Shown here: one piece after another, positions 1 to 64,000 of the stretch | Layout: each line of letters starts with the position of its first letter | How positions within the stretch are numbered: the stretch's first letter is position 1 | Origin: Novosphingobium sp. FKTRR1 | GTDB taxonomy: Bacteria; Pseudomonadota; Alphaproteobacteria; Sphingomonadales; Sphingomonadaceae | Assembly (NCBI RefSeq): GCF_020404405.1 | Contig: NZ_JAIZDA010000003.1 | Location: 310,001-374,000 of the forward strand | DNA: 64,000 bases | Reading direction: 5' to 3' | The notes under the pieces: model-generated | What the model saw: the letters and a program-made list of their open reading frames with translations, nothing else | Told to the model about the DNA's origin: nothing | Databases searched by the model: none | Made by a program: the position numbers and the translations under genes

Positions 1-312
1 CTGGATGCCTTGCGTGTTGATCTGCAGGCTTGGTGCCAGCCCGGCCAGATTGCGCACGCTGGTCACGCGCAGGTTTTCAAGTTGTGCGCCGCTGAGTGCG
101 CTGACTGCGACAGGTACCTTTTGCAGGCTTTCCTCGCGCCGTTGTGCGGTCACGATGATTTCCTGCACTTGCGCGTCATTGATGACGGTCGAACCCGACT
201 GCGGCGGTGCCGCGGCTGCATCGGCTTCGGCGCAAGCGGGCGTTGCCAACAACGCGCCGAGCGCCAGCGTTGTGGTGTGCAGCAGGCCCTTCGACGATTT
301 TGTCAGTTTCAT
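1..312 (-). CDS. TonB-dependent receptor, N-terminal part (cut by window edge)
   Basis: This is the start of an outer-membrane TonB-dependent receptor running off the left edge. The frame is open from an ATG at 312, preceded by a GGGAGAG ribosome site. About 104 residues are visible: a signal peptide (basic MKLTKSSKG, a hydrophobic stretch, then TPACA as the likely cleavage region), then EIIVTAQRREESLQ, which is the TonB-box and plug start typical of sphingomonad receptors, followed by plug-domain sequence. It follows the amidohydrolase and Coq4-like genes on the same strand and may belong to their operon. Such receptors import substrates too large or hydrophobic for porins. The ligand cannot be told from this part; a steroid is a contextual guess. 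Confidence 0.88.
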   Translation of the reverse strand, partial: MKLTKSSKGLLHTTTLALGALLATPACAEADAAAAPPQSGSTVINDAQVQEIIVTAQRREESLQKVPVAVSALSGAQLENLRVTSVRNLAGLAPSLQINTQGIQ

Positions 313-488
313 GATCTTCTCTCCCGTTTTGTTTTCGTTGACCATTCTTGTTGCAGGAGTTTGCCCCCCTTGCAGAACACGTCGGGCGGCCCCGGACATC
401 GCTGCCCAGAACCGCCCGGTATCAGTTCATTCTCCGGCGTTTTTGTGCATTGCAACAACGTCGGGCGCGGATTGCGCAGTAATCTTCG

Positions 489-1370
489 TTACTCCGCCGC
501 CTCCAACAGCGGGATGCCGTAGTCAGGGTCATCTTCGTTGCACAGCCGGTTGGTCGCATCCCAACGCCCAGCTTCAAGAACCGGCGTGATGTTGAGCTCC
601 TTGCGGATGTCGGTGATCTGCACATCGACATATTGCCGCCAGTCGACCAGCATGAGCGGATAGGCCCAGTTGCGGCCCTGTTCGGCACCGAGGAACTCCG
701 CTTCCAGATTGAGCACCATCGCCTCGGGGTAGTGCAGGCCATCCTTCATGATGGTCTTGGCCTTGAGATAGAAGGCGATGCGGCTGAAGAACGCGCTCAG
801 TTCCGGATGGAAATAGCGGGCCTTGGAATGCATGTTGGCATTGATCAGGGCCACTTCGCCACCATGGTTGGGGCCGAAGGCGGTGACCATGTGCTCAATG
901 TCGTGGGTGAGCGCGGTCTGGCGCAGATAGAACGTGAAGTCGTTGACGACCTGCACTTCCTGGAAGAACAGGTCGAGCTGGTAGCCCGAGTTGACCATGA
1001 AATCGCGGATCGCGGCGCCCAGCGTGCCGGGGGCACAATGCTCGAGTTCGGCGATCGTGAAATTGGCCAGACTGCGTTTTTCCAGCCATTCGCGAAAGCG
1101 GGGCAGGCGGGCCTTCTCGCGCTCGAACAGCTCGATGATCCGAGGCATGTCTTCAAGGTTGTGGAGGATCTGCGCAACCTCGGGAATGTAGGCCGTGTTG
1201 GGCATGTCGGGGCCATTGCGGCGCAGCATTTCCTGCGAAATGAGCGAACGCAAGTTGGCATCGTTGAGATAACGCGACGAACTGACCAGTACCGAGCTGT
1301 CCGTCGAGATGGTCTTGATGTTCCCGTTGAAATAAGCGCGGTCGGCGTCACCGATCTGGGCATCGTTCAT
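489..1370 (-). CDS. Coq4-family protein
   Basis: This 293-residue protein resembles Coq4, the ubiquinone-pathway protein. The diagnostic motif HDxxHx11E is present exactly: H156, D157, H160 and, after eleven residues, E172. In Coq4 these residues bind a metal (Zn in older descriptions), and the family is linked to C1 decarboxylation/hydroxylation of the quinone precursor ring. I chose the start at 1370 because AAGAGGAA lies 8 bases upstream; an in-frame start at 1427 adds 19 residues but has no better site. It sits between an amidohydrolase and a TonB receptor, not among ubi genes. A role on an aromatic or steroid ring is possible, but only inferred from position. Confidence 0.78.
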   Translation of the reverse strand: MNDAQIGDADRAYFNGNIKTISTDSSVLVSSSRYLNDANLRSLISQEMLRRNGPDMPNTAYIPEVAQILHNLEDMPRIIELFEREKARLPRFREWLEKRSLANFTIAELEHCAPGTLGAAIRDFMVNSGYQLDLFFQEVQVVNDFTFYLRQTALTHDIEHMVTAFGPNHGGEVALINANMHSKARYFHPELSAFFSRIAFYLKAKTIMKDGLHYPEAMVLNLEAEFLGAEQGRNWAYPLMLVDWRQYVDVQITDIRKELNITPVLEAGRWDATNRLCNEDDPDYGIPLLEAAE

Positions 1371-1463
1371 GTTGGGGTTCCTCTTGGTCGGCAATTGCGA
1401 AAAGTGGCAGGGAGCGCTTGCATGCAAAGCCCCCTGCCAGTTGGAGAACGGTTGCGAAGCGGC

Positions 1464-3206
1464 CTATTCCGCAGCCTCAGCCAGCGCGAGCTGGTCGTTG
1501 GCGGGAGTCAGGAATTCGCCGGGAGTTGCGCCGGTATAGGCCCCGTTCTCGAAGGTCGGCACGCCGTTGACCAGCGTGAGGCGCGTCGGCATGGCCTTGC
1601 GCGTGAAGCGCCAGGTGGTGCCGCCGCGCCCGTCGGGCACGTCATGCGCCTTTTCCATCTCGCGGCGCTGGACCTCGTCCATGTTGAACACGGCGATGTC
1701 GGCGCGCTTGCCTGGCGCGATCACGCCGCGATCGTTGAGGTTGAAGTGCTGCGCAAGTTTGCCGGTCATCACGTGGATGGCCTGTTCCAGCGTCAGCTTC
1801 TTTTCGTCCCGCACATATTGGGTGAGCAGGAGCGCATTTTCGCCACCGCCACACAGCATTTGCAGGTGCGCGCCCGCGTCCGAGATGTTGCCGACCGTTT
1901 TAGGGTCGAGCATCAGTTCCATCGTCAGATCTTCGTCCTTGGGGAAGGGCGCCATGTGGACGGTTGAGCGCGTGCCGTTGCGCAAGATCCATTCGGCCAT
2001 CGCATCCGACCGGTGCAGGCCAAGGCTGTCGGCGTATTCCTTGAGCGTGATGCCGAGCGGGCCGACCCCGTTTTCGCTGTCGAGCAGGAACAACTCGTGC
2101 GGGTTGCGCATCGGCGAATGCGGCCAGGCCTGCGTATCCCAGCTTTCGCGGGCACGGGCCCGCCAATCCGGATCGGCCAGCAGCGCCGCCTTCTTCGAAT
2201 GTTCGTCCTCAAGCACGACTTCGTGCCAGACATAGTCGTTCGATTGCGCGAAGATCAGCGACTTGATCAGGCTGAGCGTGGACGTGGGCGACACGTGGGC
2301 GTAACCGGGCCACACGTCGACACCGGCTTCGCGCATTTTACGCACGCTTTCCTGCATGGCGGGCAGGATCGGCTTCTGGAATTCGAGCGTGGGTACGGCG
2401 CCGGCAATCTGACACTTGATGTTGCGACCGCCCAGCAGCCGCGCCAGCCGTTCAAGGTTGGCAGGACCGGTCATCCGCATGAACGTGTCGACGATGACCT
2501 GATAGCAGCAGCCCGGATACTTCTCCATGACGTCGAACAGCGCCGCAAACTCGGCGTCGTTGGCGCGCAGAGTTGGTACGGGGCGGTTCTGGCCATCGTG
2601 GTCGTGCATGTTGTCCGACAGACCTAGCGCGCCTGCGGCCAAAGCATCATCCAGAAGCTCGGCCATTTTGGCGATTTCTTCCGGGGTGGCTTCGCGGTCC
2701 CACGCTTCGACGCCCATCGCGGCAAGGCGGATGGCGATGTGGCCTACATAGGCGGCGTAGTTCAGCGGCACGCGCACGTTGCGTTCCACCGAAGCGCGAT
2801 ATTCCGACCATTTGTTCCAGTCCCACGGCAGGTTCTGCATGAACGGGCCTTCCGGAATGTCCTCGAAGAACGAGAATATCCCGATCATTTCGCGCTGGGC
2901 GGGCATGTACTTGTGCAAGGGCGCGGGTGAAAAGCCGCAGTTGCCCATGATCATGGTGGTGGCGCCATAGCCCGGCAGCGGGTCCAGATCGGACTGCCAC
3001 CACATGGTGCCGTCGTAGTGGGTGTGGCTTTCGATAAAGCCGGGGGTTACATGGCACCCGGTGGCGTCAAACAGGCGTTCGCCCTGAGGCGCCAGGTCGG
3101 GGCCGACCTCTGCGATCGCGCCATTGCGGATGCGCACATCCGCCTTGAAGGCGGGGGCTCCGGTGCCGTCGACGACGGTACCATTCCTGATGAGGATGTC
3201 GTTCAC
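1464..3206 (-). CDS. Amidohydrolase family protein (N-acyl-D-amino-acid deacylase type)
   Basis: This 580-residue protein belongs to the amidohydrolase-3 branch that includes D-aminoacylases. The N-terminus has the small beta domain (IRNGTVVDGTGAPAF) and then the metal-binding ESHTHYDG motif at about residues 58-65. The C-terminus has the closing SDAGAHLQML and LTLVNGVPT segments. The family hydrolyses amide or cyclic amide bonds using one or two metals; the substrate here is unknown. The start is GTG at 3206 with GGGAGAG five bases upstream. It is the first gene of a minus-strand set that continues into the Coq4-like and receptor genes, and it diverges from the HTH regulator. Cleavage of amide-conjugated steroids is conceivable but unproven; known bile-salt amidases belong to another fold. 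Confidence 0.8.
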   Translation of the reverse strand: MNDILIRNGTVVDGTGAPAFKADVRIRNGAIAEVGPDLAPQGERLFDATGCHVTPGFIESHTHYDGTMWWQSDLDPLPGYGATTMIMGNCGFSPAPLHKYMPAQREMIGIFSFFEDIPEGPFMQNLPWDWNKWSEYRASVERNVRVPLNYAAYVGHIAIRLAAMGVEAWDREATPEEIAKMAELLDDALAAGALGLSDNMHDHDGQNRPVPTLRANDAEFAALFDVMEKYPGCCYQVIVDTFMRMTGPANLERLARLLGGRNIKCQIAGAVPTLEFQKPILPAMQESVRKMREAGVDVWPGYAHVSPTSTLSLIKSLIFAQSNDYVWHEVVLEDEHSKKAALLADPDWRARARESWDTQAWPHSPMRNPHELFLLDSENGVGPLGITLKEYADSLGLHRSDAMAEWILRNGTRSTVHMAPFPKDEDLTMELMLDPKTVGNISDAGAHLQMLCGGGENALLLTQYVRDEKKLTLEQAIHVMTGKLAQHFNLNDRGVIAPGKRADIAVFNMDEVQRREMEKAHDVPDGRGGTTWRFTRKAMPTRLTLVNGVPTFENGAYTGATPGEFLTPANDQLALAEAAE

Positions 3207-3382
3207 GCTCGCTCTCCCAATCCGTTCTCGTTTGCGAAAGATCGAGGCTCATCCAAAGCGCATTCAGGCGCTCGTCGACGTCCGTTTTTCCGATTTCGCA
3301 GTTCTATGCATAGTCGCGGAACGCGATTGGCTAAAGGATTTGCTTGCCATGGGGATCATTATACGATCTCTTGCGGATCATC

Positions 3383-4135
3383 ATGCGACATGAATCAACA
3401 AGCGCGACAATGCTGACGGTCCTGCGACGGCGGCTGCGGCAAGAGGGCTGGACGGCGGCACGGCTCGCTGCGGAACTGCGGGTGGGAGAGGCCACGGTCA
3501 AGCGATGGCTCGCCGGCAAAGGGCTGACGGTCGACCGGATGGAGCGCTTGGCGGGCCTTGCCAGCATGTCCATCGGCGATCTGGCGCGCGAAGCCGAGGA
3601 TACGCCGCTTGGCCTTGCGCGCGAGCTGACGCTGGCACAGGAGCGCGCGCTTTCGGCCGACATTTTCCTGTCTTTTCTGTTCATGGCGATCCTTGCAGGG
3701 GTCCAGCCCGACGAGATTGCGGCTGACTATTCGCTGCCGTCGCGCATGCTCGAAACCGCGTTGCTGAAGCTGGAGCGGCTGGCGCTGGTCGATCGGCTCC
3801 GGCAGGGCAAGGTCAGGCCGCTGGTCGATCGGGCGCTGGTGTTCCGCAAGGCTCCGCTGCGTTCGCTGTTCGAACGACACATGAAGCAACTGTATTTCGA
3901 ACTCGACTATTCCGCGCCGGAAACCGCCTATGCCTCGGAGCTGGTCAAGCTGTCGGATGTCGGCGCGGCGCAACTGGCCGAACTGATCGAGAAGTTGCGC
4001 GGCGAGGTTCAGGCCCTCTCTGACCGGGACCGGGAGACCGCAGTCTTGCCGCGCAAGTGGTACGGAATGCTGGGTGTCATGCGCGAACTGGACATGAGTT
4101 CGGTGCGCGAGGCAGGCTGGCAGATCACCGCATAG
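3383..4135 (+). CDS. HTH (XRE-like) transcriptional regulator
   Basis: This protein of about 250 residues has an N-terminal helix-turn-helix of the XRE/Cro type: TAARLAAELRVGEATVKRWL followed by MSIGDLAREAED. The C-terminal 170 residues look helical and match no ligand domain I recognise. The start is uncertain: ATGs at 3344, 3383 and 3410 are in frame, none with a strong ribosome site. I took 3383 because it leaves a short lead before the HTH. It is transcribed divergently from the amidohydrolase/Coq4/receptor set across about 175 bp, the usual layout for a local regulator. A TTTGCGAA sequence at 3231 in that gap resembles the recurrent motif of this window, but weakly. Confidence 0.72.
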   Translation: MRHESTSATMLTVLRRRLRQEGWTAARLAAELRVGEATVKRWLAGKGLTVDRMERLAGLASMSIGDLAREAEDTPLGLARELTLAQERALSADIFLSFLFMAILAGVQPDEIAADYSLPSRMLETALLKLERLALVDRLRQGKVRPLVDRALVFRKAPLRSLFERHMKQLYFELDYSAPETAYASELVKLSDVGAAQLAELIEKLRGEVQALSDRDRETAVLPRKWYGMLGVMRELDMSSVREAGWQITA

Positions 4136-4211
4136 CCCGAACGGGGTATTTGCTTTCGGCCAATGCGGGTATGGCTTGATCAACACGATAATGAACGGAG
4201 AGTGACCCGCG

Positions 4212-5144
4212 ATGCCTCTGAACCCAGCATTTTTGCCGATTCTTGAAGCCATGGCGCCGCTTGCCGGGTTGGACTGGGAAGCAACGCCTCCTGCAAGCTT
4301 GCGGGCCATGATGGATAATCCGCTCGCCGTGGGCGATGTCGTGCCGGTGGAGCGGGTCGAGGAACTGACCTTGCCCTTGCCCGGCCGCGATGTTCCAGCC
4401 CGCCTCTATGTCCCGCAGGGCCATGGCGCGGTTCCGCCGCTCACCCTGTATTTTCATGGGGGAGGCTGGGTGATCGGTACGCTCGACACCCACGACGCCA
4501 CTTGCCGCGAGCTGGCCGTTGCCAGTGGCTCGGCGGTTTTGTCGGTCGGCTATCGCCTGGCGCCCGAAGCGGCCTATCCGCTGCCGCTGGACGATTGTCA
4601 TGACGCGCTCGTCTGGGCGGCGGCCAACGGTGAGGTGCTGGGCGTCGATGCCACGCGGCTCGCGGTGGCGGGCGACAGTGCGGGCGGTAATCTGGCCGCT
4701 GCGGTCGCCATTCGCGCGCGCGATGAAGGTGGTCCTGCGTTGCGTCATCAGTTGCTGATCTATCCGGTGACCGATGCAGACTTCGCCACACCGTCCTACG
4801 CGGCCAACGGGGGAGGCGGGTACTTCCTCGGTACGTCGGCCATGCGAGCCTTCTGGGCGCACTACCTTGGCGAAACCCCGGTTGAGCAAGCGCCGCTGGC
4901 CGCGGTTTTGCGCCAGCCTGACCTGGCCGGGCTGGCTCCGGCCACGGTGATTACCGCCGAGTTCGACCCGTTGCGCGATGAAGGCAATGCCTATGCCGAC
5001 CGACTGGTCGCAGCCGGCGTTTCCGTTGATCATGCGCAGGCACCGGGCATGATCCACGGTTTCTTCAGCATGAGCGCGATGGTCCCCGATGCGCAACAGT
5101 GGATTGCCCGCGCGGGCGCAAACCTCGCCAGCGCGCTGGCCTGA
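4212..5144 (+). CDS. Alpha/beta hydrolase, hormone-sensitive-lipase family esterase
   Basis: This 310-residue hydrolase of the HSL (family IV) group has the oxyanion-hole motif HGGGW at residues 82-86, the nucleophile in GDSAGG (S156), the acid in EFDPLRDEG (D252) and the base in HGFF (H282). Length and order are normal for the family, which hydrolyses short-chain acyl esters and some bulky esters. The ATG at 4212 follows ACGGAGAGTGACC, a fair ribosome site. It lies downstream of the HTH regulator and upstream of the sulfotransferase. In a steroid cluster it might remove an acyl ester or open a lactone, but the substrate cannot be read from sequence. Confidence 0.85.
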   Translation: MPLNPAFLPILEAMAPLAGLDWEATPPASLRAMMDNPLAVGDVVPVERVEELTLPLPGRDVPARLYVPQGHGAVPPLTLYFHGGGWVIGTLDTHDATCRELAVASGSAVLSVGYRLAPEAAYPLPLDDCHDALVWAAANGEVLGVDATRLAVAGDSAGGNLAAAVAIRARDEGGPALRHQLLIYPVTDADFATPSYAANGGGGYFLGTSAMRAFWAHYLGETPVEQAPLAAVLRQPDLAGLAPATVITAEFDPLRDEGNAYADRLVAAGVSVDHAQAPGMIHGFFSMSAMVPDAQQWIARAGANLASALA

Positions 5145-5177
5145 TACAGGACTGCGATTGCCGCAAGGGCGCTCCTG

Positions 5178-5195
5178 CACCGACTGTTGTCGGTG
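5178..5195. terminator. Small hairpin after the esterase gene
   Basis: A perfect 7-bp stem (CACCGAC / GTCGGTG) encloses a TGTT loop, 34 bp after the esterase stop. No T-run follows, so it would be a weak intrinsic terminator at best. Confidence 0.3.
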
Positions 5196-5361
5196 TGGGC
5201 CACTCTTGTGCGTCCGGCCCGATCAGGTGGTTGCCAAAGACTTTGGGGGGGGCCGGGCCGGTTTTCTGATCCGAATTGCAGGTGACCACCCATTTGGGGG
5301 GTTTCGTCCGGGGTTTCAGGTCTAGGTTTGTGTCCAGAACAAATCAGGGAGCGATGCGCGG

Positions 5362-6516
5362 ATGGATCAGAACGCCCGGAATACCTTGTCGGTCGATGGT
5401 TTGCTGGCGCGTGCGCGTGCCGAGACCGGTCTCGACGACTATGGCGACATGTGGTTCCTTGAACCCTTGTCGAAGCTGGTCGATTGGGTCAATGCCGAGG
5501 CCGGGCTGATCGCGCCCGATGCCGGGGCCGGAATGCGCATCGCCAGTGCCTTGTCCGATCGGTTGAAGTTGGTCCAGTACTTCAAGGACCATCCCGAAGC
5601 GCACGAGGAAGCGATCGATGTAGCCTGTGTCGTGGTCGGGTTGCCGCGCACTGGTTCAACCGTGGTGCAGCGGCTGTTGGCCAGTTCACCCAAGCTGACG
5701 TCGCTGTTCTGGTGGGAGACCACCTTTCCGCTGCCGTTCCCGGGCGAGGTGCCGGGCGACCCGACGCCGCGCCAGGAAATGGCCAGGCAGGTGGTCGATT
5801 CTCTGCTTGAACTCTGGCCGGACTTCGAAAGCATCGACCCGATCGAGGCGATGGTGGTGTCCGAGGAGGTTATCCTGCTGGACCGGACTTTCCTGTCGAC
5901 TTCGTATGATTCGATGATGAACGTGCCGTCCTATGGCTTCTGGATGGCCGATCAGGATCATGCGCCGGCCTATCGCGACCTGCTGTTGTGGCTCAAGGCG
6001 ATCCAGCATCAGAGCCCCTGGCGGCACGGGCGGCAGTGGGTGCTGAAAACGCCGCATCATGTGCTGGGCGGGATGAACGGCCTGCTGGCGGTTTTCCCCG
6101 ATGCCAAGTTGGTGATGACCAATCGCGACGTTGCCGATGTGCTGCCCAGCTATTGCAGCATGTGCGCGTCGATGAGCGTGAACACCTCGACCACTTATCG
6201 CCGCGAAGTTCAGGGCGCCTATTGGACCGCGCGGTTCAAGACCGGGCTTGAGCGGTTTGCGGCGCTGCGACGGACGCTTCCGGCCGGTCAGGTGATCGAC
6301 ATCGATTACCGCGATACGGTGAGCGATCCGATCGGCACGCTTGAGCGGGTGATGATCGCGGTCGGGCTGGGTTTCGATGCAGCCGATCGCGAAGCTGCAG
6401 AGGCCTGCATGGCCGACAACGTCAGGGACAAGCGCCCGCGCCACAAATACAGCGCCGAGGAATTCGGCCTGAGCCAGGAGCAGATCGCGCGCGATTTCGC
6501 GTTCATGGCCGATTGA
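5362..6516 (+). CDS. Sulfotransferase-family protein
   Basis: This 384-residue cytoplasmic protein resembles the Sulfotransfer_3 group. The P-loop-like 5'-phosphosulfate motif is GLPRTGST at residues 93-100. A second conserved block around KTPHH (about 230) and LAVFPDAKLVMTNRD matches the 3'-phosphate-binding region. The family moves sulfate from PAPS to an alcohol or amine, though many bacterial members have no known acceptor. AGGGA lies 11 bases before the ATG at 5362; an out-of-frame ATG lies 8 bases upstream. It is followed 28 bp later by an SDR. A sulfate-adding enzyme in a degradative cluster is unexpected; conjugation of a hydroxysteroid, or another reaction on the same fold, are open alternatives. 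Confidence 0.75.
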   Translation: MDQNARNTLSVDGLLARARAETGLDDYGDMWFLEPLSKLVDWVNAEAGLIAPDAGAGMRIASALSDRLKLVQYFKDHPEAHEEAIDVACVVVGLPRTGSTVVQRLLASSPKLTSLFWWETTFPLPFPGEVPGDPTPRQEMARQVVDSLLELWPDFESIDPIEAMVVSEEVILLDRTFLSTSYDSMMNVPSYGFWMADQDHAPAYRDLLLWLKAIQHQSPWRHGRQWVLKTPHHVLGGMNGLLAVFPDAKLVMTNRDVADVLPSYCSMCASMSVNTSTTYRREVQGAYWTARFKTGLERFAALRRTLPAGQVIDIDYRDTVSDPIGTLERVMIAVGLGFDAADREAAEACMADNVRDKRPRHKYSAEEFGLSQEQIARDFAFMAD

Positions 6517-6544
6517 ACAAGACACCAAACAAAGGGAGAGAAGA

Positions 6545-7315
6545 ATGATCCTGAAGGATAAAGTTGTCATCATCACCGGTGCCGGGCCGGGTATGGGGCA
6601 AGCCGTGTGCCGCGGCGCCGCCGCTGAAGGCGCCCGCGTGGTCATTTCGGCCCGTTCGGTCGATGCGATCAACACCCTGCGCGACGAAATCGTGGCGGCG
6701 GGCGGTCAGGCGATCGCGGTGCCCTGCGACGTTGCCGAAACCGACCAGTGTCAGGCGCTGGCTCAGGCCGCCATCGACCAGTGGGGCCGCATCGATGGTC
6801 TGGTCAATTCGGCCTATTACCATCCGGATTGGGGCCCGCTTGATGCCCATGCCATAGAGCAGGTCTTGCAGGCGATGAACGTCAATGCCGTGGGTGCGTT
6901 GCGCATGGCTCAGGCCGTGATTCCGACGATGAAGGCGCAGAAGGCGGGCGCGATCGTCAACGTTTCCACGCTCGCCACGCGCAAGCCGATGCCGGGCGAA
7001 GGCGGCTATGCCATGGCCAAGGCGGCGCTTAACCAGATGACCTGCCAGCTCGCGGTCGAACTGGGCGGCACCGGCATCCGCGTGAACACCGCGCTGATGG
7101 GGTGGATGATGGGCGCCCCGCTGCACGGCTTCATCGCCGGGCTGGGCGAAGGTGGACCTGCATTTCAGGCGCAGCGCGCATCGGAAATCCCGGTCGGGCA
7201 CATCCCGCCGGACAAGGATTGCGCCAAGGCGGTCTATTTCCTGCTGTCGGACTATGCCAGCGAAGTGACCGGCGCGGCGCTCGACGTCAATGGTGGCGAT
7301 TGGGTCGCACCCTGA
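6545..7315 (+). CDS. SDR-family oxidoreductase
   Basis: This classical SDR of 256 residues has a glycine-rich cofactor motif (TGAGPGMGQ) near residue 12 and an active site with Ser in NVSTLA and YAMAK 14 residues later. GGGAGAGAAG precedes the ATG. The C-terminal half carries an extra segment with two Met-rich patches (WMMGAPLH) before IPPDKDCAKAVYFLL, perhaps shaping the substrate pocket. It follows the sulfotransferase closely and probably shares its transcript. The family oxidises or reduces hydroxyl/keto groups with NAD(P)H; a hydroxysteroid substrate is inferred from context only. Confidence 0.82.
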   Translation: MILKDKVVIITGAGPGMGQAVCRGAAAEGARVVISARSVDAINTLRDEIVAAGGQAIAVPCDVAETDQCQALAQAAIDQWGRIDGLVNSAYYHPDWGPLDAHAIEQVLQAMNVNAVGALRMAQAVIPTMKAQKAGAIVNVSTLATRKPMPGEGGYAMAKAALNQMTCQLAVELGGTGIRVNTALMGWMMGAPLHGFIAGLGEGGPAFQAQRASEIPVGHIPPDKDCAKAVYFLLSDYASEVTGAALDVNGGDWVAP

Positions 7316-7323
7316 TTGCTGGC

Positions 7324-7346
7324 GGGGCGGAGCCTTGCTCCGCCCC
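7324..7346. terminator. Bidirectional terminator hairpin between convergent genes
   Basis: A perfect 9-bp GC-rich stem (GGGGCGGAG / CTCCGCCCC) with a 5-base loop lies between the SDR ending at 7315 and the converging gene ending at 7378. There is no T-run on either side, but the position and stem favour termination for both. Confidence 0.6.
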
Positions 7347-7377
7347 GGTCCACGCCGGTTGCAATCGAACTGGCGCT

Positions 7378-8277
7378 TCACCCGAACTGAGCGACGATCT
7401 CCGCCACCGCGTTGGCGACGTCCCTGCGGGCATAGCCGAGCAGCGACGCTTCGGCCGGATCGGGTTCATAGCTGATGGCGTTCGCGCGGCCCTGCGGAAT
7501 GGCGACATCGGGCAGGAGCGGCAGTTCCTCGTCTCGCACTTCCACGGTCGCGCGGTTGCCCACCGCATCGAAGAAGAGCTGGAAATAGCGGGCGAACGAG
7601 AGGTTTTCGTCGCCCACGAGATAGGCCTTGCCCGGCTCGCCACGCTCAAGCGCACCTTCGATCGCCTGTGACAGCGAGCGGAACGACATGAAGTTGGTGC
7701 CGCCGGGCGGGGCATAGGCCGGGATCGGGATGATCCCCTTGGCCCACTGGGTATAAGGTTCGAAGATCGCGCTGGGCAGGCCGGGCACGGTTCCAACCAT
7801 GAACGGGGCGTTGACGCTGATGACGTCGAAACCGGGCCGCCCTTCGGCGCGCGCGCCTTCGCAAGCCGCCAGACGCGATCGGATATAGCTGTTGCCTGCC
7901 AAGAGTTCGGGTGCCGCTTGAGCATAGAAGCTGCCCAATTGTACGGCCCGCTTTACGCCTGCTTCGCGCGCGGCGGCAAAGAAGGCGGGTACGGCCTCGT
8001 GGTTTGCCTTGATCAGGAACTGCTCGAAATCGGCGTCTTGGGGGACATGGCGGGGATCATTGCCCGCGGCAAAAACCACCCAGTCAAATCCGCGCAGGCG
8101 ATCGGCGGTATAGTCTCCGGCCACATAGTCGCCTTGCAGGAACGGCATGGTCGCCATCGGCGTGGCTGGGTGCGGGGCCTTGCGACCTCCGACCGTCACG
8201 TCATGGCCAAGCGCGGCAAGATGGATCGCGGCATGGCCGCCAAGTGCGCCGGTTCCACCGGCAACGAAGATCTTCAT
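7378..8277 (-). CDS. NAD(P)-dependent epimerase/NmrA-like protein (atypical SDR)
   Basis: This 299-residue atypical SDR opens with MKIFVAGGTGALGGH, the GxxGxxG cofactor motif of the extended/atypical group. It continues with FDWVVFAAGNDP and VQLGSFYAQ, as in NAD-dependent epimerases and NmrA-like redox sensors. The start at 8277 has AAAGGA nine bases upstream; a longer in-frame extension to 8439 is shadow. There is no canonical YxxxK; GNSYIRSRLAACEG holds a Tyr but lacks the Lys spacing, so catalysis is uncertain. It lies downstream of the SDR-SnoaL pair at 8316-9628 on the same strand and likely shares its transcript. Confidence 0.75.
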   Translation of the reverse strand: MKIFVAGGTGALGGHAAIHLAALGHDVTVGGRKAPHPATPMATMPFLQGDYVAGDYTADRLRGFDWVVFAAGNDPRHVPQDADFEQFLIKANHEAVPAFFAAAREAGVKRAVQLGSFYAQAAPELLAGNSYIRSRLAACEGARAEGRPGFDVISVNAPFMVGTVPGLPSAIFEPYTQWAKGIIPIPAYAPPGGTNFMSFRSLSQAIEGALERGEPGKAYLVGDENLSFARYFQLFFDAVGNRATVEVRDEELPLLPDVAIPQGRANAISYEPDPAEASLLGYARRDVANAVAEIVAQFG

Positions 8278-8315
8278 GGTGCATGGTCCTTTGGTAACAG
8301 GCGGATCGGGGGCGC

Positions 8316-8744
8316 TCAAAGCGCGCCAGTTGGGGCCAGCGGGCGCAGTTCCTGCCAGTCGACCACCAGTTCGCGCCGGGTGAAGCGCCACGCGTCGGCC
8401 TCGTGCCGCCACACGTCCTGATAGCGGATCGCCCAGCACAGCAACGCTTCGCCCTCTGCCTGCGGCACGACATGCTCGGCCGTGGCGACGGTCTCGCCAT
8501 AAGCGATGTCGCCGTCGATGGTGACGGTCTGGTTGTGGATCAGGTGGCGCGTGGCACGGAACATGCGCGCGAGCAGGTCGATCGATTCAAGGTTGGCCGC
8601 GCGGCCGATGGTATGGAATCCGGGGCCGCTGATCTCCACGTCGTCGGCCAGCACCGCTTCCCAATCGTCCTTGCACCGACGGTCTGCTCCACGCGCATAG
8701 ATCTCTGCGGTGTGGCGCAGCGCCAGAATGTCCGCGACACTCAT
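8316..8744 (-). CDS. SnoaL/NTF2-like protein
   Basis: This 142-residue single-domain protein has the SnoaL_4/NTF2 fold pattern: an N-terminal helix pair (RHTAEIYARGADRRCKDDW), a DDVEISGPGFHT strand, then a run of beta strands ending in WRFTRRELVVDW. Enzymes of this fold act as dehydratases, isomerases or hydroxylases on polyketide and steroid rings. The ATG at 8744 overlaps the stop of the SDR upstream (ATGA), so the two are translationally coupled, which suggests they act on the same intermediate. Which ring position is concerned is unknown. Confidence 0.78.
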   Translation of the reverse strand: MSVADILALRHTAEIYARGADRRCKDDWEAVLADDVEISGPGFHTIGRAANLESIDLLARMFRATRHLIHNQTVTIDGDIAYGETVATAEHVVPQAEGEALLCWAIRYQDVWRHEADAWRFTRRELVVDWQELRPLAPTGAL

Positions 8745-9628
8745 GCCGGAGCGCCTTGCCCGGGAAACTGCAACGCGTTGCCCGAAACCAGCGGCGTCAC
8801 CGTCCATTCGCCCGAAGGCGTGCGCACCCATCCCGCTGCGGCCAGCGCGCCGCCATCGACGTGCAGGACCGTGCCCGTCACCCATGCCGCCAGTGGGCTG
8901 GCCAGATAGAGCGCCGCGCCCGCGCAATCCGAAGGCCTGCCAAAGCGACCCAGCGGTATCCATTTGTCCATATGCGCCCGGTTGGACTGCGGGATCATGA
9001 CATCCAGCGCCACCTGCGGCGTGTCGGTCGTCTCGGGCGCGATGTCGTTGACCCGGATGCCCTCGGGCGCCAGTTCCAGCGCGATGCTGCGGGTGAAGCC
9101 CGAGACACCGGCCTTTCCAGCGGCATAGACCGCGCAGTTGGGAATGCCGCGATGCGCCTCGATCGAGGTGACGGTGATGATGCTCGATCCCGGAGCGGCC
9201 CTGCGCAGCAAAGGCAGCATCGCCCGCGTCATCCGCAGGACATGGCCAAGATTGGTGTCGATGATGGCGTCGATCTGCTGATCATCGAGCGTTGCGAAAG
9301 GCTGCGCATGGACGAAGTGTCCGACGTTGTTGACCAGCACGTCCAGCCGACCGGTTTCGGCCGCGATACGGTGGGCGAGCAGTTCCGGCGTCCTTCGATC
9401 CAGCACGTCGCAAACGACTACCCGCGCGTTGGGCAGCGCGGCGGCGACGTCGGCTGCCCTTGCCGCGTCGACTTCCGCGATTACCACAAGCGCTCCGGCA
9501 TCGGCAAAGGCAGTGGCGATGCCGCGACCAATGCCGACGCCGCCACCCGTCACCAGAACGGTTTTTCCGGTGAAGTCCAACGGGGCGACGGGAAGTCGAT
9601 CCTCTGGCGCAGTGGTTTGCTCGGTCAT
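8741..9628 (-). CDS. SDR-family oxidoreductase
   Basis: This 295-residue classical SDR has its cofactor motif (TGGGVGIGRG) near residue 27 after a short N-terminal extension. Its NNVG motif, catalytic Ser in TSIEAH and YAAGK 13 residues after that Ser are complete. The C-terminal tail runs about 30 residues past the usual VDGG end. It is the first gene of the minus set 7378-9628 and overlaps the SnoaL gene by 4 bp. Its promoter region faces the SnoaL gene at 9780 across 151 bp that carry three TTTGCG repeats. The reaction is presumably alcohol/ketone interconversion on a steroid-like compound (inference). Confidence 0.82.
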   Translation of the reverse strand: MTEQTTAPEDRLPVAPLDFTGKTVLVTGGGVGIGRGIATAFADAGALVVIAEVDAARAADVAAALPNARVVVCDVLDRRTPELLAHRIAAETGRLDVLVNNVGHFVHAQPFATLDDQQIDAIIDTNLGHVLRMTRAMLPLLRRAAPGSSIITVTSIEAHRGIPNCAVYAAGKAGVSGFTRSIALELAPEGIRVNDIAPETTDTPQVALDVMIPQSNRAHMDKWIPLGRFGRPSDCAGAALYLASPLAAWVTGTVLHVDGGALAAAGWVRTPSGEWTVTPLVSGNALQFPGQGAPA

Positions 9629-9670
9629 CGGTGCCTCTCTCGGATTTTCTGATTCAACGCATATTCGGTA

Positions 9671-9724
9671 AAATTTGCGATGAAGTCAATTTTTTGCGTA
9701 TTCATAAAGTTGAATTTTTGCGCA
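9671..9724. promoter_or_regulatory. Three TTTGCG repeats in a divergent promoter region
   Basis: TTTGCG cores occur at 9674, 9693 and 9717 in the AT-rich gap between two divergent genes. The last two are long matches (AATTTTTTGCGTA, AATTTTTGCGCA) 24 bp apart. The same core recurs in other promoter regions of this window, so it is a candidate operator. Confidence 0.5.
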
Positions 9725-9779
9725 TGAAGCGATACAAGATTGGGGCGAAAGCTTCGTTCGCAAAGCTTGGAGGCTGCCA

Positions 9780-10346
9780 ATGGATGCCGTGTCACTGGCC
9801 CCACGTGTCTGGCAATCGGCAGATATCGCCGACCAGTTTGCGCTCCAGCAGCTCGTCCAGGCCTATTGCCATGCGATCGACCGCCGCGACTATGTCTTGC
9901 TGCGCAGTCTCTATCACGATGATGCCATCGACGATCATGGCGCGATGTTCTGCGGCGGTCCTGATGCCTATGTCGCGTGGTTGCCCGCGATGATGGCCAA
10001 CTGGGCGGCCACCGTGCATTCGATCGGCAACATGCTGTTTCTGATCGACGGTGACAGCGCCGAGGGCGAGTTGCAGACGGTCGCCTATCACCGCACCGTG
10101 GCAACCCCCGTTCGCGAGATCATCGCCGGAGGCCGCTATCTTGATCGCTACCGCAAGCGAGACGGTGTCTGGCGGTTCTGGCGCCGCTCGCTCGTGCTCG
10201 ACTGGTTCGAGGATCGGGCGCTTGCGCGTGGCGAGGGGCCCTCCATCGACGATGGCGTGGAGATGGGCGAGCCCGGGGCGCAAGATGCGGTTTACAGTCG
10301 CCTGCCGATGTTCGCTGCCGCCCGCGCCGGTCATTTCCGGCAGTGA
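9780..10346 (+). CDS. SnoaL/NTF2-like protein
   Basis: This 188-residue member of the SnoaL_4 group opens with ADIADQFALQQLVQAYCHAI, then YHDDAIDDHG, a common pattern in scytalone-dehydratase-like proteins of steroid and aromatic degraders. The fold is complete by about residue 150 (WRFWRRSLVLDWF); the last 35 residues are an extra tail. A role as a hydroxysteroid dehydratase or isomerase is plausible for the family, but the substrate is unknown. It is the only plus-strand gene between two minus-strand blocks, and it converges on the SDR ending at 10380. Confidence 0.75.
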   Translation: MDAVSLAPRVWQSADIADQFALQQLVQAYCHAIDRRDYVLLRSLYHDDAIDDHGAMFCGGPDAYVAWLPAMMANWAATVHSIGNMLFLIDGDSAEGELQTVAYHRTVATPVREIIAGGRYLDRYRKRDGVWRFWRRSLVLDWFEDRALARGEGPSIDDGVEMGEPGAQDAVYSRLPMFAAARAGHFRQ

Positions 10347-10379
10347 TTTTGGTTCGGCCGCCTGCGCGCAAGGCTACGC

Positions 10380-11138
10380 TCAGAACTGGCCGGGTCGCAG
10401 CAATGCGTCCGAACCGCCATCGACGAACAGGATCTGGCCGAGCAGATAGGCACTGTTCACCGTCAGCAGAAAACGGATGGTTTCGGCAATCTCTTCGGGC
10501 TGAGCATAAGCGCGCGTGACGATCGGGTTGCTCTGCCGGATTGCAGCGACCATCGCCGGGTCTTCGAACAGCGGCGCGGTCATCGGGCTCAGCACCACGC
10601 CGGGGGCAATGCCATTGAGCGAGATCCCCGCTCCAGCCCATTCCGGTCGCACCGCTGCCGAGCGCAACCACAAGCTGAGCGCCCTTTTCGAATCCGGATA
10701 GGCGCTCATCGGGGCGGTGGCGCAAGCAGCGAGCGCTGCTGCCTCATCCCCGGCAAGGCAGGCCTGCACCACAGCGTCGTTGCCTTGCAGGATGGCGGCT
10801 GTTGAACAGATCGCCACCGCGCGCGGACAGGGAGACTTGGCCAAGAGCGGTCGCAGGCCTTCAAGCGTCGCCACCGCGCCGAAGTAGTTGACGGCGATCG
10901 TGATCGCGTCGGGTCGGGAGACGCCCGCTCCGGCCAGCAGACTATCAATTCCTGATGGGGCCAGACGATGCACTTCGTCGATCATTGTCGCGCGCCCTTC
11001 GGGGCTGGAGAGATCTGCGGAGATATCGGTGCCTGAAAGATCGACGCCGATGACGGTGTCTCCCGCCGCCCGACACAATTCGGCGGTAGCCTTGCCAATC
11101 CCGGATGCAGCGCCGGTAATCACGATGGTTCGGGTCAT
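10380..11138 (-). CDS. 3-alpha-hydroxysteroid dehydrogenase/carbonyl reductase-like SDR
   Basis: This 252-residue SDR has the layout of the Comamonas 3-alpha-HSD/carbonyl reductase: a short N-terminus (TGAASGIGKAT), early loss of sequence after beta-2 (VDLSGTDISADLSS), VNYFGA, and a long insert between the Ser strand (AICSTAA) and YPDSK. It ends with INGIAPG-type and LFVDGG segments. That enzyme interconverts 3-alpha-hydroxy and 3-keto steroids, the entry step for bile acids and androsterone. The ATG at 11138 has AAAGGA 10 bases upstream, so I preferred it to the start at 11162. The assignment rests on remembered family architecture. Confidence 0.7.
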   Translation of the reverse strand: MTRTIVITGAASGIGKATAELCRAAGDTVIGVDLSGTDISADLSSPEGRATMIDEVHRLAPSGIDSLLAGAGVSRPDAITIAVNYFGAVATLEGLRPLLAKSPCPRAVAICSTAAILQGNDAVVQACLAGDEAAALAACATAPMSAYPDSKRALSLWLRSAAVRPEWAGAGISLNGIAPGVVLSPMTAPLFEDPAMVAAIRQSNPIVTRAYAQPEEIAETIRFLLTVNSAYLLGQILFVDGGSDALLRPGQF

Positions 11139-11233
11139 GGAGATTGTGTCCTTTGTGATCATGTCGCGGTGCTTGTGTCAGATTGGGTTGTCAGGCTGGC
11201 GATGCGCACCCAGCTCGCCGAACCAGGCTCGGT

Positions 11234-12289
11234 TCAGGCTGCCACGCGCTCTTCGGGTTCTGGCGGTACGATGGCCGGCTGACCCGGATCATAGACGCGG
11301 GTAAGCAGGCCGATGAACGCTTTGTCGGTCAAGGGATCGCTCGGAATATCAAAATGTTCGCCACGTACCTTGAGATCGGCGATAATCGTGTCGAATACCA
11401 TCTCGTGGGTAAGGTCGTCGCTGTGGTCCAGCGCCCGTTTCAGTTCGGACAGGTCCATGAAGATGTCCGCACCCCAATGGACCAGGAACCGGAATTCCTC
11501 CTCGGGAAGGCGCTGAATCACCGCGCCTTCGGTGGTAAGTTGCCAGCCGGTCGGGTCTTGCGGATCTGCGCCCATCAAGGTGTTGATGGTCAGGCCATCC
11601 GGGCGCCGCATGGTCGCGGGGCCGGTCGTCTCGGCAGTGTGAAACATCATTTCGTTCTCGACCACCACGGCCCGTCCCCACATCGGTGCCTTGATCTGGG
11701 TGGGCTGGCCTTGCGGTCCTTCGGGCCAGTAGTTGAATCCGCCACCGACCCGGCCCTTGTAGTACCAGGTGATCACTTGCGCCTTCTTCTGCTGCCATTG
11801 TTTGAACAGGCCTGTTTTGACCATGGTGTTCATCAGCCAGATCGGCGTGTTGTGAAACGATATTCCGCGATACCGCGTGGCGTCGACATGCGGGCTACCG
11901 CCGCCTTGGCAAGGCCCCTGAATATTGAACAGCATGTTCTCGGGCGTGGCATAGCGGGCTCCCCAATAGCCGCGCACCAGGTCAAGGAAGCCCTTGTTCA
12001 GGAAGCAGTCTTCGATTTCGGGATAAAGCACAGTCGATGACTTGGCGAGATAACCACGGAACACGGGGCTCAGAAACATGTCCCAGGTCGGGGTGAAGCC
12101 TTCCGGCACTAGGCCCGAGGTGGTGGCGATGACCTCTTCGGGCGACTTGAAATGCTGCGCCAGTATCAGAGACCACGGCCCATTGGTGCGCACCACTTCG
12201 AGCATGCGGGCATGCTGTTCGGCCGAAAAGGCGTTCTCGATGACCTGCGGCGGGGCAACAGGGCGAAAAACAGACGCGGTGCTCGTCAT
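11234..12289 (-). CDS. Putative Fe(II)/2-oxoglutarate-type dioxygenase
   Basis: I do not recognise the exact family of this 351-residue protein. It carries a believable facial triad: SPHVDATRY gives H134 and D136, and MMFHTAETTGPATMRR gives H217 with Arg at 228, the HxD...H-X10-R pattern of 2-oxoglutarate oxygenases. The distance between HxD and the distal His (about 80) is normal. A Gly/Trp-rich loop (GGGFNYWPEGP) lies between them. The ATG at 12289 follows GAGGA by six bases. It sits between two SDR genes on the same strand. A hydroxylase acting on a steroid intermediate would fit, but the triad alone does not prove it. Confidence 0.5.
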   Translation of the reverse strand: MTSTASVFRPVAPPQVIENAFSAEQHARMLEVVRTNGPWSLILAQHFKSPEEVIATTSGLVPEGFTPTWDMFLSPVFRGYLAKSSTVLYPEIEDCFLNKGFLDLVRGYWGARYATPENMLFNIQGPCQGGGSPHVDATRYRGISFHNTPIWLMNTMVKTGLFKQWQQKKAQVITWYYKGRVGGGFNYWPEGPQGQPTQIKAPMWGRAVVVENEMMFHTAETTGPATMRRPDGLTINTLMGADPQDPTGWQLTTEGAVIQRLPEEEFRFLVHWGADIFMDLSELKRALDHSDDLTHEMVFDTIIADLKVRGEHFDIPSDPLTDKAFIGLLTRVYDPGQPAIVPPEPEERVAA

Positions 12290-12386
12290 GATCAATCCTC
12301 ATCCACTGGTTTGTCCGCATCAGGGAACCGCTTCTTGTCGGCGGAGTCGCGGCCTTGACACCGTCCATGCCGATCAGCTGCCATTA

Positions 12387-12404
12387 TTTGTAAGTGATTA
12401 CAAA
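12387..12404. promoter_or_regulatory. Perfect inverted repeat upstream of the dioxygenase-like gene
   Basis: TTTGTAA and TTACAAA flank a 4-base GTGA spacer, about 100 bp upstream of the start at 12289 and 60 bp past the end of the preceding SDR. It looks like a dimeric-repressor operator; no regulator can be assigned. Confidence 0.5.
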
Positions 12405-12464
12405 CATGATTTCACGGCGGGCGCCGAGTTTTTCAAGGCACTCTGCCGACCAGCGGGCGTTGCA

Positions 12465-13268
12465 TCAGCCGACCACACCGGTCGAGGCGGTGAGGCCACC
12501 ATCGACCACGATCTCGGTTCCCGTGATGTAGCGCGCTTCGTCCGAAACAAGGAACAGCGCGGCATTGGCAACATCCCACGCATCGCCCATCCGTCCCATG
12601 GGTACTTGCGCATGCCGCCGCGCTACCATCGCCTCGAAATCACCACCGCCATATCGATCCGCGAGCCGGCGAACGAGGGGCGTGAAGACCAGCCCCGGCA
12701 CGACACAGTTCATCCGGATGCCCTTTGCTGCATAGGCGACAGCCGTGACGCGCGAAAACTGCATCAATCCGGCCTTGGCAGCGGCATAGCCGACCTGATC
12801 CTTGCCAACCCAGCGCAATCCGGCAACGGACGAAACGTTGACGATCGCGCCAGAGCGCTGGGCTTCCATCACGGGCAGGGCGGCATGGCATGTGCGATAG
12901 GCGCTGGTCAGGTTGAGTTGCAACTGTCGATCCCAAACATCCGGTTCCATCGTCGCGGGCGTTCCCGGCTCGGACTGGCCGACATTGTTGATCAGGATGT
13001 CGAGCCTGCCGAAACGTGCAACGCAATCGGCAACGAGCGCATCGACTTGCGCACCATCGGTGACGTCGCATGCGGCTATGGCCAGTGCATTGCCTTCCGC
13101 CTCGATAACCGCGCGGGTTGCCTCGGCAGCAGCCAGGTTGACATCGACCCCGAAAACCGTCGCTCCCTGCCGGGCGAGCAACGTGGCAATCGCTTTGCCG
13201 TTGCCCCAACCGGGACCGATCGAGCCGCACCCGGTGACCAGTGCCACCTTGCCATTCAGTTTCAGCAT
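12465..13268 (-). CDS. SDR-family oxidoreductase
   Basis: This 267-residue classical SDR has an unusual cofactor loop, TGCGSIGPGWGNGKA, with extra residues between the glycines as in some sphingomonad SDRs. The rest is standard: NNVGQS, Ser in NVSSVAG, YAAAK, and a VDGG close to the end. It is transcribed divergently from the racemase-like gene across 59 bp and may head the minus set down to 10380, though 175 bp separate it from the dioxygenase-like gene. The substrate is unknown. Confidence 0.8.
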   Translation of the reverse strand: MLKLNGKVALVTGCGSIGPGWGNGKAIATLLARQGATVFGVDVNLAAAEATRAVIEAEGNALAIAACDVTDGAQVDALVADCVARFGRLDILINNVGQSEPGTPATMEPDVWDRQLQLNLTSAYRTCHAALPVMEAQRSGAIVNVSSVAGLRWVGKDQVGYAAAKAGLMQFSRVTAVAYAAKGIRMNCVVPGLVFTPLVRRLADRYGGGDFEAMVARRHAQVPMGRMGDAWDVANAALFLVSDEARYITGTEIVVDGGLTASTGVVG

Positions 13269-13327
13269 CTTGCTCTCCAGTCGAAATGGCGGAAACCTGC
13301 GCGCGTACGCATACGCAAGGACCCCCT

Positions 13328-14056
13328 ATGAACGCTGCACCTCGCATCGGCCTGATCAGCGCTCTGGCCCAATCCCCAGGTCCGGCAATGGCCGCGATGG
13401 GGGAAATCTGGCCGGAAGCCTGGGCGCACAATCTGCTCGATGATTCGCTTGCTGCCGACTACGCCACGCTTGGGGAAATCACCCCCGCGATCATCGACCG
13501 GTTTCTCGCGCTCGGTCGGTATGCTGCTTCGGTTTCGGACGGCACGCGCAAGCCGGTCGGCATCCTGTTCACCTGCTCCGCCTTTCGTCCGGCGATTGAC
13601 CGGGTGAAGGCAGATCTCACCATTCCTGTTGTCTCGCCCAACGAAGGGGCCTTCGATGAGGCGCTGGACATCTGCGCGGGCGTGGATGGTGGAGGGCGCA
13701 TTGCCGTGTTGCTGACGTTCGCCGGATCGCTTGCGCCGCTCACGGGCGAGATCGAGATGATCGCAAGGGCGCGTGGGCAGACCCTGCCTGAGGTGGTGGG
13801 TATCGTGGCTGACGGTGCGCTTCCCGCTTTGCAAGCCGGTGACGAAGCTGGTCATGATCGGCTTGCCGCGCAGGCAGCGGCAACTATTGGAAAGGTCGAT
13901 GTAACAGTGATCGGACAGTTTTCGATGGCGCGAGCACTGCCGCTTGTTACGCCGCTGCGCCCCGAGCCCGTACTGACCACGCCACAGGCTGCCGTGCGCA
14001 AACTGCGAAGATTGGTTGAGGCCGGTGGCGGCATTGGCGGAGTTCACGCCCAATGA
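13328..14056 (+). CDS. Asp/Glu racemase-family protein
   Basis: This 242-residue protein resembles the Asp/Glu/hydantoin racemase superfamily. An N-terminal half-domain has GILFTCSAFRPA (first catalytic Cys at about residue 81). In the second half I do not see the usual second Cys, so it may be a decarboxylase or isomerase relative. The ATG at 13328 follows AAGGA by six bases. It stands alone on the plus strand, and its last 13 bp overlap the convergent TIM-barrel gene. In degradative clusters this fold also includes maleate isomerase and arylmalonate decarboxylase; the reaction here is unknown. Confidence 0.65.
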   Translation: MNAAPRIGLISALAQSPGPAMAAMGEIWPEAWAHNLLDDSLAADYATLGEITPAIIDRFLALGRYAASVSDGTRKPVGILFTCSAFRPAIDRVKADLTIPVVSPNEGAFDEALDICAGVDGGGRIAVLLTFAGSLAPLTGEIEMIARARGQTLPEVVGIVADGALPALQAGDEAGHDRLAAQAAATIGKVDVTVIGQFSMARALPLVTPLRPEPVLTTPQAAVRKLRRLVEAGGGIGGVHAQ

Positions 14057-14847
14057 GGGCGTGTGGTGGCAAAACAGGTATCGGCAAATTCTGACAAAGG
14101 CCGATCACGCCATGCCCGGTCAAGGACTTCGACGCTGACCACGCCGTTGTAACCTCGTGCGCGGCAGAGGCTGGCAAATCGGGCACACTCAAGCACCCCT
14201 GTGCCGGGGAACGTGCGCCGGTGCATGGTCTCGTCATCCAATGAGGCATTGGCAGGTGCTGGTTGCGCATCGTCGAATTCGACATAGGCGATGGCATCGA
14301 GCGGCGCGTCGGCAAGTGTTTCCCACCCTTGCGGGTCGTGCGCGTGATGCCAGTTGTCGACCAGCGCCCCGACCGTGTCCGTGCCGATGCTGGTGACGAT
14401 GGCGAGCGTTTCGGCGAGCGTGCAGAGCGGTGTGATGGGCATGTATTCAAGCGCCAGCCTCAACCCGGTTCCTGCCACTGCCGTTGCCGCCTGCTCCACT
14501 GCTGCCAAACGGGCTGCCGCATCAGGTGCAGAAACGTTTACCTGCAAAAAGTTAGCCCCCAACGCCTGGGCATGCCGAGTGGCTTGAGCCAGCGCCGCGC
14601 GTTGCTGGGCGCTGCCGTCCAGCATCGCGCAGACCCCGACGATCTCGCAGCCAATGCCGGCATCGCGTAGCCGCCGGGATAGTCCTGCCATGGTCCGCCC
14701 TGTTGCCAGCCATGCGTCGATCGAGGGGCAGTCCGGCCCAAGCAGGGCAAATCCCGCTGCCGCGGCTGCGTCTGCCCATCTGCCCAGATCGCCGGCGCCG
14801 CCAACCCATGGTGAACCGTTGAAGGTGTTGAGGCTGAGCGGATTCAC
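14044..14847 (-). CDS. Sugar-phosphate isomerase/epimerase-like TIM-barrel protein
   Basis: This 267-residue xylose-isomerase-like (AP-endonuclease 2 family) TIM barrel has metal-site candidates in LALEYMP (Glu), VDNWHHAHDP (Asp/His), IAYVEFDDA and VVSVEVLD (Glu), in the order expected for the fold. It starts with GTG at 14847, overlapping the stop of the ketosteroid isomerase gene, so it is translationally coupled to it. A second protein of the same superfamily lies at 39817. Members epimerise or isomerise sugars, inosose or hydroxypyruvate; the link to steroid metabolism is unexplained. Confidence 0.7.
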   Translation of the reverse strand: MNPLSLNTFNGSPWVGGAGDLGRWADAAAAAGFALLGPDCPSIDAWLATGRTMAGLSRRLRDAGIGCEIVGVCAMLDGSAQQRAALAQATRHAQALGANFLQVNVSAPDAAARLAAVEQAATAVAGTGLRLALEYMPITPLCTLAETLAIVTSIGTDTVGALVDNWHHAHDPQGWETLADAPLDAIAYVEFDDAQPAPANASLDDETMHRRTFPGTGVLECARFASLCRARGYNGVVSVEVLDRAWRDRPLSEFADTCFATTRPHWA

Positions 14848-15236
14848 GTCACCGGTTCCACGTCATCAGGCCCCCAGTACGCGCGCAGCGATGTGATCAG
14901 CCCAGCGGCATCGAACGTGCACACATCGATCGAGCGGATCCGCAGGCGCTGTCCGCCGGATGGTGTGAATGTCACATCGAGCACCAGCGCGGCGGCATTG
15001 CCATGCGAACCGCGCATGGGGGCAACCGGGGTGATCTGCGCGCCGAAGGCCACGGAATCGGCGAACCAGCTCGCAAACTCGCCGTGGTGTTTCACAGGTG
15101 ATCCGACAGGATCTTCGATGATGGCATCGGGTGCGAACAGCGCGACAAGTCCTTCGGCATCGCCTGCGTTTGTGCGGTCGACATACGCTTGCAGGGCCGC
15201 TTTCATGGTAGCCTGCGGAGGAATTGTCTCGGTCAT
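14844..15236 (-). CDS. ksi: Steroid delta-isomerase (ketosteroid isomerase)
   Basis: This 130-residue protein aligns well with the 125-residue Comamonas ketosteroid isomerase, which moves the C5-C6 double bond of 3-keto-delta5-steroids to C4-C5. The catalytic residues are all present at matching spacing: Y18 in QAYVDRTNAGD (Tyr14 of the model), D42 in IIEDPVGS (the proton-shuttling Asp38) and D104 in RSIDVC (Asp99). The last strand, SLRAYWGPDD, also matches. It overlaps both neighbours by 4 bp, in the order LysR, isomerase, TIM barrel. This is one of the most specific steroid markers in the window. Confidence 0.88.
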   Translation of the reverse strand: MTETIPPQATMKAALQAYVDRTNAGDAEGLVALFAPDAIIEDPVGSPVKHHGEFASWFADSVAFGAQITPVAPMRGSHGNAAALVLDVTFTPSGGQRLRIRSIDVCTFDAAGLITSLRAYWGPDDVEPVT

Positions 15237-16102
15237 GCAATGTCCTTGTCGGGCGCGAGCCGGGTGGCCAGCGCCTGTTGCAAAAAAGCGATCAGCTTGG
15301 TCAGGCCGGGGCCGGGTGGTGCCTTGGCGCGATGCAGCAACCACAGCGGGCAATCGTGTCGGGGGTCGGGTGGCGTGATCCGGCGCAAGCCTGGCTCGGC
15401 GTCACCGGCAAAGCACCACAGCACAGCGCTGCCGAAGCCCGCCAGCACCGCCTGTTTCATCTGTGGCCAGCTGTTGCAGGTGATCAATCCCGCGCGCTCG
15501 GCGGCTTCCCCGGACGGGTTGGCCGCTGCCCAGTGTCCTCCCGGCAGCGCCGCATCCAGTTCATGCCCCCAGCCCAGATGCGGCGCATCGTCGGGCAAGT
15601 CGTGGCGGACGTAGCGCGCTTGCGAAAGGACCGCGACCTGCTCTCCGGCGAGGCGCAGCGGCGGGCTGCGGACCAGAGCGATGGCGAGGTCCGCGCGACG
15701 GCAGGTCACCGCATCCAATGCATCCAGTTCGCCCAGCAATTCGATCGCGCATTGCGGGTTGGCCTGTTGGAACCGGAGCAGTTGCGGCAGGAATTCCGAA
15801 ACGATACCAGCACTTGCGGCGATGCGTACCGAGCCTGCTGCCTGAGCGCCGAGGGCGAGGTCGTCGAGCATGCCGGCCACTTCCCGCTCGATGTCGGTGG
15901 CAGCCTTGAGCAGCCGTTCGCCAGCCTTGGTCGGCGCGGGGCCGCGCGGTGTATCGGCGAACAGGGGTACGCCCAGCGACGCTTCGAGCGCGTCGATTCG
16001 CCGCCCCACCGTGGTGCGATTCATCGCGAGCAATCGCCCCGCTGCGGTGTAAGATCCGGTGCGCACGGCGGCGAGAAAGACCTGAAGATCGCTCCATTCC
16101 AT
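15233..16102 (-). CDS. LysR-family transcriptional regulator
   Basis: This 289-residue LysR protein has an N-terminal winged helix (MEWSDLQVFLAAVRTGSYTA, then MNRTTVGRRIDALEASLGVPLF) and a two-lobed effector domain (SVRIAASAGIVSEFLP onward). The ATG at 16102 matches the usual LysR start; upstream in-frame codons are spurious. It is the first gene of an operon with the ketosteroid isomerase and TIM-barrel genes and faces the Rieske oxygenase gene across 130 bp. A dyad in that gap (16116-16138) is a natural binding site. Control of both directions, with a steroid as co-inducer, is inferred from this layout. Confidence 0.88.
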   Translation of the reverse strand: MEWSDLQVFLAAVRTGSYTAAGRLLAMNRTTVGRRIDALEASLGVPLFADTPRGPAPTKAGERLLKAATDIEREVAGMLDDLALGAQAAGSVRIAASAGIVSEFLPQLLRFQQANPQCAIELLGELDALDAVTCRRADLAIALVRSPPLRLAGEQVAVLSQARYVRHDLPDDAPHLGWGHELDAALPGGHWAAANPSGEAAERAGLITCNSWPQMKQAVLAGFGSAVLWCFAGDAEPGLRRITPPDPRHDCPLWLLHRAKAPPGPGLTKLIAFLQQALATRLAPDKDIA

Positions 16103-16115
16103 GGGCGTGCATATT

Positions 16116-16138
16116 TGCACAAGTGGTGTGCAGTGCAA
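16116..16138. promoter_or_regulatory. Dyad operator between lysR and the Rieske gene
   Basis: TGCACA and TGTGCA form a perfect inverted repeat with a 5-base spacer (16116-16132), immediately followed by GTGCAA, which pairs with TTGCAC at 16115-16120. It begins 14 bp upstream of the LysR start and about 100 bp upstream of the Rieske start, the place expected for an autoregulated LysR site. Confidence 0.6.
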
Positions 16139-16232
16139 GATTCTTCGCAAATCGGTATCAAATTCGCTAAACAGCACGGGATTGCGCTGATATCTCCGGG
16201 ATGAAACAGTGCGGCAACAGGAGTTGATGACC

Positions 16233-17312
16233 ATGGCAACATCCAGCGACTATGCGCTTGGCGAATACACCTTCCCGCGTGGCTGGTTCATGATCGGCGC
16301 GGCCAGTGATGCCACCCGCATCCCCGCACCGATCCGCTATTTCGGCAAGGATCTGGTGCTCTATCGTGGCGAAAGCGGCACGGCCTATGTCGTCGATGCT
16401 TATTGCCCGCACATGGGCGCGCACCTCGCCAAGAACACCACGTCGTACATCGTGCGCGATGGCGAGCATGTCGAAGGCGAATCGATCCGCTGTCCGTTCC
16501 ACGGCTGGCGCTTCGGTACCGATGGCGCCTGCAACCACATTCCCTATTCGGACTTCATCCCGAAGGCGGCGAAGCTGCGGACTTATCCGACCATCGAGCG
16601 CGCCGGGATCATCTGGGTATGGCACGATGAAGAAGGGCTCGAACCCGATGTCGAATTGGCCAACTTCGGCGGTCACTATGGTGAGCCGGGCTGGGTCGAA
16701 TGGAAGATCGACTGCATGGGCGACCTCAACAGTCACGGGATCGAGATCGTCGACAACATGGCCGATTTCGGCCACTTCATCCCCATCCATGGCGCCAAGG
16801 ACTGGCAGTATTTTGCCAACGAGTTTCAGGGACATGTGATCCACCAGTATTACAGCGCCGGGCATCGTACGCTGACTGCGGCGGACGGCGATCAACTGGT
16901 GCTCGATACCTGGTATGAAGGACCAGGCTTCCTCCAGTCGGAAATGGCCGGCGCCTTCGACAGCTTCATCATGATCGCCAACACCCCGGTGGAAGATGGG
17001 GTCACGCGCTCGTGGCATGCGCTGATGGTCAAGGTCCACGATGGTTCGCGTGAGACGACCGCCGAGGATCGCGCCAATGCGCTGATGTATCAGGAAGGCA
17101 GTCGCCTTGCCTTTGCGCAGGACGTCGAGATCTGGGCGAACAAGCGGGCGAGCATCAACCCCTTGGCGATCCCCAACGACGGCCCATACGGCAAAGTCCG
17201 CACCTGGTATCGCCAGTTCTACAACCCGCGCGCGATGGCGCCGGAGATTCAGGCGCGGGTCAATGGTCTGGCTGTGACGCTCGACCGGCGACCGGGGCAT
17301 CAGGCAGCTTAA
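16233..17312 (+). CDS. Rieske oxygenase, 3-ketosteroid 9-alpha-hydroxylase (KshA)-like
   Basis: This 359-residue oxygenase has a Rieske 2Fe-2S domain (C58-P-H60 and C87-PF-H90) and a mononuclear iron site (DNMADFGHFIPIH, with H181 and H186). It resembles KshA, which adds the 9-alpha hydroxyl that opens ring B together with KstD. The segment between the two Rieske half-sites is 26 residues long; KshA has about 16. So another steroid position is possible. AGGAG lies nine bases before the ATG at 16233. It leads a plus operon with two SDR genes. No clear reductase partner was recognised in the window. Confidence 0.72.
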   Translation: MATSSDYALGEYTFPRGWFMIGAASDATRIPAPIRYFGKDLVLYRGESGTAYVVDAYCPHMGAHLAKNTTSYIVRDGEHVEGESIRCPFHGWRFGTDGACNHIPYSDFIPKAAKLRTYPTIERAGIIWVWHDEEGLEPDVELANFGGHYGEPGWVEWKIDCMGDLNSHGIEIVDNMADFGHFIPIHGAKDWQYFANEFQGHVIHQYYSAGHRTLTAADGDQLVLDTWYEGPGFLQSEMAGAFDSFIMIANTPVEDGVTRSWHALMVKVHDGSRETTAEDRANALMYQEGSRLAFAQDVEIWANKRASINPLAIPNDGPYGKVRTWYRQFYNPRAMAPEIQARVNGLAVTLDRRPGHQAA

Positions 17313-17418
17313 CAACACGACATGACCCGTCAGGTTATGCGCGTCCGAACGGCTATCCCGGCAACGGGACGGTCGGGCAGGCGCGCGTCTCATACGGCGG
17401 GCAACAGGGAGAAGATCG

Positions 17419-18186
17419 ATGGCTACATTTCCGGCAGGCTGTACCCTGCTGTTCGGCGGCAGCGGCGGCATCGGGCAGGGCGTGGCCCGCACCTTTGCCG
17501 AACAGGGCAGTGACATCGCGGTCGTCTGCCGCAGCAAGCGCGAGGTGGCCGAGGCGGTTGCTGCCGATGCCAGAGCGCAAGGCCGCAAGGCAAGCGTCCA
17601 TACTGCCGATGTGACCGATCCGACCCAAGTGGAGGCCGTGATCGCCGATGCGATCGCGCAGCATGGCCGGATTCACTCGGTGGTCTGGGCTGCCGGACCG
17701 CTGGTCAACCAGCGCTATCTTGCCGACACGCCGATGAGCGAATGGCGGCATGCATTCGACGTCGAGGTGCATGGCTTCTTTGCCGCCACACAGGCCGTCA
17801 TCCCGCACATGCGCGAGCAGGGCGGCGGAAGCTTTGTCACGCTGGGGTCGGCCGGGCATGACTGGTGGCCGGCGCGCGATGGCATGTCAGTGGCGGTCAA
17901 GGCGTCGAACGAGCAACTGGTCAAGGGTATCGCCAAGGAAGAGGGCAGGCACAATATCCGCGCCAATTCGGTGCTGGTGGGCGTGATCGACGCCGGACAG
18001 TTGCATGAACTGACCCGTCAGGGCCAACTCGACGAGGCATGGGTGGCCGAGACGCACAAGCTGCTGTGCCTGCAGCGCTGGGGCAGCGCGGCGGAAATCG
18101 GCCATGCCTGTGTGTATTTCGCCAGCAACGAAGGGGCCTACACCACCGGGCAGTCGATCTCGGTATCGGGCGGATTCGGCGTATGA
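17419..18186 (+). CDS. SDR-family protein lacking the catalytic Tyr
   Basis: This 255-residue SDR-fold protein has the cofactor motif FGGSGGIGQGV, WAAGP in place of NNAG, and a C-terminal SVSGGFGV ending. The active site is altered: after GSAGHDWW the expected YxxxK reads SVAVK, so the catalytic Tyr is Ser while the Lys remains. Either it works by another mechanism, another residue supplies the proton, or it is a structural partner of the SDR encoded next. The ATG at 17419 follows AGGGAGAAG. It lies 106 bp after the Rieske gene and overlaps the next SDR by 4 bp. Confidence 0.75.
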   Translation: MATFPAGCTLLFGGSGGIGQGVARTFAEQGSDIAVVCRSKREVAEAVAADARAQGRKASVHTADVTDPTQVEAVIADAIAQHGRIHSVVWAAGPLVNQRYLADTPMSEWRHAFDVEVHGFFAATQAVIPHMREQGGGSFVTLGSAGHDWWPARDGMSVAVKASNEQLVKGIAKEEGRHNIRANSVLVGVIDAGQLHELTRQGQLDEAWVAETHKLLCLQRWGSAAEIGHACVYFASNEGAYTTGQSISVSGGFGV

Positions 18187-19046
18187 GCGGGGCCGAGCGC
18201 AAGGTCGCCGTCGTCACCGGCGCCAGTCGCGGCGCCGGGCGTGGCATCGCCCGCGCATTGGGCGAGAAGGGTTTCCGGGTCTATGTCACCGGACGAACGT
18301 TGAACGAAGGCGATGCCGATCTGCCCGGAACGATCGGTTCTGCCGCGCAAGCCGTCACCGACGCTGGCGGCGAAGGCATCGCCGTGCGGGTCGACCACGC
18401 CAGCGCAGACGAGACTGCCGCCCTGTTCGCGCAAGTCGCGCGCGAGAGCGGTCGGTTGGACATTTTGGTCAACAATGCCGCCGCCTTGCATGACGATCTG
18501 GTCAAGCCGGGGCCCTTCTGGGAAAAGTCGCCGGACCTTGTCGATATCCTCGATGTCGGCTTGCGCTCGGCCTACCTTGCATCATGGCATGCGGCGCCGT
18601 TGATGGTGCGGCAGGGCAGCGGGCTGATCGCGTTTACGTCGTCGTTCGGGTCGGTCTGCTACATGCACGGTGCTGCTTATGGCGCCCAGAAAGCGGGCGT
18701 GGACAAATTCGCGGCCGACATGGGAGTCGACTTTCGCGGCACCGGAGTCGCGGCGATCGCGCTGTGGATGGGGCCCCTGCTTACCGAACGCAGCGCCCGC
18801 ACGCGCGAGGAGCATCCCGAACAGTACGAGCAGATCATGGCCAATGCCGAAACGCCCGAATTCAACGGGCGGGTGATCCATGCGCTGTTTTCGGATCCCG
18901 ACCTTGCCAGCTTGAACGGCAAGACCGTCATTACCGCCGAAATGGCTGAAAAGTACGGCATTGTCGAAGCCGGGGGGCGTCAGCCACCGTCCTGGCGGGC
19001 GATGCTGGGCGACCCCCGTGAGGCGCATCCCGCGATCATTGCCTGA
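18183..19046 (+). CDS. SDR-family oxidoreductase
   Basis: This 287-residue SDR has GASRGAGRG near residue 14, NNAAALHD, a TSSFGSV catalytic Ser and YGAQK. A long C-terminal region (EHPEQYEQIMANAETPEF onward) makes it resemble the DHRS1-like branch of SDRs. The ATG at 18183 overlaps the stop of the Tyr-less SDR upstream (ATGA), so the two are made together and could form a heteromer. It closes the Rieske operon. A ketosteroid or hydroxysteroid substrate is inferred from the operon only. Confidence 0.8.
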   Translation: MSGAERKVAVVTGASRGAGRGIARALGEKGFRVYVTGRTLNEGDADLPGTIGSAAQAVTDAGGEGIAVRVDHASADETAALFAQVARESGRLDILVNNAAALHDDLVKPGPFWEKSPDLVDILDVGLRSAYLASWHAAPLMVRQGSGLIAFTSSFGSVCYMHGAAYGAQKAGVDKFAADMGVDFRGTGVAAIALWMGPLLTERSARTREEHPEQYEQIMANAETPEFNGRVIHALFSDPDLASLNGKTVITAEMAEKYGIVEAGGRQPPSWRAMLGDPREAHPAIIA

Positions 19047-19102
19047 CCTGACGGTACTCCCCGGACGCGGTATTCACTTCGGGCCAAAATCGCGACAAGC
19101 AT

Positions 19103-19150
19103 TACGCAAACGAGTATTTTCGTATGCACTTGCTATTGGTTTGCGTAGAT
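19103..19150. promoter_or_regulatory. TACGCAAA/TTTGCGTA elements upstream of a TonB receptor
   Basis: TACGCAAA (19103-19110) and TTTTCGTA (19117-19124) form a near-perfect inverted repeat with a 6-base spacer. TTTGCGTAGAT follows at 19140-19150. The latter 11-mer recurs exactly at 33949-33959, upstream of the other complete receptor locus. Confidence 0.55.
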
Positions 19151-19259
19151 TGTAAGCGATAGCTGCGAAGCAATTAGAATACCGGGAAAGAGGGTGCCGT
19201 CAGTGCGCGGGGCTGCCTTTTGGGCGGCCACCATGCTGTGCAGCGGTGCGACAAAAAGA

Positions 19260-19282
19260 CTTGCGACCCATGGTGTCGCAAG
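19260..19282. promoter_or_regulatory. Inverted repeat in receptor leader region
   Basis: CTTGCGAC and GTCGCAAG form a perfect 8-bp dyad with a 7-base spacer, about 85 bp upstream of the receptor start. It could act as an operator or as a leader-RNA hairpin; there is no T-run. Confidence 0.4.
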
Positions 19283-19366
19283 CTGCGGTGTCGTGCGCCT
19301 TCTCTCCCCGGTGGCCAGTCGGGAAAACCCGGCGGCCGCCAGTCAGGGTAAACTGGGAGAGGGAGA

Positions 19367-21895
19367 GTGACCGTGAATCACGACAAGCCTTTGAAGAACC
19401 GGCGGATGGTCTGGTCGGACACCATGATGCTGGCTGGCGTTGCCGCAAGCGCGTTCCTGATGCCGGGCAGTGCCCTGGCCGCTGCCGAGACATCTGCTGC
19501 CGATTCCGCTAGTGAAGCGACAGGAGCGCCCTCGATCGGCGAGATTATCGTCACCGCCAATCGCCGCGCCGAACGCGCGCAGGACGTGCCAATCTCGATC
19601 ACCGCGATTTCGGCCGAAAGCATCCGCGAGCGTGGGCTGAAGAACCTCGGTGATATGCAGGCGTCGGTGCCTTCGCTGGTCATCGCATCCAACGGACAGG
19701 CCTCGCGCGAGGTGATGTCGCCGTCGATCCGTGGCCAGAGCGCCTCGTTCCAAGGCTCGCCGGCGGTTGTCGTCTATATGAACGAAGTGCCGTTGCCTGC
19801 GGCGATCACGCTGAGCGGGCAGGGTGGTCCGGGCAATTTCACCGATCTGGAAAACGTGCAGGTGCTTTCGGGCGTCCAGGGCACGCTGTTCGGGCGCAAC
19901 ACCACCGGCGGCGCCATCCTGCTGACCCCGGCCAAGCCGACCGACAAGTTGGAAGGCTATCTTTCCGGCGGGTACGGCAATTACAACATGACCGAATTCG
20001 AAGGGGTGCTGAACGTCCCTGTTTCGGACAAGATCAGGGTGCGTGTGGTCGCAGCTTCGCGCGATCGCGACGGCTTCACGCATGACGTGAACTGGAACAA
20101 GGATCGCGACGACGTGCACACCCGCATGGCGCGTATCGGCCTGTGGCTGAACCCTGTTGAGGGTGTGACCAACTACACGATGGCCTATTATGGCTATTCG
20201 CACAGCAATGGCACCGGGTCGGTCGCGCAAAGCTTCAACACCGGTTACTTCAGGGTGCTCGATACCTATTTTCCGACCACCTTCAACTTCTGCAAGCACG
20301 CGACGGATTGTTCGTATTACGACAATCTCATCAAAGACCAGAACGCGCGCGGCATACGCTCGGTCGCTCACGGCGTCGACGACTTTGCCAAGACCGAAAC
20401 CTGGGGCATCAGCAATACCACCGACATCGATCTGAACGATGCGCTCAAGCTGCGCAATATCGTCAGTTATGCGATGCTAAAGTCGTATTATGCCAACGAT
20501 CAGGACGGGACGATCGCGCCGGTCTATGACACCGGCACCACGGTTGAAAGCCGCACCGCGCCCCGCGACTGGTACAAGACGGTTACCGAAGAACTCCAGT
20601 TTCAGGGCACCGCTCTCGACAAGAAGCTGACTTACACGGTCGGCGGGTTCTACTACAAGCAGTCACCCAATGGACGCATGCAATCCTGGGCGATCACCGT
20701 GTGTTCCAATCCCATGGCGACGGGGTGCCGGATCGGCGCCAGCACCATCGGTGTGACCAATGAATCCAAGGCGCTTTATGCGCAAGGCACGTTCGACTTC
20801 GGCGCCCTTTCGCCCTCGCTCGACAAACTGCGTCTCACGGCTGGGTATCGCTACACCTGGGACACGGTGGAAGGGACGACCGCATCGTGGAGCTATACCC
20901 CGGTGGGCAACCAGCAGTTTGGCCAGCTTTGCTCGTGGAAGTTCCAGTTCACCACAAACCCCGAAACCGATTGCCAGTTCGGCGCCAAGCTGAAGAGTTC
21001 ATCGCCCAACTGGACCATCGGCCTTGATTATCGCCCGATGTCGGAGCTCTTGCTTTATGGCAAGGTGACCAAGGGCTACAAGGCAGGCGGCTTCAACAGC
21101 TATGCGGTGTACGATAACACCCGTACGTTCGGCCCTGAAAAAGTCACCGACTACGAATTGGGCTTCAAGTCGAACTTCACCGTCGGCGGCGTGCCGACCG
21201 TGTTCAACGTCAACGGCTTCTATCTCGATTATACCAATATCCAGCGCGCGGCGGGTGACCGCAACAATGCGACCGGCGGCAATGGCGCGATCACGCTGAG
21301 CACGGCCTCGGCAGTGATCAAGGGCGTCGAAGTGCAGGGCATGATCCGACCGATAAGGCAGCTCGAATTGGGCGGCAACTACAGCCATCTCAGCTCGCAC
21401 TACAAGTCGTTCAAGTTCGACTCGAACTCGGGTGTCTGGGATTGCACCGCGACATCGGTAACTTCGCCCAAGGTGTTTGCGGGTGCGGACATGACATGTC
21501 GACCGTTGCAATATCTCTCGCCCAACATCGTGTCGGTTTATGGTCGGCTGTCGATCCCGACCCCGGCCAAGGTCGGCGACCTCAGCCTGTTCGTGAGCTA
21601 TAACTGGACAGATGCGCAAGATACCGCGCCGCTTTCGACCGAGACTTTCCCCGATGGTACGGTCAACGAACCGGGCGTTCGCCTGCCGTCGTTCGGCATC
21701 CTCAACGTATCGATCGACTGGAAGAACGCGCTTGGCAGCGGTCTTGACGTGTCGGTCTTCGGAACCAACCTGACGGACAAGGAATACGCCACCAGCAACA
21801 CTGGCACGTTCCAGACGATCGGCGGCCAGACCAAGATTTTTGGCGAGCCGCGGATGTATGGCGTCCGCCTGCGGTACAGCTTCGGGGGTCGTTGA
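19367..21895 (+). CDS. TonB-dependent receptor
   Basis: This complete outer-membrane receptor of about 842 residues has a signal peptide ending near GSALAAAE, the plug start GEIIVTANRRAERAQDVP, FGRNTTGGAILL in the plug, and a 22-strand barrel ending in YGVRLRYSFGGR with the usual C-terminal aromatic region. GTG codons at 19367 and 19373 are both possible starts, each preceded by GGGAGA. Two short-loop cysteine pairs (FCKHATDCSYYD; VCSNPMATGCR) probably form disulfides in outer loops. It follows the Rieske operon after a 320-bp regulatory gap. Uptake of steroids is inferred from context. Confidence 0.92.
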   Translation: MTVNHDKPLKNRRMVWSDTMMLAGVAASAFLMPGSALAAAETSAADSASEATGAPSIGEIIVTANRRAERAQDVPISITAISAESIRERGLKNLGDMQASVPSLVIASNGQASREVMSPSIRGQSASFQGSPAVVVYMNEVPLPAAITLSGQGGPGNFTDLENVQVLSGVQGTLFGRNTTGGAILLTPAKPTDKLEGYLSGGYGNYNMTEFEGVLNVPVSDKIRVRVVAASRDRDGFTHDVNWNKDRDDVHTRMARIGLWLNPVEGVTNYTMAYYGYSHSNGTGSVAQSFNTGYFRVLDTYFPTTFNFCKHATDCSYYDNLIKDQNARGIRSVAHGVDDFAKTETWGISNTTDIDLNDALKLRNIVSYAMLKSYYANDQDGTIAPVYDTGTTVESRTAPRDWYKTVTEELQFQGTALDKKLTYTVGGFYYKQSPNGRMQSWAITVCSNPMATGCRIGASTIGVTNESKALYAQGTFDFGALSPSLDKLRLTAGYRYTWDTVEGTTASWSYTPVGNQQFGQLCSWKFQFTTNPETDCQFGAKLKSSSPNWTIGLDYRPMSELLLYGKVTKGYKAGGFNSYAVYDNTRTFGPEKVTDYELGFKSNFTVGGVPTVFNVNGFYLDYTNIQRAAGDRNNATGGNGAITLSTASAVIKGVEVQGMIRPIRQLELGGNYSHLSSHYKSFKFDSNSGVWDCTATSVTSPKVFAGADMTCRPLQYLSPNIVSVYGRLSIPTPAKVGDLSLFVSYNWTDAQDTAPLSTETFPDGTVNEPGVRLPSFGILNVSIDWKNALGSGLDVSVFGTNLTDKEYATSNTGTFQTIGGQTKIFGEPRMYGVRLRYSFGGR

Positions 21896-21919
21896 CCGAC
21901 GACTCGTTAATGCAGATGT

Positions 21920-21970
21920 GGCCGCCGTCGGGCAAGATGAGGCTTTTGCCTCCCTTGCCCGGTGGCGGCC
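21920..21970 (+). terminator. Intrinsic terminator after the TonB receptor
   Basis: A nested hairpin begins 25 bp after the receptor stop. The outer stem is GGCCGCC/GGCGGCC, the middle stem CGGGCAAG/CTTGCCCG and the inner stem GAGGC/GCCTC around TTTT. A T-rich stretch (CTTTCGTTT) follows. Confidence 0.75.
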
Positions 21971-21986
21971 CTTTCGTTTGACCGCG

Positions 21987-22028
21987 TGCCGCCCCGAACT
22001 TGCCGCCCCGAACTTGCCGCCATGAACT
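21987..22028. repeat. Tandem repeat, three 14-bp units
   Basis: TGCCGCCCCGAACT occurs twice in direct succession, followed by TGCCGCCATGAACT with two changes. It lies between the receptor terminator and the next operon; no function is evident. Confidence 0.85.
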
Positions 22029-22111
22029 TGTGCAGGGAAGGGCTTGCGGTAGGCAAGCCATTCGGGCAGATTGCTACGCACAGAAGCCAAAAAACAAGTC
22101 GTCAGGCGCTA

Positions 22112-22133
22112 TTTTCGTATAATGATTCGAAAA
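22112..22133. promoter_or_regulatory. TTTTCG/CGAAAA inverted repeat
   Basis: TTTTCG and CGAAAA flank a 10-base TA-rich spacer (TATAATGATT) 22 bp upstream of the SnoaL start at 22155. The spacer itself resembles a -10 box, so a repressor bound here would cover the promoter. Confidence 0.45.
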
Positions 22134-22154
22134 CGGCTCCGAAAATGTGGGGGA

Positions 22155-22625
22155 ATGCCTGTGTTGCCGTTGCAGGAAATATCCGATCGTGTCGAGATTC
22201 AGGATCTCTTCGCGCGCTACAGTTTCGCTATCGATGAACGCGACTGGGATGCGCTCGACAGCGTGTTCACCCCCGATGCACGGATCGACTACACCGAATC
22301 GGGCGGGGTCAGCGGCAGCTTTGCCGAGATCAAGGCCTGGCTGCCGCAGGCGCTGGAGCGCTTTCCGATGTTCCAGCACATGGTGGCAACGACGCGCCTT
22401 GTGCTGGACGGCGATATCGCCAGCAGCCGGACGATCCTGTTCAACCCGATGACCTACCGCCCGGCGGATGGGCCGGATCAGGTATTCTTCATCGGCTTGT
22501 GGTATCGCGACAAACTGGTGCGCACACCGGCCGGTTGGCGGATTGCCGAACGGTACGAGGAGATGGGGTGGAACCACAACGTGCCGGCGATGCCGCCGGT
22601 GCCCGAGGTTTCGGACAAGGCATGA
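22155..22625 (+). CDS. SnoaL/NTF2-like protein, possible hydroxysteroid dehydratase
   Basis: This 156-residue SnoaL_4 protein has the signature RYSFAIDERDWDALDSVFTPDAR then IDYTES, as in scytalone-dehydratase-like enzymes, and the late strand WRIAERYEEMGWN. Known relatives in bile-acid-degrading sphingomonads remove ring hydroxyls as water, so a hydroxysteroid dehydratase is a fair guess, no more. The ATG at 22155 has a G-rich stretch directly before it. The gene overlaps the MFS transporter gene by 4 bp and leads a five-gene plus operon. Confidence 0.75.
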   Translation: MPVLPLQEISDRVEIQDLFARYSFAIDERDWDALDSVFTPDARIDYTESGGVSGSFAEIKAWLPQALERFPMFQHMVATTRLVLDGDIASSRTILFNPMTYRPADGPDQVFFIGLWYRDKLVRTPAGWRIAERYEEMGWNHNVPAMPPVPEVSDKA

Positions 22626-23872
22626 GCGCACCCCTCCCCGCCGGGCGAGCGCGCATGATGCTGCTGCGCGGGTTCTTGTGCCAGAACGTGGCGATCGGGT
22701 GCGCGTTCGGGTCGTTCGGGGTGGCGTTGATACCCTTGCAGGAGAAGTTCGGCGTCGGGCGCGGACTGGCCAGCCTCGGGATCGCACTTGCGGTCATGAT
22801 GATGGGGCTGGCCGCCCCCCTCGCTGCGCCGCTGATCAACCGCATCGGCTTGCGCGCGATGATGGTGGGCGGGATCGTCATGTCGGCGGCGGGGTATGTC
22901 CTGCTGGCGCTGGCATCGAACATCGGCATGGTGTTGTTCGCTTATGCGGTGCCGATCGGGCTGGGGCTGGTCGGCTTCGGACCGCTGCCGTCCACGGTGC
23001 TGGCCGGAAACTGGTTCCGCAGCAATCCCGGCCCTGCTGCCGGACTGGTCAACATGCCGGTGCTGATGGTGCTGGTTCCGCTGGTGACGCTGCCGCTGAT
23101 CCGCGAAGGCGGGCTGTCGGGCCTCTACCTCGCCCTGGCCGCGCTCCACGTTGCGCTGCTGCCGTTCGCATTCGGCATCGTCGACGCCCCCGAGGACGAG
23201 GTTGCCGGCACTGCCGCGATCCGCTCGGTGCCCGGACATCACAACGACAATGGGACCGGCTTGGGTACGGGCGGTGCAGTGTCGGCGACCACCATGCTTG
23301 GGCAGCCGCTGTTCTGGGGCATCGTGCTGGGATCGGGCATATTGCATGCAGTCGGCATCATAGCGTCGTCGCATCTGGTGGCATTCGGCATCGAGCGCGG
23401 CATTGCTGCCGGACAAGCGTCGCTGCTGGCGGCGGTCATGGGCGGTGCCAGCGTGGTCGGCGCATTCGGGTCGGGATTGCTGTGCGCGCGGCTTGGCGGC
23501 GGCAGGGCGCTGGCGCTGATTGCGGCAGGCACGGCAACGGGCTGGATGGCGCTGTTTCTGACGCAGTCGCTTTGGCCGATGGCGCTGGGATCGCTGGTGA
23601 TCGGCGCGGGTGGCGCCGCCGTGTTTCCCGCGATCAGTGTGCTGGCGGGCGAACGGTTCGGCGCCCGCTCGCTGACGCGCGCCTTGGGACTTTTTGGATT
23701 GGCGACCCTGCCGATGAACTTCGGCCTGCCCCCGCTGGCGGGTGTGTTGCGTGATATGGTCGGAAGCTACGACCCTGTCGTCCTCGTGATCGTAGCAGCC
23801 TGCATCGGCGTCGCCGCGCTTTATTTCGCCATTTCGCGGGTACCGGTCAGGCTTGCGCCGACGCTCGCCTGA
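22622..23872 (+). CDS. MFS transporter
   Basis: This 416-residue inner-membrane protein has about 12 hydrophobic segments, with a charged break near the middle (DAPEDEVAG then PGHHNDN), the usual two-lobed MFS layout. The first lobe contains INRIGLRAMMVGG in the place of the loop 2-3 motif. It matches the MCT/oxalate-formate-like group of single-polypeptide carriers. The ATG at 22622 overlaps the SnoaL stop. A carrier between a putative dehydratase and an SDR probably imports or exports a steroid or an acidic intermediate; direction and ligand cannot be read. Confidence 0.87.
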   Translation: MSAPLPAGRARMMLLRGFLCQNVAIGCAFGSFGVALIPLQEKFGVGRGLASLGIALAVMMMGLAAPLAAPLINRIGLRAMMVGGIVMSAAGYVLLALASNIGMVLFAYAVPIGLGLVGFGPLPSTVLAGNWFRSNPGPAAGLVNMPVLMVLVPLVTLPLIREGGLSGLYLALAALHVALLPFAFGIVDAPEDEVAGTAAIRSVPGHHNDNGTGLGTGGAVSATTMLGQPLFWGIVLGSGILHAVGIIASSHLVAFGIERGIAAGQASLLAAVMGGASVVGAFGSGLLCARLGGGRALALIAAGTATGWMALFLTQSLWPMALGSLVIGAGGAAVFPAISVLAGERFGARSLTRALGLFGLATLPMNFGLPPLAGVLRDMVGSYDPVVLVIVAACIGVAALYFAISRVPVRLAPTLA

Positions 23873-23907
23873 CAGAAATTCGGATTGAACAACGGGAGAC
23901 AAACAAG

Positions 23908-24690
23908 ATGGGTAGCAGACTTGCTGGCAAGGTTGCCATCGTCACAGGTGGTGCACGCGGCATGGGCGCGGCAACCAGCCGCCTGTTCGTGGCCGAAGGG
24001 GCCAAGGTCGCCATTGCCGACATGCTGGATGCCGAAGGCGCGGCGCTGGCCGCCGAACTGGGCGAGAACGCACGGTTCTGGAAGCACGACGTGACCGATG
24101 AGGCGGCGTGGGCCACATTGGTGGCTGAGGTGGAAGCCGCGTTCGGCGGTGTCGACGTACTGGTCAACAACGCCGGGATCATCATCTTCAAGGGGATGCT
24201 CGACACCACCCACGACGACTTCAAGCGGGTGCTCGATGTCAATCTGGTCGGCGAGTTCCTTGGCATCAAGGCGGTCGCGCCCGGCATGATCGCGCGCGGC
24301 AAGGGGGCCATCGTCAACATCTCGTCGGTGGACGGCATGAAGGGCGCCAACTGTCTGGTCGCCTATGCATCGAGCAAATGGGGCGTGCGCGGGCTGACCA
24401 AGGTTGCCGCGATGGAACTGGGCCACAAGGGGGTGCGGGTCAATTCGGTGCATCCCGGTGGCGTCGATACCATCATGAGCAATCATGGCAGTGTATCGCG
24501 CGCAGAACTGAACACCACTTATTCCCACGTGCCCTTGCAGCGGATCGGTGGCCCTGAGGAAGTGGCTGCAGCCAGTCTGTTTCTGGCGAGCGATGATGCG
24601 TCGTACATTCACGGGACCGAAGTGGTCGTCGATGGCGGCATGACCACCGGCGTCTATTACCACGGCTTCCCGGGCGCGCCCGGCGCCTGA
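23908..24690 (+). CDS. Hydroxysteroid-dehydrogenase-like SDR
   Basis: This 260-residue classical SDR resembles 3-alpha/20-beta-hydroxysteroid dehydrogenases of the FabG-like branch: TGGARGMGAA cofactor loop, IADMLDAEG, NNAGII, Ser in NISSVDG, YASSK, and VHPGGVDT after the active site. The 15-residue tail after VDGG is longer than usual (TTGVYYHGFPGAPGA). It is the third gene of the SnoaL-MFS-SDR-CMD-SDR operon, 35 bp after the transporter. The Asp at the end of beta-2 suggests preference for NAD over NADP. The position on the steroid that it oxidises is unknown. Confidence 0.82.
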   Translation: MGSRLAGKVAIVTGGARGMGAATSRLFVAEGAKVAIADMLDAEGAALAAELGENARFWKHDVTDEAAWATLVAEVEAAFGGVDVLVNNAGIIIFKGMLDTTHDDFKRVLDVNLVGEFLGIKAVAPGMIARGKGAIVNISSVDGMKGANCLVAYASSKWGVRGLTKVAAMELGHKGVRVNSVHPGGVDTIMSNHGSVSRAELNTTYSHVPLQRIGGPEEVAAASLFLASDDASYIHGTEVVVDGGMTTGVYYHGFPGAPGA

Positions 24691-24708
24691 TCGGAAAGGA
24701 CAGGGACA

Positions 24709-25275
24709 ATGGTCCGCATCACTTTACCCGAGGGTCTGGAACACGACCTTTATGGATATGCCAGCCGCAATCATGCCGTGCCGATCATGGCAGCGGCTCA
24801 GGCCTTTTCCAGCAGCGTCTATCGCGATAGCGGCTTGTCGCTGCGCGAGTTCGAAGGCGCGCGGATGCGTACCGCGCAGATCAACGGCTGCCAGATCTGC
24901 CGGACGTTCCGCGCCGCGCGCGATGCGCCGACCATGTTCAGCGTTGGCGGTGAAACGCCCGGGCGCATGGTGACCGACAACGGCCCGCCGCCGGACGAGG
25001 CGTTTTACGACCATGTGGCCAGCTGGCGCTCTGCATCGGACTTTTCGGATCGTGAGCGGCTGGCCATCGAGTTTGCCGAGCGCTTTGCCGAGCAACCCAA
25101 GGTGTTGAGCGCCGACGAGCGGTTCTGGGCGCGGATGCACGCCGTGTTCAATGACGGTGAGATCGTCGATCTGGCGCATTGTGTTGCCGCGTGGGTGGGG
25201 CTGGGTCGTGTGGCGCACGTGCTCGGGTTCGACACGGTTTGCCTGGTCGCACCTGCAACCGAACGCGCGGCATGA
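24709..25275 (+). CDS. Carboxymuconolactone decarboxylase-family protein
   Basis: This 188-residue all-helical protein of the CMD/AhpD-like family has the redox-type motif NGCQICRTF (CxxC at about 64-67), followed by DRERLAIEFAERFA and a second helical repeat ending in AHCVAAWVGLGRVAHVLG. The CxxC suggests an AhpD-like peroxidase or disulfide activity rather than true decarboxylase chemistry, although the usual downstream His is less clear. It lies 18 bp after an SDR gene and overlaps the next SDR by 4 bp. The role in the operon is unknown. Confidence 0.8.
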   Translation: MVRITLPEGLEHDLYGYASRNHAVPIMAAAQAFSSSVYRDSGLSLREFEGARMRTAQINGCQICRTFRAARDAPTMFSVGGETPGRMVTDNGPPPDEAFYDHVASWRSASDFSDRERLAIEFAERFAEQPKVLSADERFWARMHAVFNDGEIVDLAHCVAAWVGLGRVAHVLGFDTVCLVAPATERAA

Positions 25276-26072
25276 GCGAGGGTCGCCTGGCGGGGCGCGC
25301 CGCACTGGTCACCGGTGCGGCGGATGGCATCGGACGCGGAATCGCACTCCGCCTTGCGCGCGAAGGGGCGGCAGTGCTGGTCGCTGATGTCGATGCCGTG
25401 CGCGGGCAGGCTGTAGTTGCCGAACTGCAGGCAATGGGCGCGCGCGCTGCGTTCATCGCTTGCGACGTGACGCAGCGTGATCAGGTCACCGGGGCGGTCG
25501 ATGCCTGTGTCGAGGCCTTTGGCGCGATCGATGTGCTCGTCAACAATGCCTATGGCGGCGCAGGGCCGCAGCGCATCGAGAAGAACACCGATGCGCGCTT
25601 CGAAGCGGCACTGAAGATGTGTCTTTATGCCACCAAATGGGCGATGGAGCGTGCGCTTCCACATATGAAGGCGCGGCAGTGGGGGCGGATCATCAACATG
25701 GCATCGCTCAACGGCGTGAACGCGCATATGGGATCGGCGGATTACAACGTCGCCAAGGAGGCGGTGCGCGCCTATTCACGCAGTGCCGCGCGGGAATGGG
25801 CCGGTTACGGAATTTGCGTAAACGTGATCTGCCCGGCTGCGGTTTCGGCAGCATACCGACGCTTTCAGGAAACAGCGCCGGATGTGGCTGCAGCCATCTC
25901 GGCATCCAATCCGATGGGTCGCATGGGCGATCCTGAAGCGGACATCGGCGGTGTGGCGGTATTCCTTGCCAGTGAGGATGCGCGCTATCTGACCGGCAAC
26001 ACCGTGTTTGTCGATGGTGGCGGGCACATCAACGGGGTGCCCTGGACGCCCGATCTTGGTCCGGCCGACTGA
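25272..26072 (+). CDS. SDR-family oxidoreductase
   Basis: This 266-residue classical SDR has TGAADGIGRG, VADVDAVRG, NNAYGG, Ser in NMASLNG, YNVAK and FVDGGGHING near the end. The ATG at 25272 overlaps the CMD stop (ATGA). It is the last gene of the SnoaL-MFS-SDR-CMD-SDR operon and converges on the SDR gene ending at 26109 with 36 bp between them. YNVAK with NPMGRMGDPE resembles a set of SDRs common in sphingomonads. The substrate is not known. Confidence 0.82.
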   Translation: MSEGRLAGRAALVTGAADGIGRGIALRLAREGAAVLVADVDAVRGQAVVAELQAMGARAAFIACDVTQRDQVTGAVDACVEAFGAIDVLVNNAYGGAGPQRIEKNTDARFEAALKMCLYATKWAMERALPHMKARQWGRIINMASLNGVNAHMGSADYNVAKEAVRAYSRSAAREWAGYGICVNVICPAAVSAAYRRFQETAPDVAAAISASNPMGRMGDPEADIGGVAVFLASEDARYLTGNTVFVDGGGHINGVPWTPDLGPAD

Positions 26073-26108
26073 CCTGCCGCACTTGTCGCGCCAAATTGCG
26101 AGCGGGTA

Positions 26109-26858
26109 TCAGAACGTGCGGGTCTGGCCGCCATCGACCATCAGGGTCTGACCGGTGACATACCCCGACAGACTGCTGGCAAGGAACACCGCGGCCGCGC
26201 CGATATCGGATTCGGGATCGCCGATGCGGCGCAGCGGAACTTTGGCGATTTGCCCTTCATAGGCTTGAGGGAAATGTTGACGCCATTGCTCGACACCGGG
26301 CGACAGCGCGAACGGGCAGATCACGTTCACCCGTACGCCCTGTTCGCCCCATTCCTGCGCTGCGGTTTTCGACAACGAGCGGATCGCTTCCTTGGCGGCG
26401 CCATAGGATGCCTGGGTCGGCATGCCCTGAATGCCCGCGCCACTGCCGAAGTTGATGACCGATCCTTGCGTTGCGACCAGATGCGGATAGGCCGCCTTCA
26501 TCAGCAGGAACGTGGGCCAGAAGCCGGTATCGAACGCGATGTTCATCGCCTCGATCGAGGTTTCGATCAGAGGCAGTTGCGCCGACGCTTGCGCCGCGTT
26601 GACCAGCGTATCCAGCCGCCCGAAGCGGCCGACAGCCTCGGCCACGATGGCGGGCAGGGCCTCGCGATCGGCCAGATCGACCGGCAGGAAATGGACTTGC
26701 CCCAATTCGCCCAGTTCGGCGGCGGTGGCATTGCCCAGTTCCACTTCGCGGTCGACGATAAGAACGCTGGCACCGGCTTTGACGAAGGCGGTGGCAACCC
26801 CCTTGCCAACGCCGCGCGCAGCCCCGGTGACGATGGCAACCTGATCTTTCAGCAACAT
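26109..26858 (-). CDS. SDR-family oxidoreductase
   Basis: This 249-residue classical SDR has TGAARGVGKG, IVDREVELG, VNAAQAS in place of NNAG, Ser in NFGSGAG and YGAAK. The Asn of NNAG is displaced (NAAQ), which is tolerated in the family. Its promoter gap faces the SDR at 27007 and carries TTTTTGCGTG at 26884-26893, 26 bp before the start. It resembles the neighbouring SDR at 25272 around the VNVICP and GDPESDIGAAAVFLAS segments, so the two may be ancient duplicates. The substrate is unknown. Confidence 0.82.
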   Translation of the reverse strand: MLLKDQVAIVTGAARGVGKGVATAFVKAGASVLIVDREVELGNATAAELGELGQVHFLPVDLADREALPAIVAEAVGRFGRLDTLVNAAQASAQLPLIETSIEAMNIAFDTGFWPTFLLMKAAYPHLVATQGSVINFGSGAGIQGMPTQASYGAAKEAIRSLSKTAAQEWGEQGVRVNVICPFALSPGVEQWRQHFPQAYEGQIAKVPLRRIGDPESDIGAAAVFLASSLSGYVTGQTLMVDGGQTRTF

Positions 26859-26883
26859 GTTCCGGCCTCCGCCTGGCTTTATG

Positions 26884-26893
26884 TTTTTGCGTG
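26884..26893 (-). promoter_or_regulatory. TTTTTGCGTG element upstream of a divergent SDR pair
   Basis: This copy of the recurring TTTGCGT core lies in the 148-bp gap between SDR genes starting at 26858 (minus) and 27007 (plus), in AT-rich sequence. Confidence 0.4.
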
Positions 26894-26952
26894 AAAAATT
26901 ATCCTGTGAACCTCCATATTTGATGTCTATGGAATTGTTAATGACTAAAATG

Positions 26953-26973
26953 CGGAATTATGAGTTGATTCCG
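26953..26973. promoter_or_regulatory. CGGAAT/ATTCCG inverted repeat
   Basis: A perfect 6-bp dyad with a 9-base spacer lies 34 bp upstream of the SDR start at 27007, in the divergent gap. It is a plausible operator or promoter-overlapping site. Confidence 0.4.
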
Positions 26974-27006
26974 TAGCGACTATTGCGATTGAGAGGAGTG
27001 CTTTGG

Positions 27007-27783
27007 ATGACCGACTATTCCCCGCGTCTTGGTGCGCCTGACAGCGCCGTGGTGATCACCGGCGGAGCCTCGGGCATCGGGCTGGCGACCGCATGGGCAC
27101 TTGCGGCGGTGGGTAGGCCGGTTGCCTTGTGGGACATCAACGCCGAAGGGGCGCAGGCCGCAGCGGCAGCGATCGCGGCGCAATATGGCGTTGCGACAAC
27201 GGGGCTCTCGGTCGATTTGCGCGATTCGCAGGCGGTGATGCCCGCTGCCTTGGCGACCCGCGCAGCGGTCGGTCCGGTCGGGGGTATCGTCCACGGGGCG
27301 GGAACTGCCGTGCAGACCGGAATCGATGGGGTCACGCCCGACAATTTCGATGCCGGGATGGGTCTGCATGTCCGCGCGCTGATCCTGTTGGCGCAGGCGT
27401 TCATGGACGATCTGAAGGCCAATCCGGGCAGCGCCATCGTGGCGATCGCCTCGATCAACGCATGGTTCGGCAGCGCCGCGATCCCGATTTATACGGCGGC
27501 CAAGGGAGCGATCATCTCGCTGGTGCGTTCGATGGCGGACGAGTTGTCGCGATCGGGTGTCCGCATCAACGCGGTCAGCCCCGGCATGATCGACACGCCC
27601 ATCCTTGGTGACATGCGCGACACGATGGCGCAGCTTTATGGCCCGCGTATTTTCGCGGGCCGATTTGGCCAGCCCGATGAAATTGCCCGGACGATCCGCT
27701 TTCTGCTGTCTGATGAAGCCAGTTACATCACCGCGGCGGAATTCGTGGTCGACGGCGGCATCCGCCACTCGCAACGGCCCTGA
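27007..27783 (+). CDS. SDR-family oxidoreductase
   Basis: This 258-residue classical SDR has TGGASGIGLAT, LWDINAEG (Asp pointing to NAD), HGAGTAV in place of NNAG, Ser in AIASINAW, YTAAK and VVDGGIRHS. GAGGAG lies nine bases before the ATG at 27007; the codons upstream in frame are not needed. It is followed after 59 bp by another SDR on the same strand. The alcohol or ketone it acts on is unknown. Confidence 0.82.
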   Translation: MTDYSPRLGAPDSAVVITGGASGIGLATAWALAAVGRPVALWDINAEGAQAAAAAIAAQYGVATTGLSVDLRDSQAVMPAALATRAAVGPVGGIVHGAGTAVQTGIDGVTPDNFDAGMGLHVRALILLAQAFMDDLKANPGSAIVAIASINAWFGSAAIPIYTAAKGAIISLVRSMADELSRSGVRINAVSPGMIDTPILGDMRDTMAQLYGPRIFAGRFGQPDEIARTIRFLLSDEASYITAAEFVVDGGIRHSQRP

Positions 27784-27842
27784 GGGCAAGCGTATAGTAA
27801 GGCGGCACCATGGTCGTGTCGCCATGGAAATGGGAGAGTGCC

Positions 27843-28520
27843 ATGCGTTCCATCATCGTGACCGGCGGGTTTGGCGTGCTTGGCCGCGCCGTGGCCGAAG
27901 CGTTTCGGGCACAGGGTGACAAGGTCGCCCGCATCGACTTTGCGCCCGCTGCCGCCGATCCGAATCCGGGCGGCATCGACATCGGCGGCGTCGACCTGAC
28001 CGACGCGGCCACCGCCGACAAGGCGGTCGCACACGTGATTGCGGTCCAAGGTGGAATCGACGTGCTGGTCAATGTGGCGGGCGGTTTCGTCTGGCAGACC
28101 CTTGCCGATGGCGGGCCGTCGACTTGGGGACGGATGTTCGCGATGAACGCCACGACATGCGTGACCATGACCAAGGCGGCGCTGCCGACCTTGTCGGCTA
28201 CGGCGGGGGCATCGATCATCAACATCGGCGCAGGTGCCGCAGCGCTTGCCGGCGCAGGCATGGGCGGTTACGCCGCGTCGAAGGCCGCCGTGCACAAATT
28301 GACCGAAAGCCTTGCAGCCGAGCTTGCGGGTACAGACTGCACCGTGAATGCGGTCCTGCCCAGCATACTCGATACGCCGACCAACCGCGCCGACATGCCC
28401 GATGCGGACTTCACCCAATGGGTCAGGCCGCAAGCGCTGGCGCATGTGATCGTGTTTCTGGCATCGCCCAACGCGCGGGCGATCAGTGGCGCGCTGATCC
28501 CGGTGTCGCGCGGAAGCTGA
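27843..28520 (+). CDS. Short SDR-family protein lacking the catalytic Ser
   Basis: This 225-residue SDR-fold protein has TGGFGVLGRAV at residue 7 and the YAASK pair, but where Ser should stand 13 residues before the Tyr the sequence reads INIGAGAAAL, so the position is Ala. The C-terminus ends in LIPVSRGS, shorter than usual. The NNAG motif is NVAGG. Catalysis by Tyr-Lys alone would be impaired, so it may be a weak enzyme, a different reaction, or a partner of the SDR encoded just upstream. GGGAGAG precedes the ATG at 27843. Confidence 0.75.
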   Translation: MRSIIVTGGFGVLGRAVAEAFRAQGDKVARIDFAPAAADPNPGGIDIGGVDLTDAATADKAVAHVIAVQGGIDVLVNVAGGFVWQTLADGGPSTWGRMFAMNATTCVTMTKAALPTLSATAGASIINIGAGAAALAGAGMGGYAASKAAVHKLTESLAAELAGTDCTVNAVLPSILDTPTNRADMPDADFTQWVRPQALAHVIVFLASPNARAISGALIPVSRGS

Positions 28521-28543
28521 TCGCGGAAATCCACGGGAAGGGG

Positions 28544-29344
28544 TCAGGCAGGCGGATAGATGACGCCTGCCTCGCCGCTTTGCGTCTGCCACAGCGCATC
28601 GCGGCGGACGATGCGCCAGCCTTCGGGCCGGTGCTCCCAGCGGTCGACATATTCGCCGTTGGAATCGAACACAGGCCCCAGCGGATCATCGCGGCGTTGG
28701 TGACGGGCCTGCACATAGGCACGGCTCGTTGCGGTAACGGCGCCGGGATCGATCGTGACCACAATGCTGCCGATCAGATGCTGGGTGGAACCACAAACAT
28801 CGAGGAAGCGCCGCATGTTCGCGGTCAGTGCAGCGATGCCTGCCTGCTCCCCCAAGCCATAGTCGAATGTCAGGTCGTGCGTGAACACGTCCGCCAGCGC
28901 GGCCCAGTCCTTGGTGTCGAGTACGCGGGCGAACCGGGCAAGGCCATCGCGGATCGCGCGCTCGGCAACAAGCTCTGCCAGCAGCGTGGGCGCGCCGACC
29001 GACGAGGGAGTCTCATCGACAACGAACATCCGGGTGGCCGTCCGGTCGAACACGTTTTCCTCATCCTGCGCGATCGCCTGGGCAATGGCGGGCTCGGCCG
29101 CACGGGCGAGAAAGCGGTCGTAGGCGGCGCGATCGGCAAAGCGCATCTCGGTCACGCTGTCGAAGTCGATGGCCGCGACTGCGCTTTCGAACGCGCCGGA
29201 CCGGGCGACATAGTTGCGGCGATAGTCGGCGATCCCCGGCAGCAATGACAGGATCAGCGGTGCGTGGCGGGTTTCATAATAGGCGATGAACGCGGCGCGC
29301 GAGAGGCCGGGCTTGGCCTTGAGCAGGGCGATGACCTTGATCAT
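28544..29344 (-). CDS. EthD-domain/SnoaL-domain fusion protein
   Basis: This 266-residue protein has two domains. Residues 1 to about 112 form an EthD-like dimeric alpha/beta barrel (MIKVIALLKAKPGLSRAAF then HAPLILSLLPGIADYRRNY). Residues from about 128 form a SnoaL/NTF2 domain (DGLARFARVLDTKDWAALAD then FTHDLTFDYG, ending WRIVRRDALWQ). EthD-like domains occur in ether degradation and polyketide cyclisation; SnoaL domains are dehydratases or isomerases. The ATG overlaps the stop of the Zn-ADH gene. It closes the KstD-GMC-ADH operon. The fusion suggests two successive small steps on one intermediate, which is only an inference. Confidence 0.75.
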   Translation of the reverse strand: MIKVIALLKAKPGLSRAAFIAYYETRHAPLILSLLPGIADYRRNYVARSGAFESAVAAIDFDSVTEMRFADRAAYDRFLARAAEPAIAQAIAQDEENVFDRTATRMFVVDETPSSVGAPTLLAELVAERAIRDGLARFARVLDTKDWAALADVFTHDLTFDYGLGEQAGIAALTANMRRFLDVCGSTQHLIGSIVVTIDPGAVTATSRAYVQARHQRRDDPLGPVFDSNGEYVDRWEHRPEGWRIVRRDALWQTQSGEAGVIYPPA

Positions 29345-30444
29345 GCCGCATCATCCCCGAAGCTGACGACCGTTCGCAATGCCCGACCAGACTTCATCAG
29401 GGCAAAACCCTCGTTCACCTGGTCCATCGGCAGTCGGTGCGTGACCAGATCCACCAGATTGAGCCGTCCTTCGGCAAAATGGTCAAGCAGGCCAGGTACT
29501 TGGCTGCGGCCCTTCATGTTGCCCATGAACGAGCCTTTGACCGTGCGGCCAAGTTGCAGCGCGAATGGCACGATCTGCATGACTTCGCCATCGGCCGGCA
29601 CGCCAAGGATCACCGTGCAGCCCCAGCCAATCCGTGTGCTGTCGAACGCCTGCTGCATCAGGTGCGCGTTGCCGACGCATTCGAAGGCGAAATCCGCCCC
29701 GCCGTCGGTCAGGGCGCGAATGGCCTCGACCGCATCGGTTTGCGCTCCGTTGACGAAATCGGTCATGCCGAAGCGGCGCCCTTGCCCGTCGCGCAGTGGA
29801 TTGATGTCCACCCCGATGATGCGGCTGGCACCGGCCAGCCGTGCGCCCTGAACCACGTTGAGGCCGATGCCGCCAAGGCCGAACACGGCGACGGTCGCAC
29901 CGGGAGAAACTTGCGCGGTGTGGAGCGCCGCACCCACGCCGGTGGCGACCGAACAGCCCACGGTGCAGGCCAGATGGAACGGCACATCCTTGCGGATCGG
30001 CGCGACGTTGCGTTCGTTCATCACCACGAACTGCGCCAGCGAGCCGACCCCCGAATAGGCCGAAACGCGCTGGCCGTCGCGGGTGAACGGCGTCGGCTGG
30101 CTGGCGATCTCGCCAAGGAATACCTCGCACAAGTTGGTCTTGCCCGAACCGCAGTTGCGGCAGGTACCGCATTCGCCGATGCCAAGCGGGATGGCGTGAT
30201 CGCCGACCTGTACCGAGGTGACGCTGCTGCCGATCTGGCGCACGATCCCGGCGCCTTCGTGGCCGACGACAACCGGGAAGGGGTAGGGCGCGGCCTTGCC
30301 CTCCAACTGGCTGAGGTCGGTGTGGCACAGGCCACTGGCCATGATCTCGATCAGCACTTCGTCGTGGCGCGGGGGGGCGAGATCGAGTTCCTCGCATACC
30401 AGCGGCGTATTGGGGGCGTGGGCGACCATGGCCTTGATCTTCAT
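29341..30444 (-). CDS. Zinc-dependent alcohol dehydrogenase
   Basis: This 367-residue medium-chain dehydrogenase of the class III-like group has catalytic-zinc ligands C40, H62 with E63, and C164 (GCSVATGVGA). The structural zinc uses C92, C95, C98 and C106 (ECGTCRNCGSGKTNLC). The NAD-binding motif is VFGLGGIGLN near 187-196, followed by GVDINPLR (Asp favours NAD). It overlaps its neighbours by ATGA at both ends, between the GMC oxidoreductase and the EthD-SnoaL fusion. Oxidation of a primary or secondary alcohol formed in the steroid or its side chain fits; the substrate is unproven. Confidence 0.88.
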   Translation of the reverse strand: MKIKAMVAHAPNTPLVCEELDLAPPRHDEVLIEIMASGLCHTDLSQLEGKAAPYPFPVVVGHEGAGIVRQIGSSVTSVQVGDHAIPLGIGECGTCRNCGSGKTNLCEVFLGEIASQPTPFTRDGQRVSAYSGVGSLAQFVVMNERNVAPIRKDVPFHLACTVGCSVATGVGAALHTAQVSPGATVAVFGLGGIGLNVVQGARLAGASRIIGVDINPLRDGQGRRFGMTDFVNGAQTDAVEAIRALTDGGADFAFECVGNAHLMQQAFDSTRIGWGCTVILGVPADGEVMQIVPFALQLGRTVKGSFMGNMKGRSQVPGLLDHFAEGRLNLVDLVTHRLPMDQVNEGFALMKSGRALRTVVSFGDDAA

Positions 30445-32102
30445 CAGCGGTCTCCGGGAATGGCAGCGGGCGCGGGCGGCGCGATGCCAAGGATCATGTC
30501 AGCGGCCTTTTCGGCGATCATCGCCACCGGGATCGCGGTGTTGCCGCCGGGCAGATGCGGCATGATCGAGGCATCGACCACCCGCAGCCGGTCAAGGCCA
30601 TGGACCCTGAGCTGCGCATCGACGACGGCCATGGCGTCTTGTCCCATTCGCGCCGTTCCCACCGAATGATAATCGGCCTCGGCATTGGCGCGGATGTAGG
30701 CGTCGATCTCCGCATCGCTCTGCACGTCGGGGCCTGGGGCGATCTCATCGCCGCGCACCTCGTCAAAGGCCGACTGGTTGAACACATGCCGCGCGATGCG
30801 GATGCCTTCGCGCATGACGCGGCGGTCGTTCTCGGTGGCGTTGTAGTTCTGATCGATTACCGGCGGAGCATCGGGATCGGCACTGGCCAGCGTGACGGAG
30901 CCTCTGGCTTCGGGGCGCGCGACGTTGATATGGGCATAGAACCCATGCATCGGTACCATCGTGCGCCCGTTGTTGCCGAACAGCGCCGAGACCAGCAGCA
31001 TCTTGATGTCGGGTTCGTCCAGCGCGGGATCGGACTTGACGAAGCAGGCCACCGACATGCCAGGATCGGCCAGCGGGCCGCTGCGGGCAAGCAGGTATTG
31101 GCCCATGGCCAGCGCTCCACGCAGCGGGTTGGCGTAGCGCAGCATCGAATAGGGCTTGGTCGAACGGTATTTGACGTGCGCGGCGAGATGATCCTGCAGA
31201 CCCTGGCCGACGCCCGGCAGGTCGGCGACAACGGGCAGACCGTGCTCGGCCAGATGGGCGGCAGGACCGATGCCCGACAGCATCAGCAGGTGCGGCGTAT
31301 TGATCGCTCCGGCGCACAGGATCACTTCGCGTCGCGCGATCGCGGTTCGCTCGGTGGCAGCATGGACGAAAGCGATTCCGCTGGGCCGCCGCCCATCGAA
31401 CAGGACTTTGCGCGTTTGCGCATGGGTCAGCACCGTCAGGTTGGGGCGCTTGAGGACAGGTCGCAGATAGGCCGACGAGGCGCTGGAGCGCCGCCCCTTG
31501 CCCACGGTCAGGTCAACCGCCCCGAACCCTTCGCGCATCGCACCGTTCAGGTCGGCGCAGAAAGGATAGCCCGCCTGTTGTCCGGCCGCGATGAAAGCGC
31601 GGGCAAACGGATGGTTCTGACCTGCGCGGGTTACCTGAATTGGCCCGTCCGCTCCGTGCCAATCGTCGTGCGCGGGCGAAAAGCTTTCCAGCCGCTTGAA
31701 ATAGGGCATCACTTCGGCAAACGACCATCCGCGATTGCCCGCTTGCGCCCAGCGGTCATAGTCGGAATGGAAGCCACGGTCATAGGCCATGCCGTTGATC
31801 GAAGATCCACCGCCCAGCACTTTGCCGCGCGGGAGGTAAAGCATTCTGCCATCAAGGTGGACTTGCGGCGCAGACATGAACTTCCATGCGTGGCGGCCCG
31901 CCATCATGATCGGCAAAAGGCCGCCGGGCGCCGCGATCAGCGGGCTGGAGTCCTTGCCGCCCGCCTCAAGCAGCAGCACCTGCGTGGATGGATTGGCGGA
32001 CAGGCGGTTGGCCAGAATGCAGCCGCCTACGCCACCGCCAACGATGACGTAATCGAATTCAAGCGGTGGCATGCTCTGCCGCGGTTGCACGTCGACCGCC
32101 AT
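30444..32102 (-). CDS. GMC-family FAD oxidoreductase (choline dehydrogenase-like)
   Basis: This 552-residue flavoprotein has the N-terminal ADP-binding motif [24 protein letters not shown], the signature [13 protein letters not shown], and a C-terminal active site with His in [10 protein letters not shown] and Asn in LPGGNTAIP. The family oxidises alcohols, passing electrons to oxygen or the respiratory chain; cholesterol oxidase is a distant relative. The start at 32102 overlaps the KstD-like gene stop. In this operon it may oxidise a hydroxyl on the steroid or its side chain. Confidence 0.87.
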
Positions 32103-33898
32103 CAGGCCGGCGCCTGCGCTATCGCCCGTGCCGCACGGCGCCCCGAAAAAATGCAGTCGGCATAGGACAATCCGCTGACATAAAGGTTCGAGCATATGCC
32201 CACTGCATTGCGACCGGCGGCATAAAGGCCCGGCAGCGGCGCGCCCGAACGGTCTTTCACCGCACCGCTCGCCTCATCCACTAACAGGCCGCCCACCGTC
32301 ATGCAGGCGATGGGGAACATGCGCGCATCGACCGAGGCGTCGATGGCATAGAACGGACCTTGCGTCAGTTCCGCCATGTCGGCCGGGGACTTGTGGAAGC
32401 GGTCGGGCGCTTCGCCTTGCGCGGACTTGTTGTACAGCGCCAGTTCCTGCGCGAACAGGACCGGCGACAGGCCCAGCTTGCGGGCCAACGCTTCGGGCGT
32501 CGGTGCCTTGATGGCGGCAAACAGCGCGTTGACCAGCGTGATGTCGCGCTGAAACCCCAACACGTCTTTGCCGAAGGCGTCGCGGAAGGATTGGCGGAAC
32601 AAGCGGCGATCCAGGATGATATAGCCGCGACCGGCATTGCGCTCGATCATCTCGTCCCCGATGCGTGCGCCGTACCAGGTTTCATTCGCAAAGCGCTGGC
32701 CGCCCGCATTGACCAGCATTCCCTGACCCCATGCGCGCGGCGGTGACAGGAAGCGCCATGCCGAAACGCGCTCCATCAGCCCGGCATCGCCACCGGCAGA
32801 TACGCCGAGCATGATTCCGCTGCCATTGTCGCCAAGGGTGCCGTTGGGCAGACCTGCGGCGTATTCGGGCGCGAAGTGCTGGACCATCGCGGGGTTGCAG
32901 ATGAAGCCGCCCGCGCTCAACACCACGCCGCGCCGGGCGCGCAGCCAGGCGCTGCTGCGCGCACTGGATTCCAGCGCTCGGGCGCGAGCGAGGTAGCGAA
33001 AGCCGACCGCGTAAGTGATCCGCGCGCCGGGAAAAGTTGGCGACAGCATGGCCATCCAGCGATTGGCTTGCGCGACCAGATGCGAATGCCGCTTGCGGAT
33101 CGCCGGATCGGCCAGCCATTCAACCCTGACGCCGATCACTCGTCCGTCGCTGTCGCAGGCCAGTTGCCGGGCTTCTGCGTGCGAGCGGAAATCGAGGCCA
33201 AGCGCCAGCGCCGCGGCGCGCAAGGGATTGTAGATCCCGGCGCCAAGTCCCCACGGCTTGCTGCCGTTCCTGTGCACGGTGCGATGGCCGCGCGCGGCAG
33301 GCGGAGTGATCGCGCAAAACGGCCCGGCAAGGCTGCTGTCGGGGTGATACAGATATTTGTCGAGCGGCGGGTACGATGTCTTGGTGGGGTGCAGGGCCGG
33401 GCTGAACGGAGCGCCGTGCTGGCGCAGCCATTCGAAGTTGTCGACGCTCTCGTGGCAAAACCGGGTCAGCGTTTCGGGCGCAACAACGTCGCCGACCTCG
33501 CACTTGAGGTAGGCTTCCATCGCGGCCGGATCGTCAATCACACCAGCCTCGCGCTGGATCGAGGTGCCGCCGCCTGCGTAATAGACGCCGCCGTTGGCCG
33601 CCGACGAACCGCCGCCGTCATACTGGTCAAGTCCGATTACCGAAAGGCCGCGTTCAAGCCCTTCGAGGGCCGCGGCGATCCCGGCTCCGCCAAGGCCCAC
33701 CACCACCATGTCGGCATCGCCCTGCCAGGGGTGGGCATCTGGGTCGGCGATGCGAAGCGGCGCATCGATGGCAAGGCCCCAGTCGCCAACCGGCTGGCCC
33801 GAAGCAGGCGTTGCGGCCAGCGGACGGCTGCTCCACGCGCGCTGCCAAGGGCTTGGCGGGATCGCGTCCACAGGTGGTGGTGTGTCTTGGCTGGCCAT
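32102..33898 (-). CDS. KstD-like FAD-dependent dehydrogenase
   Basis: This 598-residue flavoprotein of the fumarate-reductase/KstD superfamily has the dinucleotide motif VVVGLGGAGIAAALEGLERG after a 65-residue lead, GGGSSAANGGVYYAGGGT (compare SGGxxYxGGGT of 3-ketosteroid dehydrogenases), and a C-terminal FAD segment with GLYAAGRNAVGICSNLYVSG. KstD removes two hydrogens from ring A (delta1); related enzymes act at delta4. The ATG at 33898 follows GGGAGAGG; a TTG one codon earlier is less likely. It heads the four-gene minus operon and diverges from the frameshifted TonB receptor. Which double bond it makes is undecided. Confidence 0.75.
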   Translation of the reverse strand: MASQDTPPPVDAIPPSPWQRAWSSRPLAATPASGQPVGDWGLAIDAPLRIADPDAHPWQGDADMVVVGLGGAGIAAALEGLERGLSVIGLDQYDGGGSSAANGGVYYAGGGTSIQREAGVIDDPAAMEAYLKCEVGDVVAPETLTRFCHESVDNFEWLRQHGAPFSPALHPTKTSYPPLDKYLYHPDSSLAGPFCAITPPAARGHRTVHRNGSKPWGLGAGIYNPLRAAALALGLDFRSHAEARQLACDSDGRVIGVRVEWLADPAIRKRHSHLVAQANRWMAMLSPTFPGARITYAVGFRYLARARALESSARSSAWLRARRGVVLSAGGFICNPAMVQHFAPEYAAGLPNGTLGDNGSGIMLGVSAGGDAGLMERVSAWRFLSPPRAWGQGMLVNAGGQRFANETWYGARIGDEMIERNAGRGYIILDRRLFRQSFRDAFGKDVLGFQRDITLVNALFAAIKAPTPEALARKLGLSPVLFAQELALYNKSAQGEAPDRFHKSPADMAELTQGPFYAIDASVDARMFPIACMTVGGLLVDEASGAVKDRSGAPLPGLYAAGRNAVGICSNLYVSGLSYADCIFSGRRAARAIAQAPA

Positions 33899-33942
33899 CA
33901 AGTGCCTCTCCCGGTGGCGCTGTCCCTTAACGTTGCGCGTTA

Positions 33943-33984
33943 TGACGATTTGCGTAGATGTTTATGCCATTTCTAGACGCATAA
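33943..33984. promoter_or_regulatory. Shared TGACGATTTGCGTA element and dyad in the kstD/receptor gap
   Basis: TGACGATTTGCGTA at 33943-33956 is the exact reverse complement of 49715-49728 in the hsaA/hsaC gap. It overlaps TTTGCGTAGAT (33949-33959), identical to 19140-19150. A TTATGC/GCATAA dyad with an 11-base spacer follows (33962-33984). The region separates two divergent transcripts, so it is a likely shared operator. Confidence 0.65.
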
Positions 33985-34073
33985 GCATATCTGTTGCGCA
34001 TAACGTAAAGAAAATATATTGGGCATCTGGATTTTTGGTACGCGCATGGATGGCGCGACCTGCAGGAGAGGAC

Positions 34074-36433
34074 ATGATGAGAAAGCTGTTCGCCACGACC
34101 GCCCTGACGAGCCTGTCGCTTTGTGCGATTCCGGCTTTGGCGCAGGAGACGGCGCAAACCGGGGCTGATGGTGCCTCGACCGGTTCAGGGATCGGTGAAA
34201 TCGTGGTCACCGCGCAAAAGCGCGCAGAGAATATCCAGAACGTGCCAATCGCGATTTCCGCGGTCAGCAGTCAGTTTCTGGAAACGCGGGGAATCACGTC
34301 GATCGATACGCTCGGTTCGATCGCGCCCAACGTGAAGATCGAACGGGCGCCGTCGAACAAGACCATCTCGCAAATCTCCATTCGCGGTTCGGTCACGATC
34401 AACCCGGCGGTCACCTGGGAACCGGCCGTGGGCCTGTATCTCAACGGGGTTTATATCGCCAAGGCGCAAGGCTCGATCTTTGACGTGGCGGATCTGGAGC
34501 GGGTCGAAATCCTGCGTGGCCCGCAAGGCACGCTCTATGGTCGCAACGCGCTGGCCGGCGCGGTGAACCTCGTGCCCAAGATGCCCAGCGGCAAACTGGG
34601 CCTGAAGGCTGAGGCGACGTATGGCAACTACACTACTGGAAGGGCAAGGTGGTACTCGATCTGCCCGCTTTCGGCCCGTTTTCGCTGAAGCTGTCGGGTC
34701 AGGTGCAAAAGCGTGACGGTTTCATCAAGGTCGTCCCCAACCCCTATCCGCAGGCGTTTCTGGCAGGGCCTCCGTCGGGCGACCGGACCAACGATCTCGA
34801 TGGCAAGAGCGCGATGGTGCAGTTGCGCTTCCACCCCGAAGGCAGCGCCTTTACCGCTGATTACATGTTCGATTACAGCAAGTTCGATCAGCGGCCGGAC
34901 TATGCCCAATTGGTGCGGGTGAACAAGAACGGGTTGCCGCAGGACATCTTCGACCCCAATTCGCCCGGTTATGCGTTCGGCGGCGCGTTCTTCCCGCTCA
35001 ACCTCTACGTGAACCCGCAAAGGCAGTCGTCCGCGTCGATCGACGGCAATCCGCTTTACGAACGGTCGCGGACGTATGGCCACGCGCTGACGATGGCGCT
35101 GGATCTGGGTGACGCCACGATCAAGTCGATCACGGCCTACCGCAACCTGAAATGGAGCGACCGGCTCGATCTCGACGGTTCTCCGCTGCCGGTTGCCTAT
35201 ACCGGACGCGATACCAGCTTCTACAGCTGGAGCCAGGAACTGCAGGCGACGGGCAAGGCGCTGGACAACAAGCTGAACTATGTCACCGGCCTGTTCTATT
35301 ATAAGGAAAAGGCCGAAACGCTTGGGCCGCAAAGCTTTTTCGGCGGTGGTTCGGCATTCCAGTCGGACTATGGCTCGCACACCGAGGCATTCGCCGCCTA
35401 TGCACAGGTCGATTACAACCTGACCGACGCCTTCAAGGTTACCGTCGGGGCGCGGTACACGCATGAAAAGAAGGATGTCCGCCGCTATCTGCAGGTGTTG
35501 AACAACCCGGCTACCCCGGCGGTCAACCTGCCTTATGGCTCGGTGCCCGATGCGAAGTACAACAACTTCAGCCCGGCGCTGACATTGGCCTATCAGGCGA
35601 CGCGCGACATCAACTTTTACGCGCGGTTCGCGCAGGGCTTCAAGTCGGGCGGTTTCAATGGCGAAACCAACGATTTCCGCGCGCCGACCGCCGCCTGTCC
35701 CACCGGTGCGATCGAACTGTGCAATCCCTATCGCCCGGAAAAGGTCGACAGTTACGAGATCGGCCTCAAGACCAAGTTCGCCGATGGTCGGGTCATCCTG
35801 AACTTTGCGGCGTTCTGGGACGAGCACAAGGACATCCAGCTTTCGGTGTTCACGGCCAATGGCGCGGCCTCCTCGATCGTGAAGAACGCGGCCAAAGCGC
35901 GCATGCGCGGTCTGGAAATCGAAACCGTGCTGCACCCGGTCGATGCCCTGACGATCAACGGCTCGCTCGCCTTCCTCGACCCCAAATACAAGAGCTATAT
36001 CGAGGCGGTGAACGGCGTTGACACCAACGTGGCCGACAACCGCGCCTTCCCGCATACGCCCAAGACCACCGCGTCGGTCGGCGCGGACTTGCGCGTGGCG
36101 CGCGGTGACTGGGGGCGCCTCAACCTCAATGGCGATCTGAGCTATGTCGCCAGTTACTACACGTTCCCTTATGCGCTGGTGACGGCCAATCCGTCGGACC
36201 AGAATGCCAACAACACCCGGTCGAAGGGGCGCACGATCGTGAACCTGCGTGCGGCGGTATCCGATGTTCCGCTGGGCGGGACCAAGGCCGAGTTCGCGTT
36301 GTGGGTCAAGAACCTGACCAAGGAAAGCAATCCCACCAACTTCATCGACTTCGGTCCCGGCTTTGGTGGTCTGACCGTCGGCTATTTCCCCGATCCGCGT
36401 ACGTACGGCGTCACGGTCGGCGTCAAGTTCTGA
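34074..36433 (+). pseudogene. TonB-dependent receptor with a single-base frameshift
   Basis: Together the two frames encode a receptor of about 786 residues: signal peptide (MMRKLFATTALTSLSLCAIP then ALAQ), plug start GEIVVTAQKRAENIQNVP, YGRNALAGAVNL, then a full barrel ending in YGVTVGVKF. The first frame runs through EATYGNYTT and stops at 34688. The second is in phase from about 34634 (YWKGKVVLDLPAFG). Adding one base near 34632 restores YGNYNYWKGKV, so a 1-bp deletion is the simplest cause. Everything else looks intact, so a recent mutation or a sequencing error is likely. AGGAG lies 5 bases before the ATG at 34074. It diverges from the KstD operon. Confidence 0.8.
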
Positions 36434-36445
36434 CCGAAATCGTCC

Positions 36446-36476
36446 GGCTGCCTCGTCCTGGTGGGATGAGGCAGCC
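36446..36476 (+). terminator. Hairpin after the frameshifted receptor
   Basis: A 9-bp stem (GGCTGCCTC / GAGGCAGCC) with a 13-base loop lies 13 bp after the stop codon. No clear T-run follows, and the SDR downstream starts 34 bp later, so it may only attenuate. Confidence 0.45.
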
Positions 36477-36510
36477 TGACCCATCACGATAAAACAAGCG
36501 GGAGAGGTCG

Positions 36511-37251
36511 ATGTTGTTTGAAGGCAAGAAGGTTCTCATCACCGGCGCCGCATCGGGCATCGGACGCGCCACGGCCATCCGCTTTGCAGCCGAAGGAGCC
36601 AGCATCACGATCGGCGACCGCAACGTTGCCGGGCTTGAGGAAACGGCGGCGTTGATGGCTTCTGCACCCCGGATCCAGCCGTTCGATGCGCTTGATACCA
36701 CATCCTGCCGGACGCTTGTCGACGTTGCCGCAAGCGACGGGCTTGACGTCCTGTGCAATATTTCCGGCGTTCTCAAATGGGGCAAATCCGAAGACTTCTC
36801 CGTCGAGGACTTCGAGATGGTCATGCAGGTGAACACGGTTTCGGTGTTCGCGCTATGCCAGGCGGCCTTGCCGCACCTCGTCGCCAGCCGCGGCAACATC
36901 GTCAACACGGCGTCGACGGCGGCGCTTCAGGGCATCGCCTACACGGTTGCCTATGCGGCATCGAAGCATGCGGTGGCGGCCATCACCAAGAGCTTGGCGA
37001 TCGAGTTCGCCTCGCGCGGGGTGCGGATCAATGCGATCTGCCCCGGCCACGTCAATACCCCGATGACCACGCAGACCGCTCCGCCCGAAGGCGTGGACTG
37101 GGCGCTGGTCATGCGCAACGTGCCCAAGCTGCTCGACGGCGTTTGCGACCCCGAGGACATTGCCGAGATGTTCGCGTTCCTTGCCAGCGACAAGGCGCGC
37201 AAGATCACGGGCGCACTGTTCACCGTTGATGGTGGATTGCTCGCGGGGTGA
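36511..37251 (+). CDS. SDR-family oxidoreductase
   Basis: This 246-residue classical SDR has TGAASGIGRAT, IGDRNVAG (Asp, so NAD preferred), CNISGV in place of NNAG, Ser in NTASTAA, YAASK, and FTVDGGLLAG at the end. GGGAGAGG lies before the ATG at 36511. It is downstream of the receptor locus and converges on the SnoaL gene ending at 37264. The substrate is not known. Confidence 0.82.
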   Translation: MLFEGKKVLITGAASGIGRATAIRFAAEGASITIGDRNVAGLEETAALMASAPRIQPFDALDTTSCRTLVDVAASDGLDVLCNISGVLKWGKSEDFSVEDFEMVMQVNTVSVFALCQAALPHLVASRGNIVNTASTAALQGIAYTVAYAASKHAVAAITKSLAIEFASRGVRINAICPGHVNTPMTTQTAPPEGVDWALVMRNVPKLLDGVCDPEDIAEMFAFLASDKARKITGALFTVDGGLLAG

Positions 37252-37263
37252 CGCGCTGCCGGA

Positions 37264-37731
37264 TCATGACGCCCTGCCAAGCAACAGGCGTGCGGCCTCT
37301 GTGCCGTCGAGCAGGGCGTTGGCGCGATGGGTGACACGCCAGCCTTGAGGCGTGCGCCGCAAAGACCAGCGATTGGCCGAAACCCGATGGGCGGCAAACC
37401 CTTCTCCATCATGCCGGAACACAACCGAGTGGCCGCGCGCCTCGGCCTCGTCACCATGCAGCGCTATGCTGACCGGGCCGAGCAGGTGGGCGCAGCCATC
37501 GGCCATCAGCGCCTGATGAACCGGGCCATCGATCAGGCCGGCAATTTCGGCATGTCCAACCGCCTTGGAAAATCCGACGATCTCATAAATGCCATCTTCG
37601 GTCCAAAGTGCAGCCAGTTCGTTTGCCATGCCGGCATCGGCAAGCGGGCCATAGCGGGCGATCAGTTCGCGGATCGCCTCGCGATCTTCCAGTTGGCGCA
37701 AGCGTCGATCAAGAATTTCCAATTCGCTCAA
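37264..37731 (-). CDS. SnoaL/NTF2-like protein
   Basis: This SnoaL_4-type protein of about 155 residues has LEDREAIRELIARYGPLADAG then LWTEDGIYEIVGF and a late strand WRVTHRANALL, matching the dehydratase-like branch. There is no ATG at a sensible place. A TTG at 37731 preceded by GGAAAG gives a normal-length protein and leaves 41 bp to the divergent DUF1214 gene; longer in-frame versions would overlap that gene. Function unknown; a dehydratase or isomerase step is plausible for the fold. Confidence 0.68.
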   Translation of the reverse strand: MSELEILDRRLRQLEDREAIRELIARYGPLADAGMANELAALWTEDGIYEIVGFSKAVGHAEIAGLIDGPVHQALMADGCAHLLGPVSIALHGDEAEARGHSVVFRHDGEGFAAHRVSANRWSLRRTPQGWRVTHRANALLDGTEAARLLLGRAS

Positions 37732-37772
37732 GGTTCTTTCCGATCTTACCAAGTCATTGAAGGAAAACGGCC

Positions 37773-38849
37773 ATGACCACCGATTCGCAGCATCTCGATC
37801 ATGTCTGGCGCAAGTTTTGTGCAGCGCTTGCCGAATGTGGCGAGATCCTGGCCCGGCCGGAAACGCCGACCACACCGCTCGATCAGGCGGAGGGGTTGCG
37901 GTACCTCAGCAGGCTGACCCGAACCGCGCTCAACATGCTGGTCGATAGCGCTGATCCGGATTTCCCGAGGCTGTTCCTGCTGTGTGATGACAAGATCAAG
38001 ATCGGCGCCGACAACCCCGACAACCTTTACCAGCAATGCGTGATCAGCCCCCAGCGCGAATACCGCATTACCGGCAAGCGCAACAGCGTCCCGTATTTCT
38101 CGATCGGCAGCAAGGCCAACCGCTATGCCATCGACGGCACGATGGCCTCGACCGGCGAAATCGAATTCGCACAGATGGAATTTGGCCCCGACGGCGCGTT
38201 CGAGATTATCGTCAGCCGCCAGCCGAAGCCCGGCAACTGGCTGCCATTGGCCGACGATTCCTCGTTGCTGATCGTGCGGCAGACCTTCGATGACAAGCGC
38301 ACGCAAGTCGCCGCTGACGTCGCGATAGAGCGGATCGGCGATGGACCGGCGGTACCCGCCTTGCTGACGCCCGAGACGATCGAGCGGCAATTGCTGTCCG
38401 CTGCGCAGTGGGTGCGGGGCACCACCGGCACGTTCGCCAACTGGTCGCAATGGTTCAAGGCAACGCCAAACCGCTTCCATGAAGCCGACCAGTCGACCTG
38501 GTACCGCGCGGGGGGCGATCCAAACATCTGGTATGCGCACCTTTACTATGAACTGCAGCCCGGCGAGGCGCTGGTGATCGAATCGCCCGTTCCCGAATGC
38601 CGCATGTGGAATTTCCAGATCGACAACTGGTGGATGGAATCGCTCGATCACGTTCATCAGAAAGTTTGGATCAACAACAGCCAGGCGCGGTACGAGCCCG
38701 ATGGCAGCGTCGTGGTAGTGTGTGCCGATACCGATCCGGGGTTCGGGAACTGGGTCGATCTTGCCGGACATCGCGCGGGTACGGCCTTGTGGCGCTGGAT
38801 CGGCGCGGAAAGCACGCCGACGCCAAACATTCGCGTGGTCTCGCTTTAG
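37773..38849 (+). CDS. DUF1214-type protein of unknown function
   Basis: This 358-residue protein resembles DUF1214 proteins, with a C-terminal beta-rich domain: WYAHLYYELQPGEALVIE, CRMWNFQIDNWWMESLD and VVVCADTDPGFGNWVDLAGH. The first 100 residues are helical and include the pattern FPRLFLLCDDKIKIGADNPD. No signal peptide is evident. DUF1214 domains occur next to DUF1254 in secreted or envelope proteins and alone in sphingomonad degradation clusters; no reaction is established. The two Trp/Asp-rich blocks could form a binding site. It diverges from a SnoaL gene 41 bp away. Confidence 0.65.
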   Translation: MTTDSQHLDHVWRKFCAALAECGEILARPETPTTPLDQAEGLRYLSRLTRTALNMLVDSADPDFPRLFLLCDDKIKIGADNPDNLYQQCVISPQREYRITGKRNSVPYFSIGSKANRYAIDGTMASTGEIEFAQMEFGPDGAFEIIVSRQPKPGNWLPLADDSSLLIVRQTFDDKRTQVAADVAIERIGDGPAVPALLTPETIERQLLSAAQWVRGTTGTFANWSQWFKATPNRFHEADQSTWYRAGGDPNIWYAHLYYELQPGEALVIESPVPECRMWNFQIDNWWMESLDHVHQKVWINNSQARYEPDGSVVVVCADTDPGFGNWVDLAGHRAGTALWRWIGAESTPTPNIRVVSL

Positions 38850-38865
38850 TTTGTAGAGCTGATGC

Positions 38866-38894
38866 GCGGCAGGCACAGGGGTGATGCTTGCCGC
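38866..38894. terminator. Hairpin between convergent genes
   Basis: GCGGCAGGC pairs with GCTTGCCGC (one G-U in the RNA) around an 11-base loop, between genes ending at 38849 and 38903. This is a likely two-way terminator. Confidence 0.5.
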
Positions 38895-38902
38895 ACGACC
38901 CA

Positions 38903-39568
38903 TCAAAGTTCGACGACCGACAGGATGTGGCTGGCCGCCCCCGGGAACACGTAGTCCAGTTCGAAAACCATGCTCTCGCCAAGCTGGCCTGCGCGGACCA
39001 GATCGGTCTCGACGAATGCCTGCACGCCATTGCTGCCATAGGCATAGCGGCTGCAACTGCCGTACACCGGCGAGGCGTCAAGCCGGGCGTCGATTGCGGC
39101 ATCGCCGCGCCGGGCGCGGTTCAGGCCGATATTGAGCCGTCCCTTGAACGCAGGATCGTTGTCGTTCAGGTCACGCAGGCGCAGGACCACACGCTCCAGT
39201 TCATCGAGAGATTCGAGCAGGAAGCCGAAGTGAAAGCTTGCCTCGAAATCGGTCGCCATCATCGCGCGGTAGGCTTTGACCGCATCGTCTTCGAGAGCGG
39301 TGCCGACCTTGAGCGCGGCATGGATCGCTTCGATCAGTTTCACCTGCGGTTCGGGCAGGGCCGACAGATAGACGATCCCGTCACCCCGCGCGAAATGGCC
39401 GGAATTGACGACAAAGCGATAGAAGTTGCCATTCGGCAGTGGCAGGACTTGCGTTTGCTCCAGTCCCAGCTCCAGCAGCAGCCGCGCGGCCGCCGGCCCG
39501 TCTTCTGCCTGGCCATAGTGAAGGGCAAGGTGTCCCATGCTGAGTTCGGCACCTGAAGCATTGGTCAT
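38903..39568 (-). CDS. Conserved-looking hypothetical protein
   Basis: I do not recognise this 221-residue protein. It has no signal peptide or membrane segment. It starts MTNASGAELSMGHLALHYGQ. HYGQAEDGPAAARLLLELGL and VLPLPNGNFYRFVV hint at a vicinal-oxygen-chelate-like beta-alpha-beta unit. The C-terminal part has VYGSCSRYAYGSNGVQAFVE and ends in ASHILSVVEL. It converges with the DUF1214 gene and diverges from the TIM-barrel gene across 248 bp that carry TTGCGTAA elements. Coding seems real from codon pattern, length and placement. Confidence 0.6.
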   Translation of the reverse strand: MTNASGAELSMGHLALHYGQAEDGPAAARLLLELGLEQTQVLPLPNGNFYRFVVNSGHFARGDGIVYLSALPEPQVKLIEAIHAALKVGTALEDDAVKAYRAMMATDFEASFHFGFLLESLDELERVVLRLRDLNDNDPAFKGRLNIGLNRARRGDAAIDARLDASPVYGSCSRYAYGSNGVQAFVETDLVRAGQLGESMVFELDYVFPGAASHILSVVEL

Positions 39569-39700
39569 ATCGCGGGTTCCTGTCCCATCAATGGCGCCGG
39601 CGTTGCGTGACGATCACCTGCCGGTTTCGGGCGCAAGTCTATCAGCGGGCGTGGGTCGGAACAATAGAGTTAGTGAACACTTACAAGAAAATCACCCATC

Positions 39701-39770
39701 TTGCGTAAAATTTTAAGCAGGTCTGGACGCAATGGTGGGGGAAAGGGTAAAGTGCATAAAATTTTGCGCA
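39701..39770. promoter_or_regulatory. TTGCGTAA and TTTTGCGCA elements in a divergent gap
   Basis: TTGCGTAAAATTTTAA at 39701-39716 and ATAAAATTTTGCGCA at 39756-39770 lie in the 248-bp gap between the hypothetical gene (minus) and the TIM-barrel gene (plus). They face each other as an imperfect inverted pair and carry the core motif seen elsewhere in the window. Confidence 0.5.
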
Positions 39771-39816
39771 ATGACCGCTTTGCCGCAGATTGCGGCTGGG
39801 CTAGGCACGTCGGATC

Positions 39817-40638
39817 ATGCAACGCCTTGCCCTCGACCACATCACCGCAATTGACAGCGACCCTTTCGCCCTCACACTTGCGGCCCGTGCTGCGGGCTGC
39901 GATGCTGTTTGCCTGTTCATGCAGCCGATGGACGTGCTGCCCTTGATGCCCACGTTCGACATATACAAGGATTTGGCGGCCCGTCGGGATTTGCAAAGGC
40001 GCATGGACGACCAAGGCGTGGTGCTGGACGTGGCCTATCCGTTCACGCTGGCCGGGCGCACCGAGGTGCAGGACTTCTGCGTGGCCATGGAATGTGCCGC
40101 CGATCTGGATGCCATGCTGCTCAACGTGCTGGTTTATGACCGCGATCCGGCACGCCGGGTCGATCGGTTCGGTGCGTTCTGCGATCTGGCGGCCAGCTTC
40201 GGACACAAGGTCGGTGTTGAGTTCTATCCGCCTTCGCAGGTCGGATCACTGGCGTCGGCGCTCGAACTGGTCCAGACGATCAATCGCCCCGGCGAGGTGG
40301 GTATCAACGCCGATCTGCTTCACCTGATGCGCGCGGGGGAGCGCGTCTCCGATCTGGCAGCGGCGCCAAAAGGGACGATCCTTTATGGCCAGTTAGCCGA
40401 TGGTCCGGCACTGGCACCGGCCAACCTTGACTATGAGGCATCGTCCGAACGTCTGCTGGCCGGGGAAGGCGGCTTCGACCTTGTCGGGTTTGTCCGCGCG
40501 CTGCCCCCAGACTGTCCGCTGAGCGTCGAAATTCCGCGCGATCGCGCGGTAACTGCCGGCGTGTCGCGGGCCGAGCGCGTTGCACTTGCTGTCGATAGTG
40601 TACGTCGCGCAATGGGTTGGAGCACCACGCACGCTTAA
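39817..40638 (+). CDS. Sugar-phosphate isomerase/epimerase-like TIM-barrel protein
   Basis: This 273-residue xylose-isomerase-like TIM barrel has metal-site candidates in VGVEFYPPS (Glu), VGINADLLHLM (Asp, His), ILYGQLADGP and LSVEIPRDR (Glu). It belongs to the same superfamily as the protein at 14044 but is only distantly similar. The ATG at 39817 has a weak ribosome site. It ends at the strong hairpin at 40640. Members isomerise or epimerise polyols and keto-acids; its substrate in this cluster is unknown. Confidence 0.7.
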   Translation: MQRLALDHITAIDSDPFALTLAARAAGCDAVCLFMQPMDVLPLMPTFDIYKDLAARRDLQRRMDDQGVVLDVAYPFTLAGRTEVQDFCVAMECAADLDAMLLNVLVYDRDPARRVDRFGAFCDLAASFGHKVGVEFYPPSQVGSLASALELVQTINRPGEVGINADLLHLMRAGERVSDLAAAPKGTILYGQLADGPALAPANLDYEASSERLLAGEGGFDLVGFVRALPPDCPLSVEIPRDRAVTAGVSRAERVALAVDSVRRAMGWSTTHA

Positions 40639-40639
40639 A

Positions 40640-40670
40640 ATGGCGGAGAAGACAGTGTCTTCTCCGCCAT
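40640..40670. terminator. Strong palindromic terminator between convergent genes
   Basis: A 31-bp perfect palindrome (15-bp arms beginning ATGGCGGAGAAGACA around one central base) lies just after the TIM-barrel stop. On the minus strand it is followed by TTTT, so it is a good intrinsic terminator for the aldo/keto reductase gene and probably blocks both directions. Confidence 0.8.
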
Positions 40671-40694
40671 GATCCCTCGCCCGACTGGTGGCGA

Positions 40695-41657
40695 TCAGGC
40701 TGCGCGCAACTCGGAGAGTTCCGCTTCGGTCAGTTTGAGCGCCGCTGCTTTCACACTGCCTTCAATCTGCTCGACGCTCGATCCGCCAAAGATCGGGACT
40801 GTCGCATTGGGCTGGCACAGCAGGTATGCGAGCACGACTTCATTGATCGACACACCGTGCTTTTCGGCCAGCGCCTTGGCAGCAGCGAACCGCTTTTCAT
40901 TGGCGGGGTTGCCATACCGTGCCGCAAGCTGCTCGTTCACGTCGCCCCTTGCCAACTTGGTGAAATAGCCACCGCTTTGCGCGGCATAGGCGATGATCGG
41001 CAGGCCCGAGGCATGGAGCGCTTCGTATTCGCCTTCGTAGTAGTGCTGGTAGCCTTGCGCTGCTGCCGCGGCCACGTCGGGCTTGGCCAGCCCCCAAAAC
41101 GTCTCGGATGCGACAAAGCCGGGCTTGCCGATGGTCGCAGCATAGGCATTGGCAGCGATTATGCGGTCGGCCGCCCAGTTCGATGCGGCGAAATGGCGGA
41201 TTCGCCCGGCTTCCTGATGGCCGACAAGCGCGTCGATCAGCGTTTCGACCGCAATCTCGGGATTGTCCATGTGCAGGAAATACAAGTCGATGGTGTCGAT
41301 GCCGAGGTGATCGAGGCTTTGAGCCAAATCCTGCGTCACGTCCTCTGGCGTGCAGCGATTGCGATAATCACCGACCCGCATGTCAAAGAAGCCGCCCTTG
41401 GTGGCTATGACCACATCGGCGCGGTTGCGCGTCTTCAGCCAGGCCCCGATTGCACGCTCACTGGCGCCAATGGGGCCATCGGGAATCCAGTCGCCATACG
41501 AACGGGCAGTATCGATGAAATTGCCGCCGAGTTCCGAGAACCGATCGAGGATGGCGTTGGACTTTCCCTGATCGAGCATCCAGCCCAGCATGTTCGTGCC
41601 ATAGCACAGCTGACTGACCGAAAGGTCGGTGCCAGCAAGGTTCAGTTTGGAAAGCAT
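40695..41657 (-). CDS. Aldo/keto reductase
   Basis: This 320-residue AKR-superfamily TIM barrel has the catalytic tetrad visible: D49 and Y54 in FIDTARSYGDW, K87 in IATKGGF and H129 in DLYFLHMDN. The NADP-binding end has PIFGGSSVEQIEGS. The family reduces aldehydes and ketones, and some members are 3-alpha- or 20-alpha-hydroxysteroid dehydrogenases; this one looks closer to the bacterial YajO/auxiliary-activity group. It ends at a strong terminator and is followed upstream by SRPBCC and SnoaL genes on the same strand. Confidence 0.85.
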   Translation of the reverse strand: MLSKLNLAGTDLSVSQLCYGTNMLGWMLDQGKSNAILDRFSELGGNFIDTARSYGDWIPDGPIGASERAIGAWLKTRNRADVVIATKGGFFDMRVGDYRNRCTPEDVTQDLAQSLDHLGIDTIDLYFLHMDNPEIAVETLIDALVGHQEAGRIRHFAASNWAADRIIAANAYAATIGKPGFVASETFWGLAKPDVAAAAAQGYQHYYEGEYEALHASGLPIIAYAAQSGGYFTKLARGDVNEQLAARYGNPANEKRFAAAKALAEKHGVSINEVVLAYLLCQPNATVPIFGGSSVEQIEGSVKAAALKLTEAELSELRAA

Positions 41658-41703
41658 CGGACGAATTCTCCACGGTTTGGGCAGGCAACGACCGGGGCGG
41701 TCG

Positions 41704-42237
41704 TCATTCGTCCCAATGGATCAGATGGCTGATATCGGTGCGTTCGTCGGGCTTGCGCCCGGTCGTGGCGAGCCGTTGCACGCTGACCCGGCCATTGGTC
41801 AGACTGAACTTGGTCAGCACCTCGATCACGCGGTCATAATGCGTCGACGCGATCTTCCAGGCTCCGCCTTCGCGACGATAGGTGTCGGTGTAGATTGCCG
41901 TGCCGAAGGTGTGATCGTCCTTTTCAAGGTCGATGAACACGTCCTGCAGATACCAGATGCCGGTGGCCGAATTGTCGCCGGTGATGGCGATCTCGGGCAT
42001 CAGGCCGACGTGCATCGCTGCGGCGCCCGAATGGAACGAATTGGCGATGAATTCGAGCATCGCCTCGCGCCCTGCCAACGACACCCGGTAGGTGCCTCCG
42101 TCGTAAACAACCGCCACATCCTCGGTGAACAGACCGCCAAGCAGCGCCATGTCCGCCGTGTCGATGCCACGGAAATAGCGATGCTTGAGTACCTTGATCT
42201 CTTCGATGTCGGACAGGTTTTGCAGTGTATAAGCCAT
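41704..42237 (-). CDS. SnoaL/NTF2-like protein
   Basis: This 177-residue SnoaL_4 protein has LSDIEEIKVLKHRYFRGIDT then LFTEDVAVVYDGGTYR, HVGLMPEIAITGDNSATGIW and AWKIASTHYDRVIEV. The pattern is that of dehydratase-like proteins in aromatic and steroid degraders, often found beside SRPBCC proteins. The ATG at 42237 lies 4 bp after the stop of the SRPBCC gene. The reaction is unknown. Confidence 0.77.
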   Translation of the reverse strand: MAYTLQNLSDIEEIKVLKHRYFRGIDTADMALLGGLFTEDVAVVYDGGTYRVSLAGREAMLEFIANSFHSGAAAMHVGLMPEIAITGDNSATGIWYLQDVFIDLEKDDHTFGTAIYTDTYRREGGAWKIASTHYDRVIEVLTKFSLTNGRVSVQRLATTGRKPDERTDISHLIHWDE

Positions 42238-42241
42238 CGTT

Positions 42242-42772
42242 TCAGGCTCCCTTTTCGGCGGCAAACAGCGCTTCGGACCGGGCCTTGAGAGCATGGGCGC
42301 TGTCATCGAAGGCGCGCTTGACCCACGGCCCGGCAAATCGGAACACGTGGATGCCGTTGGCGCCAAGGAAAGCATCGGTCGAGAAATAGCGGCACGATGC
42401 GGGTCCGGTCGCCTCGATCACCTGATCGCGCCGCGCCGGGTAGGGCCAGAAGTCGCTATGCACCATTTCCCATGAAATCAGGCGCTCGGGCTCGATCGCG
42501 CAGATGAACTCGCAGTTGGGAACCAGCGAGCCGGGAACGGCATAGTTCATCAGTGTCATGTTGACCGCTGCGCCCAATTCAAGCGTCGATTCCGCGCGCA
42601 CGCAGAACGGGTTCCATTCGTTGTAGCGCGGCATGTCGGTCAGTACCTGCCAGACCACGCGGGCGGGGGCAGCGATCTCGACAGTCTGGCTGACGGTCAC
42701 CGCATCGGGATCGAAGCCTGAAACCGGGTCTTGCGCCAGGGAGGGTGCGGTTTTCATCCATTCGAGCAGCAC
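42242..42772 (-). CDS. SRPBCC (START-like) domain protein
   Basis: This protein of about 176 residues has the polyketide-cyclase/START fold: VSQTVEIAAPARVVWQVLTD then MPRYNEWNPF and PGSLVPNCEFICAIEPERL. SRPBCC proteins bind hydrophobic molecules such as sterols in a deep cavity, and some are cyclases or hydrolases. The GTG at 42772 with AAAGGGG eight bases upstream seems a better start than the ATG at 42757. It lies 35 bp after the KstD gene and 4 bp before the SnoaL gene, at the end of the hsa operon. It could carry or protect a steroid intermediate (inference). Confidence 0.75.
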   Translation of the reverse strand: MLLEWMKTAPSLAQDPVSGFDPDAVTVSQTVEIAAPARVVWQVLTDMPRYNEWNPFCVRAESTLELGAAVNMTLMNYAVPGSLVPNCEFICAIEPERLISWEMVHSDFWPYPARRDQVIEATGPASCRYFSTDAFLGANGIHVFRFAGPWVKRAFDDSAHALKARSEALFAAEKGA

Positions 42773-42807
42773 GGCTTTGTCCCCTTTCTGTGGGTATGGG
42801 CAGGTTA

Positions 42808-44259
42808 TCAGGCGGCGGCTTTGCGGCCTGCCTGTCGGCCGAAGAACGTGCAGTCGGCAAGGCTCATGCCCGACGAATAGCCATGCCCCCAAGCGGGCAG
42901 GCCCGAGGTGCAGCGCCCTGCTGCAAACAGGCCGGAGATAGGCTGCCCGGCGCGGTTCAACACTTCGCCATCGGTCGATGTCTTCAAGCCACCCAGCGTG
43001 AAGAAGCTGAAATAGCTCGTCTCGAAATTGAGTTCGAGCGCCACGAACGGTGCCTGATCGAGCGGTTTCAGGATCGGCGGCTGCTTGTCGAACAGCGGAT
43101 CGCTGCCGTTGCGGGCGTGCGCGTTGTAGACCGCCATGGTGGCGGACAACGTGCCTGCGGGCATTTCAAGCTCCGCCTCGACTTCTTCCCACGTCGCGCC
43201 GGTTGCGGCGATGGTGATTCCGGCCAGATCGAGCGGCTGAACGAAGTGCGCGACGTCAAGCAGCAGGTAGACTTTGCCGCCCGGCTGGTCGACCGCGCAA
43301 CGGCTGACGCGACCGTGATAGCAGTCCTCGTTGATGAACCGCTGGCCTTGCACGTTGACGAAAACGCCATAGGCGTGGCTTTCGGGCATGGTCCAGGGGC
43401 AGGTGGTGAAGAACTGGTCCATGTGGATGGCATCGCCGCCCACCGAAACGCCCAGTTCGATGCCGATACCGTCATCCTTGTCGCCGATCGGGCTGTTCAC
43501 CCGGAAGCTGTCGGGGCAGTACTTTCGCCGCATCGCCTCGTTGAACACGAAGCCACCGGTGGCCAGCACCACGCCCTTTTCCGCCTTCACGAAGCGGTTC
43601 TGGTTGTCGATGCGCACAATCGCACCGACGATCCGGTCACCGTCGGTGATCAGCGCCGTGGCGCGGGCATCGATGTGGATGTCGGTGCCAAGATCGCGCG
43701 CGCGCGCCTCCAGAATATCGACCAGCGGTCGCCCACCGCCCCAGCCCATGTGCTGGATCACATGGCCGCGCGGTGCCGGTTTGGCCTTGTGGCAGAACGG
43801 TGCTGCGGCTTCGCTGCCTGAAAAGATCAGGGTTGAATCATCGGTCGGCTCGATGTGCTTTCCGGGCAGGAAGTTGCCGCGATAGGGCACGCCCTGATCC
43901 TTGAGCCACTGGTAGTGGTTGAGGGCCTCCCGGCCATAAAGCTCGCATTTGGCATCATCTGCGCAAGGTCCACCGGCCAGCTTGAGGTATGTGGTGAAAT
44001 CTTCGACGGTATCGTCGAAACCGGCGGCCTTCTGTACGTCGGTGCCCCCGCCGACATAGATCTCGCCACCGGAAAGGGCCGACGCGCCACCGCTGCCCGA
44101 ACTGCGTTCGAACAGCATGACCCGCGCGCCGGCATTGCGCGCCTCGATCGCGGCGCAGGCCCCCGTCGCCCCGAAGCCGATCACGGCGACATCGGTCTCG
44201 AAGTCCCAGCCCGGCACTTCAGCAACGGGGAAGGGGTGGTAAAGCGACACCTCGGTCAT
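42808..44259 (-). CDS. 3-ketosteroid dehydrogenase-like FAD flavoprotein
   Basis: This 483-residue flavoprotein has VAVIGFGATGACAAIEARNAG, LFERSSGSGGA and the family motif SGGEIYVGGGT, followed by GVVLATGGFVFNEAMRRKYC and the C-terminal FAD segment GLFAAGRCTSGL. It belongs to the KstD superfamily; delta1-dehydrogenation of a 3-ketosteroid makes the 9-hydroxy compound open ring B. Placement in the hsa operon supports this, but delta4-type enzymes look alike. The ATG at 44259 follows GGAGAG. It is shorter than typical KstD (about 510-570) and differs clearly from the one at 32102. Confidence 0.78.
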   Translation of the reverse strand: MTEVSLYHPFPVAEVPGWDFETDVAVIGFGATGACAAIEARNAGARVMLFERSSGSGGASALSGGEIYVGGGTDVQKAAGFDDTVEDFTTYLKLAGGPCADDAKCELYGREALNHYQWLKDQGVPYRGNFLPGKHIEPTDDSTLIFSGSEAAAPFCHKAKPAPRGHVIQHMGWGGGRPLVDILEARARDLGTDIHIDARATALITDGDRIVGAIVRIDNQNRFVKAEKGVVLATGGFVFNEAMRRKYCPDSFRVNSPIGDKDDGIGIELGVSVGGDAIHMDQFFTTCPWTMPESHAYGVFVNVQGQRFINEDCYHGRVSRCAVDQPGGKVYLLLDVAHFVQPLDLAGITIAATGATWEEVEAELEMPAGTLSATMAVYNAHARNGSDPLFDKQPPILKPLDQAPFVALELNFETSYFSFFTLGGLKTSTDGEVLNRAGQPISGLFAAGRCTSGLPAWGHGYSSGMSLADCTFFGRQAGRKAAA

Positions 44260-44318
44260 GCAAATGCTCTCCTGCGGCGCCGCCCTGTCGTTTGCGGGGC
44301 TGGCGCGAAATCGTCGGG

Positions 44319-45359
44319 TCAGGCCTGTTGCGCTTTCAGCATGTCCAACGCGACGTCCACGATCATGTCTTCCTGTCCGCCGACCATCTTGCGACGGCCA
44401 AGCTCGACAAGGATGGTGCGGGTATCGAGCCCATAAGTCTCCGCCGCCTTTTCGGCATGGCGCAGGAAGCTGGAGTAGACCCCGGCATAGCCCAGCGCGA
44501 GCGTTTCGCGGTCGACGCGGACCGGACGATCCTGCAGCGGGCGCACCAGATCTTCGGCGGCATCCATCAGCGCCATCACGTCGCACCCGTGGTTCCAGCC
44601 TTTGCGGTCGGCGGCGGCGATGAACACTTCAAGCGGAGCATTGCCCGCGCCTGCACCCATGCCGGTAAGGCTGGCGTCGATCCGTACGGCGCCGCATTGC
44701 GCCGCGACGATGGAGTTGGCCACGCCCAGCGCCAGGTTGTGGTGCGCGTGCATGCCGCGCTGGGTTTCGGGCTTGAGCACCCGGTCATAGGCTTCAAGCC
44801 GCGCCCGCACGCCGTCCATGTCCAATGCGCCGCCGCTGTCGGTCACATAGACGCACTGCGCGCCATAGCTTTCCATCAGTAGCGCCTGCTGCGCCAGCAG
44901 TTCGGGCTCGATCATGTGGCTCATCATCAGGAAGCCCGCCACGTCCATCCCCAGATCGCGGGCGATGCCGATGTGCTGGCGCGAAACGTCGGCTTCGGTG
45001 CAGTGGGTCGCGACCCGCACCGATCGAACCCCGATGTCATAGGCGCGGCGCAGTTCCTCGACCGTGCCCAGACCCGGCAGGATAAGCGTTGTCAGCACGC
45101 TGTTTTCCAGCACTTCGGCAACCGCTTCCAGCCATTCCCAGTCGGTGTGTGCGCCAAAGCCGTAGTTGAAGCTGGTACCCGACAAGCCATCGCCGTGGGC
45201 CACCTCGATCGCGTCCACGCCCGCCTTGTCGAGCGCAGCGGCGATCGCCTTGACGTGATCGATCCCGTACATGTGACGGATGGCGTGCATGCCATCGCGC
45301 AAGGTGACGTCCTGAATGTAAAGCTTGTCGCCCGCTTCCACGTTGAAGGTCGAGGTCAT
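44319..45359 (-). CDS. hsaF: 4-hydroxy-2-oxoacid aldolase, HsaF type
   Basis: This 346-residue DmpG/BphI/HsaF aldolase splits 4-hydroxy-2-oxohexanoate into pyruvate and propanal. R21-D22 ([11 protein letters not shown]) and H204/H206 (GMHAHHNLA) are the catalytic Arg and metal ligands. The C-terminal communication domain ([20 protein letters not shown]) that docks on the dehydrogenase is present. The ATG overlaps the stop of the aldehyde dehydrogenase gene by 4 bp, matching the usual channelled pair. In steroid degraders it handles the ring-A fragment released by HsaD. Confidence 0.92.
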
Positions 45360-46303
45360 TGTGCGGTCTCCACGGCGGCGGCCATGCGGCGTGCGGCAAG
45401 CAGTTCGCCGGTCGCCTTGGCGGCAGCGGTCATGATGTCGAGATTGCCCGAATAGCTGGGCAGGTAATCACCCGCGCCTTCGACTTCGAGCAGGATCATG
45501 GTCTTGATCCCGGTGAATTCGCCTTGCCCCGGAATCTTCAGCTTGGTGTTGTCGCCATAGCGCTCAAACTGCACTTCCTGTTTCAGGCGATAGCCGGGGA
45601 CATAGGCCTGCACTTTGGCGACCATGTCCTTGACCGACTGGCGAATGGCGTCCTCGTCAGCGCCTTCGGACAGGGTGAACACCGTATCGCGCATGATCAT
45701 CGGTGGTTCGGCCGGGTTGAGGATGATGATCGCCTTGCCGCGCGTTGCGCCGCCGACCTGCTCGATGGCGCGCGCCGTGGTGCGGGTGAATTCGTCGATG
45801 TTGGCACGGGTGCCGGGGCCCGCCGAGCGCGACGAGACCGAAGCCACGATCTCGGCATAGTGGACCTTGGCCACCTGGCTGACGGCGGCGACCATCGGGA
45901 TCGTCGCCTGTCCGCCGCACGTCACCATGTTGACATTGGATGCGCCAAGATTGGCTTCCATGTTGACCGGCGGCACGATGAACGGACCGATCGCGGCCGG
46001 GGTCAGGTCGACAACCTGAATGCCGTCGGCGCGCAAGGCCGCATCGTGGACTTTGTGCGCATAAGCCGACGTGGCGTCGAAGGCGATGCCGATTTCGGGA
46101 TAGAGCGGATGGGCGCGCAGCCCTTCGAGCCCTTCGTGCGTCGTGGCGATGCCATGTTCGCGGGCCATGGCCAGACCCTCGGAGGCGGGATCGATCCCGA
46201 CCACGATCGCCAGTTCCATGTTCTGGGGGTATTTGATCATCTTCATCATGAGATCGGTGCCGATATTGCCCGATCCGATGATTGCGGCCTTTATGCGTGC
46301 CAT
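45356..46303 (-). CDS. hsaG: Acylating acetaldehyde/propanal dehydrogenase, HsaG type
   Basis: This 315-residue BphJ/DmpF/HsaG enzyme oxidises the aldolase product to acyl-CoA. The NAD motif is [13 protein letters not shown] (residues 7-19), the catalytic Cys is C129 in [12 protein letters not shown], and the tail has [20 protein letters not shown]. The ATG at 46303 is 11 bp after the hydratase stop; the longer upstream frame is not needed. It is coupled to hsaF by a 4-bp overlap. Propanal to propionyl-CoA is the expected reaction for the steroid fragment. Confidence 0.92.
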
Positions 46304-46314
46304 TGCAGCAGTCC

Positions 46315-47103
46315 TTACACGAAGTTGGCGACGCACGTGCCCAACGGGCCGGTATCGTCGCTCAAGGTCATTTCGAAGCGATCGCCCTTTGCCGCCGGGG
46401 CCAGCGGAACGAGACTGCCCGACAGGATCACGTCCCCGGCATCGAGCGTCACGCCATAGGCGCCGAGCGTGTTGGCGAGCCACGCCACTGCCTGCGCAGG
46501 ATCACCCTGAACGGCGTGGCCGTATCCTTCGGACAAGGGCTCGCCATTCCTGGTCACCGCGACGTGCAGGTTGGGCAGGTCCAGTCCGGCCGGATCGAGA
46601 CGCTCTTTGCCGACCACGTACACACCGCAGGACGCATTGTCGGACACTGTGTCGACGATGCCGATCTTCCAGTCGGCGATACGGCTGTCGACGATCTCGA
46701 AACAGGGAGCAATGGAGGCGGTGGCCGCCAGCACATCGGCTGCGGTCACACCCGGACCGTTGAGGCTGCTTTTCAGGATGAAGGCGATCTCCGCCTCGGC
46801 GCGCGGCGCGATCAGCGCCTTGCCGTCGATATCGATATCGCCGTCAACCTGCATCCAGTCGGTCAGGAAACCGAAATCGGGTTGGTGCACCCCGAGCATG
46901 TCCTGCACCGCCTTGCTGGTGACGCCGATCTTCTTGCCGACGATCCGTTCGCCATCGGCCAGGCGACGCGACAGGAAGTTCAGGCTGATTGCATAGGCAT
47001 CATCGATGGTGAGCGCCGGGTCCTGCTGGATCAGCGGTTGCAACGTATGCCGTTGGCGCAGTGCGCGATACAAGGCGCCACCAAAATCTTCGGCTTTGCT
47101 CAC
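46315..47103 (-). CDS. hsaE: 2-hydroxypenta/hexa-2,4-dienoate hydratase, HsaE type
   Basis: This 262-residue member of the MhpD/BphH/HsaE group adds water to 2-hydroxyhexa-2,4-dienoate to give 4-hydroxy-2-oxohexanoate. Family segments are [18 protein letters not shown], the metal-site region [19 protein letters not shown] and [14 protein letters not shown]. The start is GTG at 47103, overlapping the HsaB stop. It stands between HsaB and HsaG genes, the expected pathway neighbours. Sequence alone does not separate steroid from aromatic hydratases; the operon does. Confidence 0.9.
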
Positions 47104-47594
47104 AGATAGGCCCCGTCCTGATAGATGAGTGGCGCAACGGTCTCGCTGACTTGCGCCTCAAGCACGCGCGCGATCACGATGCTGTGGGTGCCATAGGCCA
47201 GCATCGCATCGACCACGCAGCGCAAGTTGGCCTGTGCCTCATCCAGCAAGGGCAAGCCATTGAGCCCGGTGCTCCACGTGCCGACCTTGAAGCGTTCGCT
47301 GCGCGGAACGCCGCCGCCAAAGGCTGCCGATACGGCCTGCTGGTGGCGGGACAGCAAGTTGACCGACAGCGGTGCCGTCGGTTCGAGCAGGGCATGCAGG
47401 CTGGTCGCGCGGTTGACGCAGACCAGCACGGCCGGCGGATCGACGGTCAGCGAGGTGATCGAAGTCGCAGCCATCCCGACCGGACCGTCCGCACCTTGCG
47501 CGACCACGATTGCGACCGACGCTGCCAGCCGGCGCATCGCCGCGCGAAACACCGCTGGCAGGGTATCAGGGTTAAGCGGATACCCTTCAGCCAT
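47100..47594 (-). CDS. hsaB: Flavin reductase component, HsaB type
   Basis: This 164-residue flavin reductase of the HpaC/HsaB family has FRAAMRRLAASVAIVVA, MAATSITSLTVDPPAVLVCV and LSVNLLSRHQQAVSAAFG. It supplies reduced flavin to the HsaA oxygenase using NADH. The ATG at 47594 overlaps the HsaD stop by 8 bp. The conserved GxH near the C-terminus reads AYGTHSIVIARV. Position between hsaD and hsaE in a complete hsa operon makes the assignment firm. Confidence 0.88.
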   Translation of the reverse strand: MAEGYPLNPDTLPAVFRAAMRRLAASVAIVVAQGADGPVGMAATSITSLTVDPPAVLVCVNRATSLHALLEPTAPLSVNLLSRHQQAVSAAFGGGVPRSERFKVGTWSTGLNGLPLLDEAQANLRCVVDAMLAYGTHSIVIARVLEAQVSETVAPLIYQDGAYL

Positions 47595-48411
47595 TGAGAA
47601 AATCGATCGCATAAGCGTTGAATTCGGCTGCGCGCTCCACCTGCACCCAGTGGCCGGTGCGGCCAAACGTGACGGTACGCACATCGCTGCAGTGATCGAG
47701 GAACAGCCGTGAATGTGCTTCAGGACAGAATTCGTCGTTCAGACCCCACAACACGAAGATCGGCTTGTCGATTTCGCCAAGACGCGGCGAAAGATCGGGC
47801 GTGCGCATCCGTACCAGCACGTCCTTGGGCTGGGTGCGCGCAACGGCAAAGCGTTCCTCGACCAAAGCATCGGTGACGTTGGGCGCGAAGTCCGGGTGCA
47901 CCAGATTGGACACCAGCCGCTTCTGTTCGGCCAGATTGAAGTCCGGTCCGCCGAAGTTGGACACCATCTTGGCGATGCCGGGCATGACGAAATAGCTTTC
48001 GCGTTCGGCCACGCAGCCCGGCGCCATCAGCACCAGTTTGTCGGAAAATTCGGGATGGTCCAGCGTCAGCAACAAGGCGATCCCGCCGCCCAGCGAATTG
48101 CCGACCAGATGCGCCTTGCTCACGCCGTGCTGGCGCAGGGCATCGTAAACCGTATTGGTGAACAATTGCAGCGTGTAATCAATGCCTTCCGGCTTTGATG
48201 ACGCGCCATAACCGATCAGGTCGGGCAGGATCACGCGGTATCCGGCTTGTGCGAATGCCGCGATGTTGCCGCGGAAGTTCGATGCGCCCGATGCCCCCGG
48301 CCCGCTGCCGTGCAGGAATACAACCGCCGGGCCTGCCGGATCGCCAGCCTCGCTCACATGGATGTCGTAGCCGCCCGCAACACGATAGGTTGCCTGCCGA
48401 AGTTCAGTCAT
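47587..48411 (-). CDS. hsaD: Meta-cleavage product hydrolase HsaD
   Basis: This 274-residue alpha/beta hydrolase cleaves the carbon-carbon bond of 4,5:9,10-diseco-steroid (DSHA), releasing the five-ring-carbon dienoate and the HIP moiety. The triad is S106 (GNSLGGG), D226 (GLNDEF) and H254 (TGHWVQVER), and the oxyanion segment is HGSGPGASGASNF. Length is normal for the MCP-hydrolase family. It is translated between hsaA (13 bp away) and hsaB (8-bp overlap). Biphenyl-type hydrolases are close relatives, so the steroid call leans on the operon. Confidence 0.9.
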   Translation of the reverse strand: MTELRQATYRVAGGYDIHVSEAGDPAGPAVVFLHGSGPGASGASNFRGNIAAFAQAGYRVILPDLIGYGASSKPEGIDYTLQLFTNTVYDALRQHGVSKAHLVGNSLGGGIALLLTLDHPEFSDKLVLMAPGCVAERESYFVMPGIAKMVSNFGGPDFNLAEQKRLVSNLVHPDFAPNVTDALVEERFAVARTQPKDVLVRMRTPDLSPRLGEIDKPIFVLWGLNDEFCPEAHSRLFLDHCSDVRTVTFGRTGHWVQVERAAEFNAYAIDFLNG

Positions 48412-48424
48412 GCCTCAGACCTCA

Positions 48425-49639
48425 TCAAAGGAACGTGAAGGTTGGCGCCTGACCCAGTATCCCGCCGACCAGATCGGTCGTGCGGTTGTTCGGATCGTTA
48501 GCCACGTGCGCACGACCGGCGTTGAGATCGAGCCAGGGCTGGATGATCGCGCTGGAGGTGTAGATCGCCCGACCGCCCAGCAACTGCACCATGTCATCGA
48601 CAAGATCGGCCATGCGGCGCACGACGGTGGCGGAATTGTAGGCAAACAGCGTGCGCTTCTCCATCGGGATCGGTTCCCCCCGGTTCGCATAAGCCATCAG
48701 GTCGTCAAAGGTCAGACGCAGGGTCTGCTCCATCTCGACCACTTGCGCGTGCGCCTTCGAGATCGCCGCGAGCAGGAAGGGATCGCTTTTCGACGCCTTG
48801 CCGGTGTTCGTCGAAACGCGGCTTTGCGCGATGTCGATGGCGGCATTGATCGCCGCGCGTGCGCCCCCGAATGCGGCGGTCGAGACCGAGCGCATGAACA
48901 CTTGCGCCCAAGGCAGCGTGTACAGCGCGCCGGTATTGGTCTGCTGGCCGGGGTTCCGGCAGAGGAAACCATCGATCGAGCGGTGCGTGCGATGGGCAGG
49001 CACGAACACGTCGTCCACGATCACGTCGTGGCTGCCGGTGCCTTGCAGGCCAAAGACATGCCAACTGTCGAAGTCGATCGTATAATCGCTGCGCGGCAGC
49101 AGAAACGCCCGCATATCGGGTGCACCACCCTGTTCAGCAGGCGGGACCAGCGCGCCGAGCACGACCCATTGGCAATGGACCGAGCCGGTGGAAAAGCCCC
49201 AGCGGCCCGACAGGCGGAAGCCGCCATCCACCACCGTCACCTTGCCGACCGGCTGATAGCTTGAGGATACCAGGGTCGAGGCATCGTCACCCCAGACTTC
49301 GGCCTGCGCTTCTTCATGGAACAGCGCGATCTCGTAAGGGTGGCAGCCGACCACGCCGTACATCCAGCCGGTGGACATGCAGCCTTCGGCCAAAGCCTTC
49401 TGCACATCGTAAAAGGCGTTGGGATGCATTTCATAGCCGCCCCAGCGCTTGGGCTGGAGGATCCTGAAGAAGCCCGCCTCCTGCATCTCGGCGATAGACT
49501 CGGCCGGAACATCGCGCTCGGCCACGCATTTGCGGGCTCGCTCCTTGAGCGTGGGGACCATCGCGCGGGCGCGATCAAGCAACTGCCCGGGGGTGGGGAT
49601 GCTGATCTCCGCAACTGGCAAAGTGGCTGCGCTGGCCAT
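48425..49639 (-). CDS. hsaA: 3-HSA hydroxylase oxygenase component HsaA
   Basis: This 404-residue flavin-dependent monooxygenase of the acyl-CoA-dehydrogenase fold hydroxylates the phenolic ring of 3-hydroxy-9,10-seco-androstatriene-dione at C4, with reduced flavin from HsaB. Segments are LQPKRWGGYEMHP, GWMYGVVGCHPYEIALF, GRWGFSTGSVHCQW, LQGTGSHDVIVDDVFVP and the tail DLNAGRAHVANDPNNRT. The ATG at 49639 follows GGGAGAAAACGAAG. It leads the minus operon across a 203-bp gap from the hsaC operon. Length matches the 394-residue Mycobacterium enzyme. Confidence 0.9.
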   Translation of the reverse strand: MASAATLPVAEISIPTPGQLLDRARAMVPTLKERARKCVAERDVPAESIAEMQEAGFFRILQPKRWGGYEMHPNAFYDVQKALAEGCMSTGWMYGVVGCHPYEIALFHEEAQAEVWGDDASTLVSSSYQPVGKVTVVDGGFRLSGRWGFSTGSVHCQWVVLGALVPPAEQGGAPDMRAFLLPRSDYTIDFDSWHVFGLQGTGSHDVIVDDVFVPAHRTHRSIDGFLCRNPGQQTNTGALYTLPWAQVFMRSVSTAAFGGARAAINAAIDIAQSRVSTNTGKASKSDPFLLAAISKAHAQVVEMEQTLRLTFDDLMAYANRGEPIPMEKRTLFAYNSATVVRRMADLVDDMVQLLGGRAIYTSSAIIQPWLDLNAGRAHVANDPNNRTTDLVGGILGQAPTFTFL

Positions 49640-49666
49640 CTTCGTTTTCTCTCCCTCGGTCGAATC

Positions 49667-49681
49667 ATTTTGCAGCAAAAT
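49667..49681. promoter_or_regulatory. ATTTTGC-A-GCAAAAT palindrome upstream of hsaA
   Basis: A perfect 15-bp palindrome lies 28 bp upstream of the hsaA start. It is well placed to act as an operator for the minus operon. Confidence 0.5.
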
Positions 49682-49714
49682 CTTGCTGCTCGCGTAATTT
49701 GAATTGCCATGTGG

Positions 49715-49728
49715 TACGCAAATCGTCA
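49715..49728. promoter_or_regulatory. TACGCAAATCGTCA element between hsaA and hsaC operons
   Basis: This 14-mer is identical (reverse-complemented) to 33943-33956 in the kstD/receptor gap and contains the TACGCAAA core found upstream of several other units. It sits near the middle of the divergent promoter region, where one regulator could control both core operons. Confidence 0.6.
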
Positions 49729-49842
49729 ATTGAAAAGCTATACGGCTTTCGATATGTGCAAATTCGAATCCGCTGCGGAATGAATTTCAAGTGCGGCGAT
49801 GGTGGGAGAACGGGCCCCGTGACGGGCATAGGAAACACGGAT

Positions 49843-50598
49843 ATGTCGATTGACCTTGCGGGGCGGGTGGCCATCGTCACCGGCGGCACCCGCGGGCTTG
49901 GCGCGCGCATCGCGCTGGCGCTGGTCCAGGCCGGGGCGCGCGTGATCGTGTGCGGTCGCAATCGTCCCGACGACCTGCCGGCGGGTATGGACTTTCATGC
50001 CGTCGACGTGCGCGATGCCGAACAGGCCAAGGCCTTTGTCGACGCGGTGGCGCGCGATCACGGGCGGCTGGACATTCTGGTGAACAATGCGGGTGGTTCA
50101 CCACAAGCCGCCGCCGCCACGGCCTCGCCACGCTTCTTCGACGCGATCCTGAAGCTGAACCTGCATTCGGCGATGTATCTGTCACAGGCTGCATATCCGC
50201 ACTTGCTGGCAGCAGGCGGCGCAAGCATCGTCAACATCGCCAGCGTTTCGGGCATCCGCCCCTCGCCGATGACCGCCGCTTATGGTGCGGCCAAGGCCGG
50301 GCTGCTCAGCCTGACGCAAAGCCTCGCCCAGGAATGGGGACCGGACGGCATCCGCGTCAACGCGATCATCGTCGGGCTGATGCAGACCGAGACCAGCGAC
50401 GAGACTTATGGCGACGAGGCCGCGCAGGCCGCCGTTGCGCGTTCGCTGCCGCTGCAGCGCATGGGGCGCGGCGACGATGTAGCCGGGGCCGTGCTGTGGC
50501 TGTGTTCGGGTCTTGCGTCATGGGTAAGCGGTGCGCGCATCAACGTCGATGGCGGCGGCGAGCGACCCTACTTCCTCGATCTTGTGAAAGGAAACTGA
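49843..50598 (+). CDS. SDR-family oxidoreductase at the head of the hsaC-ipd operon
   Basis: This 251-residue classical SDR has TGGTRGLGARI, VCGRNRPDD (Arg suggests NADP), NNAGGSPQ, Ser in NIASVSG, YGAAK and INVDGGGERPYF. The ATG at 49843 follows AGGAAACACGGAT. It is the first gene of the long plus operon, 5 bp before hsaC, which points to the hydroxy/keto chemistry of a seco-steroid or a CoA-bound ring C/D intermediate. The exact step is unknown; several actinobacterial steroid clusters also have such SDRs. Confidence 0.8.
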   Translation: MSIDLAGRVAIVTGGTRGLGARIALALVQAGARVIVCGRNRPDDLPAGMDFHAVDVRDAEQAKAFVDAVARDHGRLDILVNNAGGSPQAAAATASPRFFDAILKLNLHSAMYLSQAAYPHLLAAGGASIVNIASVSGIRPSPMTAAYGAAKAGLLSLTQSLAQEWGPDGIRVNAIIVGLMQTETSDETYGDEAAQAAVARSLPLQRMGRGDDVAGAVLWLCSGLASWVSGARINVDGGGERPYFLDLVKGN

Positions 50599-50603
50599 AG
50601 GCC

Positions 50604-51551
50604 ATGGGCATCAAGGCTCTCGGCTATGTCGTGATCACGACGGCCAAACAGGCGGAATGGGACCGCTTTTTGACGCAAGTCGTCGGCGTGATGGCCGCCG
50701 GCCACACCCCGGATGGCGCGGCACTGTACCGGATCGACGACCGGCCGTTCCGCTTTCGGATCGAAGCTGGAGCCGACGAGCGGCTGTTTGCCGCCGCTTA
50801 CGAAGTGGACGACGCTGCCGAACTTGAGGCGCTGCGCGCGCAGATCGTCGCGCTGGGCCGACCGGTCGTGGCTGGAACCGCCGACGAGGCCGCGGGGCGC
50901 GGCGTTGCTGCGTTCTTCCGCACGAGCGACCCGGCGGGCAATGGGCTTGAGTTCTTCCACGGTGATCGCCGCGATGATGTCGCGTTCGTCTCGCCAGCGG
51001 GGGTAAGCGGTTTCGTCACCGGCGAAATGGGCATGGGCCACGCGGTGTTCGCCGCGCCCAACTTCGACGAGACTTATGCCTTCTACAAGGCCATCGGATT
51101 TGGCGACACCGACGTGCCGCGCTTCCATTTCAGCGATGATCCGAACGATCCGGGCATGGGCTTTGCCTTCATGCACGCGCGCAATGGCCGGCATCATTCG
51201 GTCGCGCTCGGGCAGATGCCGGTTCCACCTTCGGGCTGCGTCCATCTGATGCTCGAGATGAAGACGCAGAGCGACGTGGGCAAATGCCATGACCGCATGC
51301 GGTTGAACAAAGTGCCGGAAAGCGCCTCGATCGGTCGGCATGTCAATGACCAGACGTTCGGCTTCTACATGCAGACCCCGTCGGGTTTCGACCTTGAGAT
51401 CGGTGCCGATCCGCTGGTCATCGATCCGGTGACATGGGTGCCGACCGCCCATCTTCAGCCGAGCGAGTGGGGGCATGTCTGGGCTTGGCAGAAAGCCATG
51501 GAAGAACAGGCGGCGCAGCAAGAACAAGCCTCACAAGGAGAAAAGGCGTGA
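50604..51551 (+). CDS. hsaC: Extradiol dioxygenase HsaC
   Basis: This 315-residue type I extradiol dioxygenase opens the catecholic ring A of 3,4-DHSA between C4 and C5. The two-domain VOC layout is intact and the Fe(II) ligands are H146 (GMGHAVF), H214 (GCVHLMLE) and E265 (GFDLEIG). The tail after residue 290 is rich in Gln and Ala. The ATG at 50604 has a weak site 5 bp after the SDR stop. The IpdA GTG overlaps its stop. Ligand positions match those of the Mycobacterium enzyme, as I remember them, within a residue or two. Confidence 0.92.
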   Translation: MGIKALGYVVITTAKQAEWDRFLTQVVGVMAAGHTPDGAALYRIDDRPFRFRIEAGADERLFAAAYEVDDAAELEALRAQIVALGRPVVAGTADEAAGRGVAAFFRTSDPAGNGLEFFHGDRRDDVAFVSPAGVSGFVTGEMGMGHAVFAAPNFDETYAFYKAIGFGDTDVPRFHFSDDPNDPGMGFAFMHARNGRHHSVALGQMPVPPSGCVHLMLEMKTQSDVGKCHDRMRLNKVPESASIGRHVNDQTFGFYMQTPSGFDLEIGADPLVIDPVTWVPTAHLQPSEWGHVWAWQKAMEEQAAQQEQASQGEKA

Positions 51552-52429
51552 CACTCGACAAGCGGATGAGCGCGGCCGAGGTCGTCGCGCAATTGTCCGA
51601 CGGCATGACACTCGGCATTGGCGGGTGGGGGCCGCGGCGCAAGCCGATGGCGCTGGTGCGCGAAATCCTGCGGTCCGATCTGAAGGATCTGACGATTGTG
51701 GCCTATGGCGGCGCGGATGTCGGCATGCTGTGCGCGGCGGGAAAAGTGCGCAAGGTGGTGTTCGCCTTCGTGTCGCTGGATGCGATCCCGCTTGAGCCAT
51801 GGTTCCGCAAGGCCCGCGAGACTGGCCAGATCGACGTCCTCGAACTGGACGAGGGCATGTTCCAATGGGGCCTGAAGGCGGCTGCGTTCCAGTTGCCGTT
51901 CCTGCCGACGCGGGTCGGGCTGGGCACCGACCTTGCCGAACTTGGCGGGCTCAAAACGGTGCAAAGCCCCTATGCCGATGGCGAAACCCTGATCGCCATG
52001 CCCGCGCTGCGGCTCGATGCGGCGCTGATTCACGTCAACCGCAGCGACTGGCGCGGTAACGTGCAGGTGTTCGGGCCAGACGTCTATTACGACGAATGGT
52101 TCGCCCGAGCCGCCACCAAGTCCTTCGTCAGTTGCGAGGAACTGGTCGACCGGATGGAAGACCATTATCCCGACAATGCGCAGGCCAACCTGTTCGAGCG
52201 CTGCTTCGTTTCGGGTGTGGTCGAACTGCCGTCCGGCGCCCATCCCAGCTCGATGCCGCCGCACTATGGCTGGGACATGAAGGCGTTCAAGGCTTACGCC
52301 GACGCCGCGCGCGATCCGGGCGACTGGAATGCGGTCAAGGACCGCTTCGTCGGGGCGACCGAGGCCGATTATCTTGCAACTTTTGGCGGAAAGGAGGCGG
52401 TCGCGGCTTTGCCGCTGCCGATTTTCTGA
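51548..52429 (+). CDS. ipdA: IpdA, alpha subunit of the ring-C hydrolase (CoA-transferase fold)
   Basis: This 293-residue class I CoA-transferase-like alpha subunit belongs to IpdAB, which in steroid degraders hydrolyses the last ring of COCHEA-CoA rather than moving CoA. It has MTLGIGGWGPRRKPMALVRE and LDEGMFQWGLKAAAFQLPF, with E102 as the likely catalytic Glu (E105 in Mycobacterium). The GTG at 51548 has AAGGAG eight bases upstream and overlaps the hsaC stop. The next gene, ipdB, starts at its last base, so the subunits are made in equal amounts. Confidence 0.9.
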   Translation: MTLDKRMSAAEVVAQLSDGMTLGIGGWGPRRKPMALVREILRSDLKDLTIVAYGGADVGMLCAAGKVRKVVFAFVSLDAIPLEPWFRKARETGQIDVLELDEGMFQWGLKAAAFQLPFLPTRVGLGTDLAELGGLKTVQSPYADGETLIAMPALRLDAALIHVNRSDWRGNVQVFGPDVYYDEWFARAATKSFVSCEELVDRMEDHYPDNAQANLFERCFVSGVVELPSGAHPSSMPPHYGWDMKAFKAYADAARDPGDWNAVKDRFVGATEADYLATFGGKEAVAALPLPIF

Positions 52430-53232
52430 TGAGCGACATCACCCTTGCAGAGCTGTGCATATTCGCGTGTTCGGAAGCGTTTCGCGGCAATGGCGAAATC
52501 GTGGCGACCGGGGTTGGCCCCGTGCCGCGCCTTGCCGCTGGCCTTGCCAAGCTGACCCACAGCCCCGAACTGATGATGACCGATGGCGAATGCTATCTGG
52601 TCGAACAGCCGGTGCCACTGGGCCCGCGCCGGTACGATGACCGTAAGCCTGCGGGCTACCTGCCGTTCTCGCGCTTCTTCGATGCGGCGGTCTGGTCGGG
52701 ACGGCGCCATGCGATGGTCACGCCTACCCAGATCGACCGGTTCGGCCAGATCAACCTGTCGTACATGGGCGGCACGTATCGCCAGCCCAAGACCCAGATG
52801 CTGGGCGTGCGCGGCTTTCCGGGCAACACCATCCATCACCCCAATTCGTTCTTTTTCCCCGCACATGGGCCGCGCGTGTTCGTGCCCGGTGAAGTCGACA
52901 TGATTTCGGGCGTCGGTTACAATCCGGCCAAGCGCGTGGCTGGCGGCAATTATTCCGCCGTCAACTTGCGCACCATCGTCACCAACTTGTGCGTGATGGA
53001 TTTTCAGGGGCCGCAGAACGCCATCCGCGTCGTTTCGCTGCACCCCGGAGTCACGTTCGAGGACGTGCAGGCGGCCACCGGATTTGCGCTCCATCGCGCC
53101 GACACTCTGCCCGAAACGCCTCTGCCCGACGCCGAGGCTCTGGCGATCATTGCCAGCCTTGATCCGCACAACATCCGGTCCGGTGTCATCAAGGACAATC
53201 CCGTGGCCCGGCCCAGCGAGGTGACGTCATGA
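52429..53232 (+). CDS. ipdB: IpdB, beta subunit of the ring-C hydrolase
   Basis: This 267-residue CoA-transferase-like beta subunit is the partner of IpdA. It has GEIVATGVGPVPRLAAGLAK, MMTDGECYLVEQPVPLGP and the late block SLHPGVTFEDVQAATGF. It starts at the TGATG junction with ipdA and ends in an ATGA overlap with the crotonase gene. IpdAB cleaves the ring carbon-carbon bond of COCHEA-CoA to a linear diacyl-CoA. Together with EchA20, IpdC and IpdF nearby this gives a nearly full ring C/D pathway. Confidence 0.9.
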   Translation: MSDITLAELCIFACSEAFRGNGEIVATGVGPVPRLAAGLAKLTHSPELMMTDGECYLVEQPVPLGPRRYDDRKPAGYLPFSRFFDAAVWSGRRHAMVTPTQIDRFGQINLSYMGGTYRQPKTQMLGVRGFPGNTIHHPNSFFFPAHGPRVFVPGEVDMISGVGYNPAKRVAGGNYSAVNLRTIVTNLCVMDFQGPQNAIRVVSLHPGVTFEDVQAATGFALHRADTLPETPLPDAEALAIIASLDPHNIRSGVIKDNPVARPSEVTS

Positions 53233-54128
53233 ACGATCTTGTCGAACCCAAAGCCGTGGACATCGCCTACGAAACCGACAGCCCCGTTCTTTACGAGGTG
53301 GACGGCGCAGTGGCGTGGATCACCATGAACCGCCCGGCGTTCAACAATGCCCAGAACGGCCAGATGACCTATGCGCTGGACGATGCGTTCAACCGCGCGG
53401 TTCAGGACGATGCGGTCAAGGCGATCGTGCTGGCCGGCAATGGCAAGCATTTTTCCGCCGGGCACGACATCGGCACACCCGGCCGCGACCTGCACCACGA
53501 ATTCGACAAGCGGCTGATGCTGCCTCCGCACACCAACAAGCCGGGCGCAGAGCTGCTCTATACGCGTGAGCAGGAGCAGTATCTGGGCATGTGTCGCCGC
53601 TGGCGCGACATTTCCAAGCCGACCATTGCCATGGTGCAGGGTGCCTGCGTTGCCGGAGGGCTGATGCTGGCGTGGGCCTGCGACCTGATCGTGGCGAGCG
53701 AGGACGCCTTCTTTCAGGATCCGGTGAACCCGCTGATGGGGATTCCCGGCGTCGAATACTTTGCCCATGCGTTTGAACTGCCGCCGCGTGTGGCCAAGGA
53801 ATTCCTGCTGTTGGGCGAACGCATGCCAGCGTCGCGGGCCTACAGCTTTGGCATGGTCAACAAGATCGTGCCCCGCACCGAACTGCGCGCCGCGACCGAG
53901 GCCTGGGCCACAAAGCTCGCCGGGCAGGGGCGATTGGGCAACTGGCTGACCAAACAGGCGGTCAACCATGTCGAGGAACTGCGCGGAAAGCGCGCGGCAA
54001 TGGATGCGGTGTTCCACATGCATCACTTCGCCCATGCCCAGAACGATCTGGTTACCGGAAACTCGATCGCCGGGGTCAGCGGGGCGTCTGCCGCCGCCGC
54101 CAACAAGCGGGAATCGGGCGCAAGTTGA
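53229..54128 (+). CDS. Crotonase-superfamily protein (enoyl-CoA hydratase-like)
   Basis: This 299-residue crotonase-fold protein has the oxyanion-hole segments HFSAGHDIG and CVAGGLMLAWACDL and the trimer region LPPRVAKEFLLLGERM. At the place of the first hydratase Glu (GGxxE in rat crotonase) it reads GGLML, and no clear PEV Glu follows (FQDPVNPLMGIPG). So ordinary hydration is doubtful; an isomerase, lyase or hydrolase role is more likely. It overlaps ipdB and ipdC. It differs clearly from the EchA20 orthologue encoded further on. The real reaction is unknown. Confidence 0.8.
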   Translation: MNDLVEPKAVDIAYETDSPVLYEVDGAVAWITMNRPAFNNAQNGQMTYALDDAFNRAVQDDAVKAIVLAGNGKHFSAGHDIGTPGRDLHHEFDKRLMLPPHTNKPGAELLYTREQEQYLGMCRRWRDISKPTIAMVQGACVAGGLMLAWACDLIVASEDAFFQDPVNPLMGIPGVEYFAHAFELPPRVAKEFLLLGERMPASRAYSFGMVNKIVPRTELRAATEAWATKLAGQGRLGNWLTKQAVNHVEELRGKRAAMDAVFHMHHFAHAQNDLVTGNSIAGVSGASAAAANKRESGAS

Positions 54129-55222
54129 TGGCCGATCCGCTGCATACGATACTGGTGGAACGGCTCGGTTGCGCCGTCCCGATCATCCAGACCGCGATGG
54201 GCTGGGTGGCGGAGCCGAGCCTTGTCATCGCCAGCAGCAATGCCGGGGCCTTTGGCTTCCTTGGCGCGGCGGTGATGACGCCCGATGAATGCCGCGAGAA
54301 GCTGCTGGCCGTGCGCCGGGGTACGGACAAGCCGTTCGGGGTGAACTTCCATTCGTTCCAGCCCGGCGCCGACCAGATCGTCGACCTGATCCTGGCCAAC
54401 AGCGAACAGGTTCGCGCGGTCAGTTTCGGTCGTGGCCCGAACGCCAAGATGATCGGGCGGTTCAAGGACGCCGGTATCCTGTGCATCCCGACCGTCGGCG
54501 CGGTCAAACACGCGCAGAAGATGGTCGAACTGGGCGTCGACATGGTGACCGTGCAGGGTGGTGAAGGTGGTGGTCACACCGGTTCGGTGCCGACCACGAT
54601 CCTGTTGCCTCAGGTGCTCGACGCGGTGCAGGTTCCCGTAATTGCGAGTGGCGGTTTCGCCGACGGGCGCGGGCTTGTCGCCGCGCTGGCCTATGGCGCG
54701 GTGGGTATCGCGATGGGCACGCGCTTCTTGCTGACGCGCGAAAGTCCGGTGCCCGACAGCGCCAAGGCCGTCTATCTCAAGGCGAGCACAGACGGCATCG
54801 TGGTCACGACCAAGCTTGACGGAATTCCGCAGCGCATGGTGCGCACCGCGCTGCTCGACCGGATCGAGAAGTCGGGCACGATCGGCATGTGGCTGCGCGC
54901 GTTCGAGGCGGGGCGCGAGATGAAGCGCCAGACCGGCGCGTCTTGGCTGCATTTCATCAAGGCCGCGCGCGGCATGACCGGCCACGGCGATGTGCCGCTT
55001 CGGCAGGCGATCATGGCGGCGACGATGCCCATGCTGATCCAGAAAGCGGTGGTCGATGGCGACATCGAACACGGCGTGATGGCCACGGGCGTCGTTGGCG
55101 GACGGATCACCGAAGTGCCGACCTGTCAGGAACTGGTCGATCGTATCATGGCCGAAGCGCGCGACCGGCTGGCCGCGCTGCGCGTCGGCGAAGATTCAAG
55201 GATTGCAGACCCATGCCGATAA
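54128..55222 (+). CDS. ipdC: IpdC, nitronate-monooxygenase-family enzyme
   Basis: This 364-residue FMN TIM-barrel protein of the nitronate monooxygenase/2-nitropropane dioxygenase family corresponds to IpdC of steroid ring C/D degradation. FMN-binding segments are TVQGGEGGGHTGSVPTTIL, VIASGGFADGRGLVAALAYG and IAMGTRFLLTRESPV. IpdC acts on a CoA-bound ring C/D intermediate, setting up the ring opened by EchA20. The ATG at 54128 follows the TGATG junction with the crotonase gene; the next gene overlaps by 10 bp. Confidence 0.88.
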   Translation: MADPLHTILVERLGCAVPIIQTAMGWVAEPSLVIASSNAGAFGFLGAAVMTPDECREKLLAVRRGTDKPFGVNFHSFQPGADQIVDLILANSEQVRAVSFGRGPNAKMIGRFKDAGILCIPTVGAVKHAQKMVELGVDMVTVQGGEGGGHTGSVPTTILLPQVLDAVQVPVIASGGFADGRGLVAALAYGAVGIAMGTRFLLTRESPVPDSAKAVYLKASTDGIVVTTKLDGIPQRMVRTALLDRIEKSGTIGMWLRAFEAGREMKRQTGASWLHFIKAARGMTGHGDVPLRQAIMAATMPMLIQKAVVDGDIEHGVMATGVVGGRITEVPTCQELVDRIMAEARDRLAALRVGEDSRIADPCR

Positions 55223-55968
55223 CGCTCACCGTCAACAACCGCATCGCCGAAATCGTGTTCGACGTGCCGCCGGTCAATGCATTCGACAGCGAGACGTGGA
55301 TGTCCTTGCCAGCGATCATCGCCGCCGCTGCCACCGATCCCGCTGCCAATCTGGTGCTGATCCGCGCTGCCGAGACGTCGCGCGGCTTCTGCGGCGGCGT
55401 CGACATCAAGGAGATGCAGGCGCACCCAGAGCGGATCACCGTGCTCAATCGCGGCAACTACCTGACCTTCAAGGCGATCCGCGATGCCGAGATCCCGGTG
55501 GTCGTGGCCGCGCACAAGTTCGTGATCGGCGGCGGCATCGGCATCTGCGGCGCGGCTGACGTGATCCTTGCGGCAGACGATGCGTTCTTTTCGCTGCCCG
55601 AGGTCGATCGCGGCGCAATGGGCGGCGCCAGCCATCTTTCGCGCATGTTGCCGCTGCACAAGGTGCGCGCCGCCTTCTTTACCGGGGGGACCATTCCGGC
55701 GGCAGAGGCATGGCGGCTGGGGGCGATCGAAAAGGTCGTTCCGCGCGCCGATCTGGTGGCCGAGGCACATGCATTCTGCGCGGTCATCGCCGCCAAGAGC
55801 CGCAAGGCGCTGGTTATCGCCAAGGAGGCGCTGAACGGCCTTGAACCGCGCGATGTCGATCGCGGTTATCGCTGGGAACAGGGCTTCACGCTGGAAATGT
55901 ACATGCACGAGGACAGCCAGCGCGCGCGCGACGCCTTTGTCGAGACGGGCAAGGCGGCCAAGTTCTGA
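55213..55968 (+). CDS. echA20: EchA20-type ring-D hydrolase (crotonase fold)
   Basis: This 251-residue crotonase-fold enzyme resembles Mycobacterium EchA20, which opens ring D of HIEC-CoA. Shared features are VPPVNAFDSETW at the start, FCGGVDIKEMQ, FVIGGGIGICGAADVILA, LPEVDRGAMGGASHLSRMLP (with the Glu of PEV kept), KEALNGLEPRDVDRGYRWEQ and the RDAFVETGKAAKF end. The ATG at 55213 lies inside the ipdC end. It is followed with a TGATG junction by an acyl-CoA dehydrogenase. The match was judged from remembered family sequence. Confidence 0.88.
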   Translation: MPITLTVNNRIAEIVFDVPPVNAFDSETWMSLPAIIAAAATDPAANLVLIRAAETSRGFCGGVDIKEMQAHPERITVLNRGNYLTFKAIRDAEIPVVVAAHKFVIGGGIGICGAADVILAADDAFFSLPEVDRGAMGGASHLSRMLPLHKVRAAFFTGGTIPAAEAWRLGAIEKVVPRADLVAEAHAFCAVIAAKSRKALVIAKEALNGLEPRDVDRGYRWEQGFTLEMYMHEDSQRARDAFVETGKAAKF

Positions 55969-57128
55969 TGCGGCTGGAATACACTCCCGAACAGCAGGCT
56001 TTCCGCGCCGAAGTGCGCGCGTGGCTGGAAGCTCATGTTCCGGCGCATCCGCTTGAGCATTACGACGCCACCCGCGCCGGCTTTGAAGCGCACCGCGCGT
56101 GGGAAGCCACGCTCAAAAGCGGCGACTGGGGCATGGTGACCTGGCCCAAGGAATACGGTGGGCGCGGGCTCGACCTGATCCAGTGGTTGATCTTCGAGGA
56201 AGAATACTACCGTTCGGGAGCGCCCGGGCGGGTCAACCAGAACGGCGTGTTCCTGCTTGGCCCCACGCTGATGGAATTCGGGACGCACGAACAGAAGCAG
56301 CGGTTCCTCCCGCCGATGGCCAGCGGCGAGGAAATCTGGGCGCAGGCTTGGTCGGAACCGCAGGCGGGCAGCGATCTGGCCGGGGTGCGCGCCACTGCCA
56401 CGCGGGACGGCGACGATTATGTCCTGAACGGACACAAGATCTGGTCCAGCCGCGCGGCCTTTGCCGACTGGGCGTTCGGCTTGTTCCGCGAACCGGGCAG
56501 CGAGCGGCACAAGGGGATGAGCCTGATCTTCTTCCGCCTCGATCAGCCGGGCGTCACCCGCAATCCGATCCGCAAGATCAACGGTCACGTCGGTTTTGCC
56601 GAAATCTTCCTTGAGGACGTGCGCGTGCCCGCCTTCAACCTGTTGGGCGAGGAAGGGCAGGGCTGGCACATCTGCATGGCGACCGCCGGGTTCGAGCGGG
56701 GCCTGATGCTGCGCTCGCCTGCGCGCTATCAGGTGGCGGCGGCGGCATTGGCGGACCTTTGGCAGAGCCGCAAGGAAACGTCCGGAGGTGCGGGGGCCGA
56801 TCCCGCGCTGGAAGCCGATGTCGTGCGCGCGTTCATGAATGCCGAGGCCTATGCCCTGAACATCTACCAGACGGCTTCGCGCCTGATGGCCGGAGCAAAA
56901 ATCGGGCCGGAGGCAAGCACCAACAAGATCTTTTGGTCCGAGATGGACATCCATCTGCACCAGACCGCGCTCGCCATTCTGGGCCCCGATGCAGAACTGC
57001 TGCCAGAACCCGGCGCGCATGAATGGCTCGACGATTACATCTTCTCGCTGGCCGGGCCGATCTACGCCGGTTCGAACGAGATCCAGCGCAACATCATCGC
57101 CGAGCGCATGCTCGGTCTGCCGCGCTGA
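55968..57128 (+). CDS. Acyl-CoA dehydrogenase (steroid FadE32/33-like)
   Basis: This 386-residue acyl-CoA dehydrogenase has WAQAWSEPQAGSDLAG, DYVLNGHKIWSSRAAFADW, FEIFLEDVRVPAFNLLG-like text (AEIFLEDVRVP) and GPIYAGSNEIQRNIIAERM. The family oxidises acyl-CoA to 2-enoyl-CoA with FAD. It forms a pair with the shorter enzyme encoded 19 bp downstream, as in steroid FadE heterotetramers, where one subunit carries the active base. It starts at a TGATG junction with the EchA20 gene. It probably acts on late ring C/D-derived acyl-CoAs. Confidence 0.85.
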   Translation: MRLEYTPEQQAFRAEVRAWLEAHVPAHPLEHYDATRAGFEAHRAWEATLKSGDWGMVTWPKEYGGRGLDLIQWLIFEEEYYRSGAPGRVNQNGVFLLGPTLMEFGTHEQKQRFLPPMASGEEIWAQAWSEPQAGSDLAGVRATATRDGDDYVLNGHKIWSSRAAFADWAFGLFREPGSERHKGMSLIFFRLDQPGVTRNPIRKINGHVGFAEIFLEDVRVPAFNLLGEEGQGWHICMATAGFERGLMLRSPARYQVAAAALADLWQSRKETSGGAGADPALEADVVRAFMNAEAYALNIYQTASRLMAGAKIGPEASTNKIFWSEMDIHLHQTALAILGPDAELLPEPGAHEWLDDYIFSLAGPIYAGSNEIQRNIIAERMLGLPR

Positions 57129-57147
57129 TCGGGGAGGGAGACGACCG

Positions 57148-58170
57148 ATGGACTTCACCCTGACCGACGAACAGCAGATGTTCGCGCAAACCGCCGCAAC
57201 CTTGTTCGGCGATACCTGCACGCCGGACCACTGGCGCAAGATGATGGAACAGGGGGTGGCGTTCGCTGCCGACCGCTGGGCGCAAATCGTCGAGAACGGA
57301 TTTACCTTGCTGATGCTGCCCGAAAGCGAGGGTGGCCTTGGCCTGACCGAACTGGACTTTGCCCTGATCGCGCAAGCCGCCGGGTATGTCGCCCTGCCCG
57401 AACCGCTGGTCGAAAGTGCCGGAATTGCAGCGCCGATGCTCGCGGCTCTGTCCCCCGGCCACGCGCTGCTGGCCGATCCTGCCGCGATCATCGCCATAGC
57501 CCCTGCCGCCAATCCGGTGGTGGCGAGCGCCGATGTTGCTAGCGCCATCCTTTTCGAAAGGGATGGTCGGGCCTACCTCGCGCGGGCGGATGCGGTCTTT
57601 CTGACGCCTGCGAGCACTATCGATCCGCTCCGCCGGGTGTTCCGCGTGGCGTGGAACCCCGCCGACGCCGAGGATCTGGGACCGGCTGACTGGACTTTGG
57701 CGACAGATCGCGCCGCAGTGTTCGCCGCCGCACAAGGCATCGGGCTTGCCCAGCGCGCGGTCGATCTGGCCGTCGCCTATGCCAGGGATCGCCAGCAGTT
57801 CGGCAAGCCGATCGGCAGCTACCAGGCGGTCAAACACCACCTCGCCTCGGCCCAGACCGCGATCGAGTTCGCGCGGCCGGTGGTGACCGCGGCAGCGGCG
57901 TCGGTGGACCAGCGCGACGTCTATTCGCGTGCCCGTGCCAGTCACGCCAGACTTGTCGCGCTCGAAGCTGCCGATCAAGCAGCCCGCGCCGCGATCCAGG
58001 TGCACGGCGCGATGGGGTATTCGTGGGAAGTGGACGTGCACTTGTTCCTCAAGCGAGCGCTTGCCCTGACCGGAAGCTGGGGCACCCCGGCCTTCCACCG
58101 CGCCCGCGTGGCGCACCGCCTGTTCAACCGGCCTGTCGGGCCGGACCAGACTTTTGCCAGAGAGGCCTGA
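57148..58170 (+). CDS. Acyl-CoA dehydrogenase, short partner subunit
   Basis: This 340-residue acyl-CoA-dehydrogenase-like protein begins MDFTLTDEQQMFAQTAATLF. A weak middle domain lacks the usual NAGSD block. The C-terminal domain has YARDRQQFGKPIGSYQAVKH, AIQVHGAMGYSWEVDVHLFLKRA. Short, degenerate members like this pair with a normal subunit to form alpha2beta2 enzymes in steroid degradation. GGGGAGGGAGACG precedes the ATG at 57148. It is upstream of the FadA6 thiolase gene, 1 bp apart. Confidence 0.83.
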   Translation: MDFTLTDEQQMFAQTAATLFGDTCTPDHWRKMMEQGVAFAADRWAQIVENGFTLLMLPESEGGLGLTELDFALIAQAAGYVALPEPLVESAGIAAPMLAALSPGHALLADPAAIIAIAPAANPVVASADVASAILFERDGRAYLARADAVFLTPASTIDPLRRVFRVAWNPADAEDLGPADWTLATDRAAVFAAAQGIGLAQRAVDLAVAYARDRQQFGKPIGSYQAVKHHLASAQTAIEFARPVVTAAAASVDQRDVYSRARASHARLVALEAADQAARAAIQVHGAMGYSWEVDVHLFLKRALALTGSWGTPAFHRARVAHRLFNRPVGPDQTFAREA

Positions 58171-58171
58171 C

Positions 58172-59323
58172 ATGCCCGAAGCCTATATCGTCGATGCCGT
58201 GCGCACGCCCATCGGGCGCAAGAAGGGCAGCCTTGCCGCTGTTCACCCCGCAGACCTTGGTGCGCACCCGATCAAGGCGCTGGTCGCGCGGACCGGGATC
58301 GACCCCAATCTGGTCGATGACGTGGTGTGGGGGTGCTGCGACACGATCGGCCCGCAGGCGGGTGACATCGGTCGCACCGTGTGGCTGTGCGCAGGGCTGC
58401 CGCAGCACGTTCCGGGCACGACGGTGGACCGTCAATGCGGGTCATCGCAACAGGCTCTGCATTTCGCCGCGCAAGGCGTGATGAGCGGGACGCAGGATCT
58501 GGTCATCGCCGGCGGCAGTCAGGCGATGAACGCCATCCCCATTTCCGCTGCGATGTTCGCCGGGCAACCGTATGGTTTCGGCGACCCTTTCACCGGATCG
58601 CCCGCATGGCGCGCGCGCTATGGCGACGGGCTGCTCAACCAGATCGCGTCGGCCGAGATGATCGCCGACAAGTGGGGGATCAGCCGCGCCGATATGGAGG
58701 CGTTTGCACTGACCAGCCACCAGCGCGCGCAGGCGGCCACCGATGCCGGCTGGTTCAAGGGCGAAATCGCTTCGCTTGCCGGGCTTGAGGACGATGAAAC
58801 GATCCGCCCGGCGACCACGCTCGAAGGGCTCGCCGCGCTCAAGCCGGTGCAGGAAGGCGGGGCAGTCACCGCAGGCGTGGCCAGCCAGAATTGCGACGGC
58901 GCGGCCGCCTTGCTGATCGCCAGCGAGCGCGCGGTCAAGGAGCATGGGCTGAAACCCCGCGCGCGGGTGCACCACCTCTCGGTCCGCGCCGACGATCCGG
59001 TATGGATGCTGACCGCACCGATTTCGGCCACCCAGCACGCGCTGCGCAAGGCGGGGATGACGGTGGCCGACATCGACCTGTTCGAATGCAACGAGGCGTT
59101 CGCCTCGGTCCCGCTGGCATGGATGAAGGAGCTTGGCATCCCGCATGACAAGGTGAACGTGCAGGGCGGCGCTATCGCCTTGGGCCACCCGCTGGGCGCC
59201 ACCGGCGCGCGGCTGATGACCACGCTGCTTGGCGCGCTAGAGCGGACCGGGGGCCGCTATGGCCTGCAGACGATGTGCGAAGGTGGCGGGCAGGCCAACG
59301 TCACCATCATCGAGCGGCTTTAG
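58172..59323 (+). CDS. fadA6: Acetyl-CoA acetyltransferase, FadA6-like thiolase
   Basis: This 383-residue thiolase has the nucleophile C89 (VDRQCGSSQQAL), H339 in GHPLGATGARL and C369 in TMCEGGGQANVTIIERL. The segments GCCDTIGPQAGDIGRTVWL and YGDGLLNQIASAEMI match steroid-pathway FadA6, which releases acetyl-CoA from late ring C/D acyl-CoAs. The ATG at 58172 is 1 bp after the FadE stop. Placement with two FadE genes supports a beta-oxidation round. Confidence 0.88.
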   Translation: MPEAYIVDAVRTPIGRKKGSLAAVHPADLGAHPIKALVARTGIDPNLVDDVVWGCCDTIGPQAGDIGRTVWLCAGLPQHVPGTTVDRQCGSSQQALHFAAQGVMSGTQDLVIAGGSQAMNAIPISAAMFAGQPYGFGDPFTGSPAWRARYGDGLLNQIASAEMIADKWGISRADMEAFALTSHQRAQAATDAGWFKGEIASLAGLEDDETIRPATTLEGLAALKPVQEGGAVTAGVASQNCDGAAALLIASERAVKEHGLKPRARVHHLSVRADDPVWMLTAPISATQHALRKAGMTVADIDLFECNEAFASVPLAWMKELGIPHDKVNVQGGAIALGHPLGATGARLMTTLLGALERTGGRYGLQTMCEGGGQANVTIIERL

Positions 59324-59335
59324 GGCGGCCAAGGC

Positions 59336-59788
59336 ATGAGCCCGGAAACCCATATCGCCAATCTGCTCTACCGGTATGCCGAACTGATGGACGCCGGAGA
59401 ACTGGAGCACGTTGCCGCCATGTTCGACAAGGCGCGGGTCATGCTTGCCGATGGTCATGAGGTTGCAGGCGCAGCGGCAATGCTGGCCCAGTGGCGCGCG
59501 TTTGTCCGCATCCACCCTTGCGGCACGCCGCGCACCAAGCATGTGATCACCAATCCGATCATCATGGTCGACGACGTTGCGGGCACGGCGATTTGCCGTT
59601 CGCTCTATACCGTGTTCCAGCAAACGCCCGCGTTGCCGCTCCAGGCGATCTGTGCGGGACGCTATCATGACAGTTTTGTGCGCGAAAATGACGCGTGGCG
59701 GTTCGCTACGCGCGACTATTCGCTGATCGATTTCGTTGGCGACCTGTCGCAGCACTTGTTGCTGCCGGTCGCGGCGCAAGCATCCTGA
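59336..59788 (+). CDS. SnoaL/NTF2-like protein
   Basis: This 150-residue SnoaL_4 protein has ETHIANLLYRYAELMDAGE then LEHVAAMFDKARVML, TKHVITNPIIMVDDVAGT and WRFATRDYSLIDFVG. It lies between the FadA6 thiolase and an SDR in the ring C/D operon, so it likely handles a CoA thioester or a cyclic intermediate, for example as a hydratase/dehydratase. No Mycobacterium counterpart is known to me at this position. Start at 59336 with a GGCGGCCAAGGC lead, no strong ribosome site. Confidence 0.75.
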   Translation: MSPETHIANLLYRYAELMDAGELEHVAAMFDKARVMLADGHEVAGAAAMLAQWRAFVRIHPCGTPRTKHVITNPIIMVDDVAGTAICRSLYTVFQQTPALPLQAICAGRYHDSFVRENDAWRFATRDYSLIDFVGDLSQHLLLPVAAQAS

Positions 59789-59799
59789 AGGAGAGCATC

Positions 59800-60705
59800 G
59801 TGGGTATCTGCGACAACCGTACCGTCATCATCACCGGTGCAGCCGGCGGCCTTGGTCGCGCTTATGCGCTGGCGTTCGCGGCGGAAGGCGCCAACGTCGT
59901 GGTCAATGACATCGGCACGTCATTGGGCGGGGAAGGGCGTGATACCAGCGCCGCCGATGGGGTCGTGGCCCAGATCGTTGCCGCAGGGGGCAAGGCGATT
60001 GCCAATTATGAAGACATCACCGACTGGGATGCGGCCAAGCGCATCGTCGATGCCGCGCTAGACGCCTTCGGTGACCTGCACGTGGTGGTGAACAATGCCG
60101 GGATCGTGCGCGATCGCATGTTCGTTTCGGCCACGCTAGAGGAATGGGACGCCACCATGCACGTGCATCTGCGCGGGCACTTTTGCATCGCGCGGCATGC
60201 CGTGAACTATTGGCGCGCCAAACAGAAGGACGGTCGCGATCCCGATGCGCGGATCATCAACACCTCGTCGGGCGCTGGGCTGCAGGGCAGCATCGCGCAG
60301 GCGGCCTACTCCACGGCCAAGGGCGGCATCGCCGCACTGACACTGGTGCAGGCGGCCGAACTGGGGCGTTATGGCATCACCGCCAACGCGCTGGCGCCGT
60401 CGGCCCGCACCCGCATGACCGAGCAGGCCTTTGCCGACAAGATGGCCACGCAAGCGGCCGCATTCGATGCCATGGACCCGGCGAATGTCGCACCGACCGT
60501 CGTCTGGCTCGGCAGTGCGCATAGCGCACACGTGACCGGCTGCGTGTTCGAACTCGAAGGTGGCAAGATCATGCTGGAAGATGGCTGGCGCGAAGGTCCG
60601 TCCGTCGATCAGCAAGCGCGCTGGGAACCGGCACAAGTGGGTGACGTGGTCGACCGCTTGCTCGATCAGCGGGTGGCACCGCGCAAGGTATGGGGCACAG
60701 CGTAA
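59800..60705 (+). CDS. SDR, (3R)-hydroxyacyl-CoA-dehydrogenase-like
   Basis: This 301-residue SDR resembles the dehydrogenase half of peroxisomal multifunctional enzyme 2 and the Mycobacterium Rv3548c-type SDRs: GAAGGLGRAYAL, VVNDIGTSLGGEG, a long first crossover, NNAGIVRD, Ser in NTSSGAG, YSTAK, and a tail that ends in VDRLLDQRVAPRKVWGTA. It probably oxidises a hydroxyacyl-CoA in ring C/D breakdown. The start is GTG at 59800 after AAGGAGAGCATC. It precedes a FadE gene by 1 bp. Confidence 0.83.
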   Translation: MGICDNRTVIITGAAGGLGRAYALAFAAEGANVVVNDIGTSLGGEGRDTSAADGVVAQIVAAGGKAIANYEDITDWDAAKRIVDAALDAFGDLHVVVNNAGIVRDRMFVSATLEEWDATMHVHLRGHFCIARHAVNYWRAKQKDGRDPDARIINTSSGAGLQGSIAQAAYSTAKGGIAALTLVQAAELGRYGITANALAPSARTRMTEQAFADKMATQAAAFDAMDPANVAPTVVWLGSAHSAHVTGCVFELEGGKIMLEDGWREGPSVDQQARWEPAQVGDVVDRLLDQRVAPRKVWGTA

Positions 60706-60706
60706 C

Positions 60707-61774
60707 ATGGAGTTCGCCTTCACCGAAGAGCAGGCCATGATCGCGGATACCGTCCGCGCCTTCTTTGCCGAAAACGCGACCAGCGCGCGCACCCGTGCCG
60801 CCATGAAGGCGACGGGTGCCGACGCGGGGTTCGACCGGGCGTTGTGGCATGCGTTCGCCAGCGAACTCGGCCTTGCAGGCGTCGGCCTGCCCGAGGACCA
60901 TGGCGGTGCCGGGCTGGGCATTCTGGAACTTGCGCTGGTTGCCGAAGCTGCCGGGGCTCATGTTGCGGCCATGCCGTTACTGGGGCTGGCCATGGTCGGC
61001 CGTGCCATCGCGGCAGGCGGATCAGATGTGCAGAAGTCCGAATGGCTGCCCGGCCTTGCCAATGGCGACGTGATCGCTGCTGCGGCATGGGGCGAGGGAC
61101 TGCACGCCTCTGGCGGTCTGCTGAGCGGAACGCTGTCGTTCGTGCCGCACGGTGGCGCTGCGGATATCCTGCTGGTCTATACCGGCGATGATGCCTGGCT
61201 CGTCGACTTGCGCGGCGAAGGCGTGGTCGCGACCAACCATGTCACGATGGACCAGACGCGACCGCTCGCCACCATCGTCCTGACCGAAGTTGGCGCCGAG
61301 CCGCTGGCGGACGGAACCGCCGCGATGGCAGCGGCGTTGGCGGCCGGGTGGCTGTGTCTTGCCGCCGAAGCGCTGGGCGGCGCGCAGGCCGCGCTGGACC
61401 GCACCGTCGCCTATTCGCGCGAACGGGTGCAGTTCGGCCGTCCGATCGGCTCGTTTCAGGCATACAAGCACCGTCTGGCCGACATGATGATCGAGATCGA
61501 ACAGGCGCGCTCGGCGGTCTATTGGGCGGCCTGCGCGATCGACGAGGGTAGCGATGAGGCGACACTGGCCTTGCATGCGGCCAAGGCGTTCTGCGCCGAT
61601 ACCTATCACATGTGCGCCGGCAACATGATCCAGCTGCACGGCGGCATCGGCTTTACGTGGGAGCATGATGCGCACCTCTACTTCAAGCGTGCGCGCTCGA
61701 TCATGAGCATGCTGGGCGACAGCCAGTGGCACCGCGAACAAGTGGCGCGATTGATTTTGGGAGCAGTGGCATGA
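60707..61774 (+). CDS. Acyl-CoA dehydrogenase, partner subunit type
   Basis: This 355-residue acyl-CoA dehydrogenase has FTEEQAMIADTVRAFFAEN, VGLPEDHGGAGLGILELAL, a reduced middle domain, YSRERVQFGRPIGSFQAYKH and QLHGGIGFTWEHDAHLYFKRA. The C-terminal helix region is complete. It overlaps the FadE30-like gene by 4 bp, so the two probably form a heteromer. Both act on CoA esters of the HIP-derived ring C/D unit. Confidence 0.85.
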   Translation: MEFAFTEEQAMIADTVRAFFAENATSARTRAAMKATGADAGFDRALWHAFASELGLAGVGLPEDHGGAGLGILELALVAEAAGAHVAAMPLLGLAMVGRAIAAGGSDVQKSEWLPGLANGDVIAAAAWGEGLHASGGLLSGTLSFVPHGGAADILLVYTGDDAWLVDLRGEGVVATNHVTMDQTRPLATIVLTEVGAEPLADGTAAMAAALAAGWLCLAAEALGGAQAALDRTVAYSRERVQFGRPIGSFQAYKHRLADMMIEIEQARSAVYWAACAIDEGSDEATLALHAAKAFCADTYHMCAGNMIQLHGGIGFTWEHDAHLYFKRARSIMSMLGDSQWHREQVARLILGAVA

Positions 61775-62949
61775 AGCTTGGCTTTTCAAGCGCCGACGAG
61801 GCATTCCGCAGCGAATGTGCAGGCTGGCTGCAAGAGCAGATGACCGGGCCTTTTGCCGACATCCGGGGCATTCCCAACCTTGGCGATGCCATCCCCCGGC
61901 GCAAGGAGTGGGAACAGCAGCTGGCGGCGCACCGCTGGTCGTGCATCGGCTGGCCCAGCGCATGGGGCGGTCGGGACGCGACTTTGGCGCAACAGGTGAT
62001 CTTTGCCGAGGAATACGCGCGTGCCGGAGCGCCCAACCGCATCAACCACATCGGGGTCGAACTGGCCGGGCCGACGATCCTGACCTTCGGTTCCGACGCG
62101 CAGAAGGCGAAGTACCTGCCCGGTATCGCGGCGGGTACGCAGATCTGGTGTCAGGGGTATTCCGAGCCCAATGCCGGGTCCGATCTGGCCAACGTCAAGA
62201 CCAGGGCACGGCTCGAAGGCGGCGAATGGATCGTCAACGGGCAGAAGGTCTGGACCAGTCTGGCGCATTACTCGGACATGATCTTTGTCGTCGCGCGGAG
62301 CGAGGAAGGCTCGAAAGGGCCGAAGGGCATCTCGTTTCTGCTGATGGAGGTGGACCAGCCCGGCATCGAGATCCGGCCGATCGGCCAGATGAACGGCGAG
62401 GCCGAGTTCAATGAGACGTTCCTGACCGACGCGCGCTGCCCAGCCGATTCCATGCTGGGGGCGCCGGGCGATGGCTGGAAGGTGGCGATGGCGCTGCTGG
62501 CTTTCGAACGCGGTGTGTCGACGCTCGGCCAGCAGATGCAGTTCCGCAATGAACTCGATGCCGTGATCGATGCGGCGCAGGCCAACGGCAAGGCGCGCGA
62601 TCCGGTGATCCGGCAGCGGCTGGCGCAGGCGGAAATCGGCTTGCGGCTGATGCGGTACGGCGCGCTGCGGATGCTGTCTCAGGGCGATCCTTCGGCCATC
62701 GATGGCGCCGCGCTTACCTACAAGATCCAGTGGGCCACCTGGCGGCGCAATCTCGGTGAACTGGCGATGGACGTGCTCGGGCAGGGCGCCGAAGTGGCCG
62801 ATGGGGATCACTACGCCTGGTCGACATTGCCGAACATGTACCTCTTCAGCCGCGCTGACACCATTTACGGCGGCACCAACCAGATCCAGCGCAACCTGAT
62901 CGCCGAGCGCGGTCTTGGCCTGCCGCGTGAACCGCGCGGTGCGCAGTGA
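61771..62949 (+). CDS. fadE30: Acyl-CoA dehydrogenase, FadE30-like
   Basis: This 392-residue acyl-CoA dehydrogenase is close to Mycobacterium FadE30, which dehydrogenates HIP-CoA at the start of ring C/D degradation. Matching blocks are GQKVWTSLAHYSDMIFVVAR, FERGVSTLGQQMQFRNELD, WRRNLGELAMDVLGQG and YGGTNQIQRNLIAERGLGLP. ATGA overlap with the preceding FadE. The neighbour downstream is the IpdF gene, as in Mycobacterium (Rv3559c-Rv3560c). Judged from remembered family sequence. Confidence 0.85.
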   Translation: MKLGFSSADEAFRSECAGWLQEQMTGPFADIRGIPNLGDAIPRRKEWEQQLAAHRWSCIGWPSAWGGRDATLAQQVIFAEEYARAGAPNRINHIGVELAGPTILTFGSDAQKAKYLPGIAAGTQIWCQGYSEPNAGSDLANVKTRARLEGGEWIVNGQKVWTSLAHYSDMIFVVARSEEGSKGPKGISFLLMEVDQPGIEIRPIGQMNGEAEFNETFLTDARCPADSMLGAPGDGWKVAMALLAFERGVSTLGQQMQFRNELDAVIDAAQANGKARDPVIRQRLAQAEIGLRLMRYGALRMLSQGDPSAIDGAALTYKIQWATWRRNLGELAMDVLGQGAEVADGDHYAWSTLPNMYLFSRADTIYGGTNQIQRNLIAERGLGLPREPRGAQ

Positions 62950-62989
62950 TCCTGCCGGAATTTCCCCGAACCATGCCCCGAGGTGCCCT

Positions 62990-63775
62990 GTGAGCGTTCC
63001 TGTCCCCGCCTATCCCACGCCGCTTGGCCTGCTGAAGGGCAAGACCGTGGTCATCACCGCCGCTGCCGGCACCGGTATCGGCTTTGCCGTGGCCAAGCGC
63101 GCCGCCGAAGAGGGCGCACGCGTGCTGATCAGTGATTTTCATGAGCGCCGTTTGGGAGAGGCGGCCGACCGCATCGCGTCCGAAGTCGGCTGCGAGCGAC
63201 CCGCCACGTTCGTGTGCGATGTTACCAGCGAAACCGCCGTGCAGGGTCTGCGTGATGCCGCCGTCGCCGCGCTGGGCAAAGTGGACGTGCTGATCAACAA
63301 CGCCGGGCTGGGGGGCGAGGTCGATGTTGTCGATATGACCGACGATCAGTGGAGCCGCGTGCTCGATGTCACGCTGACCAGCTTGTTCCGCATGACCCGC
63401 GCGTTCCTGCCGATCATGTATGCGGCAAGGTCGGGTGTCATGGTCAACAACGCTTCGGTGCTGGGTTGGCGGGCGCAGAAGGGGCAGGCGCACTATGCGG
63501 CGGCCAAGGCTGGCGTCATGGCTTTCACCCGCTGCAGCGCGCTGGAGGCGGCCGATCACGGCGTGCGGATCAATGCGGTGGCGCCCAGCCTTGCGATGCA
63601 CCCGTTCCTTGCCAAAGTGACCACCGAGGAGCGGCTGGCAGAACTGGTCAAGACCGAGGCCTATGGCCGCCCGGCCGAAGTGTGGGAGGTGGCCAACGTC
63701 ATGGTGTTCCTCGCCAGCGACCTTTCCTCCTACATGACCGGCGAGATCGTGCCGGTTTCCAGCCAGAGGGCATGA
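62990..63775 (+). CDS. ipdF: IpdF, SDR of ring C/D degradation
   Basis: This 261-residue SDR matches Mycobacterium IpdF closely: TAAAGTGIG at the cofactor site, ISDFHERRLGEAADRI, NNAGLGGEVDV, VNNASVLGWRAQKGQ, YAAAK, RCSALEAADHGVRINAVAPS and SSYMTGEIVPVSSQ. IpdF oxidises the 5-hydroxyl left after FadE30 and hydratase steps. GTG at 62990 follows CCGAGGTGCCCT. Adjacent to fadE30, as in Mycobacterium. The downstream MaoC-like gene starts 2 bp after its stop. Confidence 0.88.
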   Translation: MSVPVPAYPTPLGLLKGKTVVITAAAGTGIGFAVAKRAAEEGARVLISDFHERRLGEAADRIASEVGCERPATFVCDVTSETAVQGLRDAAVAALGKVDVLINNAGLGGEVDVVDMTDDQWSRVLDVTLTSLFRMTRAFLPIMYAARSGVMVNNASVLGWRAQKGQAHYAAAKAGVMAFTRCSALEAADHGVRINAVAPSLAMHPFLAKVTTEERLAELVKTEAYGRPAEVWEVANVMVFLASDLSSYMTGEIVPVSSQRA

Positions 63776-63777
63776 CG

Positions 63778-64000
63778 ATGACGGAAGTATTCGCACGCCC
63801 GGCCGATCTGGTCGGCAAGGAAGGCACGCAGTTGGGGCCGACCGACTGGCTGGCGATCGGGCAGGACCGAGTGGATGGGTTCGCCGAAGTGACCGGCGAT
63901 CACCAGTGGATCCATGTGGACGTCGACCGGGCAAAGGACGGACCGTTCGGCGGGACCATCGCCCACGGGTACCTGACGCTCAGTCTGGTCAACCACTTCC
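63778..64000 (+). CDS. MaoC-family dehydratase, N-terminal part (cut by window edge)
   Basis: The frame is open to the right edge, giving 74 residues of a MaoC/(R)-specific enoyl-CoA hydratase: FAEVTGDHQWIHVDVDRA with the catalytic Asp-His pair (TGDHQWIH), then FGGTIAHGYLTLSL. It would hydrate an enoyl-CoA in the ring C/D pathway. AGAGGG lies seven bases before the ATG at 63778; an ATG at 63772 overlaps the IpdF stop but is too close. The likely start is 63778. Confidence 0.85.
   Translation, partial: MTEVFARPADLVGKEGTQLGPTDWLAIGQDRVDGFAEVTGDHQWIHVDVDRAKDGPFGGTIAHGYLTLSLVNHF

Follow-up and report, generated by a model that had tools for sequence, protein, structure and literature searches.

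Sphingomonads break down steroid hormones and bile salts. In actinobacteria, the steroid regulon is served by a single operator, read by the TetR-type regulators KstR and KstR2, and the core of the KstR site is AACnnGTT. The pathway-specific steroid regulators of Comamonas, TeiR and TesR, belong to the LuxR family, as stated in the accessible portion of PMC6895838. For N. tardaugens, that same portion reports that neither a TeiR-like gene nor another regulator is located close to the core steroid cluster, and its transcriptome data indicate that testosterone induces the SD cluster only slightly. The estrogen repressor of Caenibius tardaugens, EdcR, is a TetR-type protein that recognizes the palindrome TnnCnnTACnAnTnGTAnnGnnA, which overlaps the promoter (PMC8700777, accessible text), and a separate progesterone (pdc) cluster of C. 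tardaugens carries one TetR and one LuxR gene (PMC12239570, accessible text). Regarding bile-salt genes, the available part of PMC12882949 mentions AraC and TetR candidate regulators. It also describes two contiguous Lrp/AsnC genes of Sphingobium sp. Chol11, situated within the bile-salt cluster, which it relates to amino acid metabolism and for which that part names no operator. This paper, as far as its text is accessible, is the only one we found in which an AsnC pair is connected with a steroid cluster; two others that mention AsnC deal, judging by their titles, with different topics.

In this study, we analyzed a stretch of 64,000 nucleotides from Novosphingobium sp. FKTRR1, hereafter the window, together with related genomes. 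The operator described below resembles that of EdcR, as far as the latter is described in the accessible text, in belonging to a sphingomonad steroid cluster and in overlapping a promoter, and differs from it in palindrome and protein family; no match to TnnCnnTACnAnTnGTAnnGnnA within 1 mismatch exists in the window. The KstR/KstR2 systems also use one operator per steroid regulon, but AACnnGTT is not enriched here (10 occurrences in the window vs 7.0 expected; 18 of 100 shuffles reach 10). Hence, the view that the site differs from those of KstR holds in the window, and extends to EdcR. A search of the main text of openly accessible articles returned no earlier account of this operator and none of an Lrp/AsnC pair acting in steroid control. 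Among the matches listed for "operator" literature containing TTTGCGTA, none dealt with steroid genes by title.

Results

A conserved dyad upstream of hsaA

A preliminary description of the window had pointed to a 14-mer shared by two divergent promoter regions, and the window search returned TACGCAAATCGTCA exactly at 49715-49728 (plus strand) and 33943-33956 (minus strand), the two copies being reverse complements. With up to two mismatches, the window contains 2 matches vs 0.34 expected (4 of 100 shuffles reach 2), and no exact copy other than these two occurs in the entire 4.98-Mb genome. The 8-base core TACGCAAA is present six times in the window vs 0.78 expected, a count that none of 100 shuffles reaches (Table 1). 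As for the core positions given in the preliminary description, 19103 and 19140 are exact copies, 9691 is really 9693, and 26884 and 39701 are one-mismatch copies. The core had also been placed always in gaps between genes, which is correct for five of the six exact copies in the window; the exception, 25813, had been overlooked. This copy (TTTGCGTA, 25813-25820) lies within the called gene 25272-26072, and a partner half-site at 18 bp is absent.

Table 1. Coordinates of the genes, operators and motif copies considered in this study.
Feature	Position	Strand	Details
Exact core TACGCAAA	9693, 19103, 19140, 25813, 33949, 49715		Window matches
One-mismatch core TTTTTGCGTG	26884		
One-mismatch core CTTGCGTA	39701		
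hsaA operator	49686..49725	-	Half-sites 49715-49720 (TGCGTA) and 49691-49696 (TACGCG); gap 18; PWM 25.8
TonB-receptor operator variant	33946..33986	+	TGCGTA 33951-33956, GACGCA 33976-33981; gap 19; score 28.5
Operator between SDR (8741-9628) and SnoaL-like (9780-10346) genes	9690..9729	+	PWM 25.5
Operator between TonB-type receptor (19406-21895) and SnoaL-like (22155-22625) genes	22109..22148	+	PWM 28.3
Weaker operator between 38903-39568 and 39817-40638	39697..39736	+	Second half GACGCA; PWM 10.2
Half-site cluster before receptor 19406-21895	19103..19147		TACGCAAA at 19103, TTTGCGTA at 19140
Putative hsaA -35 box TTGACG	49724..49729	-	Overlaps operator edge
TTGAC of the SDR 8741-9628 promoter	9685-9689	-	20 bp beyond operator centre
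Xre-type regulator gene	3410..4135	+	
SDR gene	8741-9628	-	
SnoaL-like gene	9780-10346	+	
TonB-type receptor gene	19406-21895		
SnoaL-like gene	22155-22625		
Flavoprotein gene, PRK07121 family	32102-33871	-	734 bits, above cut-off; ~103 bits vs KstD model PRK12844
TonB-dependent receptor gene	34074..36433	+	Site 33946 lies before it
Divergent gene pair	38903-39568; 39817-40638	-; +	
hsaA, oxygenase subunit gene	48425..49639	-	NF045629, E 3.1e-109, 365 bits, below cut-off 450
Short-chain dehydrogenase (SDR) gene	49843..50598	+	Heads plus-strand run to which a CoA transferase gene (51566) also belongs
Own Lrp/AsnC pair 1	A C37:257095-257568; B C37:256598-257089		~53 kb left of window; sites 256499, 260026
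Own Lrp/AsnC pair 2, diverged	C37:252379-253409 (L124:2379-3409)		Site 253625, weak (13.6)

Motif discovery by EM, run de novo with six settings on 22 gaps of the window, yielded no coherent motif; the larger motif emerged from cross-species comparison. In a survey of hsaA, 80 loci with HsaA relatives were fetched and 70 were kept, leaving out L052, whose start is cut by the contig end, and nine loci with an HsaA identity of 44-48% (L073-L080, L082), which contain no matrix site above 10. TGCGTA (once TGCGCA) followed by TACG was found upstream of hsaA in 69 of the 70 loci, and also in the window. The only failure, L033, lacks TACG and still scores 22.4 with the matrix. In the 70 sequences made up of the 69 loci and the window, the gap of the dyad is 18 bp in all except L068, where it is 19 bp, and TTGAC is intact in 68. 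The consensus of the hsaA sites reads TTGACGATTTGCGTA-N18-TTACGAATG; their alignment A2 omits L020, which was gapped by MAFFT.

The spacing of the dyad is fixed. When T(G/T)CGTA and TACG(A/C)A pairs with gaps of 4-39 were counted in 81 sequences (1.516 Mb), 72 inverted pairs occurred at gap 18, one at gap 19 and none at any other gap, and the comparison orientations gave 8 direct and 15 everted pairs. Thirteen of the 72 gap-18 pairs are distinct from the hsaA site, several of them sharing the divergent region upstream of hsaA. The operator takes the form of an inverted repeat, TTTGCGTA-N18-TACG(C/A)AA, with a putative TTGAC -35 box overlapping its left half. Because TTGAC adjoins the edge of the dyad upstream of hsaA, the 14-mer amounts to one half-site plus the overlapping -35 box; it is the outer half of a larger operator and not an operator by itself.

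A position weight matrix was built from 40 non-redundant sites, none contributed by the own genome. Across loci L003-L082 and L092-L109, some of which are copies of one genome, 138 of the 140 sites scoring above 14 fall between genes as called by a codon-usage script. The neighbors of the sites, named through matches to genes of the window or of L090, comprise hsaA, SDR genes, KstD, a KshA-type oxygenase (KshA_C, E 4e-56), the flavoprotein at 42808, TonB receptors and an acyl-CoA dehydrogenase.

Sites and genes in the window

The hsaA operator sits in the divergent region between hsaA, which heads a run of minus-strand genes (42808-49639), and the SDR gene. It is the latter, and not hsaC as previously named, that lies to the right of 49715. 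The label "KstD operon" for the genes beside 33943 is doubtful as well, in view of the model scores of 32102-33871; a better KstD match is L090:11285-12997, which starts 8.7 kb left of the window and reaches 497.5 bits with PRK12844 (cut-off 789). The operator variant before the TonB-dependent receptor is a partial match to our sequence profiles. This receptor gene shows a frame break at about 34646-34649 (tblastn with the relative in L009, frame change at residue 187), reflecting either a pseudogene or a sequence error. In the half-site cluster at 19103..19147, a canonical 18-bp dyad is absent. The operator between 38903-39568 and 39817-40638 has counterparts in L017 and L018, located between the orthologues of these two genes. 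The protein of 38903-39568 matches no Pfam family, and its gene is a candidate unknown steroid gene.

Specificity of the operator in the genome

The window alone contains four matrix sites above 10 in 64 kb (22109, 49686, 9690 and 39697). We defined a steroid region of 159.5 kb, consisting of the window and 95.5 kb of the same contig (L090, L091, L123-L125), and a control of 20 stretches of the own genome (341.6 kb), three of which are contigs of about 0.5 kb. The matrix found 13 sites in the steroid region vs none in the control (binomial p 3.4e-7), in a comparison that is not blind because L090 was picked by profile match and L123-L125 by their AsnC genes. When the gap was shifted by 1-6 bases, the steroid region retained 0-3 matches and the control 0-1. 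All but one of the 13 sites lie between called genes, L125:9650 being within a gene. In this comparison, the sites are concentrated in the steroid region. Moreover, the exact pattern TKCGTA-N18-TACGMA occurs a single time in the whole genome, at C37:301142; this site is 8.9 kb to the left of the window, in the promoter region from which an SDR gene and a KstD gene diverge.

Sequence profiles were less informative. Genome-wide, all matches of profile R1 fall in C37:301140-359724, at five places, three of which are circular because R1 was trained with three window sites. Profile R2, built without own sites, recovered only C37:343947, and a second R2 search gave no match at E 1, probably through the loss of weak matches. 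Our conclusions therefore rest on the matrix and on the exact pattern.

One operator had been proposed for uptake, dehydrogenase and Hsa/Ipd genes. Conservation, placement and specificity support this for uptake, dehydrogenase and Hsa genes, while the matrix detects no separate Ipd site in 51197-51566. For the Ipd genes, such control is suggested only by their position in the plus-strand run starting at 49843. Altogether, we consider it very likely that the operator is real, and conclude that it belongs to a sphingomonad steroid regulon. The contrary reading, that the 14-mer is a conserved piece of promoter or a product of chance with no specific regulator behind it, draws on the -35 box that it includes. 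It is hardly credible, given that a second half-site is present at a constant distance of 18 bp, that the -35 box is positioned differently in other promoters and that the control stretches are empty.

An Lrp/AsnC gene pair that accompanies the pathway

Two contiguous Lrp/AsnC genes, here A and B, adjoin sites in L055, L059 and L096. Our genome encodes two such pairs (Table 1), and second pairs similar to its own are found in L128, L130 and L176. The own A/B pair is not adjacent to the hsa operon. Upstream of A, on the same strand, L124:7774-9912 encodes a flavoenzyme like the bile-acid enzyme BaiCD (407 bits, cut-off 825), preceded by an operator at L124:10026.

The AsnC-type N-terminal HTH domain (PF13404) was found above cut-off in all four proteins (pair 1, A 1.3e-12 and B 1.2e-13; pair 2, 3.4e-12 and 1.1e-10), and the Lrp/AsnC ligand domain (PF01037) was matched in A (5.9e-13), B (5.8e-09) and the second gene of pair 2 (2.4e-06); the first gene of pair 2 has no PF01037 match at 0.001. 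Among the relatives of A with solved structures are Lrp (2gqq) and AsnC (2cg4). A siroheme decarboxylase identity (AhbA/B, NirDL) was considered and rejected, PF22451 giving B 20 bits with a cut-off of 27 and not listing A. Thus, A and B are like E. coli Lrp and AsnC in their HTH and ligand domains; unlike them, they are two contiguous, diverged members, associated with steroid rather than amino-acid genes and with an operator of fixed 18-bp gap. Conservation in B (28 sequences including second pairs) is 0.85 in the recognition-helix region, 0.77 in the whole HTH and 0.54 in the rest, whereas in A (25 sequences) the contrast is small (0.72, 0.67 and 0.62, respectively). Two considerations count against this pair as reader of the operator: HTH conservation is general within the Lrp/AsnC family, and half-sites 24 bp apart are widely spaced for a single Lrp dimer.

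The distribution of the pair was followed in two sets of genomes that share only the own genome. In the first set (61 genomes, the own and 60 relatives), close relatives of A are present in nine, and the eight others besides our own are all operator-positive by R2. R2 also matches three genomes without A, namely G045, G051 and G057; these matches were counted as chance because L098 and L100 have no steroid neighbors and L101 has no called genes beside its site. In the second set (119 genomes of the family), the genomes that carry A at E 1e-25 or better are the 12 that have a true HsaA, and no others (Fisher p 1e-16, relatedness ignored), where the presence of A depends on that threshold and true HsaA means E <1e-180, a cut chosen after a gap in the list had been seen. 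Three further genomes have only a weak HsaA (1e-102 to 1e-108), and A is absent from them. A and B are contiguous in the 12 HsaA genomes, B coming directly after A, and likewise in 9 of 9 in the first set. By genome-wide pattern count, 11 of the 12 HsaA genomes contain the exact operator, with 34 places in total, vs 5 places in the other 107; our count for the reversed control pattern is 4 and 42 places, respectively. The co-occurrence of A and HsaA may mirror the pathway rather than the operator.

Proximity was also compared. Of the 26 A/B pairs, 15 have a site above 10 no more than 400 bp away, compared with 27 of 120 other adjacent same-strand pairs in these loci (p 7e-4); once L055, L059 and L134, where the pair was first noticed, are set aside, the figure is 12 of 23 pairs (p 0.009). 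We regard this as modest support. Speaking against the link, stretches of 15-16 kb at the G117, G131 (C1:4.02 Mb) and G144 pairs showed no site. In G144 the exact operator is absent, and L062, probably the contig of this genome, has TGCGCA-N18-TACGCA before hsaA. The A protein of G117 is only 37% identical, and this genome has a single exact operator, separated by 3.5 Mb of contig from its hsaA.

Co-occurrence was examined for four candidates, namely AsnC-A, an Xre-type, a LuxR-like and one TetR-like protein. The Xre-type gene at 3410-4135 could be the reader of a real operator, leaving to the AsnC pair the control of something else in the pathway. Its relatives occur in nine of the 119 genomes, all of them among the 12 with HsaA and none among the other 107, and in G071 a relative directly follows the AsnC pair. 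Yet, at E 1e-15, Xre is missing from G093, G116 and G176 despite their 3, 2 and 2 exact operators, and we consider this reading quite unlikely; a role of the Xre gene as a second-tier steroid regulator is possible.

Even less probable, to the point of being very unlikely, is an activator of the TeiR/TesR type, for which the candidate in our genome would be L090:13006-14139. This frame of 377 aa has a C-terminal HTH and by its position resembles a steroid regulator of the LuxR type. Such regulators exist (PMC6895838, accessible portion), and in the pdc cluster of C. tardaugens a LuxR gene rises 3-fold on progesterone, according to the accessible text of PMC12239570. The candidate comes after KstD and has relatives in 10 of the 12 HsaA genomes; however, these are also found in 19 of the 107 genomes without true HsaA (29 of 119 overall) and are absent at E 1e-15 from the operator-bearing G093 and G176. 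Furthermore, the location of the hsaA site over the core promoter is poor for an activator, and the assignment to LuxR is a weak one (GerE match at E 0.016, under the cut-off). TeiR and TesR are activators of another family than A and B, and the LuxR-like relative here does not track the operator.

The TetR-like gene, a label assigned by eye, has relatives in 5 of the 12 HsaA genomes and in none of the 107 others, and is absent from the remaining 7, with a query that lacked the N-terminal 41 residues (whole frame 3651-4370). At the threshold used, G093 (3 exact operators) and G176 (2) lack the LuxR-like, Xre and TetR-like proteins alike. A regulator encoded elsewhere, or from another family, would be compatible with an AsnC-operator link that is correlative and only modest in its proximity part, and with a comparison of four candidates; the 12 of 12 co-occurrence and the excess proximity of the AsnC pair render it unlikely, less so than either the Xre or the LuxR reading.

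We infer binding by A and B from their co-occurrence with the pathway, the proximity of sites, the conservation of the B helix and the absences of the rivals, the operator itself being observed. On these sequence-based grounds, the operator would define a regulon of steroid catabolism in Sphingomonadales, most likely bound by the contiguous Lrp/AsnC pair, a reading that we hold to be probable.

Promoter geometry

At hsaA, TTGAC can be read as a -35 box followed, 17 bp on, by a weak extended -10 (TGnCA); this reading is our own, and scanning with the sigma-70 consensus gave no promoter there. With these elements, the dyad would span the promoter from -35 to about +1. Among 128 non-redundant sites, 74 exact TTGAC were counted, with 26 at offset -24 from the operator centre (24 of them hsaA), 4 at -2 and 8 at +20; the next offset is +63 with 3. 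The gene downstream of the +20 group is on the right strand in all eight cases, which include four KstD orthologues and 8741-9628, and the -2 group corresponds to TonB-receptor promoters wherever the downstream gene was seen. A looser test, allowing one mismatch to TTGACA in 103 sites (into which the hsaA site L018:9843 slipped), again gave 8 at +20, with a mean of 0.98 per offset, along with 3 at -24, 4 at -2, 5 at +24 and 4 each at -54, -35 and +26. The +20 peak is kept, but the others are not clearly so. Given that the -2 group consists of TonB receptors and half of the +20 group of KstD orthologues, the phasing stands on few independent promoters. A 22-bp phasing of the -35 boxes, about two helical turns, is thus suggestive only.

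Discussion

The constancy of the operator across hsaA promoters invites a proposal on its mode of action. With the dyad at hsaA read as covering the promoter, RNA polymerase would be occluded there, and in the absence of steroid a complex of A and B would block it at promoters of the hsaA type. Binding of a pathway intermediate to the C-terminal domains would relieve this block. At promoters with the site on the upstream side of the -35 box, as in the +20 group, the complex may instead activate, or a wrapped complex may act, and steps of 22 bp would hold it on one face of the helix. A and B would probably form a mixed oligomer in which B reads TGCGTA. In addition, the sites beside many A/B gene pairs suggest that the regulator genes may be under feedback. 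The effector, the oligomer and the sign of control in this proposal are taken from the general behavior of Lrp/AsnC proteins. The slight induction of the SD cluster in N. tardaugens (PMC6895838, accessible portion) counts against the proposed regulon control. A two-protein Lrp/AsnC complex acting as the master switch of steroid catabolism in Sphingomonadales, in which B reads DNA, A modulates, and repression or activation depends on the position of the -35 box, is a tentative and somewhat doubtful model. The Lrp/AsnC genes of the Chol11 bile-salt cluster, likened here by their description in the accessible part of PMC12882949, are probably the same kind of pair as A and B.

An operator together with a paired regulator that tracks the pathway would answer the regulator gap reported for N. 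tardaugens in the accessible portion of PMC6895838. It would permit the prediction of regulons in uncharacterised genomes, point to unknown genes of the pathway and of uptake, and supply parts for steroid biosensors. With an operator and a candidate pair in hand, the control of steroid catabolism in sphingomonads becomes directly testable.
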